The notes below the pieces were generated by a model. The model saw only the letters and a program-made list of their open reading frames with translations. It was not told the DNA's origin and did no database searches. This document shows positions 1 to 50,713 of a stretch of 50,713 nucleotides of DNA, piece by piece (the first letter of the stretch is position 1; the number at the start of each line of letters is the position of its first letter). The DNA is from Gammaproteobacteria bacterium (GTDB lineage Bacteria > Pseudomonadota > Gammaproteobacteria > Pseudomonadales > Azotimanducaceae): assembly GCA_028821125.1 (NCBI GenBank), contig JAPPHD010000012.1, forward strand, positions 1 through 50,713. Direction: 5' to 3'. The position numbers and the translations under genes were made by a program.

Positions 1-2
1 GC

Positions 3-128
3 GCGGTAGAGGGTCGGGTATTCGTCGTGATCTACACGATGCGGGGCTCGACGATTCGCATCATTTCCGCCCGCAAGGCCAACCGCAGGGAGGTTCGAGA
101 ATATGAGCAGAACACGGTTGACGATTGA
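3..128 (+). CDS. brnT: BrnT-family toxin, C-terminal end (cut by window start)
   Basis: The frame starting at base 3 is open from the window edge to the TGA at 126-128 and gives the last 41 residues of a protein. It contains RVFVVIYTMRG followed by IRIISARKANRREVREYE, the conserved C-terminal strand and helix of the BrnT type II toxin, an RNase of RelE-like fold. BrnT proteins are about 90 residues, so roughly half is missing to the left. It overlaps the downstream HTH gene by 26 bases, the usual toxin-antitoxin coupling. The family match rests on the ISARKAxRRE motif; the catalytic residues lie outside the window. Confidence 0.8.
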   Translation, partial: AVEGRVFVVIYTMRGSTIRIISARKANRREVREYEQNTVDD

Positions 129-438
129 TCCCGACAGCCCGCAGGGTCTTCCGCGCGGGCGGGTCAGCCACAACATGCTGGATGCGACCGGCGAGGAGGA
201 CATCGCCCGCCAGGCGCGCGATGACGACGCCGAGGCGATGCGCGACATGGGGCGCTTCGCCCGCCGCGTACGCCGGCGTCTCGGATTGACCCAGGTCGAG
301 TTCGCGCGGCGCATCGACGTGCCTCACGAGACCATCCGCAACTGGGAACAGGGAAAGCGCGGGCCGACAGGTGCGGCGAGGGCGTTGCTCAGGATCCTCG
401 ACAAGGCGCCCGAGACGGCGCTACGCGTACTTGGCTGA
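103..438 (+). CDS. XRE-type HTH antitoxin partner of BrnT
   Basis: This 111-residue protein has a polar N-terminal part (1-50) and a C-terminal helix-turn-helix of the XRE/HigA type (about 52-105), seen in RRLGLTQVEFARRIDVP and IRNWEQGKRGP. The classic BrnA antitoxin is a ribbon-helix-helix protein, so this pair uses a different DNA-binding fold. The N-terminal stretch most likely binds and neutralises the toxin, and the HTH should bind the operon promoter, which lies left of the window. The ATG sits inside the end of brnT, so translation is probably coupled. The antitoxin role is inferred from position. Confidence 0.7.
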   Translation: MSRTRLTIDPDSPQGLPRGRVSHNMLDATGEEDIARQARDDDAEAMRDMGRFARRVRRRLGLTQVEFARRIDVPHETIRNWEQGKRGPTGAARALLRILDKAPETALRVLG

Positions 439-580
439 CGCAGAAACGTGGTCGCGAACTTTCGTCAGCGAAGCCCGGTAAGCCTGGCCGTAGAGAGTTT
501 CACTTCATCGATGCTGTTGATCGTCTGCACACGTTTATCGCTGGTGCGGCGGGGCGTAGCGGCCTGACGCCGAGCGCGCT

Positions 581-1039
581 TCACGACCACTGGCGAAGCA
601 GCGACCAGACGGCCGGAGATCCGTCTTCCCCGCTCAGCTCGGCGCTCACGAAGGCAGCCAGGGCTTCTTCATGGGCGAGGAACTCCCCGGCGATATCGGC
701 ATAGGCCGCTGGAGCCCGCCGCGCCGCCGCGCGAATCTCGGGCACGACCCTTCGCAGTTGCGGCATCAGAAATTCCATGTTGGACCGCCAGGGTTTGCCC
801 GCCATCTTGCGCGCGTACTCGACATAACCCGAATCGGAAGACAGGTCAGGGAGCGCGATGGACGCGGCTGCGCATGCCTCGCTCAATCGTTGCGCCATCG
901 TCGACTCGAGCCGCCCGAGCAAGGACCATTTGCCGGCCTCGTCATCGCTCTGTGCCCCGTCGGCCAGCGCATCGAAGAACGCTGCGCCAGCGATTTCACC
1001 CTGATACCAATTCCGAAGCTGCAACTCGAACTCGCTCAC
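581..1039 (-). CDS. Small all-helical protein, possibly ferritin-like
   Basis: This is a 152-residue protein starting at GTG 1039, chosen because AGGAGG lies a few bases upstream; the same reading frame stays open further upstream but looks non-coding there. The sequence is almost entirely helical, with acidic helices such as NWYQGEIAGAAFFDALA, LLGRLESTMAQRL and EFLAHEEALAAFVSAEL. The spacing of Glu and the EFLAHEEA segment recalls ferritin-like or rubrerythrin-like four-helix bundles, but a full set of diiron ligands cannot be confirmed by eye. It is the last gene of a reverse-strand group with the cupin remnant and the SnoaL-like gene, and overlaps the remnant's stop. Function unknown. Confidence 0.6.
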   Translation of the reverse strand: MSEFELQLRNWYQGEIAGAAFFDALADGAQSDDEAGKWSLLGRLESTMAQRLSEACAAASIALPDLSSDSGYVEYARKMAGKPWRSNMEFLMPQLRRVVPEIRAAARRAPAAYADIAGEFLAHEEALAAFVSAELSGEDGSPAVWSLLRQWS

Positions 1040-1206
1040 GGCATCCTCCTCTCGCCCGGTTCCTGCCAGCCCTTGCGAATGAAACCGCTGTCGCCGGGGT
1101 TCAAGACCAGCACGGAACCATCGTCGTTGGTGATTTCGACCTGCCCCGAAACCAGCGTGAACATTTCGTCCGCCGGGTAGCTGCCAGTCCGTCCATGGCT
1201 CTCCAC
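1036..1206 (-). pseudogene. Truncated cupin (DUF861/Cupin_3) remnant
   Basis: Read in reverse from GTG 1206 this gives 56 codons with YPADEMFTLVSGQVEITNDD and VLVLNPGDSGFIRKGW, the core of a Cupin_3 (ureidoglycine aminohydrolase-like) barrel. Intact members run about 110 residues and continue after GW with a GTWE..KxY strand; here the frame turns into EPGERRMP and stops, and the N-terminal extension is also missing. It lies in the same frame as, and directly after, the TAA of the SnoaL-like gene, so it may be the tail of a former longer protein. The stop overlaps the start of the helical gene, so it could still be translated. Confidence 0.6.
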
Positions 1207-1233
1207 TGTCAATCCGGGGTACTGCCGGCGGAT

Positions 1234-1704
1234 TTACTGCTCCGCCGACGCCCTTACTGCCGCCGTAAGGGCTGCCTGCTCCTCCGGCGAATACACCCGC
1301 TCGTGAAAGTCGCGGTAGTAGACGATCTTGCCGCCTTTCACTTCGTACACGCCCACCCAGGATTCCGGTCCATCGGGGCCCTGTTGTGTCCACATTCCCC
1401 AACCGGTGCGCTCATCGGCGACCAACCGGTCCAGCGTGCAGCAGCCATCCACGACACCGTCAAAGAACTGCATGAAGCGCCCGGCCGCCTCCCGGCCCTC
1501 GTAGCGCCCCCAGATGGGGTCGATGAACACGATGTCGTCCGCGAACAGCTCCCGGGTTTCGCCAAACCGGTTGCTCTCCACGAGATCCCAGAACTCCAGC
1601 ATGACCCGGTAAGCTTCCGGTTCCGCCCCGGTGTCCCTCGCGTCTGCCGCCGCACACAGCGCGATGAACGCGCCCGCCACTCCCATCCGCCATTTCACGG
1701 CCAT
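1234..1704 (-). CDS. SnoaL/NTF2-like protein with N-terminal signal-like segment
   Basis: A 156-residue protein. Residues 1-23 (MAVKWRMGVAGAFIALCAAADA) have a basic start, a hydrophobic core and AxA-type ends, suggesting a cleavable signal peptide and a periplasmic location. The rest looks like a SnoaL/NTF2-like cone fold: an early helix (YRVMLEFWDLVESNRFGETR), the DDIVFIDPIWGRYEGREA strand pair, and late strands SWVGVYEVKGGKIVYYRDFHE. Such domains bind small hydrophobic ligands as isomerases, hydrolases or carriers; no specific catalytic set can be assigned. A stop codon separates it from cupin sequence in the same frame. Confidence 0.65.
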   Translation of the reverse strand: MAVKWRMGVAGAFIALCAAADARDTGAEPEAYRVMLEFWDLVESNRFGETRELFADDIVFIDPIWGRYEGREAAGRFMQFFDGVVDGCCTLDRLVADERTGWGMWTQQGPDGPESWVGVYEVKGGKIVYYRDFHERVYSPEEQAALTAAVRASAEQ

Positions 1705-1847
1705 TTTTTTGCGCCCCCACGGTATCTGCTTAGCTGCGCCTTCAGTAAAATCATCTTAATACGTTTAACAACTGGCAGCCAGTCAACCCGTTTACGATGC
1801 CCCGCCCAACGGTAGACAATGCCCCCGGGCCGATTGGGGGACATGTC

Positions 1848-1967
1848 GTGCAGATCGCATTGGTCAGCGGAGCCGCGCAAGGTATCGGTCGAGACTATGC
1901 CTGTGCGCTCGCGGCGCGAGATTTCTCGGTGGTCGATGGGGGCGGGACGTCCCGGGTGGCGTTCTAG
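1848..1967 (+). pseudogene. N-terminal fragment of a short-chain dehydrogenase
   Basis: A 39-codon frame from GTG 1848 to TAG 1965-1967 encodes VQIALVSGAAQGIGRDYACA followed by LAARDFSVVD. This is the first strand, the glycine-rich NAD(P) loop (GAAQGIG) and the next helix and strand of a classical SDR. After VVD it runs into GGGTSRVAF and stops; the remaining 200 or so residues of an SDR are absent. The stop overlaps the GTG of the epimerase gene (TAGTG), so translation of the fragment could feed the next gene. It is most simply a deletion remnant. Confidence 0.6.
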
Positions 1968-2902
1968 TGCTGAAGGGCGCACGCATGCTCATGACCGGAA
2001 TGACCGGGCAGGTGGGTGGGTCGATCGCGGCACAGCTCGCTCCGCACAACGAGATCCATGGGCTCGCCCGGTTCAGCAGGCCGGAGTCGAAGCAGGGCGT
2101 CGAGGCCATGGGAATCGAACCCATCGCCTGCGACTACACCGAAGGCGACTTCACTGGCGTCCCCCGGGACTACGACTACGTGCTGCACCTTGCAGCCGAC
2201 GTATTTCCGGACACCATCGACTCCGGCGTACGCCAGAACGCGGAAGGAACGGGGTTGCTGTTCAATCACCTGCACAGGGCAAAGGCCTGGATCTACGTGT
2301 CGACCACGGGCGTCTACTGGGATCACCCGGACCCCTGGTATCGCTACAAGGAGACCGACCGTCTGGGCGGCAGCACCCGCATTACCGGCCGGTTTGCCTA
2401 CGGCACGAGCAAGTTCGCCGGCGAAGCGGTGGCCCGCACGCTGTCGCGGATTCACAACGTGCCACTGACCATCGGGCGCCTGAACTGGTCCTACGGCACC
2501 CACGGACACGGCGGCCTGCCGGTCGGTCTGATGCGGCGCCTCGCGGCCGGCGAGCCGGTCGACATCCATCCCGACTGGGAAATGGTCGGCGGCCCGATCC
2601 ACGAGGACGACCTGTCCGAGCACATCGAGGGTTTTTTCGACGCCGCCTCCGTGGGAGGCACGATCACCAACTGGGCCGGAGACGATGCGGTCTCGGTAGA
2701 GCAGGTCGTGCCGTGGCTGGCCGATGAGATGGGTGTGCCGTACCGCTTCAATTCCACCCGCGTGGCCACCGCCTATCCACGCGCAACGGACAACAGCAGG
2801 CGGATCGCAATGGTCGGCAAATGCCGGGTGGCCTGGCAGGACGGTTTCCGGCGCATCCTGAAGGAGCTGTTCCCGCAGTTTGTCGAAGGCGGAAGGTCAT
2901 GA
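1967..2902 (+). CDS. NAD-dependent epimerase/dehydratase family protein
   Basis: A 311-residue extended SDR. The glycine-rich cofactor loop is TGMTGQVGGSIA near residue 10, HLAA follows at the end of strand 4, and the active site has STTGVYWD and YGTSKFAGE, giving the YxxxK pair. This family reduces, epimerises or dehydrates nucleotide sugars or acts on hydroxysteroid-like substrates; the substrate is not evident. The GTG at 1967 overlaps the stop of the SDR fragment; the ATG at 1985 is an equally possible start. The 3' end overlaps the sulfotransferase start by four bases (ATGA), so the two are probably one operon. Confidence 0.8.
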   Translation: MLKGARMLMTGMTGQVGGSIAAQLAPHNEIHGLARFSRPESKQGVEAMGIEPIACDYTEGDFTGVPRDYDYVLHLAADVFPDTIDSGVRQNAEGTGLLFNHLHRAKAWIYVSTTGVYWDHPDPWYRYKETDRLGGSTRITGRFAYGTSKFAGEAVARTLSRIHNVPLTIGRLNWSYGTHGHGGLPVGLMRRLAAGEPVDIHPDWEMVGGPIHEDDLSEHIEGFFDAASVGGTITNWAGDDAVSVEQVVPWLADEMGVPYRFNSTRVATAYPRATDNSRRIAMVGKCRVAWQDGFRRILKELFPQFVEGGRS

Positions 2903-4074
2903 GCCTCCCCGACGTCGACGGGCTGCTCGACCAGGCAGCCCGGGACACCGGCCTTGCGGATTTCGGGGAACTGCCCTATCGGGAAGCCCTGGAGGCCCTG
3001 CACTACGGATACACCCGGGATTCCGGGCTGCCGCCACCCGTGCAATCCGGGTTGCTCGGCGGTCTGGCGGGATTGCTGGCCAAGCGCCTGAAGCTGGTCG
3101 AAGACCGCAGGCGGTACCCGAAGATTGCGGAGGAAAGGGTCGAAGCGCCAATCGTCGTTGTCGGTCTGCCGCGTACCGGCTCAACCCACCTGCACGCACT
3201 GCTGGCCACCAGGCCGGGTGCGCGCGCCCCTCTGCAATGGGAAATGAACGAGCCCTCGCCGCCGCCCATGGCCGCCACTTTCGAAAGCGATCCCAGAATT
3301 GCGATGGTCCAACAGCAGCTCGATGCACGCCCGAACGCCGGCGAGCTGATGAAGGCGCATCCTTTCGGTGCGACCCGGGCGGAGCAGTGCATCGGCCTCA
3401 TCGACTGGAGCTTCATCAACTCCGCGGCAGCGGCCACCTGCCGGATGCCGTCCTATCTCGACTGGTTCCTGAACGCCGATCACCGTATCGCCTACGAGCA
3501 CCACTACCACATGCTCCAGCACCTGCAGTACGGCGTGCCCGGCGAATGGGTGCTGAAATGGCCGAAGCACCTGTTCTCGCTGCCGGCGCTGTTGTGGAAA
3601 TATCCGGATGCCCGCATCGTGTGGACCCATCGGGACCCGGGCCAGGTGCTGGCATCGGTGACCAGCTTCGTGGGCGCCATCCGCCGGGGCCTGGATCCCG
3701 GCTTCGATCCGGTGCGCTTCGGCGCGGAATGGGCCGCGCTGGAAGAGATCGGTTTGCTGCGGGCCATGGCGGCCCGTGAGGCCCTTGGCGATGGCCACCG
3801 GTTCCACGACGTTCACTACAACGATCTGCTGGCCGATCCCGTCGGCACCGCTTGTGGGATCTACGATCACTTCGACGTTGCAATCGACGACACCGTCCGC
3901 CGGAAGATCGCGGCGCATCAGCACCACAATCCCCAGAACAAACACGGTCGGCACCGTTACGTCCCCGAAAAGTACGGGCTGAACATGCACGCGCTGCGGG
4001 AGCGGTTCGCAGCGTACATCGAGCGCTTCGCGGTAACCCCCGATCGGTATCCATCGGCATCCCCCCGTGCCTGA
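2899..4074 (+). CDS. Sulfotransferase family protein
   Basis: A 391-residue protein. Residues 86-96 (VVVGLPRTGST) form the P-loop-like 5'-phosphosulfate-binding motif, and VWTHRDPGQVLASVTS (241-255) is the 3'-phosphate-binding motif of PAPS-dependent sulfotransferases. The family moves a sulfuryl group from PAPS to a hydroxyl or amine. Long members of about 390 residues like this one are common in bacteria that degrade hydrophobic compounds, and many have no known substrate. The ATG at 2899 overlaps the epimerase stop; the frame is open upstream, but that part is antisense-like and lies inside the epimerase gene. Confidence 0.85.
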   Translation: MSLPDVDGLLDQAARDTGLADFGELPYREALEALHYGYTRDSGLPPPVQSGLLGGLAGLLAKRLKLVEDRRRYPKIAEERVEAPIVVVGLPRTGSTHLHALLATRPGARAPLQWEMNEPSPPPMAATFESDPRIAMVQQQLDARPNAGELMKAHPFGATRAEQCIGLIDWSFINSAAAATCRMPSYLDWFLNADHRIAYEHHYHMLQHLQYGVPGEWVLKWPKHLFSLPALLWKYPDARIVWTHRDPGQVLASVTSFVGAIRRGLDPGFDPVRFGAEWAALEEIGLLRAMAAREALGDGHRFHDVHYNDLLADPVGTACGIYDHFDVAIDDTVRRKIAAHQHHNPQNKHGRHRYVPEKYGLNMHALRERFAAYIERFAVTPDRYPSASPRA

Positions 4075-4093
4075 GGCGAGCCTCCCGGGGCAC

Positions 4094-4135
4094 CTGCTCC
4101 TGCTGTTCACAGCCCAACAGGGAGCTCTGGAGCAG
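4094..4135 (+). terminator. Nested inverted repeat between two genes, possible terminator or processing hairpin
   Basis: CTGCTCC (4094-4100) pairs with GGAGCAG (4129-4135), and inside it CTGTT (4103-4107) pairs with AACAG (4116-4120). No T-run follows, so intrinsic termination is doubtful. It sits 20 bases after the sulfotransferase stop. Confidence 0.3.
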
Positions 4136-4206
4136 AAACGCTGTGCCGGTCATGGGCACCCGCGGGAAAAAACCGGCGGAGGAAGGCTGCCAGGACGTGG
4201 CCGAAC

Positions 4207-5226
4207 ATGACCGGAGCACCCGTCACCTTCACCCTCGACACCCCCGGTGCGGACTACCCGCACGATGTCGACGTTCCGGTGCCCGGAGATCGCGACCGGG
4301 CCGATCTGCACGAGGCGCTATGGGTGTATGGCTACGATCGGGCCAGCAGCATCGGCTACTACGCCTATCTCGTGCATGACGACAGCAACCACGCCCGGCG
4401 CCGGGAGACCGTTTGCGTGTTCCTAGCCGATGGAACCCGCCTGGTTCACACGGGCGAGGGCGAGAAAAGCACAGCAGGTTGCGCCGCGGGGGACTGTCTG
4501 TCACTCACCTGCATCAAGCCCTTCCGGCGCTGGCGCGCCGAGTTCGAAGGCACCATGGCCAGGCTGCCGGCGAACCCGGCGGCCGCGCCGGGAAACCTGG
4601 AGCCAAGCGTCGCCACCAGGCTCACCCTCGACATCGCCGAACCCGCAACGCCGGCCTGGAACGTGGAGCGTGGGTGGGGCGATTCGCTCCCCGCCTTTCG
4701 GTATCACCAACTGCACCGCGCCCGGGGCATGCTTTCGGTACCGGGCCGCACTCATGCGCTCGACTCGATCTGCTTTCGCAGCCATTCCCTGAGAACGCGG
4801 GACCTGCCGGGATTCGCCGGGCACGCCTTTGCCAACGCGCTGTTTCCCGGCGGCCGTGCGTTCGGGCTGTTGCGCTACCGCGCGACCGACCGGCTGCCGG
4901 AACGGGGCCGTGGCTTCGTATTCGTCGACGGGGTGCTGCACGAGGCCGAAGTGCGCGCCTGGCCGCATCTGGTCAGCGATCGATCCGAAGGCGAAGCGAT
5001 TCTCGTCGCGCTCGACGGCAGATTCGGAATCGAGGTCGTTGAGGGCGTAACCATCGGCTCGGTCTTCTCCACCATCGGCGCAGACGGGCGCGCGTGGGGA
5101 ATCCGTGGGGGCGGGAACCGCGGCTATGTGCTCTCTTCCGCTTTCGCCAGCTACACCTGGCGGGGCGAATCGGCCATCGGCCAACTCGATAGATCGGCGC
5201 CGCGCAGCAGATTCGCAGCCCGTTGA
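4207..5226 (+). CDS. Conserved protein, probably DUF7064/DUF7065 (CrtC/AttH-like beta fold)
   Basis: A 339-residue, strand-rich protein with no signal peptide. The N-terminal half holds EALWVYGYDRASSIGYYAYL and a CIKPFRRWRAEFEGTM segment; the C-terminal half holds GRGFVFVDGVLHEAEVR and a glycine-rich GIRGGGNRGYVLSSAF stretch. The two-part layout resembles proteins annotated with DUF7065 followed by DUF7064, thought to share the lipocalin-like fold of carotenoid hydratases. These are often found beside steroid or lipid catabolism genes. I recognise the family only by its general pattern. It follows the sulfotransferase on the same strand after 132 bases and converges with the aldehyde dehydrogenase. 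Confidence 0.55.
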   Translation: MTGAPVTFTLDTPGADYPHDVDVPVPGDRDRADLHEALWVYGYDRASSIGYYAYLVHDDSNHARRRETVCVFLADGTRLVHTGEGEKSTAGCAAGDCLSLTCIKPFRRWRAEFEGTMARLPANPAAAPGNLEPSVATRLTLDIAEPATPAWNVERGWGDSLPAFRYHQLHRARGMLSVPGRTHALDSICFRSHSLRTRDLPGFAGHAFANALFPGGRAFGLLRYRATDRLPERGRGFVFVDGVLHEAEVRAWPHLVSDRSEGEAILVALDGRFGIEVVEGVTIGSVFSTIGADGRAWGIRGGGNRGYVLSSAFASYTWRGESAIGQLDRSAPRSRFAAR

Positions 5227-5238
5227 CCGGGTCAGGGA

Positions 5239-6549
5239 CTAAATGTCCTGGCGGCCCTGCGTGAACACGGCCTTGCGGTGACTGAAGGACTCGAAGCTGT
5301 GGCGGCCGTGGTATGCCCCAAGGCCCGACGCCCCCGTGCCCCCGAACGGCATCTCGGGACTCGCCGCGTGCAGCATCGTCCCGTTCACGCAGGCGCCACC
5401 GGAACTCGTTCTGGAGAGCACCTCGTCTTCCACCTCCTGGCGGCGCGTGAAGAGGTATAGCGCCAACGGCCTGTCCCTCCGATTCACGAATTCGATGGCC
5501 TCCCCGATGCTGTCGACGGGGAGCACCGGCAGCACGGGGCCGAAGATCTCCTCCTGCATCAGGTCGGAATCGGGTGCAACGTCCTGCAGGACCGTCGGCG
5601 CGATATAGCGGTCCGCCGCTTCCGCCTCGCCTCCGAATGCCGGCCGCCCGTCCTTCATGAGGCGCGCGATTCGTGCGTGGTGACGCTCGTTGACGATGCG
5701 CCCGAAATCCGCGCTCGACCGCGGGTCCGTTCCGAAGAACTCCTCCGTGACCCGGGCGAGCGCCGCGACGAGTTCCTCTTCGCGCTCGCGCTTGACGAGC
5801 ACGTAGTCCGGGGAGATGCAGATCTGTCCGGCGTTGAAGTACTTGCCCCAGGCGATGCGTCGCGCAGCCTTGTCGAGATCGACATCGTCATCGACGATGC
5901 ACGGGCTCTTGCCGCCGAGTTCCAGGGTGACGGGCGTGAGCTGCCTGGCGGCCGCCTCGGCAACGACGCGCCCCACCGCTCCGCCACCGGTATAGAAGAT
6001 GTGGTCCCACTGCTGTTCGAGGAGCGCGGCCGTCTCGTCGGCGCCTCCCTCGACGACCGCCACGGCATCAGGGTCCAGGAATTCGGGAACCGTTGCCGCC
6101 ATGAGCGCCGAACAACGCGGGCTCAGCTCCGACGGCTTGAGTACGGCGCAATTTCCCGCGGCCAAGGCGCCGACCAGCGGCACGACCAGCAATTCCACCG
6201 GGCAGTTCCAGGGGCCGACGATCAGGACGACGCCACGGGGTTCCCGAACGATGCGCTGCCGCCCCGGAACCGGCTGCAGCCCGACGGGTTCGGGCCGCAT
6301 CCAGCTCTCGAGGTTGTCGAGCGCATAGGAGGTCTCGTTGGTGCAGACACCCAACTCCATGCGGCACTCGAGTTCGGGCCTCGTTATGTCCGCCCTCATG
6401 GCCTCGACCATGTCGTCGCCGCGCCGTTCCAGCATCTCGCCGATCGCCTGCAACTGCCCCCGCCGCCACTCCAATGGGCGGGTGCGGCCGCTGTCGAAGG
6501 TGCGGCGCAGGCGCTCGACGGTTCCTGACGGGGAGGCGGCCTCGATCAT
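5239..6549 (-). CDS. Aldehyde dehydrogenase, class 3-like
   Basis: A 436-residue NAD(P)-dependent aldehyde dehydrogenase oxidising aldehydes to carboxylates. GPWNCPVEL (112-120) lines the cofactor site, KPSE (138-141) binds the cofactor, the general base Glu210 is in TLELGGKSP, and the nucleophile Cys244 is in NAGQICISPDYV. The length and C-terminal HRKAVF segment match the short class 3/fatty aldehyde branch rather than the 490-residue class 1/2 enzymes. Downstream of the GNAT gene on the same strand with a 9-base gap, so likely cotranscribed. In this setting it could oxidise alcohol- or P450-derived aldehydes. Confidence 0.9.
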   Translation of the reverse strand: MIEAASPSGTVERLRRTFDSGRTRPLEWRRGQLQAIGEMLERRGDDMVEAMRADITRPELECRMELGVCTNETSYALDNLESWMRPEPVGLQPVPGRQRIVREPRGVVLIVGPWNCPVELLVVPLVGALAAGNCAVLKPSELSPRCSALMAATVPEFLDPDAVAVVEGGADETAALLEQQWDHIFYTGGGAVGRVVAEAAARQLTPVTLELGGKSPCIVDDDVDLDKAARRIAWGKYFNAGQICISPDYVLVKREREEELVAALARVTEEFFGTDPRSSADFGRIVNERHHARIARLMKDGRPAFGGEAEAADRYIAPTVLQDVAPDSDLMQEEIFGPVLPVLPVDSIGEAIEFVNRRDRPLALYLFTRRQEVEDEVLSRTSSGGACVNGTMLHAASPEMPFGGTGASGLGAYHGRHSFESFSHRKAVFTQGRQDI

Positions 6550-6558
6550 GTCTTCAGG

Positions 6559-7167
6559 CTATCCCGGCTCGCGCACCATGAGCGTGAACGTGGGCGACGT
6601 CCCCACCTGCACCACCTGCATCACCTCGAACCCGTGGCGCAGGTAGAACGGTACGTTGCGGGGGTTCGATGACTCCAGGAAGGCCAGGGCGCCATCCGCA
6701 TCGACCTTGGGAAGCTGGTGTTTCATCAGTATGGATCCGAGACCTTCATTCTGATGATGGGGATCGACGCCGATCGCATGCAGATACCAATGGGGTTCGT
6801 CGAGATGGTAGTTCCCCATCTTGTCGAGCGCGGCGAAGAGATCGTCGTTGCCGTCCCTGCTGGCCGTCTCCCGGATCAGCGCGTCCATCTTTCTGCGCCT
6901 CGCCGTCCCGGCCTCGACCTCGGCGTCCGAATCGGCCGGCGGGAACCAGATGGTGGCGGCGCTGAAGCCCTCGACGAAGTACGCCGAGCGGGAAGCGATC
7001 GCGGAGGGCATCTGGGTGCGCATCATCTCGGGGAAATAGGTCATGTGGTCCCGCGGATCCGGATAGAACGACCGAACGGCGGGGTCCGTCGCGAAAGCGA
7101 GCGTCAATGCCGCGATCGCCTGTTCGGCATCGGCTTCCCCAACGGTACGAACCCTCGGGCGCGTCAT
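6559..7167 (-). CDS. GNAT family N-acetyltransferase
   Basis: A 202-residue protein with the GNAT pattern: an acceptor-site N-terminal half, strand 4 HWYLHAIGVDPHHQNEGLGS carrying the pyrophosphate-binding QxxGxG/A-type loop (QNEGLGS), and strand 5 with PFYLRHGFEVMQV. It should use acetyl-CoA to acylate a small-molecule or protein amine; the acceptor is unknown. The Asp/Pro-rich opening (FATDPAVRSFYPD) is typical of the subgroup that sits beside toxin-resistance or catabolic genes. Upstream, the reverse strand reads TACAAT at 7204-7209, a good -10 hexamer in an AT-rich patch. Confidence 0.8.
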   Translation of the reverse strand: MTRPRVRTVGEADAEQAIAALTLAFATDPAVRSFYPDPRDHMTYFPEMMRTQMPSAIASRSAYFVEGFSAATIWFPPADSDAEVEAGTARRRKMDALIRETASRDGNDDLFAALDKMGNYHLDEPHWYLHAIGVDPHHQNEGLGSILMKHQLPKVDADGALAFLESSNPRNVPFYLRHGFEVMQVVQVGTSPTFTLMVREPG

Positions 7168-7321
7168 CGTCAGCCTCTCACGGTTCCAACAAAACGTTTA
7201 ATGATTGTACCATGTTAGATGATGCGTCGCGCTCGACGTCGTGTTCCGGTCGAATCGTTGACTGCCTACTGCGATGCGCTCGCGCGGAAGAGTACAGAGG
7301 ATGAGCCCTGCCGTTCCCGGA

Positions 7322-8602
7322 TCAGGCCACGGCTGACCCGGGCCGGTCCCAGACGAGCGGCAGGGACGGCGCCGCGATCAACCCCGGATACACCGACAGA
7401 TCGGCGTCCGGCTGCATGGCAAACGGCGGAACGCGCGCGAACCACTCTTCCAGCGCCACCCGCAGTTCCCGCCGCGCGAGATGCGAGCCCATGCAGCGAT
7501 GCGGCCCGCCGGCCAACGTGAAGTGGCGGATCGGCTTGCGGTCCAACTGAATCTCCCGCGGGCAGGAGAACTCGGCGGGGTCGAAGTTGCCGGCCGTGTT
7601 CAGGCACACCATGTAGTCGCCTTTCCTGATCTTCACGCCGCGCAGTTCCGTGTCCTTCTTCGCCCAGCGCGAAGAATTCACCAGGGGTTGGGTGCGCAGG
7701 AACTCTTCCACGGCATTGGGGATCAGGCTCCGTTCCTTACGCAGCCGACGTTGCATCCGCGGATCCATGGCCAGGCGGCGAAAGATGAGCGACAGCGATG
7801 CGGCGACGGTATCGAGGCCGCCGACCCACAGAAAGAAAATCATGCCGATCACCTCGTCGTCGGTGAGCGGCTTGCCGTCGATGCTGCCGGTGACGATATA
7901 GCTTGCCAGGTCGTCGCGCGCCGCCGCCCTGGTTTCCTCGATGAACTCGCGGATGTAGCGGATGGCGTTGCCGGCACCGTATTTCACCTTTGCCGGGTCG
8001 CGATTGCTGTGCAGGATCGAATACTCCCAGTCCAGGAAATCGTCGAACCTGGACAGGGGGAACCCCATCAACTCCAGAAAGATGCGCACCGGGAACACGC
8101 GGCCGAAGTCCAGGCTAAAATCGCATTTGCCCGCATCGGCAAAGGCATCGATCAACTCGTTGGCGACAGCCCGCATGCGCGGTTCCATCCGGTCCACGGC
8201 CTTGGGAGAGAACCACGGGTCGAGAAAGTTACGGTACTTCCTGTGCTCGGGCGGGTCGATGCCCAGCGGAATCATCGGCCAGGTCTCGCCCACCGTGGCC
8301 TGAAAACCGGCTGCGCCGACGTTCGACCAGACTTCGGAATCGGTATAGACCCACTTGATGTCCTGAAAGCGGGTGGCGATCCAGGAGCCCCTGCCGCGCC
8401 AGATGGTGAGCCCCGGTGCAAAGAAGACGGGCGGGATGTCCTCGTCTTCGAACACCCGTGCCGTCTTGCTGAACGGCTCCGCCAGGGCGTTGGGCTCGAA
8501 CGTCTTCAGGAAGTCGTAGTCCCGGACCAGTTCCGGCGGCACGTGGTCCGGTACCTCGAAGTCCTCCGGCAGCGGGATTTCGGTGTTGTACGTTTGCGTC
8601 AT
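7322..8602 (-). CDS. Cytochrome P450 (bacterial class I)
   Basis: A 426-residue soluble monooxygenase. The heme loop is FTLAGGPHRCMG (361-372) with thiolate ligand Cys370, the I-helix oxygen-activating motif is GGLDT (261-265), and the ExxR motif appears in VEEFLR. No membrane anchor. I chose ATG 8602, preceded by a GGATGGGGAT-type Shine-Dalgarno; an ATG at 8635 would add 11 residues. It lies downstream of an SDR on the same strand and divergent from a 3Fe-4S ferredoxin gene, the usual electron donor of class I P450s. A ferredoxin reductase is not in the window. Likely hydroxylates a hydrophobic substrate. Confidence 0.9.
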   Translation of the reverse strand: MTQTYNTEIPLPEDFEVPDHVPPELVRDYDFLKTFEPNALAEPFSKTARVFEDEDIPPVFFAPGLTIWRGRGSWIATRFQDIKWVYTDSEVWSNVGAAGFQATVGETWPMIPLGIDPPEHRKYRNFLDPWFSPKAVDRMEPRMRAVANELIDAFADAGKCDFSLDFGRVFPVRIFLELMGFPLSRFDDFLDWEYSILHSNRDPAKVKYGAGNAIRYIREFIEETRAAARDDLASYIVTGSIDGKPLTDDEVIGMIFFLWVGGLDTVAASLSLIFRRLAMDPRMQRRLRKERSLIPNAVEEFLRTQPLVNSSRWAKKDTELRGVKIRKGDYMVCLNTAGNFDPAEFSCPREIQLDRKPIRHFTLAGGPHRCMGSHLARRELRVALEEWFARVPPFAMQPDADLSVYPGLIAAPSLPLVWDRPGSAVA

Positions 8603-8653
8603 GCTGATATCCCCATCCTTGCTACGTCCATTCACGAACAGGTGCGGCCGGAA

Positions 8654-9436
8654 TCATTCCCGGATTTCTCCGCCGTCACGCAACTCGAGCACGTCGATAC
8701 TCGAGTCGCGCGGCAGACACAGCATGTGCACTATCGACTGCGCGGTGGTTCGCGGGTCGATACCATCGCCCTCATGCTCGATGAACCCACCGGCGTACGC
8801 CTCCTTGAAGAACGCTTCCGCCCGTTCCGGGTCCCACCGGGTGCCGGGTTGCCGGTCCGGCACCGCCACGCGCCCGGAGCGCAGCACGCCGACGCGTATG
8901 CCGAGCGGAGCAAGCTCGCGTTTAAGGCCGCGGCTCAGCGTCTCCACCGCCGCCTTGGTGGCGGAATAACCCAGCAGGTACGGAAACGGCCGCAACACCG
9001 CCTCGGAAGTAATGTTGACGATGTCCCCCAAGCCGGCCGTGCGCATCCGCGCGGCGGCTTCCCGGATGCAGTACATCACGCCCAGCAGATTGGTTTCCAC
9101 CGTGGCGTGCAACTCTTCGTCCGAGGCATCCGCGATCCGGTAGATGGAAATGGTGGCTGCGTTGTTGACCAGCACGCTGACGTTTCCGAGCCCTTCATCT
9201 ACGCGGGCGAACGCCGCTCGGACACTGTCCGGATCCCGGATATCGCAAACCACCGGCAGGACATCGCCTGCGAGTTTGCCCGCCGCCCGCTGCAGTACCT
9301 CATTGCGTCGGGCCAGAAGCGCCACACGCATGCCTTCGTCCAGCAGCGCTTCGGCAATGTAGTATCCAACGCCGTCATGGCCGCCGGTCACCACGGCGAC
9401 GCGGCCACTCAGCCCTGATTCCCCGGACACTGTCAT
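8654..9436 (-). CDS. Short-chain dehydrogenase/reductase
   Basis: A 260-residue classical SDR. The NAD(P) loop is TGGHDGVG (17-24), NNAA marks strand 4, the catalytic Ser is in NITSEA and the catalytic pair is YSATK. The short variant loop around RVGVLRSGRV and the acidic C-terminus suggest a divergent substrate site. First gene of a reverse-strand pair with the P450 (51 bases between the SDR stop and the chosen P450 start), so it may oxidise or reduce the hydroxylated P450 product. The upstream region shared with the ferredoxin is short and AT-rich. Confidence 0.85.
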   Translation of the reverse strand: MTVSGESGLSGRVAVVTGGHDGVGYYIAEALLDEGMRVALLARRNEVLQRAAGKLAGDVLPVVCDIRDPDSVRAAFARVDEGLGNVSVLVNNAATISIYRIADASDEELHATVETNLLGVMYCIREAAARMRTAGLGDIVNITSEAVLRPFPYLLGYSATKAAVETLSRGLKRELAPLGIRVGVLRSGRVAVPDRQPGTRWDPERAEAFFKEAYAGGFIEHEGDGIDPRTTAQSIVHMLCLPRDSSIDVLELRDGGEIRE

Positions 9437-9523
9437 GCACGCCTCCCTTCGGGGCGGCCAATATATCTAACGTATTTACCTTTGTGTATAGTCGCACCCG
9501 AACTTGCGTTGTTGGAGGCAGGG

Positions 9524-9718
9524 TTGCGGGCGATTTGCGACAAGGCGATCTGCCAGGGGCACGGCCGCTGCGAAGCGATGGCGCCGGAAGTCTACGTACT
9601 CGACGACAACGGCTACCTGGCGGGCGCGGAGATCGAGGTGCCGCCCGGGCTCGAGGATGCGGCGCGGCTGGGCGCGGCCTCCTGCCCGGAAGAGGCCATC
9701 ACCATCGTTGAGAGTTGA
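9524..9718 (+). CDS. 3Fe-4S ferredoxin, probable P450 redox partner
   Basis: A 64-residue protein starting at TTG 9524, which has GGAGG five bases upstream; earlier in-frame starts give a longer N-terminus not seen in the family. Cluster ligands are the cysteines of CQGHGRC and of SCPEEAI, the CxxHxxC..CP pattern of single-cluster P450 ferredoxins, with His in the spacer. APEVYVLDDNGYL is the usual middle segment. It is transcribed away from the SDR-P450 pair from an 87-base spacer, with TATAGT at 9486-9491 as a possible -10. Role: one-electron transfer to the P450. Confidence 0.85.
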   Translation: MRAICDKAICQGHGRCEAMAPEVYVLDDNGYLAGAEIEVPPGLEDAARLGAASCPEEAITIVES

Positions 9719-9802
9719 CCAAACCTTGCCTCGAACCAACGGCAAGGCGATCATCAGCCAGCCGGTTGGCTTATCTGCAGGCCGGATCCGCGAACAAGAG
9801 GT

Positions 9803-10576
9803 TTAAACAAGCACCTCTACAAGCGTGTCGGGGCTGACGGTCTTGAAGACGATCTGCGCGCTGCGCTTCAAGTGGCTCGTCATATGCCGCTCGGCGCCGT
9901 CCGCATCACCCGCTTCCACGAGGTCGACCAGTTTTTTCTCCGACCGCACGCCGAGCTTTGCCTTTTCCACATCGTAACCCCTGCCGACCACATTGAGCAG
10001 ATGCGCTTCCCAGACCTCGTGCATCACGTGTCCGAGCAGGGTCAGGGTCTCGTTGCCGGAACCTTCGATCACCCTCAGGTGGAATTCGGCCGTATGGTGG
10101 GAATAGGCTTCCGGGTCATCGATCTGCGACTCGATGTCGCTGATGTGCTCGCGCAGTTGTGCAATGATGCGCCGGGGCCGGCGCACTGCCAGGAGCCGCG
10201 CTGCCGGAGGTTCCACGAGCAGGCGCGCATCGCGAACGTCCCGCACCGTGGTTTTGCGCGTCTGCAGATACAGGCCGGCGTACCGCGCCACCAGTTCGAC
10301 TGCCGGCAAACGCACGCGGGCCCCGCCGCGGGAGCCGCGGGAGACGCTGATCAACTGCTCGGTCTCGAGAATCCGGAACGCTTCGCGCATGGTGGGCCGG
10401 GAGATGCCGAATTCCTCGATCAGGGTCGACTCCGGGGGCAGGTTGTCCTCTTCGGTCAATTCACCGCGAACGATGCGGCGGCGCAACTCGGCGGCAACCA
10501 GTTCGGCTGTCTTCGGCACCCGAACCGAGCCGAGCCCCCCCCCGCGCCGCAACTGTCCCCGCGCTGTTTTGTTCAA
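9803..10576 (-). CDS. GntR family regulator, FadR/FCD subfamily
   Basis: A 257-residue regulator. The winged helix (about 20-90) shows LRRRIVRGEL, LPPESTLIEEFGISRPTMRE and ALRILETEQLI-like spacing typical of GntR proteins. The C-terminal FCD ligand-binding domain (about 105-245) contains ARLLVEPPAARLLA, EFHLRVIEGSGNETLTLL and a final EAGDADGAERHMTSHL, where metal-binding Asp and His residues usually lie. FadR-type regulators sense organic acids or acyl-CoAs. It is divergent from the MaoC-HAD-enoyl-CoA hydratase operon and convergent with the ferredoxin; palindromes in the intergenic space are candidate operators. Confidence 0.85.
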   Translation of the reverse strand: MNKTARGQLRRGGGLGSVRVPKTAELVAAELRRRIVRGELTEEDNLPPESTLIEEFGISRPTMREAFRILETEQLISVSRGSRGGARVRLPAVELVARYAGLYLQTRKTTVRDVRDARLLVEPPAARLLAVRRPRRIIAQLREHISDIESQIDDPEAYSHHTAEFHLRVIEGSGNETLTLLGHVMHEVWEAHLLNVVGRGYDVEKAKLGVRSEKKLVDLVEAGDADGAERHMTSHLKRSAQIVFKTVSPDTLVEVLV

Positions 10577-10603
10577 GCTTGCGTGGCTCCCTGGAACGAT
10601 CTT

Positions 10604-10616
10604 AATTGTGTCAATT
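10604..10616. promoter_or_regulatory. Perfect palindrome AATTG-TGT-CAATT upstream of the GntR gene
   Basis: Five-base arms around a three-base centre, 28 bases before the regulator start. On the reverse strand a TTGACA hexamer overlaps it. Position and symmetry suit an autoregulatory operator; binding is inferred. Confidence 0.35.
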
Positions 10617-10671
10617 ATCTACACGTTTCGCCGCATAGTCCATTACGGCGTCTTTTCGCAAATAATTCATC

Positions 10672-10682
10672 TAACTTAGTTA
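10672..10682. promoter_or_regulatory. Palindrome TAACT-T-AGTTA upstream of the MaoC operon
   Basis: Perfect five-base arms around one base, ending seven bases before the -35 hexamer of the MaoC-operon promoter. A likely operator for the adjacent FadR-type regulator or another repressor, by position only. Confidence 0.35.
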
Positions 10683-10689
10683 TATGTTG

Positions 10690-10717
10690 TTGACTGGGAG
10701 GCTCGTGCCGCTATGCT
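10690..10717 (+). promoter_or_regulatory. Sigma-70-like promoter for the MaoC-HAD-hydratase operon
   Basis: TTGACT (10690-10695) and TATGCT (10712-10717) are spaced by 16 bases and lie 33 bases before the ATG at 10751. The -35 matches consensus at five of six bases. Confidence 0.5.
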
Positions 10718-10750
10718 GCCCTTCCCACCATTCGAACTCAAGGGACGGCT

Positions 10751-12076
10751 ATGGCCACGGCAAAATCAACGGTGAGCGATGCCTTCAAGGTCGACGAAAA
10801 GCTCGAGAAAGAGTTCGAGCAGGCCCTCAAGTACGAATTGAAGGACGAAGACATCGAACGGGCCAGGCTGCTCATCGGCATCAACGTCGCCAGCAAAAGC
10901 CGTGAACTCTTCTCCGAAGCCACACCCGACGCCATCCGCAACTGGGCCCAGGGCATGGGTGACGACAACCCCCTGTACACCGACGAAGGCTACGGCCCCA
11001 CCACAAGGTGGGGAACGCAGATTGCCCACGGCACCATGGTCGGTCATGTGAGAACCCCCATGCTGGGCGACCCGATGCCCGAGGAAACGAAGAAGGCCGC
11101 CAGGGGCCTGTTCCGCGGCGTGCACGTCTTTGTTTCCGGGGGCACCTGGGACTGGTACCGGCAACTCCGCCCCGGCGACCGCGTCTTCACCTACCAGGGT
11201 GAAGAATCCGTGGAGGAAAAGAAGTCCGAGTTCGCCGACCGTTCCGTCATTCGCGTGAGCCGCAGCGTGAACATCAACCAGCGCGGCGAGGTGGTGGGCG
11301 TGTACCGCACGCTGCGCGTGGAAACCGAGCGCAGGAAATCCCGAAGCAAGGGCAAGTATGCCGACATCAAGCCGGCCGACTACACCGATGAGGACTACGA
11401 GCGCATCGACGCCATCTACCAGGCGGAGCGGCCCCGGGGCGCCGAGAAGCGCTATTGGGAAGACGTGGGCGTGGGCGATGAGATGCAGCCCATGGTGAAG
11501 GGCCCCCTCACCGTCACCGAGGTCATCGCCGTGCACGCCGGCGGTTACGGCTTCGTTCCCTACGGCCTCAGGTCTTCCCGCCTCGGCTACAAGAACCGCA
11601 AGCGCATCGCGCCGTTCTACATCAAGAACGAGATGGGGGTGTGGGACGTGGCCCAGCGCCTGCACTGGGACAACGAATGGGCCAAGGCCATCGGCAATCC
11701 CCTGGCCTACGACTACGGGGTGATGCGGCAGTGCTGGCTGTACCACATGGTGTCGGACTGGTGCGGCGACGATGCCTTCATCGAGCGCCTGGAGGATTCC
11801 ATCCGCAAGTTCAACTACCAGGGCGATACCCAGTTTCTCACGGGCAAGGTGGTGAGCAAGCGCGAAGACGGCGGCCGCTTCCTGGCAGACCTGGAAATGC
11901 GCATGGTGAACCAGCGCGGCACGGAGACCGCCTACGGCTCGGCCACCGTCTCCCTGCCGTCGAGGGAAGCCGGGCTGCCCCCGTTGCCGGCGGTACCGGT
12001 GGACCTCGAGCGGGAAGCCGCGCGGATGTTCGCGCGGCACAACGAGCTTCTGGCGGAAAAGCGCGGGGGCAGATGA
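10751..12076 (+). CDS. MaoC-like/FAS1-type dehydratase domain protein
   Basis: A 441-residue protein with two hot-dog parts. The first (about 45-200) contains NWAQGMGDDNPLYTDE and WGTQIAHGTM, the substrate-side pattern of MaoC/FAS1-like hydratases; the second (about 235-420) contains RYWEDVGVGDEMQPMVKGPL, YDYGVMRQCWLYHMVSDW and a late GSATVSLPSR strand. Such doubled proteins hydrate or dehydrate enoyl- or hydroxyacyl-CoA esters, often in sterol side-chain or aromatic catabolism. It is the first gene of an operon with the HAD-like gene (4-base overlap) and an enoyl-CoA hydratase, divergent from the GntR regulator. Confidence 0.8.
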   Translation: MATAKSTVSDAFKVDEKLEKEFEQALKYELKDEDIERARLLIGINVASKSRELFSEATPDAIRNWAQGMGDDNPLYTDEGYGPTTRWGTQIAHGTMVGHVRTPMLGDPMPEETKKAARGLFRGVHVFVSGGTWDWYRQLRPGDRVFTYQGEESVEEKKSEFADRSVIRVSRSVNINQRGEVVGVYRTLRVETERRKSRSKGKYADIKPADYTDEDYERIDAIYQAERPRGAEKRYWEDVGVGDEMQPMVKGPLTVTEVIAVHAGGYGFVPYGLRSSRLGYKNRKRIAPFYIKNEMGVWDVAQRLHWDNEWAKAIGNPLAYDYGVMRQCWLYHMVSDWCGDDAFIERLEDSIRKFNYQGDTQFLTGKVVSKREDGGRFLADLEMRMVNQRGTETAYGSATVSLPSREAGLPPLPAVPVDLEREAARMFARHNELLAEKRGGR

Positions 12077-12510
12077 ACCACCCGGACTCCGTGTGGGTAT
12101 TCGATGTGGACGGGACGCTCATCGGTTCGGTGCGCAGCGACATTCTGCGGCCGGGCGCCATGGAACTGCTGGACCGGCTGCGCGATGCCGGGGCGACGCT
12201 TGTGCTGTGGAGCGCCGGCGGCGCCGATTACGCGAAAAACATGGTCGCCCAGTTTCATATCGACCACTATTTCGCGGCCTTCTACCACAAGGACCGCCGG
12301 GGTCCGGACGGCCGCTACGTGGTCGATCACCTCCGGCCCGAACACCGGCCTGGCACGCTGGTTGACGATTACCCCGGCGATCTGCCGGACGGGCCGCGCG
12401 TCATCGGCGTCTCGCAGTTCCTGGGCGGCAACCCCCATGACCTGGGACTGAACGACGCTCTGGAAGTCGCCCGCTGCCTGCAGCCACCGGCTACGGCCGG
12501 CAACGCCTGA
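12073..12510 (+). CDS. Small HAD-superfamily phosphatase-like protein
   Basis: A 145-residue protein opening with VWVFDVDGTLIG, the HAD motif I (nucleophile Asp and acid/base Asp). LVLWSAGGADYA is a motif II-type segment, KDRRGPDG provides Lys, and LVDDYPGDLPDG is the acidic motif IV. It lacks a cap insert, so it may act on a large or protein-bound phosphate, or have lost activity. The start overlaps the MaoC stop (ATGA), showing translational coupling. Its role in the acyl-CoA operon is not obvious. Confidence 0.75.
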   Translation: MNHPDSVWVFDVDGTLIGSVRSDILRPGAMELLDRLRDAGATLVLWSAGGADYAKNMVAQFHIDHYFAAFYHKDRRGPDGRYVVDHLRPEHRPGTLVDDYPGDLPDGPRVIGVSQFLGGNPHDLGLNDALEVARCLQPPATAGNA

Positions 12511-12521
12511 AGGGCAGGCCC

Positions 12522-13304
12522 ATGAGCCAACCGCTGGTGCTCTACGAGGAGCGGGGCCCGGTCGCCCTGATCACCTACAACCGCCCCGAAACCCGCAATG
12601 CCTGGAACGTTCAGATGATCCGGCAAGTCATGGCGGCGGTCGAGCGCGGCAACGGTTCCGAGTCCGTGGGCGCCATCGTGATCACCGCGACGGGGTCCGT
12701 GTTCTGCTCTGGAGTCGATTTCAAGTCGCCACCCGAGCCAAAAGACCCGGAAACCGGAATCCGCCCCAGGGTCTCCACCATCGGCATGGCCCACGACACC
12801 AGTTGGCTGCACCTGCTCGCGCGCTCCAAGCCCAGCATCGTCGCGTTCAACGGTCGCGCCATCGGCCTGGGCGTCACCCACACGTTGGCCGCCGACATTC
12901 GTATCGGCGCGGCTTCGTCGAGCTACTCCTTTGCGTTTCTGGAGCGCGGCACCATGCCGGAGTTCGGGTGCACTGCCCTGCTGCCGCGAATCGTCGGCTA
13001 TGGCCGTGCAATGGACATCTGCGTCAGCGCGCAAACCCTGACAGCGCCCGAAGCTCGTGAGATCGGACTGATCACCCGCATCGCGCCAGACGACGAACTG
13101 CTGGAACAGGCCCTGGCGCTCGGCGAGCGTCTCGCGGGCTTCCCCGCACTGGCCATGGGGTTAACCCGACAAATGTTGCAGGCGAATGCGACCGAAAGCG
13201 ACCTGAACAGCATGCTCGAAACCGAACGGAATGCGTTCGTGACATTCATCAAGGCGGCGCGCAACCGCAAAAGGGCTGCTACCACGATCGAGCCGTCGAA
13301 GTAA
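12522..13304 (+). CDS. Enoyl-CoA hydratase/isomerase family (crotonase)
   Basis: A 260-residue crotonase-fold protein. RPETRNAWN (20-28) starts the fold, FCSGVDFKSP supplies the first oxyanion-hole segment, and NGRAIGLGVTHTLAADIRIG the second. The following GTMPEFGCTALLPRIVGYGR matches the crotonase group with a PE pair after the loop rather than the classical mitochondrial hydratase, whose first glutamate (in GCELA) is here replaced by Thr. It could therefore be a hydratase, isomerase or hydrolase. Third gene of the operon, 11 bases after the HAD gene. Confidence 0.85.
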   Translation: MSQPLVLYEERGPVALITYNRPETRNAWNVQMIRQVMAAVERGNGSESVGAIVITATGSVFCSGVDFKSPPEPKDPETGIRPRVSTIGMAHDTSWLHLLARSKPSIVAFNGRAIGLGVTHTLAADIRIGAASSSYSFAFLERGTMPEFGCTALLPRIVGYGRAMDICVSAQTLTAPEAREIGLITRIAPDDELLEQALALGERLAGFPALAMGLTRQMLQANATESDLNSMLETERNAFVTFIKAARNRKRAATTIEPSK

Positions 13305-13314
13305 CCGCCGGCTC

Positions 13315-13362
13315 AACCTGCATCCATCACCGACTTCCATCGCGAGGACGTCGGGGCGCCGT
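13315..13362. repeat. 48-bp dispersed repeat, copy 1
   Basis: Bases 13315-13362 match 50489-50536 at 42 of 48 positions, and all six differences are transitions. This copy spans the end of the reverse-strand oxidoreductase gene and supplies its stop codon and last 11 residues. The other copy forms the left arm of a long palindrome at the right end of the window. Confidence 0.75.
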
Positions 13363-14343
13363 GTCAGCGCCGCCTTCCATCTTCAGCACCACCTTGCCCA
13401 TGGTCTGCCCGCTTGCCACGGCCTCCATCGCCGCAACGACCGCGCGCAACGGGTAAACCGCGCTGACTCGCGGGCGCAGGCCCTCCGCCACCAGTTGCCC
13501 GAGCTTGGCCTCGGCATCGGCTGCCCGGTGCGGCGCGTTGTCGGCAAAGGTTCGTATGTCGAGGCCCCGTATCTGCACCCCTTTCAACAGCACCAGGTTC
13601 AGGGGAATGCGCGGGATCTCGCCGCAGGCGTAGCCGACGGTGACAAAGCGGCCGCCGAAGCGCATGGCGCGCAGCGCCACCTCGGCAAGCGCGCCGCCCA
13701 CCGGATCGATCACCACATCGGAGCCGCCTCCCGTCGCATCGCGAATGGCGTCCTTGAGGTCTGCCCGCCCCGACAGCAGGGCGGCATCGGCCCCCCAGTT
13801 CAGGCATGCCGACACCTTGGCTTCGGTGGACGCCAGCGCCAGGGTGCGGCAACCCAGGCGCGCGGCCACATCCACGGCCGCCGAGCCGACGCCGCCCGCC
13901 GCCCCGGTGACGGCCACCCATTCACGCGGCCGTGCCTCGGCCACGCCGACCAGTGCCGCACAGGCCGTGCGCCCGGTAACGCCGAAACTCGCGCCTTCGA
14001 CAAAGTTCATGGCCGCGGGCAGCGGGCTCAGACGATCGCGGGGCAGCGCCACCTGCTCGGCAAAAGCGCCCACCATCTGCGACCCCCGCACCCTGGCGCC
14101 CGGCGCCAGGTCGGTGACCCCGTCGCCGACCTCAAGCACCTCGCCGGCAAATTCGCTACCCGGCGTGAAAGGCACGGGCACCGGCACCTGGTAGCGGTTG
14201 GCTGCGATGAGCACGTCCGGGAAATTGACCGATGCCGCGCGTACGCCCACCAGCACCTCACCCGCCTGGGGAACCGGTGCCGGCATCTCCTCCAGGACGA
14301 TGGTTTCGGGCGGCCCGTGCGCGTACAGGCGTGCTGTGAGCAT
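13327..14343 (-). CDS. NADPH:quinone oxidoreductase family (zinc-free MDR)
   Basis: A 338-residue medium-chain reductase. The GroES-like N-terminal half contains PGSEFAGEVLEVGDGV (62-77) and the Rossmann half starts with VAVTGAAGGVGSAAVDVAA. The catalytic zinc ligands of alcohol dehydrogenases are absent, placing it with the quinone oxidoreductase/enoyl reductase branch (NADPH-dependent). In this region it may reduce an enoyl-CoA or a quinone. Its last 11 residues (TAPRRPRDGSR) come from a dispersed repeat, so the original C-terminus was probably replaced. Two bases separate it from the upstream kinase-like gene; likely one operon. Confidence 0.85.
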   Translation of the reverse strand: MLTARLYAHGPPETIVLEEMPAPVPQAGEVLVGVRAASVNFPDVLIAANRYQVPVPVPFTPGSEFAGEVLEVGDGVTDLAPGARVRGSQMVGAFAEQVALPRDRLSPLPAAMNFVEGASFGVTGRTACAALVGVAEARPREWVAVTGAAGGVGSAAVDVAARLGCRTLALASTEAKVSACLNWGADAALLSGRADLKDAIRDATGGGSDVVIDPVGGALAEVALRAMRFGGRFVTVGYACGEIPRIPLNLVLLKGVQIRGLDIRTFADNAPHRAADAEAKLGQLVAEGLRPRVSAVYPLRAVVAAMEAVASGQTMGKVVLKMEGGADTAPRRPRDGSR

Positions 14344-14345
14344 TG

Positions 14346-15356
14346 TCAGCCGAGAAACTGTGCGGCCCAGTCGAGCAGCCGGGGAATGTTCTCCTCCATG
14401 CTCGCCGTGTCGACGCCTTCCCGGGCCAACCGGCGGTTGTTCTTGACGATGAGCGCCGATGCCGCCGCCTGCTTGTAGCGCACCAGGGCAGCGAACCAGC
14501 CGAAATCCCTTACCGAGCGGCCGGATGCCTGCTCATAGGCGCCGGCAAGCTCGTCGACCGGCGGCATGCGGTCACCGCCCGGTTTCCGGTTCGGGTGGCG
14601 CCAGTCGCTGTTCAACAGGAACCAGGCCAGGTCCAGCCGCGGGTCGCCCAGGGACCAGATCTCCCAGTCGATGAGCGCTCGAATCTCTCTGCCCACGCAC
14701 TGCATGTTGCCCAGACGATAGTCACCGTGCAGCACCACCGGGGGCAACTTTTCGGGCAGTGCCGCTTTTAATGCGGCGTTGACATCGTCTGCCCGGCCAT
14801 CGCCTTGCAAACCGCGGTCTACCGTGGAGAACGCCCGCTCCCAGCGCCCCACCTCACGCTCGAGATCCGTTTCCCGTTCGTCTTCGAACTGGCCGGCATC
14901 CGCCCGCTGCAGTGCGGCAAGCATCCGGGCCGCCGCGAAGGCACGAGTCAGGACCTCTGCATCGCTCACGCCCGGATTGCCGCCACGGAGCACGGGCTCG
15001 TAACTTTCCCCGGCCTCGAAGCTCATGACCATGAGCGGCGGAATCTCCGGCGGTGCTCCGGCATCGGTACCGAGGACAGCCGGCACCATGACCCCCGGAG
15101 CATCGGCCAACCCGTTGAGCACCTTCGCCTGACGCAGTACGTCACGATTGCGCACGGGTTCCAGCCCCGGTGGAGCGACCTTAATCACCACCTTGCGGGG
15201 ATTGTTTCCGTTCAGTTGCGCGGAATAGGTGAAGCTCGACGACCCCCCGTGCAGCGTCTCCACCCGGTCGATGTCGGCGCCCACTGCCGCAGACGCTCGC
15301 AGCGCCAGCTCGGCGGGGTCCGGTGCGGTGACTTTCCTCTCGCTCAATTCAGGCAC
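14346..15356 (-). CDS. Aminoglycoside phosphotransferase-like kinase family protein
   Basis: A 336-residue protein of the APH fold. The glycine-rich loop is HGGSSSFTY, KVVIKVAPPG holds the ATP-binding lysine, the Brenner motif is VVLHGDYRLGNM with catalytic Asp, and ALIDWEIWSLGDPRLDLAW carries the metal-binding DWE. Proteins of this family beside acyl-CoA dehydrogenases (ACAD10/11-like) phosphorylate hydroxyacyl-CoAs so they can be eliminated, so a role in hydroxy-acid catabolism is more likely than drug resistance. First of a two-gene reverse operon with the quinone oxidoreductase-like gene. Confidence 0.8.
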   Translation of the reverse strand: MPELSERKVTAPDPAELALRASAAVGADIDRVETLHGGSSSFTYSAQLNGNNPRKVVIKVAPPGLEPVRNRDVLRQAKVLNGLADAPGVMVPAVLGTDAGAPPEIPPLMVMSFEAGESYEPVLRGGNPGVSDAEVLTRAFAAARMLAALQRADAGQFEDERETDLEREVGRWERAFSTVDRGLQGDGRADDVNAALKAALPEKLPPVVLHGDYRLGNMQCVGREIRALIDWEIWSLGDPRLDLAWFLLNSDWRHPNRKPGGDRMPPVDELAGAYEQASGRSVRDFGWFAALVRYKQAAASALIVKNNRRLAREGVDTASMEENIPRLLDWAAQFLG

Positions 15357-15433
15357 CCATCAATGCAGACGTGACCGGGTTGCGGCCGCACCGCTCCCGG
15401 CCAGGACGGAACGGAGTCACTCGCGCGCCTGTT

Positions 15434-16750
15434 CTATTGATCTGCGGGCGCCGTAACACCGACGATGTCCTCGGAGGTGACAACTTTGCCCGGCGCGTAG
15501 CCGCGCGGCGCGATTCCGGCCAGTGACCTGGGCTCGGTGTCCACGTTGGATGCCAGCTTGCGCAGTGCGCCCACCGTGCACTTCTCGCGGCCACCCGCCT
15601 CCGCCATGCCGTCGAAATGCCAATGGCGGAATACGTTCTGATGCGTGATCTTGTCGATCTCGTCATCGGGTATGCCCCCGGGCACCGATTGAATGCTGCG
15701 CCAGAGCCCTTCCGGATAGTCCGGCCACAGGCAATCCGAGTGCGGGTAGTCCACTTCCAGCGTGATGTTGTCCATGCCGATGAGATGGCGGTTGAGCAAG
15801 CCCACGTCGTCTTCGATGAAACAGGTGATGATGTGCTCCCGGAAGACTTCGCTCGGCTTCTTGTCGCCGTAACTCTTGTTGGTCCACTCGCCGTGATGGC
15901 GGTTGGTGAAATCGGCCCGCTCCAGCAGATACGGCACCCAGCCGATGCCACCTTCGGAAAGCGCCATCTTCAGGTTCGGGTAACGCAGGAAGGCCTCCAG
16001 CGTAATCCAGTCCGCCGCCGCGTTGGAGATGGACATGGGCATGGCGGTGATCCAGGCCTCGATGGGCGACTCGGGGGAAGGATGCGGCAATGGCGTGCCG
16101 GAGCCGATATGGCAGTTGAGCATCACGCCCTCGCGGTCGCAGATCTCCCAGAGCGGCTCCCATTCGGGCCGGTGAATGCCCGGCAAGCCGATTCCCGCCG
16201 GATTCGAAGCGAAGCTGATGGCCCGGCAGCCTTTGTCCAGCACGCGCTCGATCTCCGTGACGGTGTCACCGATGTCCCACATGGGCACCAGTGCCAGGGG
16301 GATGAAGCGCGTGGGGTGCTTGCCGCACCACTCGTCGATATGCCAGTTGTTGTAAGCCTTGAGCACCTCATAGGCGTTGCCGGGGTCCTTGCGGGCCCGA
16401 TCGATGAACATGGCGCCGTGAAAGCCGGGAAAGGTGGGAAAGCCCAGCGAGGTGAAGTTGCCGTTGGCATTCATGTCGTCCACACGCGCATCGACGTCAT
16501 AGGCCGCCCTGCGCATGTGATCGAAGCGTTGGGGCTCCATGCCCCATTCGTTCTTGGGACGGCCCACCACCGCGTTCAGGCCGATATTGGGTTTCATCAG
16601 GTCATCCCACACCCAAATCTGACTGCCGTTCATCTCCCGGATTTGAGGAGCGTTCTCCCGCTGACTCCTGGTAAGCTGGTTGTCGAACATGTCCGGTGGC
16701 TCGACGATGTGGTCGTCCACGCTGGCAATGACCATGTCCTCGATTCGCAT
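15434..16750 (-). CDS. Amidohydrolase-2 family metal-dependent hydrolase
   Basis: A 438-residue TIM-barrel protein. The N-terminal VDDHIVEPPDMF gives the HxxP variant of the first metal site, FIPLALVPMW and LNCHIGSGTP the next strands with His, and LALSEGGIGW-type plus LEVDYPHSDCLWPD the late Asp/His. Members with this pattern decarboxylate or hydrolyse aromatic acids (ACMSD/gamma-resorcylate-decarboxylase relatives) or open rings. The substrate is unknown. It stands alone on the reverse strand with an AT-rich palindrome 31 bases upstream. Divergent from a kinase-like gene. Confidence 0.85.
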   Translation of the reverse strand: MRIEDMVIASVDDHIVEPPDMFDNQLTRSQRENAPQIREMNGSQIWVWDDLMKPNIGLNAVVGRPKNEWGMEPQRFDHMRRAAYDVDARVDDMNANGNFTSLGFPTFPGFHGAMFIDRARKDPGNAYEVLKAYNNWHIDEWCGKHPTRFIPLALVPMWDIGDTVTEIERVLDKGCRAISFASNPAGIGLPGIHRPEWEPLWEICDREGVMLNCHIGSGTPLPHPSPESPIEAWITAMPMSISNAAADWITLEAFLRYPNLKMALSEGGIGWVPYLLERADFTNRHHGEWTNKSYGDKKPSEVFREHIITCFIEDDVGLLNRHLIGMDNITLEVDYPHSDCLWPDYPEGLWRSIQSVPGGIPDDEIDKITHQNVFRHWHFDGMAEAGGREKCTVGALRKLASNVDTEPRSLAGIAPRGYAPGKVVTSEDIVGVTAPADQ

Positions 16751-16781
16751 CCGATTTCTCCCGGCGACTTATCATCACAAT

Positions 16782-16791
16782 AAGTTAACTT
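16782..16791. promoter_or_regulatory. Palindrome AAGTTAACTT upstream of the amidohydrolase gene
   Basis: A perfect 10-base palindrome inside an AT-rich patch (nearly AATAAGTT/AACTTTATT), 31 bases before the amidohydrolase ATG. Possible operator; it shares AGTTA with the palindrome at 10672-10682. Confidence 0.35.
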
Positions 16792-16886
16792 TATTATGCC
16801 AGTTTTGCTGGAGACCGGTATCGACGCAACTGGCTAATCCCATCTACGCAAAGCCGGCACGCGGCGGCTGCATGTTACCGTCGCCC

Positions 16887-16991
16887 GTGTCCTGCCCCAA
16901 AAGATTCTTGCATTTCAAATTGCCGCACGGGGTCTGCGACAAGGCGAGCAGCGCGAGTTCTGAAACGCAGATTGCTTGTGAGACAGGACAC
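16887..16991. repeat. 105-bp inverted-repeat element with GTGTCCTG termini
   Basis: The element starts GTGTCCTG (16887-16894) and ends CAGGACAC (16984-16991), perfect 8-base terminal inverted repeats, with looser similarity continuing inward (both sides reach CATTTCA or CGTTTCA about 22 bases in). It contains no coding frame of note. Its right end, read in reverse, resembles the left end of the element at 27261-27469. It occupies most of the 300-base gap between the amidohydrolase and the kinase-like gene; nothing else was recognised there. Confidence 0.5.
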
Positions 16992-17050
16992 TGGTGCACC
17001 ATGATGCTTCGCTTCGATGAACGTCCGCAAGCGAGAGGTTTCAGAAGACC

Positions 17051-18472
17051 ATGGCAGAACTGGCGCCCAAGGTAGCCGCCTGGATCGAAAACGCGGTGGG
17101 CGGCCGGATTGACCGGGCCGACCGCATCCTCGCCGGCGGCCGGTACGGCTGGTACATCGACGTAAAGGATGCCTCGGGCGCAGTCCGGGAGCTGTTTCTC
17201 CAGCAATCGCGTACCGAAGCCGGCGACCCGGGCCGGTCGTCGTTCAACTCTTCTCGCCTGGAAGGGGAAATCTATTCGGCCCTGCACCCGCACATTCCCG
17301 TGCCCAGGGCCTGGGGCGTCAACGAGGAAATCGGCGGGTTCCTGGTGGACCGCATCCCCGGGGTAGCCTGGATGCACCCACCAGCCGACCCCGACGAGCA
17401 GTTGAGCGTGGCACAGGATTTCATTCGCCACATCGCGAAGCTGCACACGCTGGATCCGGACGCACTGGAGCTGCCGAGCTACAAGCCGGTGAAAAGCGCC
17501 CGGGAGCATCAACTGGACCGCTTGCGGGTGTTTCGCGCCCAGGCCGAGTCCGGCGGCGAACCCATCGAGCCGATGCTGCGCATTTCGCTAGAGTTTCTGG
17601 AAAACAACATTCCGGATTACGACGGACCGGTGGTGCTGGTGCAGGGGGATACCGGGCCCGGCAACCTCATGTATCGGGACGGCAAGGTCACCGGCATCAT
17701 CGACTGGGAGCTCGCCCACCTCGGCGACCCCATGGACGACATCGCCTGGATGTGCTGGCGCACCGTGCAGCATACGTTCACGGACTTCGCCGCGCGCATG
17801 CGTGAATACGAAGCGCTTTCCGGCCACCGCATCGATGTGGATCGCGTCGACTATTACCGCGTCAATGCCTTCGTGGTCTTGTGTGCAGCTTCGAGTTCCC
17901 AGGCGGGGGGTTTCGGACTGCCGGGCATGACCGAGGATTCCGGCGACTCGGGAGCGGCCCGCTCGGCAAGCGCGGAATCGGAACGCTTCGCCGACGGCAG
18001 CGCATTCGCCATGACCACCCTGCACCGCCGCATGCGCCTCACCGCGCTGGCGGACGCCCTGAAGATTGCGCTGCCGCCGCGCCGGGTGCGGGGCGAAGCC
18101 CCGGCACGCCCCGAATACGCGAGCTACGACGATCTGCTGGACCGGATGCGCGTGATCGTCCCGGAGATCGGCGACGCCATGGCCACCCGCCACGCCAAGG
18201 GCCTCGTGCGCAAGCTGAAGCATCTCAAGGAACTGTCCCGCAACGGGGCCTTGTTCGACGGTTTCGAACTGGACAACATCGCCCGTTTGCTCGGCAACCG
18301 ACCCGCCTCACTCGGCAAGGGCCGCGCTGCCCTTTACCGGGCGGCCCTCGCAGGAACGATCTCCGACAAGGACTACATCCTCTACCACTGGGACCGGCTC
18401 GTGCACGACGAGCACCTCATGCAGTACGCCTCCGGCACACTCTCGCGCCGCGACTGGCCGGCGCTCTACTGA
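17051..18472 (+). CDS. Phosphotransferase family protein with C-terminal helical domain
   Basis: A 473-residue protein. The APH-like kinase part (1-about 300) has the glycine-rich AGGRYGWYIDV, the Brenner-type LVQGDTGPGNLMY and the metal-binding GIIDWELAHLGDPMDD. Note VQGD in place of the usual LHGD: His is replaced by Gln, though Asp is kept. The C-terminal 160 residues are a helical DUF6285-like segment (LDRMRVIVPEIGDAMATRH...). Such proteins are found next to acyl-CoA dehydrogenases, as here (20386-21588, same strand), and probably phosphorylate a hydroxyacyl substrate. It converges with the TPP enzyme gene. Confidence 0.8.
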   Translation: MAELAPKVAAWIENAVGGRIDRADRILAGGRYGWYIDVKDASGAVRELFLQQSRTEAGDPGRSSFNSSRLEGEIYSALHPHIPVPRAWGVNEEIGGFLVDRIPGVAWMHPPADPDEQLSVAQDFIRHIAKLHTLDPDALELPSYKPVKSAREHQLDRLRVFRAQAESGGEPIEPMLRISLEFLENNIPDYDGPVVLVQGDTGPGNLMYRDGKVTGIIDWELAHLGDPMDDIAWMCWRTVQHTFTDFAARMREYEALSGHRIDVDRVDYYRVNAFVVLCAASSSQAGGFGLPGMTEDSGDSGAARSASAESERFADGSAFAMTTLHRRMRLTALADALKIALPPRRVRGEAPARPEYASYDDLLDRMRVIVPEIGDAMATRHAKGLVRKLKHLKELSRNGALFDGFELDNIARLLGNRPASLGKGRAALYRAALAGTISDKDYILYHWDRLVHDEHLMQYASGTLSRRDWPALY

Positions 18473-18538
18473 CCTCGATCAACCCGGGGGACACCAGCGA
18501 TCGCGGTGGCCAAGCCTCCGTTCCGGATGCAGAGCCGA

Positions 18539-18562
18539 CCCGGCCGAATCCACGCCGGGTTT
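18539..18562 (+). terminator. Possible terminator hairpin in a convergent gap
   Basis: CCCGGC (18539-18544) pairs with GCCGGG (18554-18559) over a nine-base loop and is followed by TTT. Short T-run, so only weak evidence; it lies between convergent genes, where a terminator would be expected. Confidence 0.3.
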
Positions 18563-18585
18563 CCCGGTCGATCCTGCATGCCCGC

Positions 18586-20217
18586 TCACTCGTCGGAAAT
18601 GGAAATCTCCTTGGCGGTGATGAACTCCAGGAGCGCGGGCCGGCCGTTCTCCGTCGCCTCGATCCCGCGCCTCAACGCCGCGGTGATCTCCCCGGGATCG
18701 GTGACCCGCTCGCCGTAGGCGCCGAACGCCTTGGCCATGTCGGCGTAGTTGCCGGAGATTTCCGTGGCGCCGTACTTCTCCTGGGATACCGGCATGATGG
18801 GGATCTCGATGGCCATGGAGAAGTTGTTGAACAGGATCGACAGAATCGGGATACGTTCCCGGGCCGCGGTTTCGAAGTCCATTCCCGTGAAGCCGATGGC
18901 CGCGTCGCCCCAGAGGTTCATGCAGAGCTTGTCCGGATGGGCGAGCTTGGCGCCCATGGCGAGCCCGAGGCCGTAGCCGAGCTGGGTGGTCTTGCCCCAG
19001 CCGATGTAGCTGAGCGGCGCCGTCGCTTCCCAGAACGGCGTTGTCTGGTCCCTGGGGCTGCCGGCATCGTGGGTGATCACGGTGCGCTCCTTGTCCACCA
19101 TCCGGTTCAGTTCCCAGATCACCCGGTAGGGGTTGATCGGCGTCTCGTCGCTTTCGAGCTTCGGCAGCCATTCGCCGAGCCAGGTTTGCCGCATGGCGGC
19201 GATGCGCGCCGGAACGTCCGCGCGCGCCTCGGCGGTGCGCCGGTCGAGGCCCGCCATGGCGGCTTGCAGCGCTTCCAGCGTCAGGCGGGCGTCGCCGATC
19301 AGACCGTACTGTGCCGGGACGTCCTTGTTGAGGTCCATGGGATCGAGTGTGGCGTGGATAATGGTCTTGCCCCGCGGCATCTGGACCCCGAAACCGGTCA
19401 GGGCGAAGCTGCAACCGACGCCAAGAATGACATCGGCTTCCTTCAGCCAGGTCGTCACCGTACGTGGGTTCGCGCGGCCGCCGGAGCCCAGCGACAGCGG
19501 ATGGTTTTCCGGGAAGACGCTCTTGCCTTCTATGCTGGTCGTCACGGGGATGTTCCAAGCCTCGGCAAGCGCTTTCAGCGCGTCCCAGCCGCGCGCGTAG
19601 TGGACGCCCTGCCCCGCGTAGATCACCGGCCGCTCGGCGGCGGCCAGCACCGCGGCGGCTTCCTCCACGGCAGCCGGATCTGGAGCGGTGCGGGTCTTGA
19701 AGCTTGGCGCATGAGTCCACGAATCGGGCACGTCTTCTCCGAACACGTCGAACGGAACCTCGACAAGCACCGGTCCCGGACGGCCGTTGCGCAACTGAAA
19801 GAAGGCCCGCCGCATCACCTCGGGCAACGCCCGCCCCATGGTCAGGGGCTCCGCCCACTTGGTGACGTGGCGCATGTTCTGCGTGGAATTGAAGTTGGGA
19901 TAGTAGTTGGCGAGGCGCCGCGGGTAACCGGCCGGCATTACCAGGATCGGCACGGATTCCGAGTAGGCCTGGGCGACACCGCCAAACGCATTTTCGGAGC
20001 CGGGTCCGTGCTGCATGCAGAATACGCCGATGTTGTCCCCGGACGACAGCCGCGAATAGGCATCCGCCATGTGCAGCCCGATACGCTCCTGGCGCACGAT
20101 GATGGTGCGGATATCCTCGGCGGCTGCCGACTCGATGAGCGGGTTTACCGGATAGGCGAACAGGATCTCGACACCTTCCGCCTTCAGGACCTTTGCGATG
20201 CCTTCCGCAACGTTCAT
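18586..20217 (-). CDS. Thiamine-diphosphate enzyme, acetolactate synthase-like large subunit
   Basis: A 543-residue three-domain enzyme. The pyrimidine-binding domain carries the activating Glu44 in VRQERIGLHMADAY, the central domain (about 185-330) is Rossmann-like, and the diphosphate-binding domain has GDAAIGF (437-443) to NN (464-465), the Mg/ThDP motif. The family includes acetolactate synthases, oxalyl-CoA and 2-hydroxyacyl-CoA lyases and benzoylformate decarboxylases. No small regulatory subunit lies nearby and the catabolic neighbours argue against a biosynthetic acetolactate synthase. Divergent from the acyl-CoA dehydrogenase; a role as a 2-hydroxyacyl-CoA lyase or decarboxylase is possible. 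Confidence 0.8.
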   Translation of the reverse strand: MNVAEGIAKVLKAEGVEILFAYPVNPLIESAAAEDIRTIIVRQERIGLHMADAYSRLSSGDNIGVFCMQHGPGSENAFGGVAQAYSESVPILVMPAGYPRRLANYYPNFNSTQNMRHVTKWAEPLTMGRALPEVMRRAFFQLRNGRPGPVLVEVPFDVFGEDVPDSWTHAPSFKTRTAPDPAAVEEAAAVLAAAERPVIYAGQGVHYARGWDALKALAEAWNIPVTTSIEGKSVFPENHPLSLGSGGRANPRTVTTWLKEADVILGVGCSFALTGFGVQMPRGKTIIHATLDPMDLNKDVPAQYGLIGDARLTLEALQAAMAGLDRRTAEARADVPARIAAMRQTWLGEWLPKLESDETPINPYRVIWELNRMVDKERTVITHDAGSPRDQTTPFWEATAPLSYIGWGKTTQLGYGLGLAMGAKLAHPDKLCMNLWGDAAIGFTGMDFETAARERIPILSILFNNFSMAIEIPIMPVSQEKYGATEISGNYADMAKAFGAYGERVTDPGEITAALRRGIEATENGRPALLEFITAKEISISDE

Positions 20218-20385
20218 TGCGCGCCTCCCTTGCGATTGCCGCCGATGATAGCCTGCCGCATCGACAATGATCTATGCTTCCCGGATGCTCCGGCGGCGGC
20301 ATTGGCCAGTGCCCAGGATGGCGCCCCGGTTGCAGGTTCCGACATCAATTCAGCTTTGAGTGCGTCTGATGAGTCCAAACCGAAC

Positions 20386-21588
20386 GTGAGCGAGCTCAGC
20401 GACTTTCGCGGGGAAACCCGTGCCTGGCTACAGGAAAACTGCCCTCCGGGCGCCAGGGGCCCCGGCCAGGTCGCCTGGGGCAGCAACCGGATCGAACTCG
20501 AACCGGACACGCGGCTCTGGCTCGAGCGGATGGCGGGGCGGGGCTGGACGGTGCCCACCTGGCCCCGGGAGTACGGGGGCGCCGAGCTCACCCGGGACGA
20601 ATACCGCGTACTGATCGAAGAACTCAAGCGCATCGGCGCCCGCACACCCCTGACCGGACGCGGCGTCAACTATATCGGCCCCACCCTCCTCGAACTCGGC
20701 AGCGAGAGCCAGAAGGCGCGCTGGCTACCGGGCATCGCGCGCGGCGAAGGGGGCTGGGCGATGGGCTACTCCGAACCCGGCGCCGGTTCCGATCTGGCGA
20801 GCCTGTCGACCCGCGCCGTGCTCGACGGCGACCGCTTCATCATCAACGGCCGCAAGACCTGGACCTCGGACGCCATGGATTGCGACTACATCTTCGTGCT
20901 GGCCCGCACCGACCCGGAGCGGCCCAAGCACCAGGGCATCAGCCTGATCCTGGTGGACATGAACCAGCCCGGGGTCAAGGTCAACCCGATCCGGCTGATT
21001 TCCGGCGCCTCGCCGTTCAACGAAACCCTGTTCGAAGACGCCGTGGCCGAGGCAGACGATGCGGTCGGCGGCCTCAACAACGGCTGGACCGTGGGCAAGC
21101 GCCTGCTGCAGTTCGAACGCTCCACCCACGCCGGCATCAACATTTCCGGCTCCCAGGGCGGGCGCACCTCCGGCAGCCGCATGCCCGAACGAATCGGACG
21201 CTACGTTTCCCGCCACGGCGGCAAACTCGCGGATCCGGACATCCGCGACCGGCTGATCTGCTACGAACAGAACGGCGCAGCCCAGCGGCTGACCCAGAGG
21301 CGTGTCATCGAGGAAATGCAGGCGCGGGCGCCGGGCTTCGCCTCTTCCGCCGTCAAGCTCACCGGCGCCCTGCATGCCCAGGAGGGCCATGAACTTCTGC
21401 TAACGGTAATGGGAACCCAAGGCATCGGTTGGCAAGGCGGTTCTTTCGAGCCAGCGGAAGTCGAGGCGACCCGGGATTGGCTGCGGCAGAAAGCGCTGAC
21501 CATCGCAGGCGGCACCAAGGAAATTCAACTCAACATCATCGCCAAGCGGGTGTTGGGACTACCTGACCTAACGCCTCATCGTCATTAA
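20386..21588 (+). CDS. Acyl-CoA dehydrogenase family protein
   Basis: A 400-residue flavoprotein from GTG 20386 (MSELSDFRGETRAWLQ), a normal N-terminus for the family; the frame is open far upstream, but that part is antisense to the TPP gene and not protein-like. WAMGYSEPGAGSDLASLSTRA is the signature that contacts FAD and substrate, GRKTWTSDAMDCDYIFVLAR the beta-domain, and QKALTIAGGTKEIQLNIIAKRVLGLP the C-terminal GGTxEIxxxxIA motif. It introduces a trans double bond into acyl-CoA. No strong ribosome-binding site is visible, and TTG 20356 is an alternative start. Confidence 0.85.
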   Translation: MSELSDFRGETRAWLQENCPPGARGPGQVAWGSNRIELEPDTRLWLERMAGRGWTVPTWPREYGGAELTRDEYRVLIEELKRIGARTPLTGRGVNYIGPTLLELGSESQKARWLPGIARGEGGWAMGYSEPGAGSDLASLSTRAVLDGDRFIINGRKTWTSDAMDCDYIFVLARTDPERPKHQGISLILVDMNQPGVKVNPIRLISGASPFNETLFEDAVAEADDAVGGLNNGWTVGKRLLQFERSTHAGINISGSQGGRTSGSRMPERIGRYVSRHGGKLADPDIRDRLICYEQNGAAQRLTQRRVIEEMQARAPGFASSAVKLTGALHAQEGHELLLTVMGTQGIGWQGGSFEPAEVEATRDWLRQKALTIAGGTKEIQLNIIAKRVLGLPDLTPHRH

Positions 21589-21641
21589 ACTATGATATCC
21601 GCTAATCAGAAGTAATTCATTCTGAGGTGTCGACGGTTTTT

Positions 21642-21650
21642 TGTTATAAT
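21642..21650 (+). promoter_or_regulatory. Extended -10 promoter (TGT-TATAAT) of the ATPase/TOPRIM operon
   Basis: TG (21642-21643), one base, then consensus TATAAT (21645-21650), ending six bases before the ATG at 21657. Transcription would start at or next to the ATG, giving a leaderless mRNA. No Shine-Dalgarno and no convincing -35 are visible, which an extended -10 would tolerate. Confidence 0.6.
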
Positions 21651-21656
21651 CGCGAA

Positions 21657-22892
21657 ATGATTCATCAATTCTCCGTTGCCAACTACCGTTCAATCAGAGA
21701 CGAAGCGATTCTTGATCTCCGCATTCCGGGAACCACTCCCCAACTCAGTTGCTATCGTCTCAGCCAAGCCCAACCTGATGTGCGCCTGCCGACAGTAGCA
21801 GTTCTGATAGGTCCAAACGGGTCCGGCAAAACCACTGTTCTACGGGCACTGGTAAATGCGTTGCAGATTGCATCGGCTCGTATGGACCAAACGAAGCAGA
21901 TTGCCAACGTGGTTCCCTTTCTGTCCAACAGGTGCGCAGCGGCGCCGACACGTTTCAGTATTGATCTGGAGAGTGACTGGCTGGCGCCCGGCGAGAATCC
22001 GCGAATGTTCCGGTATCTACTCGAAGTCAAGCGGGAAAACGAATCCAGCAACGGCAGCTCAGTGATCGAAGCACTTATGCGCAACCCAGCGTCAATTGGT
22101 TATGAGGCATTGTTGCATTTTCCAAAAGGCCGCCCCCGGCGGCTGTTCGAACGTTCCGCATCAGACAATTCCATCTATGTGGCCCCCGAGTTCGATATGC
22201 GACCCGGTGACGACAGATTAAAGGCCGTACGCAACGATAGCTCGGTGATTTCCACGCTCAACGCACTCAACGTTGAACTCGCTGCGCGCATCGCCGCGTC
22301 GTTCAATGGCTACTTGTACGCCACGAACCTGGACTCAAGCGGTAAGTTGAATGACAGCACATTGATTGAAATGTTCGACATCGCACCCCAACTGCTTGAA
22401 CGGATTGGGGTCGAACTCCAATGTAGCGATCTGGGCATCCGGGGTGTCAAGTTGGCGGAAGTCGGCACCAGCACCAGGACGTTCAGGTTTGATCACAAAG
22501 GCATTGAGGAGTCGATACCCCTTGTTTGGGAATCTGACGGAACACAGCGCCTATTCGGCCTGCTGCCACAAATCGGGCTAGCGCTCGACGACACGGGTCT
22601 CGCAATTTTCGACGACATCGACAACCGCCTGCATGTGGAAATTGTCAGTGAAATCCTTAGCTGGTTCAGATCTCGACAGCGCAATCAGCAAGATGCTCAA
22701 CTACTGGTTACCTCGCACAATGTTGGACTGCTCGACGACCTGGAGAAAGAGGAAGTATTTATCGTCGAAAAGGACACTGATGGCGTTACTCACGTTCACG
22801 GTGCCCAGGATGTGGCAGGGTTGCGCCGCGATGCTCGTTTGTATCCGAAATATCGTGCAGGCGTACTCGGCGGAATTCCGAAAATCGGGTAA
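21657..22892 (+). CDS. AAA ATPase of an anti-phage-like ATPase/TOPRIM pair
   Basis: A 411-residue ABC/SMC-type ATPase of the AAA_15/AAA_21 group. It begins IHQFSVANYRSIRDEAILDL, the usual opening of RloA/AbiL/AriA-like proteins, has Walker A GPNGSGKTT (52-60), a Walker B-like LAIFDDIDNRLH with Asp-Asp instead of the usual Asp-Glu, and the switch LLVTSHNVGLLD. The ATPase of such pairs senses infection and holds or activates a TOPRIM nuclease. Codon use and base content are visibly more AT-rich than the flanking genes, suggesting acquisition. Six bases separate it from the TOPRIM-like partner. The immune role is inferred from family and pairing. Confidence 0.75.
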   Translation: MIHQFSVANYRSIRDEAILDLRIPGTTPQLSCYRLSQAQPDVRLPTVAVLIGPNGSGKTTVLRALVNALQIASARMDQTKQIANVVPFLSNRCAAAPTRFSIDLESDWLAPGENPRMFRYLLEVKRENESSNGSSVIEALMRNPASIGYEALLHFPKGRPRRLFERSASDNSIYVAPEFDMRPGDDRLKAVRNDSSVISTLNALNVELAARIAASFNGYLYATNLDSSGKLNDSTLIEMFDIAPQLLERIGVELQCSDLGIRGVKLAEVGTSTRTFRFDHKGIEESIPLVWESDGTQRLFGLLPQIGLALDDTGLAIFDDIDNRLHVEIVSEILSWFRSRQRNQQDAQLLVTSHNVGLLDDLEKEEVFIVEKDTDGVTHVHGAQDVAGLRRDARLYPKYRAGVLGGIPKIG

Positions 22893-22898
22893 AGCGAG

Positions 22899-23450
22899 AT
22901 GCGCCGCGGTACCCGGATTGTTCCCAAGCGGGCTGTTTTCGTTGGCACCGAAGGACTGAGTGAAAGAGGTCTAGCGAGACTTGTCCAGCATTGTTGCACA
23001 ATTGCCGGTGTTCGAGTCCACCTACAGATCAAGGCCGGAAACGGCGGGGATTCGCTGTCAGTCGTAGAAGATGCGGTGCGGTATCTGAAAAGGCACAGGC
23101 ATGCCAGGGAATTCAGCACAAGACTTGTACTATTGGACCATGACCGCCTTGCGCAAGACCAGCAAGCGGGACGAGATCCTATGCGTTTGGCTCACAGCCA
23201 CAACATTCAACTTGTATTTCAGAAACCGAATCTGGAGGGGTTGCTCATCCGTCTTCATTCGGGCCAGGAGCGGAGGAGAATTGCTGCCCGCACCTCGTCA
23301 AGCGAGTTGCGGAAGGTTTGGCCGGAATACACGAAACCGCCGACCACGCAGGACTTAATCCGACGATTCAGCCTATCCGATCTTCAACGAGCGGCTAAGT
23401 ATGACTCCGAGTTGCAAGAGTTACTTGAAATCGTTGGTCTGAAACCCTGA
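22899..23450 (+). CDS. RloB-like TOPRIM-fold protein, partner of the ATPase
   Basis: A 183-residue basic protein with the order of motifs of RloB/DUF4276-type TOPRIM domains: AVFVGTEGLSERGLARLV (catalytic Glu, about 12-29), RLVLLDHDRL (DxD, about 75-84), and FQKPNLEGLLIRLH in the place of the FELWLLLH helix of RloB. TOPRIM nucleases cut DNA or tRNA using the Glu and DxD metal site. It follows the ATPase on the same AT-rich segment and is probably the effector. RloAB, AbiL and PARIS systems share this layout, but the protein is smaller and divergent, so exact family membership is open. Confidence 0.65.
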   Translation: MRRGTRIVPKRAVFVGTEGLSERGLARLVQHCCTIAGVRVHLQIKAGNGGDSLSVVEDAVRYLKRHRHAREFSTRLVLLDHDRLAQDQQAGRDPMRLAHSHNIQLVFQKPNLEGLLIRLHSGQERRRIAARTSSSELRKVWPEYTKPPTTQDLIRRFSLSDLQRAAKYDSELQELLEIVGLKP

Positions 23451-23484
23451 GCCAACGCTACGCACAAATTCGATCCAGGAGCGT

Positions 23485-23690
23485 CTAACTGGTTGGCCGC
23501 GGGACTACGGCGGCGCCAGGCTGTACAGGTTCGATGGCCGCTTCGCCATCTTTCGCCTTGCGCCATTGGGCGCGCCGCGCATCCGCGCCGTCAGGCAGGA
23601 ACGCAAACACTTCCGCCGCGAACGGTGCGTCCGCCGGATGCCGGTGCACCGGGTCGGCCACCGCTTGCCGATACCGGGCCCGATGGCTAT
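23485..23690 (-). pseudogene. Possible C-terminal remnant of an unknown gene
   Basis: The gap 23451-23773 holds no clear intact gene. In reverse, a frame ending at TAG 23485-23487 reads ARYRQAVADPVHRHPADAPF and then AAEVFAFLPDGADARRAQWR, which looks protein-like, but upstream of about 23690 the frame becomes implausible and no start is evident. I do not recognise the family. It may be a gene whose 5' part was lost when the neighbouring ATPase/TOPRIM segment arrived. Confidence 0.25.
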
Positions 23691-23773
23691 AACAACGACA
23701 ATGGTCGCATCTTGAATCCGAGGGATACGCGATACTCTCTTCGCGTCGGACCGCGGGCGAGAGGAGAAGCACC

Positions 23774-24736
23774 TTGAAAGGCATCGACAGCAAGTCGCAG
23801 TTTCTGGACTCCTGGGTCACCCCGCGTTTCACGCAGCCCGCCAGCTTCATGCGCGCGCCTTTCGCGACCGATGACATCGACATCGCCCTTGTCGGGTGCC
23901 CCTTCGACCTCGGCTCGGCCAACCGTGCCGGCACCCGCCACGGCCCGGCGCAGATCCGTGAGATGTCGCGGCTCATCCGCAAGGTCAACGGCGCAACAGG
24001 GGTCGCGCCGTTCTCCCTGTGCCGCGTCGGCGATGCGGGCGATACGCCGATCAGCCCGTTCGACGCCGGGCAAAGCCTTGAGGACGCGCAATCCTTCTAC
24101 GCCGATCTGCACGCGCGCGGCATCGTGCCCATCTCCGCCGGCGGCGATCACACTGTGCCGCTGCCGGTGATCCGTGCCATCGCTTCGACCGAGCGCCCCC
24201 TGGCGGTTGTCCACTTCGACGCCCACAGCGACACCTGGGACACGCTCCACGGCAACCGGTACAACAACGCCACACCCTTCCGCCGGTTGATCGAGGAAGG
24301 CCTGATCGACCCGAAGCGCCTGGTGCAGATCGGCATTCGGGGCACGCTCTTCGCCCAGGACGACCTGGACTGGCCGGTGGCCCAGGGCGTGCGCGTGATC
24401 ACCATGGACGAGTACGAGGACCTCGGCCGTGATCAGGTGCTGGCCGAGGCGAGGCGTATCGTGGGCGATGCGCCGGTCTACGTGACCTACGATGTGGATG
24501 GCCTCGACCCCGTCTACTGCCCCGGTACCGGGTCGCCGGAACCGGGCGGCCTGTCGATGCGCGATTCCCAGGTGATCATCCGGGGGCTGCGCGGCCTCGA
24601 CGTGGTCGGAGGGGATGTCTGCGAAGTTTCCCCGCCTCTCGACCCCGCGGGCCACACCGCGCTCAACGCGGCGAACCTGATGTTCGAGATCCTGTGCGTG
24701 GCAGCCGAAGCGCAGGCGGCCCGCCCGGACCGCTGA
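23774..24736 (+). CDS. Agmatinase/ureohydrolase family protein
   Basis: A 320-residue arginase-superfamily enzyme starting at TTG 23774, with AGGAG upstream at good spacing. The binuclear manganese ligands are visible in GGDHT (123-127), DAHSD (149-153) and YDVDGLDP, followed by the PGTGSPEPGGL loop typical of agmatinases and guanidinobutyrases. It hydrolyses a guanidino compound to an amine and urea. The substrate (agmatine, guanidinobutyrate, guanidinopropionate or guanidine) cannot be decided here; no urease or polyamine genes lie near. Transcribed alone, converging with the alpha/beta hydrolase. Confidence 0.85.
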   Translation: MKGIDSKSQFLDSWVTPRFTQPASFMRAPFATDDIDIALVGCPFDLGSANRAGTRHGPAQIREMSRLIRKVNGATGVAPFSLCRVGDAGDTPISPFDAGQSLEDAQSFYADLHARGIVPISAGGDHTVPLPVIRAIASTERPLAVVHFDAHSDTWDTLHGNRYNNATPFRRLIEEGLIDPKRLVQIGIRGTLFAQDDLDWPVAQGVRVITMDEYEDLGRDQVLAEARRIVGDAPVYVTYDVDGLDPVYCPGTGSPEPGGLSMRDSQVIIRGLRGLDVVGGDVCEVSPPLDPAGHTALNAANLMFEILCVAAEAQAARPDR

Positions 24737-24901
24737 GCCGGCACCCGTTCAGTTCTGCCAGGCTATCTGTCCGTTTTCAGCTCAACAGGTCACCGGGGTC
24801 GCCGGCAGACGACCCACGCATTCATGACGAAATCCACCCGTTCGCGGGCCCTGATGTCTTCTTGTTGGCGATTTCTGGATACAGCGTTGCCGGCCAGCCG
24901 C

Positions 24902-26152
24902 CTATGCGTCGCAAATCCGGTCGAGTAAGGGCAACAGGTATTCCATGAATCGCTCGGGGTTCTCGGACATGGGAAAGTGCCCCATTCCTTTCATTTCCGC
25001 CCAGGTCGACCCGGGGATGGCCTGGTGGGCGGCGTGCCCGAGTTCCGGGGTGCCGCTGTAGTCGTACTCGCCCGAGAGGATGTGAACCCCGACGCGACCG
25101 GTGTCGATGTCGCCCGCCCTGTCGGTGAGGTCGTAGTCCTCCACGTAGTAGTAGAGGTCGCCCAGGAACGCCGGCGGCCAGCACGAGGCATAGACGAAAC
25201 TCGTCTCTTTCCGGTACGCCCTGGGCGAGGTGGGCGCCATGACGCTGTCCATCAGCCGCGCCTTGTACTCATTGCCGACCTGCGGGTGCCAAAGCTCGCT
25301 GTAATCCTCGAGGTCGCCGCCGATGCGCAGCGCCCCCTCCAGCGAGACCACCGCGCGGAACCGGTCCGGATGTCGGGCGGCCAGGTCCAGGGCCAAAAGG
25401 CCGCCGACCGAACAGCCCATGAATACCGGCTGCTCCAGGCCGAGCGCGTCCATGAGCGTCAGCGGCACCGAGCGCAGGAATTCGCCCTCCAGCCGGTAGT
25501 CCTCGGCCCACCAGGAGCGGGTCACCGGCGGCAGGGATTTCCCGTGGCAAGGCAGGTCGTAGGCGATCAGGCGAAACCGGCCGGTGATCTCGGGATACTC
25601 GAACAGGTGCCGCCATTGGCTGCCATGGGCACCGGCGGTGTGATGCAGCAGCAGGGGAATGCCCCGCCCCGCCTCCTCGTAGTAGATGCGGTGATCGTGC
25701 CCGCCCAGGTTCAGGTGCACATACCGGCCGACCGGGGCGTCGAAGGTGCCTTGCACGGCCGCCTCGTCGCGGGCCGGGTCGGGCTTGAGGCCCGCCGGGC
25801 GCAAAAGCTCGACCGCCCGCATGGCGGCCGCGTGATATTGGGCATGCAGCACCGGGTCGCCGCCCCGCTTCAGCCCCTGGCCCCAGGCAGCGCCGATGTC
25901 GTTGTAGAACGGCGGCGGCACCGGCGCCAGCAAGCGGGCCCACAACGAGGCGGGCGCCGAAAGCGTCATGACCCCGTTTTCCGATTCAGGCGCCCCGGGG
26001 GCGACCCGGCCTTGTTCCAGCCGCAAGGCGATCGATCGGTCGCCGATTTCCAGCACCAGTCCGCCGGTCCAGTGCCGCGCCGCCAGGCAAAATTCCCCGT
26101 CGGACGCGCAGCGAGCCGCCCATTCCACGCTCGCCGGAAGTGCTAGTCCCAT
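24902..26152 (-). CDS. SCP2-like domain fused to alpha/beta hydrolase
   Basis: A 416-residue protein. Residues 1-about 115 resemble a sterol-carrier (SCP2-like) lipid-binding domain (LEIGDRSIALRLEQG, VMTLSAPASLWARLLAP), and 140-416 an alpha/beta hydrolase: oxyanion segment LLLHHTAG, nucleophile elbow GCSVGG with Ser, acid Asp in SGEYDYSG and His in GMGHFPM. The fusion suggests an esterase or C-C hydrolase for hydrophobic, sterol-like substrates. A perfect palindrome (26238-26252) lies upstream. Single gene, convergent with the ureohydrolase; the 165-base gap between them shows nothing coding. Confidence 0.8.
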   Translation of the reverse strand: MGLALPASVEWAARCASDGEFCLAARHWTGGLVLEIGDRSIALRLEQGRVAPGAPESENGVMTLSAPASLWARLLAPVPPPFYNDIGAAWGQGLKRGGDPVLHAQYHAAAMRAVELLRPAGLKPDPARDEAAVQGTFDAPVGRYVHLNLGGHDHRIYYEEAGRGIPLLLHHTAGAHGSQWRHLFEYPEITGRFRLIAYDLPCHGKSLPPVTRSWWAEDYRLEGEFLRSVPLTLMDALGLEQPVFMGCSVGGLLALDLAARHPDRFRAVVSLEGALRIGGDLEDYSELWHPQVGNEYKARLMDSVMAPTSPRAYRKETSFVYASCWPPAFLGDLYYYVEDYDLTDRAGDIDTGRVGVHILSGEYDYSGTPELGHAAHQAIPGSTWAEMKGMGHFPMSENPERFMEYLLPLLDRICDA

Positions 26153-26237
26153 ATTGTCTCCCTGTTGGTTCTTTCGGCAATCCGGCCCGTGAGTATCCGG
26201 CCCTTGGACCGGCCCGAATCCGTGTGTTACAGGCCCA

Positions 26238-26252
26238 TTGATCGCGGATCAA
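26238..26252. promoter_or_regulatory. Perfect palindrome TTGATC-GCG-GATCAA
   Basis: Six-base arms and a three-base centre, 86 bases upstream of the hydrolase start and 64 bases past the nudC stop. Likely operator for an unknown regulator. Confidence 0.35.
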
Positions 26253-26315
26253 TCTTTCAGACGGGTCAAGTTGGCGCCCGTCACCGACTTCCCGCCGGGC
26301 TGGAGCATCGCCCCG

Positions 26316-27236
26316 TCAACCCCCCGCCTCGCCGTTCACCCAGGACTTGATCAGGTGGTGCGCGATGGCGACGCTGCCCGGGACTTTCAGGTCGGGATTC
26401 TCCTCGTTCAATGCAGCACTCACTTCGTCGCGGGTGAACCACCGCACATCGGCCATCTCCGCATCGTCGATTCGGATCTCCGTGCTCGTCGCGCGCCCCA
26501 GGCAGCCGATCATGAGCGACGACGGGAACGGCCAGGGCTGCGAGGAGTGGTAACGCACCTCCCCCACTTCGATGCCGGCCTCTTCGCGCACTTCGCGGCG
26601 CACCGCTTCCTCGATGGATTCGCCCTGATCGATGAACCCCGCCAGGGCGGAGTACATCCCCATCCGCACCAATGGTCCCTTGGGCTGGCCGAGCAGGCAG
26701 CGCCCGTCATCGTGAATCAGCATGATGGCGACCGGGTCCGTGCGCGGGAAGTGCTCGGCGTTGCATTGCGGGCAATGTCGAACGTGACCGCCCTTGCGCT
26801 GCTCGGTTCGCGCACCGCACTGGCTGCAGAACCGGTGCGAGCCATGCCAGCTTAGCTGGGCGCGGGCCTGGGCGACGATGCCCGTTTCGTCCGCCGGCAT
26901 CGCCATGGCGGCCATGCGGCAATCCTGGAACCGCCAGCCGTTCTCCAGGCCGAGGTCGCGGGCCGGTTGCTCCAGTTCCGAGATGTCCAGTGCGAAATGC
27001 GGGATGCCGTCGGCAAGACCGAGGAAAACCGGAGGTACATCGACATCGAGCCAGCGGACCGTCGAGGCGGGGGTCCAGCCGAGGGTGGCGCCGCCGGCGA
27101 GCAGCACATCGAGATTGTAGAACGGCAGGAAGCGGCTGGCGGGGTCCTGCTCCGCAGCGGCCAGCCACCCGTCGTCGCGGCGCTCTGCATCCGCCCGGTC
27201 CAGCGGATTCCCGGCAAATCGGTGAACGAGTGTCAT
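26316..27236 (-). CDS. nudC: NADH pyrophosphatase (NudC-like Nudix hydrolase)
   Basis: A 306-residue protein. It has the N-terminal NUDIX-like domain, a four-cysteine zinc ribbon (FCSQCGARTEQ, HCPQCNAEHFPR) and a Nudix box beginning GFIDQGESIEEAVRREVREE; the SQPWPFPSSLM segment after the box is the SQPWPFPxS array diagnostic of NADH pyrophosphatases. It cleaves NAD(H) to NMN(H) and AMP and removes NAD caps from RNA. A reverse-strand TAGAAT at 27261-27266 is a plausible -10. Single gene. Confidence 0.9.
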   Translation of the reverse strand: MTLVHRFAGNPLDRADAERRDDGWLAAAEQDPASRFLPFYNLDVLLAGGATLGWTPASTVRWLDVDVPPVFLGLADGIPHFALDISELEQPARDLGLENGWRFQDCRMAAMAMPADETGIVAQARAQLSWHGSHRFCSQCGARTEQRKGGHVRHCPQCNAEHFPRTDPVAIMLIHDDGRCLLGQPKGPLVRMGMYSALAGFIDQGESIEEAVRREVREEAGIEVGEVRYHSSQPWPFPSSLMIGCLGRATSTEIRIDDAEMADVRWFTRDEVSAALNEENPDLKVPGSVAIAHHLIKSWVNGEAGG

Positions 27237-27260
27237 CCCACCCTCGAAGGCGAAACGGGT

Positions 27261-27469
27261 ATTCTAGTGTCCTGTGTCACAAATACGCTACCTTTCAGCG
27301 TGCCGCACAAGGGCTGTGGGCAGGCGCGGCCCGCCGGGCATATCGAGTATATGGCCAAGGGTCGCAACACCCCCACAGCCCTTGTGCGGCGCGCCCTTCG
27401 GGAGGGTGCAAAACCGCCGAGGGCAAGGCGCGGGCGGACGGACAAGCCCGGTGACACTTGTTATTCTAG
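27261..27469. repeat. Nested inverted-repeat element flanked by 7-bp direct repeats
   Basis: ATTCTAG occurs at 27261-27267 and 27463-27469, like a target-site duplication. Inside, GTGTCAC (27274-27280) pairs with GTGACAC (27451-27457), a perfect 19-bp arm at 27302-27320 pairs with 27372-27390, and CATAT (27339-27343) pairs with ATATG (27349-27353) at the tip. No protein is encoded. It fills the gap between nudC and the RND adaptor gene and looks like a MITE- or REP-type element. It may donate promoter elements: TAGAAT is read from both flanks. Confidence 0.7.
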
Positions 27470-27543
27470 GGCTATCTCCAACCACTGGCGCCACGCTGAT
27501 CCGGTCTTTCGTCGCCCAATTTAACTCCTTTACCTTCAATATC

Positions 27544-28662
27544 TTGCGATCTGTACTTCAACTCGTCTGCATCATCGCACTCAATGCAGGCTGCGACCGT
27601 TCGCCGGCAGATTCCGCCCCTGAACGCAAGGGTCGCGACAGCATCGATCCCGTGGCGTCTGCGCTGGTCACTCCGGTGCATGTGCGGGTGCGGCCCGCAT
27701 CGGTGGCCGATATCGGCCGGCAGGCGACCGCCGCCGGCGTCGTGGAGGCATTCCGCACCGCCACGGTTGCAGCGGAGACGAACGGCCGGGTGGTGTCCCG
27801 GTCGGTGGAGCCGGGCGACCCGGTGCGGGCCGGCCAGGTGCTCGTCGGGCTGGACAGGGAACGGGCGCTGATCGCGCGTGACCAGGCGGCGGCCCGGGTG
27901 CGCTCGCGCGAGGTCGATCTCGAACAGGCGGGAAACGAGTTGCAGCGCGGGCGCGACCTCCACGCTCGGGAGTTCATCAGCGAGGATGCCCTGGAGGACC
28001 TGGGTTTCGCTGCAGCCCGTGCGCAGTCCGCGCTGGAAGCCGCACGAGCCGACCTGGCCGCTGCCGAGCGGGTGCTGAAGGACACGGAGGTGCGCGCTCC
28101 GTTCACGGGCATCGCCGAAACGGTGCACGTGCACGAGGGCGACTACCTGAATCCCGGCACACCGGTCGTGACGCTCGCCGACTTTTCCAGGGTGCGGATC
28201 AAGGCCGGCGTGACCGCCCGGGAAGCGGTATTGCTCCGGGGTGCCGAGCGTGCCGAACTGACCATCGACGCATTCGGTGCGGAAACGTTCAACGGCCGGA
28301 TCAACAGCCTGGCCCGCGTTTCCGACATCGCCACGGGTACCTTCGCGTTGGAGATCTGGCTGGACAGCCTGCCCGGCGATCTGCCCGAACGCCTCCGGGA
28401 AGGCATGCTCGCCACGGTCTACCTGCCCTACCCCAATGCATCCGCCCCGCTCACGGTACCGAGCGCTGCGGTGTTCCGGCGCGGCGGCGCCATGCACGTT
28501 TTCGTGGTGAACGCCGGCCGCGCCCTGCTTACGCCGGTCAGCACGGGGCGCACGAACGGCCCCACTGTCGAGGTGCTCGGCGGGCTGGCGGAGGGAGACC
28601 TGGTGGTGACCGACGGCCAGTTTGCACTCCGCGACGGCGCCCGGGTAACCGTCGAAGACTGA
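27544..28662 (+). CDS. RND efflux periplasmic adaptor lipoprotein (membrane fusion protein)
   Basis: A 372-residue adaptor. I chose TTG 27544 because it gives a short lipoprotein signal ending in the lipobox LNAGC; no ATG fits, and the open frame further left runs into the repeat element. The chain shows the biotinyl-lipoyl halves (VVSRSVEPGDPVRAGQVLVG and VRAPFTGIAETVHVHEGDYL), a coiled hairpin between (about 95-150), then beta-barrel and membrane-proximal parts. It links the inner-membrane pump to an outer-membrane channel. The pump gene follows after four bases; no TolC-like gene is present here. Confidence 0.85.
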   Translation: MRSVLQLVCIIALNAGCDRSPADSAPERKGRDSIDPVASALVTPVHVRVRPASVADIGRQATAAGVVEAFRTATVAAETNGRVVSRSVEPGDPVRAGQVLVGLDRERALIARDQAAARVRSREVDLEQAGNELQRGRDLHAREFISEDALEDLGFAAARAQSALEAARADLAAAERVLKDTEVRAPFTGIAETVHVHEGDYLNPGTPVVTLADFSRVRIKAGVTAREAVLLRGAERAELTIDAFGAETFNGRINSLARVSDIATGTFALEIWLDSLPGDLPERLREGMLATVYLPYPNASAPLTVPSAAVFRRGGAMHVFVVNAGRALLTPVSTGRTNGPTVEVLGGLAEGDLVVTDGQFALRDGARVTVED

Positions 28663-28666
28663 GCCC

Positions 28667-31600
28667 ATGGAATCCATACTGCGCTTCTTCATCGAGCGCC
28701 ACCTGCTGGTCAACATCATTGCCGGATCGCTGGTCGTTCTCGGCTACCTGTCCGCCACCGGCCTGAACCGCGAGTTCGTTCCCGCCATCAAGTCACCGCT
28801 GATCTTCATCACGGCCAACCTGCCCGGGGCAAGCGCCCGGGACATGGAAACGAAGATCACCATCCCCATCGAGGAGGCGCTCGAGGGCCTGGACGGAATC
28901 GACTATTTCACGACCATCGTTTCCGACAACACCTCCTACACGTCGGTAAGGCTGTACGACGATTACGACACCGCCGAAGTCGAGGCCGCCGAAACGGACC
29001 TGCGCGCGGCGGTGGACCGCATCACGGACTTCCCCGACGAAATGGAGGACGAGCCGGTTTTCGAGCAGCTCAATCCGGGGCGTTTCATCGTGATCGAGGT
29101 CATGCTCTCGGGCCCCGAGCCCGAGCTGAGCCGAACCGCGGAAGACCTGGAGAACCGGCTGGAGCGGCTGGACCTGGTGGGCGACGTGGTTGCGGTGGGC
29201 CTCGCCGATCCCGAGGTGCGCGTGCTGATCGACCCGGTGCTGGCCAGGGAACACGGTGTCACGCTCCTGGACGTGATCGCCGCCGTGCAGCGCCGCAACG
29301 TCTCGAGTACGGGCGGCATACTCGAAAGCCCCTCGGACCGCCGCCAGGTGGTGATGTGGAGCCGTTTCGAAGACCCCGCCGAGGTTGGGGAGACGATCCT
29401 GCGCTTCCGTCCCGGCGCCGGCGCCCTGCACATCCGGGACATCGCCCGCATCGAAAGGAGCCGCGAGGACACCGGCCTGATCGTGCACGCCAACGGCCGG
29501 CGGGGGGTCTCGCTACTGGTGAAGAAACGCGAGGCCGCGGACATCATCGACACCGTCGAGCAGGTGCGGGCCGCCCTTGCGGCGGCGCCCGTTCCCGACA
29601 GCATCGAGATGGCCCCGATCGGCGACGAGTCCGTCATGATTTCCAACCGGCTGGAACTGATGTTCACCAATGGCCTGATCGGGCTGGTGCTGGTCACCGT
29701 GGTGCTGTTCCTGTTCGTCCGGCCGGCTCCGGCCCTGTGGATACTGGTGGGCATTCCCGTCGTCTTCATGGCCGCGCTGACGCTGGTGGGCCCTTTCGGC
29801 ATGACGCTCAACCTGATGGCGCTGACCGGGTTCATCGTGGTGCTGGGCATGGTGGTCGACGATGCGGTGGTCGTCTCCGAGCGTATCGCCCTCAAACATG
29901 CCCAGGGCCTGCCGCCGCAGGAGGCGGCGCTGGCGGGCACCCGGGAGATGCTGGCTCCGGTGACCGCCGCGGCGCTGACCACCATGCTGGCTTTCCTCCC
30001 GCTGACCGTGCTCGGCGGTCTGCCCGGCAAGATCATCTGGCAGATTCCCGCCGTGGTGGTGCTGGTGCTGCTGTTCTCCCTGTTCGAGTCGTTCTTCATT
30101 CTGCCGGCCCACCAGTCGACCCTCAGCGCCCGGGCGAACCTCGAGAAACGCCGCTTCATGCTCGTTCTCGAAGCGCGCTACCGGCGAGCCGTGCAATGGG
30201 TGCTGGCGCACCGCCTGACGACCCTGGCGACCGCCCTGGCCGTGTTTGCCGTCATCATGGTGTTCGTACGGCCGATGGTTCCGTTCGTGCTGTTTCCCCA
30301 ACAGGACGCAGACCGCCTGATGATCAAGGTCACAACACCCCCGGGCACCTCCCTCGAACAGACCGAAGCTGTCGCCAGCGACCTGGCGGCTCAGCTTCTC
30401 GAGATCACGGCAGACGATATCGAGGCGATTACCAGCCGCATCGGTCACCAGAACACGGACGCCCTCGAGAAGGGCTTCGGCGAAGCGGACAACGAGGCGC
30501 TGCTGATCCTCCAGTTCCGCCGCTGGCCGCGCAGCTACACCAATGCGCAATGGATCGAACTCCTGCCGGACTCGCTCCGGGTTCCGGGCAACGTGCGCGT
30601 GCTGTACCAGTCCGAGTACTTCGGCCCGCCCACGGATCTTCCGGTTACCGTGCACGTACTCTCCAACGACGACGAGGTCCGGCGCGGCGTGGCATTCGAG
30701 ATCGAGCGCTACCTGCAGGCCACGCCCGGCGTCATCGAGGTGCAGGTGGACGAGCGGCCCGGCACCCCCCAGCTCGAACTGAACCTGAACTACGAGAAAC
30801 TGGCGTTGCGCGGCCTGGATCCGGAAACCGTCGGGCAGACCCTGGCCGCCGCCTTCTACGGCATCGAGGCGAGCGAGCATCGCGACCTGGACAACACCAC
30901 CGAACTGCGGGTGCAGTTCGACCCCGCCGCGCGGGGCGACCTCGACGCGCTGCTCGAGGTGCCGGTGCGCTCCGCCACGGGCGAACTGGTGCGCCTGCGC
31001 GATGTGGTCGAGCCCATCGAGGTCCCCTCCCTGACCCGCATCTATCACCGGGACGGCTACCGGGCCGCCACCGTTCGCGCCAGTTTCCTGGAATCGAGCG
31101 GGCTTACGCCCCTGAGCTTCGCCGCGCGGATGGAGGCGGAGCTGTTCCCCCGATTCGAGCGGATTCCGGGGCTCTTCGTATTCAACGGCGGCGAGGCGGT
31201 CGAAACGCAGAAGACCACGGCGCGCATGGGCGTCGCGGCCCTTCTGGCCGTGGTGGGCATCGCCCTGGTCATCTGGCTCATGCTGGGCTCGCTGCTCGAG
31301 GCACTGTTCGTGATGCTGGTGATACCGCTGGCCGTGGCCGGGGTTTTCCTGGTCTTCTTCCTGCACGGCAAGCCCATGACCGTGTTCGCCATGCTCGGCG
31401 CCATCGGCCTCGCGGGCATCGTCGTCAACGGCTCCATCGTCATGGTGGATTCGATCCACCGCAGCCTGCAGGGGACCGCTGAGTCCGCCCGCGGCGAGGC
31501 GGCCGAACGCATGGTCGGCGCGGTGGTGGAGCGGCTGCGGCCCATCATGGTGACCACGCTGACCACCCTCGGCGGCGTACTGCCGAGCGCCTACGGCATC

Positions 31601-31771
31601 GGCGGCTACGATCCGATCGTCAGCATCGTCTCGCTGGCCATCGGATGGGGCCTTGCGGTGTCGACGCTGGTCACCCTGTTCCTGGTGCCCGTTCTCTATT
31701 CCCTGGCAGGAGACCTGCGGCGGCTGACGTCCCGCGCAGTTGCGGGCCCGTCCCGTACGCGAGCGCGCTGA
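28667..31771 (+). CDS. RND efflux pump, inner-membrane permease
   Basis: A 1034-residue transporter of full family length. An N-terminal membrane helix (LLVNIIAGSLVVLGYLSATG) is followed by a large periplasmic loop, a cluster of helices from about 330 including the proton-relay GMVVDDAVVVSERIAL with its paired Asp, a second loop and a final cluster (MLGAIGLAGIVVNGSIVMVDSI). It is driven by the proton gradient and, with the adaptor upstream, expels small hydrophobic molecules or lipids. The sequence resembles the HAE1/MdtB-like group only loosely, so the substrate is unknown. Confidence 0.9.
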   Translation: MESILRFFIERHLLVNIIAGSLVVLGYLSATGLNREFVPAIKSPLIFITANLPGASARDMETKITIPIEEALEGLDGIDYFTTIVSDNTSYTSVRLYDDYDTAEVEAAETDLRAAVDRITDFPDEMEDEPVFEQLNPGRFIVIEVMLSGPEPELSRTAEDLENRLERLDLVGDVVAVGLADPEVRVLIDPVLAREHGVTLLDVIAAVQRRNVSSTGGILESPSDRRQVVMWSRFEDPAEVGETILRFRPGAGALHIRDIARIERSREDTGLIVHANGRRGVSLLVKKREAADIIDTVEQVRAALAAAPVPDSIEMAPIGDESVMISNRLELMFTNGLIGLVLVTVVLFLFVRPAPALWILVGIPVVFMAALTLVGPFGMTLNLMALTGFIVVLGMVVDDAVVVSERIALKHAQGLPPQEAALAGTREMLAPVTAAALTTMLAFLPLTVLGGLPGKIIWQIPAVVVLVLLFSLFESFFILPAHQSTLSARANLEKRRFMLVLEARYRRAVQWVLAHRLTTLATALAVFAVIMVFVRPMVPFVLFPQQDADRLMIKVTTPPGTSLEQTEAVASDLAAQLLEITADDIEAITSRIGHQNTDALEKGFGEADNEALLILQFRRWPRSYTNAQWIELLPDSLRVPGNVRVLYQSEYFGPPTDLPVTVHVLSNDDEVRRGVAFEIERYLQATPGVIEVQVDERPGTPQLELNLNYEKLALRGLDPETVGQTLAAAFYGIEASEHRDLDNTTELRVQFDPAARGDLDALLEVPVRSATGELVRLRDVVEPIEVPSLTRIYHRDGYRAATVRASFLESSGLTPLSFAARMEAELFPRFERIPGLFVFNGGEAVETQKTTARMGVAALLAVVGIALVIWLMLGSLLEALFVMLVIPLAVAGVFLVFFLHGKPMTVFAMLGAIGLAGIVVNGSIVMVDSIHRSLQGTAESARGEAAERMVGAVVERLRPIMVTTLTTLGGVLPSAYGIGGYDPIVSIVSLAIGWGLAVSTLVTLFLVPVLYSLAGDLRRLTSRAVAGPSRTRAR

Positions 31772-31940
31772 CGCGCAAAGCCTGTCGGCAGGCGCCGCCG
31801 TTCAGTCCCATCCCGTGTGCGCGCACCGACGACAAACCCACGCCGGCAGGATCCGGGCCAAGGTTCCAGCGCTCGCCTGCAAGCCGTTTCCATGGTTAGA
31901 TGCGCGGTTTCGCCAATCAACCCACGAGGAGCACCCCCGC

Positions 31941-32354
31941 ATGATCAGCAGTGGACCCATCGAGGACCGGCTCGCCATCCGCGAACTGGTGGATTCCTAC
32001 AACGACGCCGTCATGCGCTTCGACGGCGATGCCTGGCAGGCCAACTGGCGCGATGACGCCGTCTGGTCGTTGCCCGGCGCGGGCCCCATCGCCGGCAAGG
32101 AGAACTTCTACCCGATCTGGCAACAGGCCATGGCCGGCTTTTCCTTCGTGGGATTCTTCGCATCCGCCGGGCCCATCGTCGTTGACGGAGACACGGCTCA
32201 CGGAACCTGGTACCAGCAGGAAGTGCTGCACCAGAAGGACGGCGGCAAGCGCTACGTGACGGGCCGCTACGAAGACGATTACGTCAAGGTGGACGGGCGC
32301 TGGTATTTCCAGAAACGGGACTACAGCATTCTCAATTCCGAAGAGACGGCCTGA
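31941..32354 (+). CDS. SnoaL-like domain protein
   Basis: A 137-residue NTF2-like protein of the SnoaL_4 type, starting at ATG 31941 after an ACGAGGAGC ribosome-binding site. IEDRLAIRELVDSYNDAVMRFD is the standard first helix, WQANWRDDAVWSLPG the first strand with the usual Trp/Asp, and DGRWYFQKRDYSIL the last. Such proteins serve as hydroxysteroid isomerase-like or dehydratase-like enzymes. No signal peptide, unlike the SnoaL-like protein near the left end. The SDR gene follows on the same strand after 171 bases containing only GC-rich palindromes. Confidence 0.75.
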   Translation: MISSGPIEDRLAIRELVDSYNDAVMRFDGDAWQANWRDDAVWSLPGAGPIAGKENFYPIWQQAMAGFSFVGFFASAGPIVVDGDTAHGTWYQQEVLHQKDGGKRYVTGRYEDDYVKVDGRWYFQKRDYSILNSEETA

Positions 32355-32525
32355 CACGGCCGCACCGAACGGCAGGGGTTTCGGGCAGGAGATTGCGCTC
32401 GCCGACCCATTGCGGTGTTCCGGCCCGCTCCTGTGCCCGGCGCCGGGCCGGCGCCCGGTCGGCGACCAACCCAAACCGGTCCATCGCCCTGCAGAAAGGG
32501 AACCCGGACTTTGAAGGAGACCCAC

Positions 32526-33299
32526 ATGAACATGCTTGAACGCTTCCGCCTCGACGGCAAGGTCGCGGTAGTCACCGGCGGCGGGCGCGGCATCGGCCGC
32601 GGCATCGCGCTTGCGCTTGCCGATTGCGGGGCCGATGTCGCGGTCGTGGCCCGGCGCCTGCACGACGTGGAGGCCGTGGCGGGTGAGATCGAGGAACGCG
32701 GCCGGCGCGGGCTGGGCCTGTCGGCGGACGTGATGGATTTCGAGTCCATTCCCAAGGTGCTCGACCGGGTGGTCGAGGAATTCGGCGGCCTGGACATCAT
32801 GGTGAACAACGCCGGCGGCAACCTGGACCGCAAGATGTACTCCCTGCCCGAGATTTCCCTCGCCAAGTTCGACGAGCAGCTCGCGCTCAACATGAAAACC
32901 AAGTGGTGGGGTTCCCAGCAGGCCGCAAAACGCATGCAGAACGGCGGGCGCATCATCAACATCATTTCCATCGCCGCGCACAGGCCCACTCCGGGTTTCG
33001 GCGTTTACTCCGCCGCCAACATGGGAATGATCAGCATGACCCGCACGCTGGCCGTGGAACTCGCACCGAAGGGCATCACCGTGAACTGCATCGCCCCCGG
33101 CGTGATCGTCACGGAAATGCTGGTGGAGACGATGAAGATCTCCGAAGAGCAAGCGATTGCCGCCATGGCGCCGCAGATTCCGCTCGGGCGTACCGGCACG
33201 CCGGAAGACTGCGCCGCCGCCGCCGTGTTCTTCGCCTCCCCCGCCGCGGAGTGGACGACCGGGCAGTTCATCGACGTGGCCGGCGGCCAGCCCACCTGA
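32526..33299 (+). CDS. SDR family protein with Asn replacing the catalytic Lys
   Basis: A 257-residue classical SDR, with TGGGRGIG cofactor loop (17-24), NNAG (94-97), Ser148 and Tyr161 at the normal 13-residue spacing, and a complete C-terminal IAPGVIVTEM and GQFIDVAGG. The active-site motif reads YSAAN rather than YxxxK: codon AAC at 33018-33020 gives Asn165 where Lys lowers the Tyr pKa. The fold is intact and the rest well conserved, so it may work with altered chemistry, or as a non-catalytic partner. A GGAG ribosome-binding site precedes the ATG. Confidence 0.85.
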   Translation: MNMLERFRLDGKVAVVTGGGRGIGRGIALALADCGADVAVVARRLHDVEAVAGEIEERGRRGLGLSADVMDFESIPKVLDRVVEEFGGLDIMVNNAGGNLDRKMYSLPEISLAKFDEQLALNMKTKWWGSQQAAKRMQNGGRIINIISIAAHRPTPGFGVYSAANMGMISMTRTLAVELAPKGITVNCIAPGVIVTEMLVETMKISEEQAIAAMAPQIPLGRTGTPEDCAAAAVFFASPAAEWTTGQFIDVAGGQPT

Positions 33300-33324
33300 T
33301 GCGGGCGGACGGGCGAGAATCGCA

Positions 33325-34164
33325 ATGAACGGGACCAATGTCCTGATCGTCAGCAAGGGGCACGACTTCGACCACAACGCCTTTCTCGCCATGTTCGACG
33401 GCATGGGGGGCGTGACGGCCACCCTCGTTCAGCAGCCCGCGGCCCAAGTGCTGCTCCGGCCGGATAACGCAGGGGTTTACGATGCCGTGCTCTTCTACGA
33501 CATGTCCGGCATCCCGGGCATCGGGCTCCTGCACGACGGCGCCAACGATACCGGCGTTCCACCGGAGGGTTACCGGGCCGGCATCGAGGCGCTCCTGGAT
33601 CGGGGAACCGGGCTGGTGCTGCTCAACCACGCCACGGTCTCCTGGCCGCTCTGGCCGCTCTGGCGGAAGATCACCGGCTCGTCATTCATGCTGCAGGCCG
33701 GCGAACTCGACGGTGCCGAAGTGCCCGGCTCCGGCTATCGAGGGGGTCATGGGCCGCATCCGAATCCGACGTTGCGCCTGGTGCCGCAATGCGAGCACCC
33801 GGTGCTCGAAGGGCTCGAGAACGGGTTCGAGATCACCGACGAGATCTATCTCAAGACATCCGGATTCGAAAACGGCGTCACGCCGCTCCTGCGCGGCGAT
33901 TACGACTTCAAGGCAGAGAACTTCACGCCGCCCCCGCTGGCGCCGCCCGACGAGCAGGCGGCCTGGAACCACCCGCCCGGCAGTGACCTGATCGTCTGGG
34001 CCAACCGCGCCGGGTCGAGCCCGGTCGTCGCCTCGGACGTGGGAGACAGTCCCGCCGCGTTCGACAATCCCGGTTTTCGGCGGCTGCTGGGGAATGCGCT
34101 CAGATGGGTGTCGTCTCAAGAAGCCAGGAACTGGGCCCGGGACGGCAACGACAAAAACACCTGA
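33325..34164 (+). CDS. ThuA-like domain protein
   Basis: A 279-residue protein resembling the ThuA (trehalose utilisation) family, a class I glutamine amidotransferase-like fold that lacks the catalytic Cys. Strand and loop patterns include VLIVSKGHDFDHNAFLAMFD at the start, YDAVLFYDMSG (about 50-60), GTGLVLLNHATVSW and a late PVVASDVGDS. ThuA proteins are linked to sugar oxidation but many have no known role. It begins 25 bases after the SDR stop, so the two may be cotranscribed. No signal peptide. Confidence 0.65.
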   Translation: MNGTNVLIVSKGHDFDHNAFLAMFDGMGGVTATLVQQPAAQVLLRPDNAGVYDAVLFYDMSGIPGIGLLHDGANDTGVPPEGYRAGIEALLDRGTGLVLLNHATVSWPLWPLWRKITGSSFMLQAGELDGAEVPGSGYRGGHGPHPNPTLRLVPQCEHPVLEGLENGFEITDEIYLKTSGFENGVTPLLRGDYDFKAENFTPPPLAPPDEQAAWNHPPGSDLIVWANRAGSSPVVASDVGDSPAAFDNPGFRRLLGNALRWVSSQEARNWARDGNDKNT

Positions 34165-34201
34165 AACGCATCTGTAACCGCAACCGGCGGGCGATTTCGC
34201 G

Positions 34202-34217
34202 CGTGGTTTACTCCACG
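34202..34217 (+). terminator. Hairpin in a convergent gap, possible terminator
   Basis: CGTGG (34202-34206) pairs with CCACG (34213-34217) over a TTTACT loop, 38 bases after the ThuA-like stop and facing the MaoC-like gene. No T-run; weak. Confidence 0.25.
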
Positions 34218-34296
34218 TGGCTCCTCGGGCTCGAGCCGCCGCGTGTCGGGCGGAATGAGTGATGCCGCCACCGGGTACCAAATCCCGTGTTTGGCG

Positions 34297-34749
34297 TTAC
34301 CGGCCCGGAACAGCGTTTCGCCTCCTCACCAGCAGGGTCACTTCCTGGGTCAGCACAACGGCCCCCCGGTCGTCGGTGACCCGGTCCGCAAGGGTGACGA
34401 TCCCCGCATCCCCGCGGCTGCCCGACTCGCGCTTGCCGATACAGCGCGTCTCGTAGATGAGCACCCGCCCCGCCCGGGCCGGGTTCGGCAGGCGCAGCTT
34501 GTCCTTGCCGAGCAGGGCGATGGCCTGAATGCGGTCTTCGTGATCGGTGAAGAGCCGCGAACAGATTGCAAAGAGGTGCGCGGACGAGGCTACGAGACCG
34601 CCGAATATCGACTCCGCGGCCGCGACGGGGTCCGTATGGGCGGGCTGCGGATCCCAGGCGGTGGCGAACTCGATTACCGCGGCTTCGGTGAGCGGGAAGC
34701 TCCCCACCACGCTGTGGTAATCGTCGGGTATGTCTTCGAAGAAACGCAT
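34297..34749 (-). CDS. MaoC-like hot-dog domain protein
   Basis: A 150-residue protein beginning MRFFEDIPDDYHSVVGSFPL, the standard opening of MaoC-type (R)-hydratase-like proteins, which decided the start at ATG 34749 over one at 34803. The catalytic segment is weak: FATAWDPQPAHTDP corresponds to the usual FxxxxDxNPxHxD, keeping Asp and His, and GGLVASSAHLFAI to the following hot-dog helix. It should hydrate or dehydrate enoyl-CoA-type substrates. Divergent from the selenoprotein gene, sharing an 82-base spacer. Confidence 0.75.
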   Translation of the reverse strand: MRFFEDIPDDYHSVVGSFPLTEAAVIEFATAWDPQPAHTDPVAAAESIFGGLVASSAHLFAICSRLFTDHEDRIQAIALLGKDKLRLPNPARAGRVLIYETRCIGKRESGSRGDAGIVTLADRVTDDRGAVVLTQEVTLLVRRRNAVPGR

Positions 34750-34831
34750 TCGAGTGCGTCGCCGGTTGCCGCCGCGAAGTTGCCTGAAAACCTGCGCTAT
34801 CATACCCGCCGCCCCTCAAGGAGTACCGACC

Positions 34832-35359
34832 ATGCTCGAGTTCCACGACCCGCGCGCGGCGATCGGCGTCGAGCGCGAACCCTACGGCCTCGGAATCGAC
34901 CTCATGCGCATGAACGACCCGTGCATGGCGTTCCTGGCCAACGGTTTTCCCGATTCCGAGCGCTTCCTCGAAAAAGTGGCTGAAGCCATGGAGCGACTGT
35001 TGCCGCGCCTGACCGTGCGCACCTACAACAAGGGCAACGCATCCATCCCCGCGCCGCCGGAGATGCTCGAAGAGATCGGCGAGAACTGTCATGCGGCGAT
35101 TGCCGCCTACGGCCACTGAGGCAGTTGCACCACCGGCACCGTGCGTGACGGCATTGCAATCGCCCGGCTGGGCATTCCGGCGGTATCGCTGGTCACCGAA
35201 GACTTCTGGCCTCAGGGCGACTTCGTGGCGGAGTCCCTGGGCATGCCCGATGCGCCTCGGCTACGCCTGCCGCATCCTGTCGCCGGTACCGGCGAGGCGA
35301 ATCTGAGCGCCGTGGCCGAAGCCATCGCCCCGAAAATCGTCGAGGCGCTGGCCCACTGA
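34832..35359 (+). CDS. UGSC-family selenoprotein (in-frame TGA read as selenocysteine)
   Basis: The reading frame from ATG 34832 (AAGGAG at 34818-34823) reaches TGA at 35117-35119 after ...AAIAAYGH, then continues without shift as GSCTTGTVRDGIAIARLGIP to a TGA at 35357-35359. Read through, it gives 175 residues with selenocysteine at position 96 in the motif U-G-S-C. The parts on both sides match one family, named UGSC after this motif: FLANGFPDSERFLEKVAEA before it and VSLVTEDF, LGMPDAPRLRLPHPV after it. A SECIS-like hairpin follows the TGA. Sec and Cys two residues apart suggest a redox centre; the reaction is unknown. Standard annotation would report only a 95-residue stub. sel genes are not in the window. 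Confidence 0.85.
35124..35160 (+). promoter_or_regulatory. Candidate bacterial SECIS hairpin
   Basis: Pairs: GTTGCA (35124-35129) with TGCAAT (35155-35160), including one G-U; CCG (35133-35135) with CGG (35149-35151); a G-A mismatch; CAC (35137-35139) with GTG (35145-35147). The apical loop is CGUGC (35140-35144), containing GU, 21-25 bases after the UGA. Bacterial SECIS elements recognised by SelB place a GU-bearing loop about 16-37 bases downstream, so the geometry fits. Confidence 0.6.
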
Positions 35360-35441
35360 TTTGTGGGTAGAGGTTGCCGATTGAGCCAGGTTCGCACCGC
35401 CGCGGCGCTGCGTCATCGTGCTGCGGCACTGACTGGTTGAC

Positions 35442-36521
35442 GTGTTGACCGGCCTGTTGCAAGCGGTCGACGAAGCGGCCGCGGTGGAACGCCTGCACGA
35501 CCTGGAGTGCACCGACGGGCTGCCCGTCATCGTGCCCACCGAAGCACGGGTCGCACGCATGGCGCTGGCCGCCGGTCTCGACCGCGACCTCGTTCTCGGC
35601 CGGATGGGGCCGGCCGGAGGGATCGCCACGGTCGAGAAAGTCGCGGTTGCCGCTGTCATGGCCGGCTGTCTACCGGACCATATGCCGGTGGTCATCGCCG
35701 CCGTGCGGGCCGTCCTCGACCCCCGGTTCGATCTCACCGAAATGCAATCCACCACTCACTGCACGGCGCCCCTGATCGTCGTCAATGGCCCGGCCCGGCA
35801 GTGGTGCGGGCCCATCGCCTCCGGCTTCGGCGCCTTGGGGCCCGGACACCGCGCCAATGCCTGCATCGGCCGGGCGCTCAGGCTCGCCATGATCAACATC
35901 GGCGGCGGGCGGCCCGGAACGTCGGATATGGCGTTGCTCGGGCACCCCGGCAAGTTCACCTACTGTCTTGCCGAGGACGAAGAGGCGAGCCCGTTTCAGC
36001 CCCTGCACGTCCACAGCGGATTCGAGGCCGATGAGAGCGTGGTGACGGTGATCGGCGCGGAGGCGCCGCATTCGGTGCTTTTCAGCGGATCCGGTGACGA
36101 CCCGGAACGTCATGAGAGATTTCTGGAAATACTGGCTATCGGACTGGCCAACCTGGCGACCAACAACGCCGGGCTCAGGGGCGGCGCGGCGGTGGTCGTG
36201 CTGAATCCGGAACACGCCGCCATCCTGGCGGGCGCCGGCCTGTCCCGTGTTCAGGTTGCCGAACGCCTCTGTGCGCTTGCGAGCCATCCGGTGGCGGAGC
36301 TTGCGCGCTATGAGCCGGCATTCGCGGGCAAGCCGGGAACGCGGGAACGATTGCCCTGTTTCGACCGTCCAAGCGATATTGTGATGCTGACCGCCGGCGG
36401 TGCGGGGCTGTATTCCATGGTCATGCCCACCTGGTGCGCCGGGCCGCACAGGAACCGCGCCGTGCAGGTCAGGATCGACACGGACCAGGTCTGCGAGGTA
36501 CCCGGTGCGGACTCCGGTTGA
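35442..36521 (+). CDS. Conserved protein of unknown function, neighbour of the UGSC selenoprotein
   Basis: A 359-residue soluble protein that I do not recognise. It starts from GTG 35442 with no clear ribosome-binding site, so the start is uncertain. Conserved-looking segments include TEMQSTTHCTAPLIVVNGPA, CGPIASGFGALGPGHRANAC and IGRALRLAMINIGGG, with several cysteines and histidines that could bind metal or form a redox site, and TAGGAGLYSMVMPTW near the end. It lies 82 bases after the selenoprotein on the same strand and 15 bases before a P450, so it is probably cotranscribed and may act with one of them. The 35360-35441 gap shows nothing. Confidence 0.6.
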   Translation: MLTGLLQAVDEAAAVERLHDLECTDGLPVIVPTEARVARMALAAGLDRDLVLGRMGPAGGIATVEKVAVAAVMAGCLPDHMPVVIAAVRAVLDPRFDLTEMQSTTHCTAPLIVVNGPARQWCGPIASGFGALGPGHRANACIGRALRLAMINIGGGRPGTSDMALLGHPGKFTYCLAEDEEASPFQPLHVHSGFEADESVVTVIGAEAPHSVLFSGSGDDPERHERFLEILAIGLANLATNNAGLRGGAAVVVLNPEHAAILAGAGLSRVQVAERLCALASHPVAELARYEPAFAGKPGTRERLPCFDRPSDIVMLTAGGAGLYSMVMPTWCAGPHRNRAVQVRIDTDQVCEVPGADSG

Positions 36522-36536
36522 ACCGTCGGCAAGCCG

Positions 36537-37757
36537 ATGAGTGAAACAGCGCTTGCCCCGGAGTCGGATATCGAGGGATTCAGCCTCGAATGCCCACCGC
36601 CCGGATTCGTCCGGGACCCGTTTCCATGGTATGCCGCGCTCCGGGAACGGCGGCCCGTACATCGCCTTGGCGACGGCTCCTGGCTCCTGACGAGGCACGC
36701 GGATTGCGTTGCCGTCTATCAGGGCAGTACGTTCAGTTCCGACAAGCACGATTTCTTCCGCCCGAAATTCGGCGATTCCCCGCTCTACGAGCACCACACC
36801 ACCAGCCTGGTGTTCAACGATCCCCCCTACCACACGCGGGTTCGGGAGACCCTGGTCAACGCGCTCAAACCGAAGAACATCCAGCCCGCGGTGGCCGCCC
36901 TGGAACACTTCGTCACCGAGCGCATCGCCAGCTTGCGGGAACGCCGGGAATTCGACGCGATCGAGCACTTCGCGGCCGCCGTGCCGGTGGAGATCATCTG
37001 CATCCTGCTGTCGGTTCCGGCCTCGGAGCGCGCTCATCTCAGGCGCTGGTCGCTGGCCATTCTCGGCGCGCTCGAGCCCGCGATCTCGCCGGAGCAGGCG
37101 CGCATCGGCAACGAGGCCGTGGGGGAGTTCATGGCCTACCTGCGCGAACTCATCGCCTACCGGAGGCGGCGGCCGGCGCCTGAGCGCTACAACGTGCTGA
37201 GGTCACTGGTGCGGCAGGCGGACGGCGGCGATCTCAGCGAAGCGGAACTCCTGCATAACTGCATCTTCCTGCTGAACGCCGGGCACGAGACCACCACGAA
37301 CCTGATCGGCAACGGCATTCACATGCTTGCCCTTTACGGCGATGCTCGGCGGCGGCTGCGAGAACATCCGGCATCGATCCGCCAGGCCGTGGAAGAGATT
37401 CTCCGGTATCAGAGCCCGGTGCAATTGGGGAACCGACAGGTCACCGCGCCCGTCACCATCGGCGGGCGCGACTTGCGGCCCGGAGACCAGATCACGCTCT
37501 GCATCGGCGGCGCCAACCGCGACCCGCGCGCCTTTGCCGACCCGGAGACCCTCAACATCGACCGTACGCCGAACCGTCACCTCGCCTTCGCGGCAGGTAT
37601 CCACCAATGTGCCGGCATGTCACTTGCCCGCATCGAGGGCCGAATCGCCCTGGGCGCGTTTTTCGAAGCATTCGACGCACCGGAAATCCGCGTCGATCCC
37701 GCCTACCATCCCAGGCTCAGGTTCCGCGGTTTGAAAGCACTCGAGATGCGCGTATGA
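36537..37757 (+). CDS. Cytochrome P450, second copy in the window
   Basis: A 406-residue soluble P450. The heme loop [10 protein letters not shown] (351-360) has Cys358, the I-helix carries AGHETTTN with the Asp/Glu-Thr pair as Glu-Thr, and ExxR is in [12 protein letters not shown]. It is a different subfamily from the P450 at 7322-8602 (AGHETT versus GGLDT). The 3' end overlaps hmgA by four bases (ATGA), so the two are translationally coupled, which is unusual and suggests an aromatic or tyrosine-linked substrate. No ferredoxin is adjacent; the one at 9524 may serve both. Confidence 0.9.
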
Positions 37758-39049
37758 AAACGGCCTACCTGAACGGTTTCGGCAACGAGCATGAGTCCGA
37801 AGCGCTGCCCGGCGCCCTGCCCCGCGGCCGATTCAGCCCTCAACGGCCCGCCTACGGGCTCTACGCCGAGCAGTTCAGCACAACGGCCTTCACCGTGCCG
37901 CGCGCCACCAACCGGCGCACCTGGTTCTACCGTATCCGCCCGTCGGTGCTCCAGGGTGGCTATCGGCCCATCCCTCACGATCGGCTGAAAACGGCGCCGT
38001 TAGCCGGACGGAATCCGCCGCCGGACCCACTGCGCTGGGACCCCCTGGAGATTCCGGACAAACCCGCGGACTTCATCGATGGCCTCGTAACCCTGGCGGC
38101 CAACGGCGACTGCGCCGGCCACACGGGCATTGGCGTCCACGTCTACCTGGCCAACCGTTCCATGGCCGACCGTCATTTCTGCAACGCCGACGGCGAGCTG
38201 CTGCTGGTGCCCCAACTCGGCGAGCTGATCCTGCACACGGAATGCGGCGTGCTGGAGGCGGGCCCCGGCGCCATCGCCGTTCTGCCGAGAGGCATGAAAT
38301 TCCGTGTTGAACTGGCTGCGAAACAAGCCCGGGGTTACCTCTGCGAAAACTACGGCGCGCCTTTCGAACTCCCGGAACGCGGACCCGTAGGTGCGAACGG
38401 CTACGCCAACGACCGCGACTTCGAGTACCCGGCCGCGGCATTCGAGGACCGGAAAGGATCGTTCGAACTCATCACCAAGTTCGCCGGCAACCTGTTCGCC
38501 ACCGAACTCGACCACTCGCCACTGGACGTGGTGGCCTGGACCGGCAATTCCGCGCCCTATCGCTACGACCTGGCGCGTTTCAACGTGATCGGATCGGTCA
38601 GCTTCGACCACCCCGACCCGAGCATAAATACCGTACTGACCTCCCCCTCTCCCGCGCCGGGCACAGCCAACGCGGATTTCGTGATCTTCCCGCCACGCTG
38701 GACCGTCGCGGAGAACACCTTCCGGCCGCCCTGGTATCACCGCAACGTGATGAGCGAATTCATGGGCCTGGTGCGGGGCGTCTACGACGGCAAGGCGGAG
38801 GGTTTCCTGCCGGGCGGCGCGAGCCTGCACAACAGCATGACCCCGCACGGCCCGGATACGGCAACCTTCGAAGCCGCCAGCCGCGCGCAACTCAAGCCCA
38901 GATACCTCGAAGACACCCTGGCATTCATGTTCGAGTCGTCACGCGTCATAGAACCCACCCCGTTCGCGCTCACCACCCAAGCCCGCCAGACAGACTACGC
39001 CGATTGCTGGCGGGATCTGAAAAAAAGGTTCTCCGGCCCCGCCAAGTAA
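37754..39049 (+). CDS. hmgA: Homogentisate 1,2-dioxygenase
   Basis: A 431-residue enzyme opening the ring of homogentisate to maleylacetoacetate in tyrosine and phenylalanine breakdown. Family hallmarks run throughout: [19 protein letters not shown] at the N-terminus, [11 protein letters not shown], and the iron ligands in [15 protein letters not shown] (His and Glu) and [12 protein letters not shown] (His). Length is normal. hmgB/hmgC (fumarylacetoacetase, maleylacetoacetate isomerase) are not beside it, and the gene is coupled to a P450 instead. Immediately after its stop lies a repeat-bounded palindromic element that could end transcription. Confidence 0.95.
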
Positions 39050-39324
39050 AATCAAAGGGTTACACATTGTTCCATGCAAGTTCCCAACCCGCCCCGCCGG
39101 GACGCTGACGTTGAAGGAACAACACCTGGTTTCGGGAAAGAGTTCGTATGCGGCGCTTCCCTTTCGGCGCGTTAAGCTCGTCTGAGATCCTTGAATGCAG
39201 CAGGATGATGTGGCCGTGCGCCGAAAGGGAAGCGCCGTATGCGAACTCGCTGGTGAGATTGAAGATATTATGTTAAATAGAAATTTTTTTAAAATCAAAG
39301 GTTTGCGATTTGTTCCATGCAAGT
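39048..39324. repeat. Palindromic element bounded by 34-bp direct repeats
   Basis: Direct repeats AAAATCAAAGG...GTTCCATGCAAGT lie at 39048-39081 and 39291-39324 (29 of 34 identical). Between them, 39140-39171 and 39217-39248 form 32-bp inverted arms around a 45-base loop. The three differences between the arms all become G-U pairs in RNA from the plus strand, so that RNA would pair fully. The loop has a minor hairpin (ATCCT/AGGAT). An AT-rich stretch lies inside the right repeat. No coding content. It fills the space between convergent hmgA and the FMN-binding gene. Confidence 0.75.
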
Positions 39325-39338
39325 ACACCGGCGGAGCT

Positions 39339-39767
39339 TCAGGCTTCGTCGGCGAGCCCCCGAATCACCCCGTACGTACGTAGCGGCCGGATGCGCAGAA
39401 TGACCCGCCCTTCCTGCTCGAGCCATCCTTCGAGGTCTTCCGGTTCCTGATAGGGCGTGTCCCTTATGGCGGCAAACACCAGTTTCGTCGCGGGCACCAG
39501 ATCGTTCCGCTCGATGCTGCAGCACCCTTCCACGGCGACGAAATCGAACGGTTCCCGGCCGCTCAGAATGCAGAGATTGACCCGCTCGTCCCGGGCAATG
39601 GAGTCGTGCTTGAAGGTCGCAGCCCGGGTACTGACCACCAGTTCGTCACCGTCCGCCGCGTAGGCCACCAGCGAACTGACCGGCGCCCCGGTGCGCCTCA
39701 GGCTCGTCAGTACCGCCCACCGGTGCTCCCTGATGAACGCCTCCCAGGCGGGATCGCTCGAGATCAA
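39339..39767 (-). CDS. Pyridoxamine 5'-phosphate oxidase-like (PPOX, F420/FMN) protein
   Basis: A 142-residue split-barrel protein of the PPOX class. [20 protein letters not shown] is the first strand pair with the conserved substrate-side pattern, [20 protein letters not shown] the cofactor-binding turn, and [15 protein letters not shown] the last strands. Members bind FMN, F420 or heme and reduce small molecules. The start is TTG 39767, overlapping the ihfB stop as TTGA, so it is translated by coupling to ihfB. This position is usually held by lapA in related bacteria. Confidence 0.7.
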
Positions 39768-40075
39768 GCGCCGCCCCGCGCCCGATCGCGCGGCATGCCG
39801 GCATTCACCCGCTCGCGCAGGTTCTTGCCGGGCTTGAAGTGGGGAACGTACTTGCCGGAAAGGCCCACGGACTCACCCGTCTTGGGGTTGCGCCCGATCC
39901 GCGGGGCCCGGTAGTGCAGCGAAAAGCTCCCGAATCCGCGGATCTCAATGCGCCTGCCCTGCGCCAGGGTCTGGGACATGTGCTCGATCATCGTCTTGAC
40001 GGCCAGCTCGATGTCGCGCACGGGAAGCTGCGCCTGGGTGGCGCCGATCTTTTCGATAAGCTCGGACTTGGTCAT
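39764..40075 (-). CDS. ihfB: Integration host factor subunit beta
   Basis: A 103-residue DNA-bending protein of the HU/IHF family. [11 protein letters not shown] and [20 protein letters not shown] form the dimer body, [20 protein letters not shown] carries the DNA-intercalating Pro arm, and [13 protein letters not shown] the end. The eight-residue basic tail ([10 protein letters not shown]) is longer than usual. IhfB pairs with IhfA in nucleoid shaping, replication and recombination. It follows rpsA after 11 bases, the conserved gammaproteobacterial order. Confidence 0.95.
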
Positions 40076-40086
40076 CGCGTTGGTTT

Positions 40087-41799
40087 TCAGCCCTCTTTTT
40101 CGTCGTCGTTCTGTCGATCGCGCTGGCGGTTGCCCATCTGCGCCTTGATCAGGTCGCCGAGCGTGCTCGAACCCGCGCGCGTGCCTTCCTGCTTCCGGTG
40201 CTCCTTGACGGCCTTGCGTTCCTCGTCGATCTGCCTGGCCTTGATGGAAAGCCCGATCACGCGATTCTTGCGGTCGATGCTGATGATCTTCACGTCGAGT
40301 TCCTGCCCTTCAGACAGTTCCTTGCGCGCGTCCTCCACCCGGTCGAAGCCGATTTCGGACGCTTTCAGAACGCCGATGACATCTTCCGCGAGCCTCACCT
40401 CCGCTTCCTTGGGTTCCAGGGTCATCACCACGCCCTTGACGGTGGAACCGCGCTCGTTGGCGGCCACGTAGTCGGTGAACGCATCCTGGTCGAGCTGCTT
40501 GATGCCGAGCGAAATGCGCTCGCGATCCGGGTCGATGGACAGGATGACCGTCTCGATCTCCTCGCCCTTGCTGTAGCGCCGCACCGCCGTCTCGCCGGAC
40601 TCCTTCCAGGACACGTCGGAGAGGTGCACCAGGCCGTCGATGTCGCCTTCGAGCCCGATGAAGATGCCGAAATCCGTAATTGACTTGATGGTGCCGGTGA
40701 CGCGCTCGCCCTTCTTGTGGTTGACGGCGAATTCTTCCCAGGGATTGGGCCGGCACTGCTTGATGCCGAGCGAAATCCGCCGCCGCTCCTCGTCGATGTC
40801 GAGCACCATCACTTCCACCTCGTCACCGGCGGTGACCACCTTCGAGGGATGGATGTTCTTGTTGGTCCAGTCCATCTCGGAGACATGGACAAGGCCTTCC
40901 ACGCCCTCCTCGATTTCCGCGAAGCACCCGTAGTCGGTGAGGTTGGTTACCGTGGACATCACCCGGGACCCTTCCGGGTAGCGCCGCGTCAGTTCCACCC
41001 AGGGGTCGTCGCCGAGCTGCTTCATGCCCAGGCTCACCCGGTTCTTCTCCCGGTCGAACTTGAGGATGCGCACCTCCACCTCATCGCCGACGTTGACCAT
41101 CTCGCTGGGATGGCGGATGCGCCGCCAGGCCATGTCGGTGATGTGCAGCAGGCCGTCGACCCCGCCGAGGTCGACGAACGCGCCGTAATCGGTGAGATTC
41201 TTGACGATGCCCTTGAGCGTCTGCCCTTCCTCGAGGGAGGCCAGCAGTGCCTCCCGCTCTTCGCTGTTCTCCTGTTCGAGCACCGCGCGCCGGGAAACCA
41301 CGACGTTGTTACGCTTCTGGTCGAGCTTGATGACCTTGAATTCCAGGGGCTTGCCTTCGAGATGCGTCGTCTCGCGCAACGGCCGGATATCCACCAGGGA
41401 ACCGGGCAGAAAGGTGCGGATGTCGCTGATGTCGACGGTGAAACCGCCCTTCACCTTGCCGTTGATGACGCCGGAAACCACCTCGTTGTTCGAGAAGGCT
41501 CCCTCGAGCATCTGCCAGGACTCCGCCCGGCGGGCCTTCTCGCGCGACATGCGGGTCTCGCCGCTGCCGTCGTCGACGATTTCCATGACAACCTTGACCT
41601 GGTCGCCGATGGCCAGGCTGAAATCCCCGGTGTCGTTCAGAAACTGGCTCTTGGGGATGTTTCCTTCCGATTTGAGACCGGCGTGAACGACAACCCGTTC
41701 GTTGTCTATGTCCACCACCGTTCCGGTGACGATGGAACCGGGTTCCATCTCTATGGTTTCAAGGCTCTCCTCAAACAGCTCCGCAAAACTTTCGCTCAT
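40087..41799 (-). CDS. rpsA: 30S ribosomal protein S1
   Basis: A 570-residue protein with six S1/OB-fold repeats; repeats 3-6 are recognisable from [40 protein letters not shown] and similar lines, each with VKGxV..DYGAFVDL-type strands. S1 unwinds mRNA and brings weakly bound messages to the 30S subunit. The start has AGGAG at good spacing. The 108-base leader folds into three hairpins, as in E. coli, where S1 represses its own translation. Cotranscribed with ihfB and probably with cmk upstream. Confidence 0.97.
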
Positions 41800-41818
41800 C
41801 TAGTGGCAATCTCCTGTC

Positions 41819-41880
41819 GCCGCGGTGGCCGGCGCGGCCTCAACGTGCGACAACTCCTGGTTGCACGGGCCTTGCGGCCC
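41819..41880 (-). promoter_or_regulatory. rpsA leader with three hairpins
   Basis: In the transcript direction: GGGCC-GCAA-GGCCC with a GNRA tetraloop (41880-41867); then a 7-bp stem GUG/CAC plus CAAC/GUUG with CAGGA in the loop (41866-41845); then GCCGCG/CGCGGC (41838-41819), just before the AGGAG. This resembles the structured, GGA-loop leader used for S1 autoregulation in enterobacteria. Confidence 0.5.
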
Positions 41881-41907
41881 ATTGGTTGACGTCATGCGCG
41901 GCGCCGC

Positions 41908-42594
41908 TCATCGATCAAGGCCACGCTCGCGCACCAGCGCCAGCGCTTGCCCGAGCACCTCGTCGAGGTTCATGGCCGTGCTGTCGATGACGACGGCATC
42001 CCCGGCCGGTTTCAACGGTGCGGCAGCGCGCTCCCTGTCTCGCGCATCCCGTTCGTGGATGCCGACGAGAAGGGCGCGAAAACTAACATTCAAGCCTTTG
42101 TTTTTCAACTGTTTATTACGGCGCTCCGCGCGAACCTCCGGGTTCGCGTCCAGATAGATTTTCAATGGCGCGTCCGGGAACACCACCGTTCCCATGTCGC
42201 GGCCGTCGGCAACCAGGCCCGGCGGCCGCCGCGCCGCGCGCTGGCGGGAAAGGATGGCGCTGCGCAATTCCGGGTAGGCGGCGATGGTGGATGCGGCGGC
42301 GCCCACCGGCTCCGAACGTATGTCCGGGCCGGGCGCTTCGCCGGAAACGGCGGGGTCGGCGTCCTCGAAACGGAAGTCGAGGCGCGCCGCCAACCCGGCA
42401 AGCGCTTCCCGGTCTTCCAGGCTCATGCCCCGTTCAAGCGCCGCGGCAGCGACGAGCCGATAGAGCGCGCCGCTGTCGAGGTGGCGCCACTGGAGCGAGT
42501 CCGCGAGGAGCGCGGCCAGGGTGCTCTTGCCCGACCCGCCAGGACCGTCCACGCAGATGACCGGCGCGGCCGGATCGCCGCCGTCAGGCGCCAT
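41908..42594 (-). CDS. cmk: Cytidylate kinase
   Basis: A 228-residue CMP/dCMP kinase from ATG 42594. The frame is open a little further upstream, but that part lies in the tyrA-like gene. Residues 12-24 (VICVDGPGGSGKS) are the P-loop, LDSGALYR the CMP-binding segment, and VADGRDMGTVVFPDAPLKIY the family signature. It makes CDP for nucleotide synthesis. It overlaps the preceding tyrA-like gene by 11 bases. The position before rpsA is the standard one. Confidence 0.95.
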   Translation of the reverse strand: MAPDGGDPAAPVICVDGPGGSGKSTLAALLADSLQWRHLDSGALYRLVAAAALERGMSLEDREALAGLAARLDFRFEDADPAVSGEAPGPDIRSEPVGAAASTIAAYPELRSAILSRQRAARRPPGLVADGRDMGTVVFPDAPLKIYLDANPEVRAERRNKQLKNKGLNVSFRALLVGIHERDARDRERAAAPLKPAGDAVVIDSTAMNLDEVLGQALALVRERGLDR

Positions 42595-43405
42595 CGAACT
42601 CGCGGCGACGATTCGCCGCCGATTCGAGCAGGGTGCGAACCGCCTCGGTGTCGTCACGGCGAATGGCGGTCTCCAGCTCCCTGATCTCGTGCCGGCAGGC
42701 CTTGAGAGCTGCCATCAGCGGCGCCTTGTTGAGCCTGAATATCTGCTCCCAAAGCGTCGGGCTCGATGCCGCGATGCGGGTGAAATCGCGGAAGCCGCCT
42801 CCCGCAAGAGACAGCATGGACGGCTCCACGCCATTCATGTAGGCGAACGAAAGCAAGTGCGGGAGGTGGCTGGTAACCGCGAGGATCCGGTCATGTTCCT
42901 CGACGGTCATTGTCCGCACATGTGCGCCGACCGCCCGCCACATGACCTGTACCACGCCGGTCGCCGACGCGTCCGTTTCCGGCTCCGGTGTCAGAATCAC
43001 GGTCTGATCGTGAAACAGGTCGATCTCCGCCTCTTCGGGACCGCTGCGTTCGGAACCGCAGACCGGATGTGACGGCACATAACGCGGCGGCAGGCTCTTG
43101 AGCCTGTGACGCACTGCCTTGACGATGGGCTGCTTGACGCTCGCCACATCGAACACCACCCCCGGATGATCGGCGAGGTCGCACACCCAGGACGCCACCT
43201 GATCGCTCGGCGGCGCCAGCAGTACCGCCGCGGCATCGTCCGGCACCCGATCCACGGCAGCGTCCACCAGGCCCAGATCCAGCGCCTTGCGAGCCCGCGC
43301 CCGGTGCTTGTCAAGGCCCACCACTTCCGCGAACAGGCCGTGATCGGCGGCCGTCCTCGCAAAGGAACACCCGATGAATCCGGTACCGACAATCGCCAGT
43401 TTCAT
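42584..43405 (-). CDS. tyrA: Prephenate/arogenate dehydrogenase
   Basis: A 273-residue NAD-dependent dehydrogenase converting prephenate to 4-hydroxyphenylpyruvate in tyrosine synthesis. MKLAIVGTGFIGCSFARTAA is the Rossmann loop, FDVASVKQPIV and PSHPVCGSERSGPEEA are the prephenate-site segments, and EEHDRILAVTSHLPHLLSFA holds the catalytic His. It is the stand-alone form: neither a chorismate mutase domain nor an aroA domain is fused, whereas many gammaproteobacteria carry a TyrA-AroA fusion or an adjacent aroA here. Located between pheA and cmk. Confidence 0.9.
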   Translation of the reverse strand: MKLAIVGTGFIGCSFARTAADHGLFAEVVGLDKHRARARKALDLGLVDAAVDRVPDDAAAVLLAPPSDQVASWVCDLADHPGVVFDVASVKQPIVKAVRHRLKSLPPRYVPSHPVCGSERSGPEEAEIDLFHDQTVILTPEPETDASATGVVQVMWRAVGAHVRTMTVEEHDRILAVTSHLPHLLSFAYMNGVEPSMLSLAGGGFRDFTRIAASSPTLWEQIFRLNKAPLMAALKACRHEIRELETAIRRDDTEAVRTLLESAANRRREFDGA

Positions 43406-43421
43406 GGAACCCGCACTTTCG

Positions 43422-44522
43422 TTAGAGGATGGAGCGCGGATAGGAGCCCAGCCTGCGTACCTCCAGCGCGACTTCGCCCACCTCGGCCAAGGCGCGTTGC
43501 ACGGTGTCGTCTTCCTGATGGCCGTCGAAGTCGATGAAAAAGACATACGACCAGTCGCCGGACCGCGCCGGACGGGTTTCGATTCTGCTGAGCGAGATGC
43601 CGTGGCGCTCGAAGGGTTCCAGCACCCGGTACAGCGCTCCGGGGCGATTCCTCGTGGACACCAGTATGGATGTCTTGTCCCGGCCGCTCGCGCCGACGGT
43701 CTGGCGGCCGATGACCAGAAAGCGGGTCTTGTTGTCCGTGCGGTCTTCGATGCTGTCGGCAACGACCTTCAGCCCGTAGCGCTGCGCCGCGATCTCGCCT
43801 GCCACGGCGGCAAGCCCCGGGTTTTCGGAGACCTGGTGTGCGGCTTCGGCATTGCTGGCAACAGCGAGCCGGTCTACCCCCGGATAGTTGGTATCGAGCC
43901 AGCCTCGGCACTGGGCCAGTGACTGGGCGTGGGAAACGATCCGCTCCACCCCTCCGTCGCTCTCGGGATGAACCAGGAACGCGTGGTGAATGGGCAGCTC
44001 CACCTCCGCACAGATCCGGATTTCCGGCGGCGCCTCCATGAAGCAGTCCAGCGTGTGGTTGACCATGCCCTCGGTGGAATTCTCCACCGGCACCACGCCG
44101 TAATGGGTCTTTTCGGTTTCCACGGCGCGGAACACCTCATCGATACCGGCGAGGGGCTCGGTCCGTGCGAATTGGCCAAATTGGGCGAGCGCCGCCAGTT
44201 CGGTATAGGTTCCCCGTGGGCCGAGGTACGCCACCGACAACGGCTGCTCGAGAGACAGGCAGCAGGAGATGATCTCGCGGAACAGGCGCGCCACGTCCCC
44301 GTCGGACAACGGCCCCCGGTTGCGCTCCTTGAGGCGGGTGAGAATCCTGGCTTCGCGTTCCGGCCTGAAGTACACGGGCGTTTCGCCGTCCAGGTGGGCC
44401 TGTTTGACCTTGCCGACCTCGAGGGCCAGATCCGCGCGCTCGGACAGGAGCTTCAGCAGCTTGTGGTCGACCTCGTCGATGCGGTCCCGGATGCGCGCCA
44501 GCGCCGCATCATCCGTACTCAT
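43422..44522 (-). CDS. pheA: Bifunctional chorismate mutase/prephenate dehydratase (P-protein)
   Basis: A 366-residue enzyme of phenylalanine synthesis. The AroQ chorismate mutase domain is residues 5-95 (RIRDRIDEVDHKLLKLLSER), the prephenate dehydratase domain about 97-275 (VAYLGPRGTYTELAA; VPVENSTEGMVNHTLDCFM with the catalytic Thr region; DNKTRFLVIG), and the ACT regulatory domain about 285-360 (NRPGALYRVLEPF, SLSRIETRPARS). The ACT motifs PGAL and ETRP resemble the Phe-binding GALV and ESRP, so feedback inhibition is likely. The 3' end of serC overlaps its start by 14 bases. Confidence 0.95.
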   Translation of the reverse strand: MSTDDAALARIRDRIDEVDHKLLKLLSERADLALEVGKVKQAHLDGETPVYFRPEREARILTRLKERNRGPLSDGDVARLFREIISCCLSLEQPLSVAYLGPRGTYTELAALAQFGQFARTEPLAGIDEVFRAVETEKTHYGVVPVENSTEGMVNHTLDCFMEAPPEIRICAEVELPIHHAFLVHPESDGGVERIVSHAQSLAQCRGWLDTNYPGVDRLAVASNAEAAHQVSENPGLAAVAGEIAAQRYGLKVVADSIEDRTDNKTRFLVIGRQTVGASGRDKTSILVSTRNRPGALYRVLEPFERHGISLSRIETRPARSGDWSYVFFIDFDGHQEDDTVQRALAEVGEVALEVRRLGSYPRSIL

Positions 44523-45625
44523 TCTGGAACTCTGTCATGAACTCGACCAGCGCCTTGACCGCTGCCTCGGGCACCGCATTGTATAGGCTTGCACGCATGC
44601 CGCCGACACTGCGGTGACCTTTGAGGTTGAGCAGGCCGCGCCCGTTCGCCAGGCGGAGAAACTCTGCGTCCAGCGACGGGTCGGGCAGCGTGAACGGCAC
44701 GTTCATGATCGACCGGTTCTCCGGCGGAACGGGGGAGCGGTAGAAATCGCTGCCGTCGATGCAGGCATAGAGCCGGGCCGCCTTGGCGGCGTTTCGCTGC
44801 GCCATCGCCGCGACGCCCCCCTGGGCCTTTACCCAGCGGAACACCAGGCCGGCGATGTACCAGGCGTAGGTGGGCGGGGTGTTGTACATGCAGCCGAAAC
44901 CGGCGTTGACGGCATAGTCGAGCAGGCTCGGGGATTCCTGCCGGGCCCGGCCGATCAGGTCGTCACGCACGATCACAAGGGCGAGCCCCGCGGGCCCGAG
45001 GTTTTTCTGCGCGCCGGCGTAGATCAGGCCGAACCGGGAGATGTCCACAGGCCGCGAGAGCAGTTCCGATGACATGTCGGCAACCAGCGGAACCGCCACG
45101 TCCGGAAAGTCATGGAACTGCACGCCGCCGACGGTTTCGTTCGAGCAGATGTGCAGGTAGGCGGCCGAGTCGTCCAGCCGCCAGCCCGAGAAGGGGGGTA
45201 TCCGGTCGAATTTGGTTTCAGCCGAGCTCGCCGCCACGTTGACCGAACCGTATTTGCGCGCCTCGCCGATGGCCTTGGTGGACCAGGCACCGGTTTCCAC
45301 GTAGTCGGCGGAGGCCTTGTCTCCCAGCAGATTGAGGGGCACGGCCGCAAACTGCATGGTGGCGCCGCCGTGCATGAAAAACACCCGGTAGTTCCCGGGG
45401 ACCCGCAGCAGTTCCCGAAAATCGCTCTCGGAGCGTTCGGCGAGCTCCATGAAGGCGGAGCCCCGATGGCTCATCTCCATTACGGACACACCGCTGCCGC
45501 GGTAGTCGAGCATCTCGGCGCGGGCCTCTTCGAGTACCTCCCGGGGCAATGCCGCCGGACCGGGGGAGAAATTGAACGGCCTGGCGCGGCTTTCCCGCCA
45601 TTCCATGGCCGCGGCCGGCGATGCG

Positions 45626-45633
<8 letters not shown>
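44509..45633 (-). CDS. serC: Phosphoserine aminotransferase
   Basis: A 374-residue PLP enzyme for serine and pyridoxine synthesis. It starts [15 protein letters not shown] after about 20 extra residues, has [18 protein letters not shown] near the cofactor phosphate and the PLP lysine K210 in [16 protein letters not shown] 45633 is chosen, with AAGGAG upstream; a second ATG at codon 10 is closer to the usual N-terminus. The start overlaps the gyrA stop by eight bases, so serC translation is coupled to the end of gyrA. Standard order gyrA-serC-pheA. Confidence 0.95.
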
Positions 45634-48268
<2,635 letters not shown>

Positions 48269-48293
48269 TTGGGCACGTGCCGAAAAGGTCATA

Positions 48294-48302
48294 AGTTTAC
48301 CA
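48294..48302 (-). promoter_or_regulatory. Extended -10 promoter of gyrA
   Basis: On the reverse strand TG-G-TAAACT occupies 48302-48294. Transcription would start near 48287, leaving a leader of about 18 bases before ATG 48268 and excluding ATG 48292. The hexamer is an imperfect -10. Confidence 0.4.
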
Positions 48303-48452
48303 CGAACCGTGCCTCGAAGCGCGCTCCGGTCTGCACGAAAACGGCATTGGACGGGCGTTCCCGGCCCATGCTCGACCGTCGTCGCCCGACGGTTGCCGAA
48401 CCGCTCCGCCGGTGAGCGCCGCTCCTCGCGTCGCGACGGAATTTCCGTGACG

Positions 48453-48458
48453 TATAAT
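48453..48458 (+). promoter_or_regulatory. TATAAT six bases before the mtaD start
   Basis: Consensus TATAAT is followed by CCGCCG and then ATG 48465. Transcription would begin at or near the ATG, implying a leaderless mRNA, with no Shine-Dalgarno seen. The same spacing occurs at the ATPase gene (21645-21657). Confidence 0.55.
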
Positions 48459-48464
48459 CCGCCG

Positions 48465-49775
48465 ATGACCCCCTGCGATCTGCTGATTCAATGCCGCTGG
48501 TGCATACCCGTCGCGCCGTCCGGCACGGTCATTGAACACGCCGCGATCGCGGTGACGGGCGAGCGGATCGCAGGCGTCGGCCCGAGGGCGGAAGTCGAGG
48601 CCGGTTTCTCATCCGAAACCGTGGTCGACCTGGGCCGCCACGCCGTGATTCCGGGGCTGGTGAACGCCCACGGGCACGCCGGCATGACGCTGTTGCGCGG
48701 CGCCGCCGAAGACCTGCCGTTGCAGGAGTGGCTGAGCGAGGTCATATGGCCCCTGGAAGCAGCCAATCTGTCGCGGGAATTCGTGCGCGACGGCACCGGC
48801 CTCGCCCTTGCCGAGATGCTCTCTATGGGCATCACGACCTTCTCCGACATGTATTACTTCCCGGATGAGGTGGCGCGCTGCGCGTCGCGCGCGGGGATGC
48901 GCGCCGAGGTTGCGTTCCCGGTAGTGGATTTCCCCAACATCTGGAGCCGCAGCGCCGACGAAGCGCTCCACAAGGGCATGGCGCTGCATGACGAATACAT
49001 GAGCGATTCCCGCATAAACATGGTGTTCGGCCCCCACGCCGCCTATACCGTTTCCCGGGGCGCCCTGGAAAAGGTCGCGATGTACGCGGAGGAGCTGAAC
49101 CGGCCCGTACAGACGCACCTTCACGAGAACGCCGCGGAGGTGGCCGAAGCGCGCAGCCGCGTCGGGCAGTCGTGGATCTATTACCTGCACGACCTCGGCC
49201 TCCTGTCGCCGGCGCTCCAGGCGGTGCACATGACGCAACTCACCGGCCACGAACTCGACCTCGTCGCCCTGCACAACGTCAACGTCATCCATTGCCCGCA
49301 CTCCAACCTGAAGCTGGCCAGCGGCATTTGCCCCGTCGAGCGCCTCACGGAAGCCGGCGTCAACGTTGCCCTGGGCACCGACGGGGCCGCCTCGAACAAC
49401 GCCCTGGACCTGCTCTCCGAAGCGCGCCTGGCGGCGCTGCTCGCCAAGCAGACCGGCGGCGATACGACGAGGGCCGACGCGCCCAGCATGCTGCACATGG
49501 CCACGCTCGGCGGCGCCCGGGCCCTGGGCCTGGACGAGCAAACCGGGTCCCTCGAGCCGGGCAAGCTGGCGGACATCGTGGCCTTCGATCTCGGCGCCCC
49601 GCGATTCGTACCGGTGCGCGACCCGGTGGCCACCCTCATCCACGGCGCTCCGGCGGGTGCGGCCAGTCACGTCTGGGTGGGCGGCCGCTGCCTGTTTGAC
49701 GACGGGGCCTACACAACCCTGGACATCGATGCGATCGGTGCGCGCGCCGAACGCTGGCGGGATATAGCGCATTGA
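48465..49775 (+). CDS. mtaD: 5-methylthioadenosine/S-adenosylhomocysteine deaminase
   Basis: A 436-residue amidohydrolase of the ATZ/TRZ branch. Metal ligands are visible in [10 protein letters not shown] (HxH), THLHENAAE (His and the following Glu) and GTDGAASNN (Asp); GPHAAYTVS precedes them. It deaminates methylthioadenosine or S-adenosylhomocysteine to inosine derivatives, a step in methionine salvage. Its position next to ubiG and divergent from gyrA is conserved in Pseudomonas relatives, which supports the assignment over other amidohydrolases. ATG at 48465 with TATAAT immediately upstream. The 196-base spacer to gyrA holds both promoters. Confidence 0.85.
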
Positions 49776-50464
49776 ACATCGACGACGCTGAAATCGGGAA
49801 ATTCGAGGCGCTCGCGCACCGATGGTGGGATCCCAACGGGGATTTCCGCGCCCTGCACGACATCAATCCCCTGCGCCTCGGCTACGTCGATGACCGGGCG
49901 CCGCTGAAAGGCGCACGCGTAGTCGACGTCGGCTGCGGCGGCGGCATTCTGGCGGAAGCCATGGCCATGGCAGGCGCCGAGGTCACCGGCATCGACATGG
50001 CCGGAAAGCCGCTGGCCGTTGCGCGCCTCCATGCCCTGGAGACGGGCGCCGAACTCGAGTACCTCGCGGCCACGCCGGAAGACCTCGCCGGTGAACGTCC
50101 GGGAGCGTTCGAAACGGTCACCTGCATGGAGATGCTGGAGCACGTTCCCGACTACGCATCTTCAATAGCGGCCTGTGCGGAACTGGCGGCGCCGGGCGGG
50201 CAACTGTTCTTCTCCACCATCAGCCGCACCCCGAAGGCCTACCTGCTCGCTGTTCTGGGCGCGGAATACGTGCTGAACATCCTGCCCAGGGGCACCCACG
50301 ACTACGCCAGGCTGATCCGCCCGTCGGAACTGGCCGGGGCCGTTCGACGGGCTGGGCTCCAAGTGAAAGATGTGTCCGGCATGGCCTACAACCCGTTCTC
50401 CCATCGGGCCCGGCTGACCCGGGATACGGACGTGAACTACCTGCTGCATGCTGTCAGGCCCTGA
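49772..50464 (+). CDS. ubiG: Ubiquinone biosynthesis O-methyltransferase
   Basis: A 230-residue SAM-dependent methyltransferase. FEALAHRWWDPNGDFRALHD and INPLRLGYV are UbiG-specific; VVDVGCGGGILAEAMA (50-65) is SAM motif I, CMEMLEHVPDY the acidic loop and FFSTISRTPKAYLLA plus LPRGTHDYARLIRPSEL the characteristic C-terminal lines. It performs both O-methylations of ubiquinone synthesis. The start is TTG 49772, overlapping the mtaD stop (TTGA), so it is coupled to mtaD. A small GGCCCT/AGGGCT-like fold ends the gene. Confidence 0.95.
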   Translation: MNIDDAEIGKFEALAHRWWDPNGDFRALHDINPLRLGYVDDRAPLKGARVVDVGCGGGILAEAMAMAGAEVTGIDMAGKPLAVARLHALETGAELEYLAATPEDLAGERPGAFETVTCMEMLEHVPDYASSIAACAELAAPGGQLFFSTISRTPKAYLLAVLGAEYVLNILPRGTHDYARLIRPSELAGAVRRAGLQVKDVSGMAYNPFSHRARLTRDTDVNYLLHAVRP

Positions 50465-50490
50465 AGGGCTTGCAGGGAACGAACCACTAA

Positions 50491-50666
50491 CCCGCATCCG
50501 TCACCAACTTCCGTCGCGAGGGCGTCGAGGCGCCGTCCTGCCTGGTCGCGCGGACCGGAAGCCGGTGCAGGCATACTCGACAGTATGTCAAAGCGGCTGG
50601 AGGGAGCACGGCCAGGCAGGGCGAGTGCATCGGCGTCCGCAGCAGGCAGTTGGTGATGGATGCGGG
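50491..50666. repeat. 176-bp nested palindromic element at the right end
   Basis: Outer arms CCCGCATCC...CAACT (50491-50509) and its reverse complement (50648-50666) match 18 of 19 bases. Inner arms CCTGCCTGG (50537-50545) and CCAGGCAGG (50612-50620) match perfectly. At the centre CATACT (50572-50577) pairs with AGTATG (50582-50587) over CGAC. Part of the left arm (50489-50536) recurs at 13315-13362. No protein is encoded; the remaining window to 50713 shows nothing coding. Confidence 0.7.
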
Positions 50667-50713
50667 CTGATATGTTTTGACCTGTCAACCCCCCTCAAGG
50701 AATTTCCTCACGC

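What the first reader, a model, noticed from the sequence alone, without database searches (positions are those of the whole stretch)
34832..35359. A UGSC-family selenoprotein hidden behind an in-frame TGA
The frame continues unbroken across TGA 35117-35119, and the next codons give Gly-Ser-Cys. Both halves fit one family, whose name comes from the U-G-S-C motif. A normal annotation would show only a 95-residue stub and miss the C-terminal half. A predicted Sec-(x2)-Cys redox centre in an accessory catabolic setting suggests unexplored redox chemistry.
Basis: partly seen in the sequence, partly recalled or inferred. Interest (0 to 1): 0.85.

Follow-up and report, generated by a model that had tools for sequence, protein, structure and literature searches.

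The report
Selenocysteine protein with an obligate partner
This gene very probably reads through a stop codon to make a selenium-containing protein of a known family whose job is still unknown, and it appears to work together with the undescribed protein encoded next to it.

Summary
ORF 34832-35359 is one UGSC-family (Pfam PF24696) gene with a selenocysteine codon at TGA 35117-35119. Both halves match the family separately; selA, selB, tRNA-Sec and selD are in the genome. Of 96 homologous places in 61 related genomes, 93 hold exactly one in-frame TGA. In 45 relatives, five codons shortly after the TGA are frozen at every synonymous site, as a SECIS element would demand. The family has been in print since at least 2008 without a function, so this is a new member of a known kind.

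What I add: (1) the next ORF (35442-36521, no Pfam/NCBIfam family) is its partner: adjacent or fused in 62 of 62 UGSC loci examined, and both profiles hit the same 5 of 398 phylum genomes. (2) The AlphaFold2 model is flavodoxin-like, not the thioredoxin fold proposed in 2008; the Sec region is probably a distant relative of glycine reductase GrdB. (3) Some partners carry a thioredoxin-like CxxC domain, and one locus has a thioredoxin-reductase-like gene. Best reading: a thioredoxin-fed, Sec-dependent, two-component reductase, substrate unknown. The mechanism is inferred, not shown.

The parts
34818..34823 (+). AAGGAG, ribosome-binding-site-like sequence 8 nt before the ATG
   Evidence: read in the sequence
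34832..35359 (+). UGSC-family selenoprotein gene, 175 residues with Sec96; final stop TGA 35357-35359
   Evidence: PF24696 142.1 bits against cut-off 25; translation; AlphaFold2 model mean pLDDT 93.2
35117..35119 (+). TGA read as selenocysteine 96
35126..35128 (+). TGC, Cys99, the second residue of the Sec-x2-Cys centre
   Evidence: Cys in 58 of 58 distinct rows
35133..35151 (+). SECIS-like segment; codons 102-106 (35135-35149, GGC ACC GTG CGT GAC) are frozen at synonymous sites in relatives
   Evidence: codon entropy; alignment and pair counts; folding energy alone not significant
35442..36521 (+). partner protein, 359 aa (GTG start as listed), no Pfam or NCBIfam family; Cys76 and Cys175 invariant
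   Evidence: beside or fused to UGSC in 62 of 62 loci; same 5 of 398 genomes; model pLDDT 88.6

Best explanation
The locus encodes a two-component selenoenzyme. Supported by sequence: UGA96 is decoded as Sec, and the UGSC protein travels with the neighbouring 359-aa protein. Inferred: Sec96 sits at the N-terminus of a helix after the third strand of a flavodoxin-like domain that is a distant relative of the Sec domain of glycine reductase GrdB. It acts as nucleophile or reductant on a small electrophilic substrate held by, or between it and, the partner. The oxidised centre closes as a Sec96-Cys99 selenenylsulfide (perhaps with help of the partner's invariant Cys76 and Cys175) and is reopened by a thioredoxin-type dithiol, as suggested by the thioredoxin-like domain fused to some partners and by a thioredoxin-reductase-like gene in one locus. 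Substrate unknown. Odds by layer: decoded as Sec 0.97; obligate functional partnership 0.9; thioredoxin-fed reductase mechanism about 0.55.
For: Family match and three paralogues with TGA. Complete Sec machinery. Codons GGC ACC GTG CGT GAC invariant at synonymous sites in 45 distinct genes (44 of 44 for the Arg codon); mean normalised codon entropy 0.33 over 11 conserved columns just after Sec against 0.87 over 55 conserved columns elsewhere, p=2e-4. Partner beside UGSC in 54 of 54 loci (48 downstream, 5 upstream, 1 divergent), fused in L077, L078, L079, beside it in L085-L088 and L090: 62 of 62, 58 distinct pairs. UGSC and partner profiles hit the same 5 of 398 genomes. Three UGSC and three partners in this genome, paired. 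Pairwise distances of the two proteins correlate: r=0.95 over 1653 pairs, 0.71 over the 1043 closer ones. Thioredoxin-like N-terminal domain with CxxC (motif by eye) in four complete partner genes, in L083, L039, L094 and L097; Pfam AhpC-TSA 26.1 and 27.0 bits against 26 for L083 and L039. Gene most like thioredoxin reductase (TIGR01292 168.8 bits, under its cut-off 343) just before UGSC in L090. GrdB relation: hhalign probability 90.5, Sec aligned to Sec, 78 against a GrdB/PrdB-like alignment; one GrdB sequence scores 15.2 bits against at most 7.5 in 2000 shuffles of it and 3.3 in 199 unrelated ORFs; PF24696 hits that GrdB at E 9e-4 (19.8 bits) and TIGR01917 hits the fusion L079 at E 0.0097, both below cut-off.
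Against: No substrate or activity is known. The GrdB relation covers only about 65-95 residues, rests mostly on one GrdB sequence and may partly reflect the shared U-G-x-C-T motif (shuffles do not control for that); the window protein itself has no PF07355 or TIGR01917 hit, and neither protein has a PDB relative by sequence. The partner shows no relation to a GrdE-like protein (hhalign probability 0.1). The window's own partner has no thioredoxin-like domain, and no TrxB-like ORF of window 26001-46000 joined the TrxB cluster. Thioredoxin-domain matches are weak: L097 17.2 bits against 23.5, L094 none. Folding energy of the SECIS segment in the window's subfamily is ordinary, in that subfamily two of the six hairpin pairs do not form, and Rfam has no hit there.
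Confidence: 0.6

Rival explanations
1. UGSC is a stand-alone Sec thiol oxidoreductase or peroxidase of redox defence, and the partner is an accessory such as a chaperone, regulator or storage protein.
For: Sec-x2-Cys is typical of thiol oxidoreductases; the 2008 paper grouped UGSC with thioredoxin-like families (passages); thioredoxin-like domains occur on some partners.
Against: The model is not a thioredoxin fold; an accessory need not be fused, or present wherever UGSC is.
Confidence: 0.25
2. The pair does no redox catalysis on a small molecule: Sec96 and Cys99 bind or hand on a metal or selenium.
For: Some other selenoprotein families are proposed to bind metals (passage of PMC13188914); two invariant Cys in the partner.
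Against: No metal-transport or resistance gene was recognised among the neighbours looked at (only part of these ORFs was scanned); thioredoxin-type context.
Confidence: 0.1
3. The TGA is a true stop and the two halves are a decayed gene or chance.
For: Folding energy just after the TGA is not unusual; no Rfam SECIS hit.
Against: Sec genes present, TGA shared by 93 of 96 homologous places, frozen synonymous sites, both halves conserved.
Confidence: 0.01

Closest known systems
UGSC-containing selenoprotein family (PF24696, NF041046)
   Same: U-G-S-C centre, about 175 aa; published as abundant in aquatic metagenomes (PMC2398784, passages read) and listed in 2026 among selenoproteins whose functions remain largely uncharacterised (PMC13188914, passages read).
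   Different: The window's subfamily scores below NCBI's cut-off of 125 bits: 104.2 for the window, 96.6-113.1 for the seven other members scored.
UGSC/Unknown_1 fusion of the 2008 Global Ocean Sampling paper
   Same: A UGSC protein fused to an unnamed domain with conserved Cys (passage); probably the fused form of the partner described here.
   Different: The supplementary alignment could not be opened, so the identity is assumed; adjacency, co-occurrence and the thioredoxin-like domain are not in the passages I read.
Glycine/sarcosine/betaine reductase selenoprotein B (GrdB, PF07355) and D-proline reductase PrdB (TIGR04483)
   Same: Sec-x2-Cys, the following helix, a GIP-type strand and a PHP-type turn align.
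   Different: UGSC has no PF07355 hit, and the partner shows no relation to a GrdE-like protein.
Flavodoxin-like proteins
   Same: Best PDB matches of the UGSC model are flavodiiron proteins and a flavodoxin.
   Different: TM-score only about 0.46 and 11-14% identity; no sequence relation found.

Membership tests
UGSC family PF24696 | profile match over the curated cut-off | tested here: met
   142.1 bits against 25
UGSC family PF24696 | U/C-G-S-C motif at the conserved column | tested here: met
NCBIfam NF041046 (equivalog) | score over the curated cut-off of 125 bits | tested here: not met
   104.2 bits
Bacterial selenoprotein | selA, selB, selC and selD in the genome | tested here: met
Bacterial selenoprotein | nucleotide-level constraint just after the UGA | tested here: met
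   frozen synonymous sites in 45 relatives
Bacterial selenoprotein | stable SECIS stem-loop just after the UGA | tested here: inconclusive
   hairpin with all or all but one of six pairs in the 11 distant rows, four of six pairs in the window's subfamily; folding energy not significant for the window; no Rfam hit
Bacterial selenoprotein | selenium in the protein product | not testable with these tools
   needs 75Se labelling or mass spectrometry
GrdB/PrdB reductases | PF07355 or TIGR04483 match of the window protein | tested here: not met
   no hit (Pfam to E 10; NCBIfam to E 0.001)
GrdB/PrdB reductases | shared Sec domain (remote homology) | tested here: inconclusive
   hhalign 90.5 and 78; library hits below cut-off
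GrdB/PrdB reductases | pyruvoyl-type GrdE/PrdA partner | tested here: not met
   no profile similarity of the partner to the GrdE-like neighbour of a GrdB gene; that neighbour was called GrdE from its position and a recalled motif
Thioredoxin-fold selenoproteins | thioredoxin fold | tested here: not met
   five-strand alpha/beta model with flavodoxin-like best hits; a prediction, not a solved structure

The most novel reading that the evidence does not exclude
UGSC and its unnamed partner form a new branch of the GrdB/PrdB selenoreductase superfamily that works in aerobe-type bacteria, takes electrons from thioredoxin, and uses a substrate subunit unrelated in sequence to the pyruvoyl proteins, acting on a substrate class not yet known for selenoreductases.
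Probability: 0.4. Interest if true: 0.75.

Novelty: new member of a known kind. Interest (0 to 1): 0.5.

Why it matters
UGSC is among the most abundant selenoprotein families in aquatic metagenomes (255 of 3,506 sequences in the 2008 table), yet its function has been open since at least then. A constant partner, a likely electron source and a likely remote relative turn that question into a defined two-protein enzyme that can be expressed and assayed. The window's subfamily also falls under NCBI's annotation cut-off, so its members are probably truncated or unnamed in databases.

Tried and rejected
Rejected: true stop or pseudogene. Thioredoxin fold. Partner as a class I fumarase, suggested by weak fold hits, not borne out by profile comparison; partner as a GrdE-like protein. 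A second Sec at the final TGA 35357 is thought unlikely: the Pfam match ends at residue 174, and 9 of 62 relatives have TAG or TAA as the first stop at or after the end of the match (53 have TGA, so this is weak).

Led nowhere: Rfam on the window and on six loci gave no UGSC SECIS (in the same run the GrdB locus L102 hit RF01990, a positive control). PDB sequence searches. An alignment of fused and single proteins misplaced the C-terminal halves of single UGSC proteins and was not folded. Folding energy as SECIS evidence failed in the window's subfamily. In one search only one pair shows changes on both sides, which 136 of 500 shuffles also reach, although the covariation score beats all 500. 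CaiB-like (named by eye), fumarase and TrxB-like neighbours may be plain synteny of related genomes.

Rows dropped or not counted: L043 is left out of A1, A2, A4 and A6 but is. L084, L089, L091-L093, L095, L098 were not used as rows; L094, L096, L097 and L099-L101 only. Of the places listed, partner adjacency was checked only for those whose DNA was fetched. L080 and L081, divergent relatives without a TGA, have no partner in the 5.0 and 5.5 kb fetched and are not among the 62. Several of the 62 loci are one gene from two collections, hence 58 distinct pairs. UGSC places were chosen by similarity to the window protein, so more distant branches are under-sampled.

Full report
Observation. The ORF is exactly as described. 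Reading TGA 35117-35119 through gives a 175-residue protein with His-Sec-Gly-Ser-Cys. The part before the TGA matches Pfam UGSC with 35.7 bits, the part after with 85.9, the whole with 142.1 (cut-off 25). NCBIfam NF041046 gives 104.2 bits, under its cut-off of 125. The seven other members of the same subfamily that I scored give 96.6-113.1, also under it; L085, L088 and L090 give 120.4, 120.3 and 113; the fusion L079 and the third copy of this genome (L003) pass with 130.4 and 164.1. Annotation by that cut-off would probably not name the window's subfamily.

Selenocysteine. The genome (5.28 Mb, 193 contigs, 97.3% complete) holds selA, selB and tRNA-Sec close together on contig C142 and selD on C33, all over cut-off. 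It has three UGSC places, each with one in-frame TGA. In 61 genomes of the same taxonomic family, 53 have a match; of 96 places, 93 contain exactly one TGA, two none and one a TAA. Among 58 distinct rows the Sec column is TGA in 56 and Cys in 2, and Cys99 is invariant.

RNA signal. In 45 distinct genes of the window's subfamily, codons 102-106 (GGC ACC GTG CGT GAC) never vary synonymously (45 of 45; 44 of 44 for Arg), whereas conserved residues elsewhere use codons freely: mean normalised codon entropy 0.33 over the 11 conserved columns within 12 codons of Sec against 0.87 over 55 others, p=2e-4. Within those 11, Cys99, Thr100 and Ile108 vary freely, so the freeze is local. In the 11 distant rows the same nucleotides form a hairpin of 5-6 pairs, nt 17-22 with 26-31; in the window's subfamily pairs 18-30 and 19-29 do not form. 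Over 48 distinct rows 72.6% of cells pair, pair 21-27 changes from C-G to G-C in 4 rows, and the covariation score 0.056 exceeds all 500 shuffles; but only one pair shows double changes (136 of 500 shuffles reach that) and a slide of -3 scores 0.051. Folding energy is no better than synonymous recodings in the window's subfamily (mean fraction as good 0.47 over 39 rows) and somewhat better in the distant ones (0.14 over 11). I read the segment as a SECIS; its function is inferred.

The partner. ORF 35442-36521 (359 aa) has no Pfam or NCBIfam family. A relative lies beside UGSC in 54 of 54 loci, the window included: 48 downstream on the same strand, 5 upstream, 1 divergent (L060). It is fused to UGSC in L077, L078 and L079 and adjacent in L085-L088 and L090: 62 of 62 loci, 58 distinct pairs. 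Over 398 genomes of the phylum, UGSC occurs in 5 and the partner in the same 5 (this genome is one of them). This genome has three of each, paired. Distances within the two families correlate (r=0.95 over 1653 pairs; 0.71 over the 1043 closer ones). Cys76 and Cys175 of the partner are invariant in 58 of 58. Two divergent UGSC relatives without TGA, L080 and L081, have no partner in the stretch fetched.

Electron supply. Where the partner stands upstream of UGSC it can carry an N-terminal thioredoxin-like domain with CxxC (motif by eye), seen whole in L083 (this genome's third copy), L039, L094 and L097. Pfam AhpC-TSA gives 26.1 and 27.0 bits against 26 for L083 and L039, Pfam Thioredoxin 17.2 against 23.5 for L097, and L094 has no thioredoxin-family match. 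The upstream partner of L085 shows no such domain. In L090 a gene most like thioredoxin reductase (168.8 bits, under that model's cut-off of 343) precedes UGSC, and two partner genes follow. The window's own partner has no such domain.

Structure and relatives. The AlphaFold2 model of UGSC (mean pLDDT 93.2, Sec given as Cys) is a five-strand alpha/beta domain with residue 96 directly before helix 97-112; the best PDB matches are flavodiiron proteins and a flavodoxin, TM about 0.46, followed by other alpha/beta proteins. [quoted passage not shown] The UGSC profile aligns to one GrdB Sec to Sec (hhalign 90.5; 78 against a GrdB/PrdB-like alignment). That GrdB beats 2000 shuffles of itself and 199 unrelated ORFs. 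Pfam UGSC hits it at E 9e-4, and TIGR01917 hits a UGSC fusion at E 0.0097, both below cut-off. I take remote common descent as likely, not proven. The partner model (pLDDT 88.6, pTM 0.89) has only weak fold matches, class I fumarases and cyclic amide hydrolases with TM under 0.31, and no profile similarity to a fumarase.

Literature. One search found 8 papers that hold both UGSC and selenoprotein. I read passages, not whole texts, of six: PMC2398784, PMC13188914, PMC9312934, PMC7539508, PMC9402790 and PMC5029168. PMC5330540 and PMC7435645 I saw only in the listing. The family, its abundance and a fusion to 'Unknown_1' are in print; adjacency, co-occurrence, the thioredoxin-like domain and the GrdB relation did not appear in the passages I read. 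Supplements could not be opened.

Verdict. The member is new and the kind is known; the two-component reductase mechanism is a testable inference.

Noticed in passing
L076:1477-2196 (G000:C35): The genome also holds a PrdB-like gene with an in-frame TGA in a UPVC motif (168 bits to TIGR04483, under its cut-off of 300); similar genes were read in related genomes.
   Followed up: partly
L080:2421-3041 and L081:2455-3120, minus strand: Divergent UGSC relatives without a TGA, with Ser where Sec would be (aligned by eye), and no partner gene in the stretch fetched.
   Followed up: partly
L087 / L091 (G337:C6): A UGSC gene with Cys in place of Sec that looks broken: its pieces lie in different frames and a TGA stands where relatives have Trp; the neighbouring partner ORF is open.
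   Followed up: no
L022, L025, L027, L028, L031, L032, L033, L035, right after the partner gene: A class I fumarase gene (one of them scanned with Pfam, the others by similarity) directly downstream of the partner in 8 of 22 loci; may be synteny only.
   Followed up: partly
L083:5556-5990 (G000:C189): An F420H2-quinone-reductase-like (deazaflavin-dependent) ORF just before the Trx-partner gene of this genome's third UGSC unit.
   Followed up: no
L043: A contig titled Klebsiella pneumoniae MAG carries a subfamily member otherwise seen here mostly in uncultured Gammaproteobacteria; the title may be wrong.
   Followed up: no
L102:1460-1497 minus strand; L122:6870-8111 minus strand: A GrdB gene with an Rfam SECIS_4 element beside a GrdE-like ORF in a relative of the window's organism.
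   Followed up: partly
window 34297-34803 minus; 36537-37757 plus; 37748-39049 plus: Neighbours of the pair: a MaoC-like hydratase, a cytochrome P450 and a homogentisate dioxygenase; the last two use oxygen, which suggests an aerobic host (inference).
   Followed up: partly
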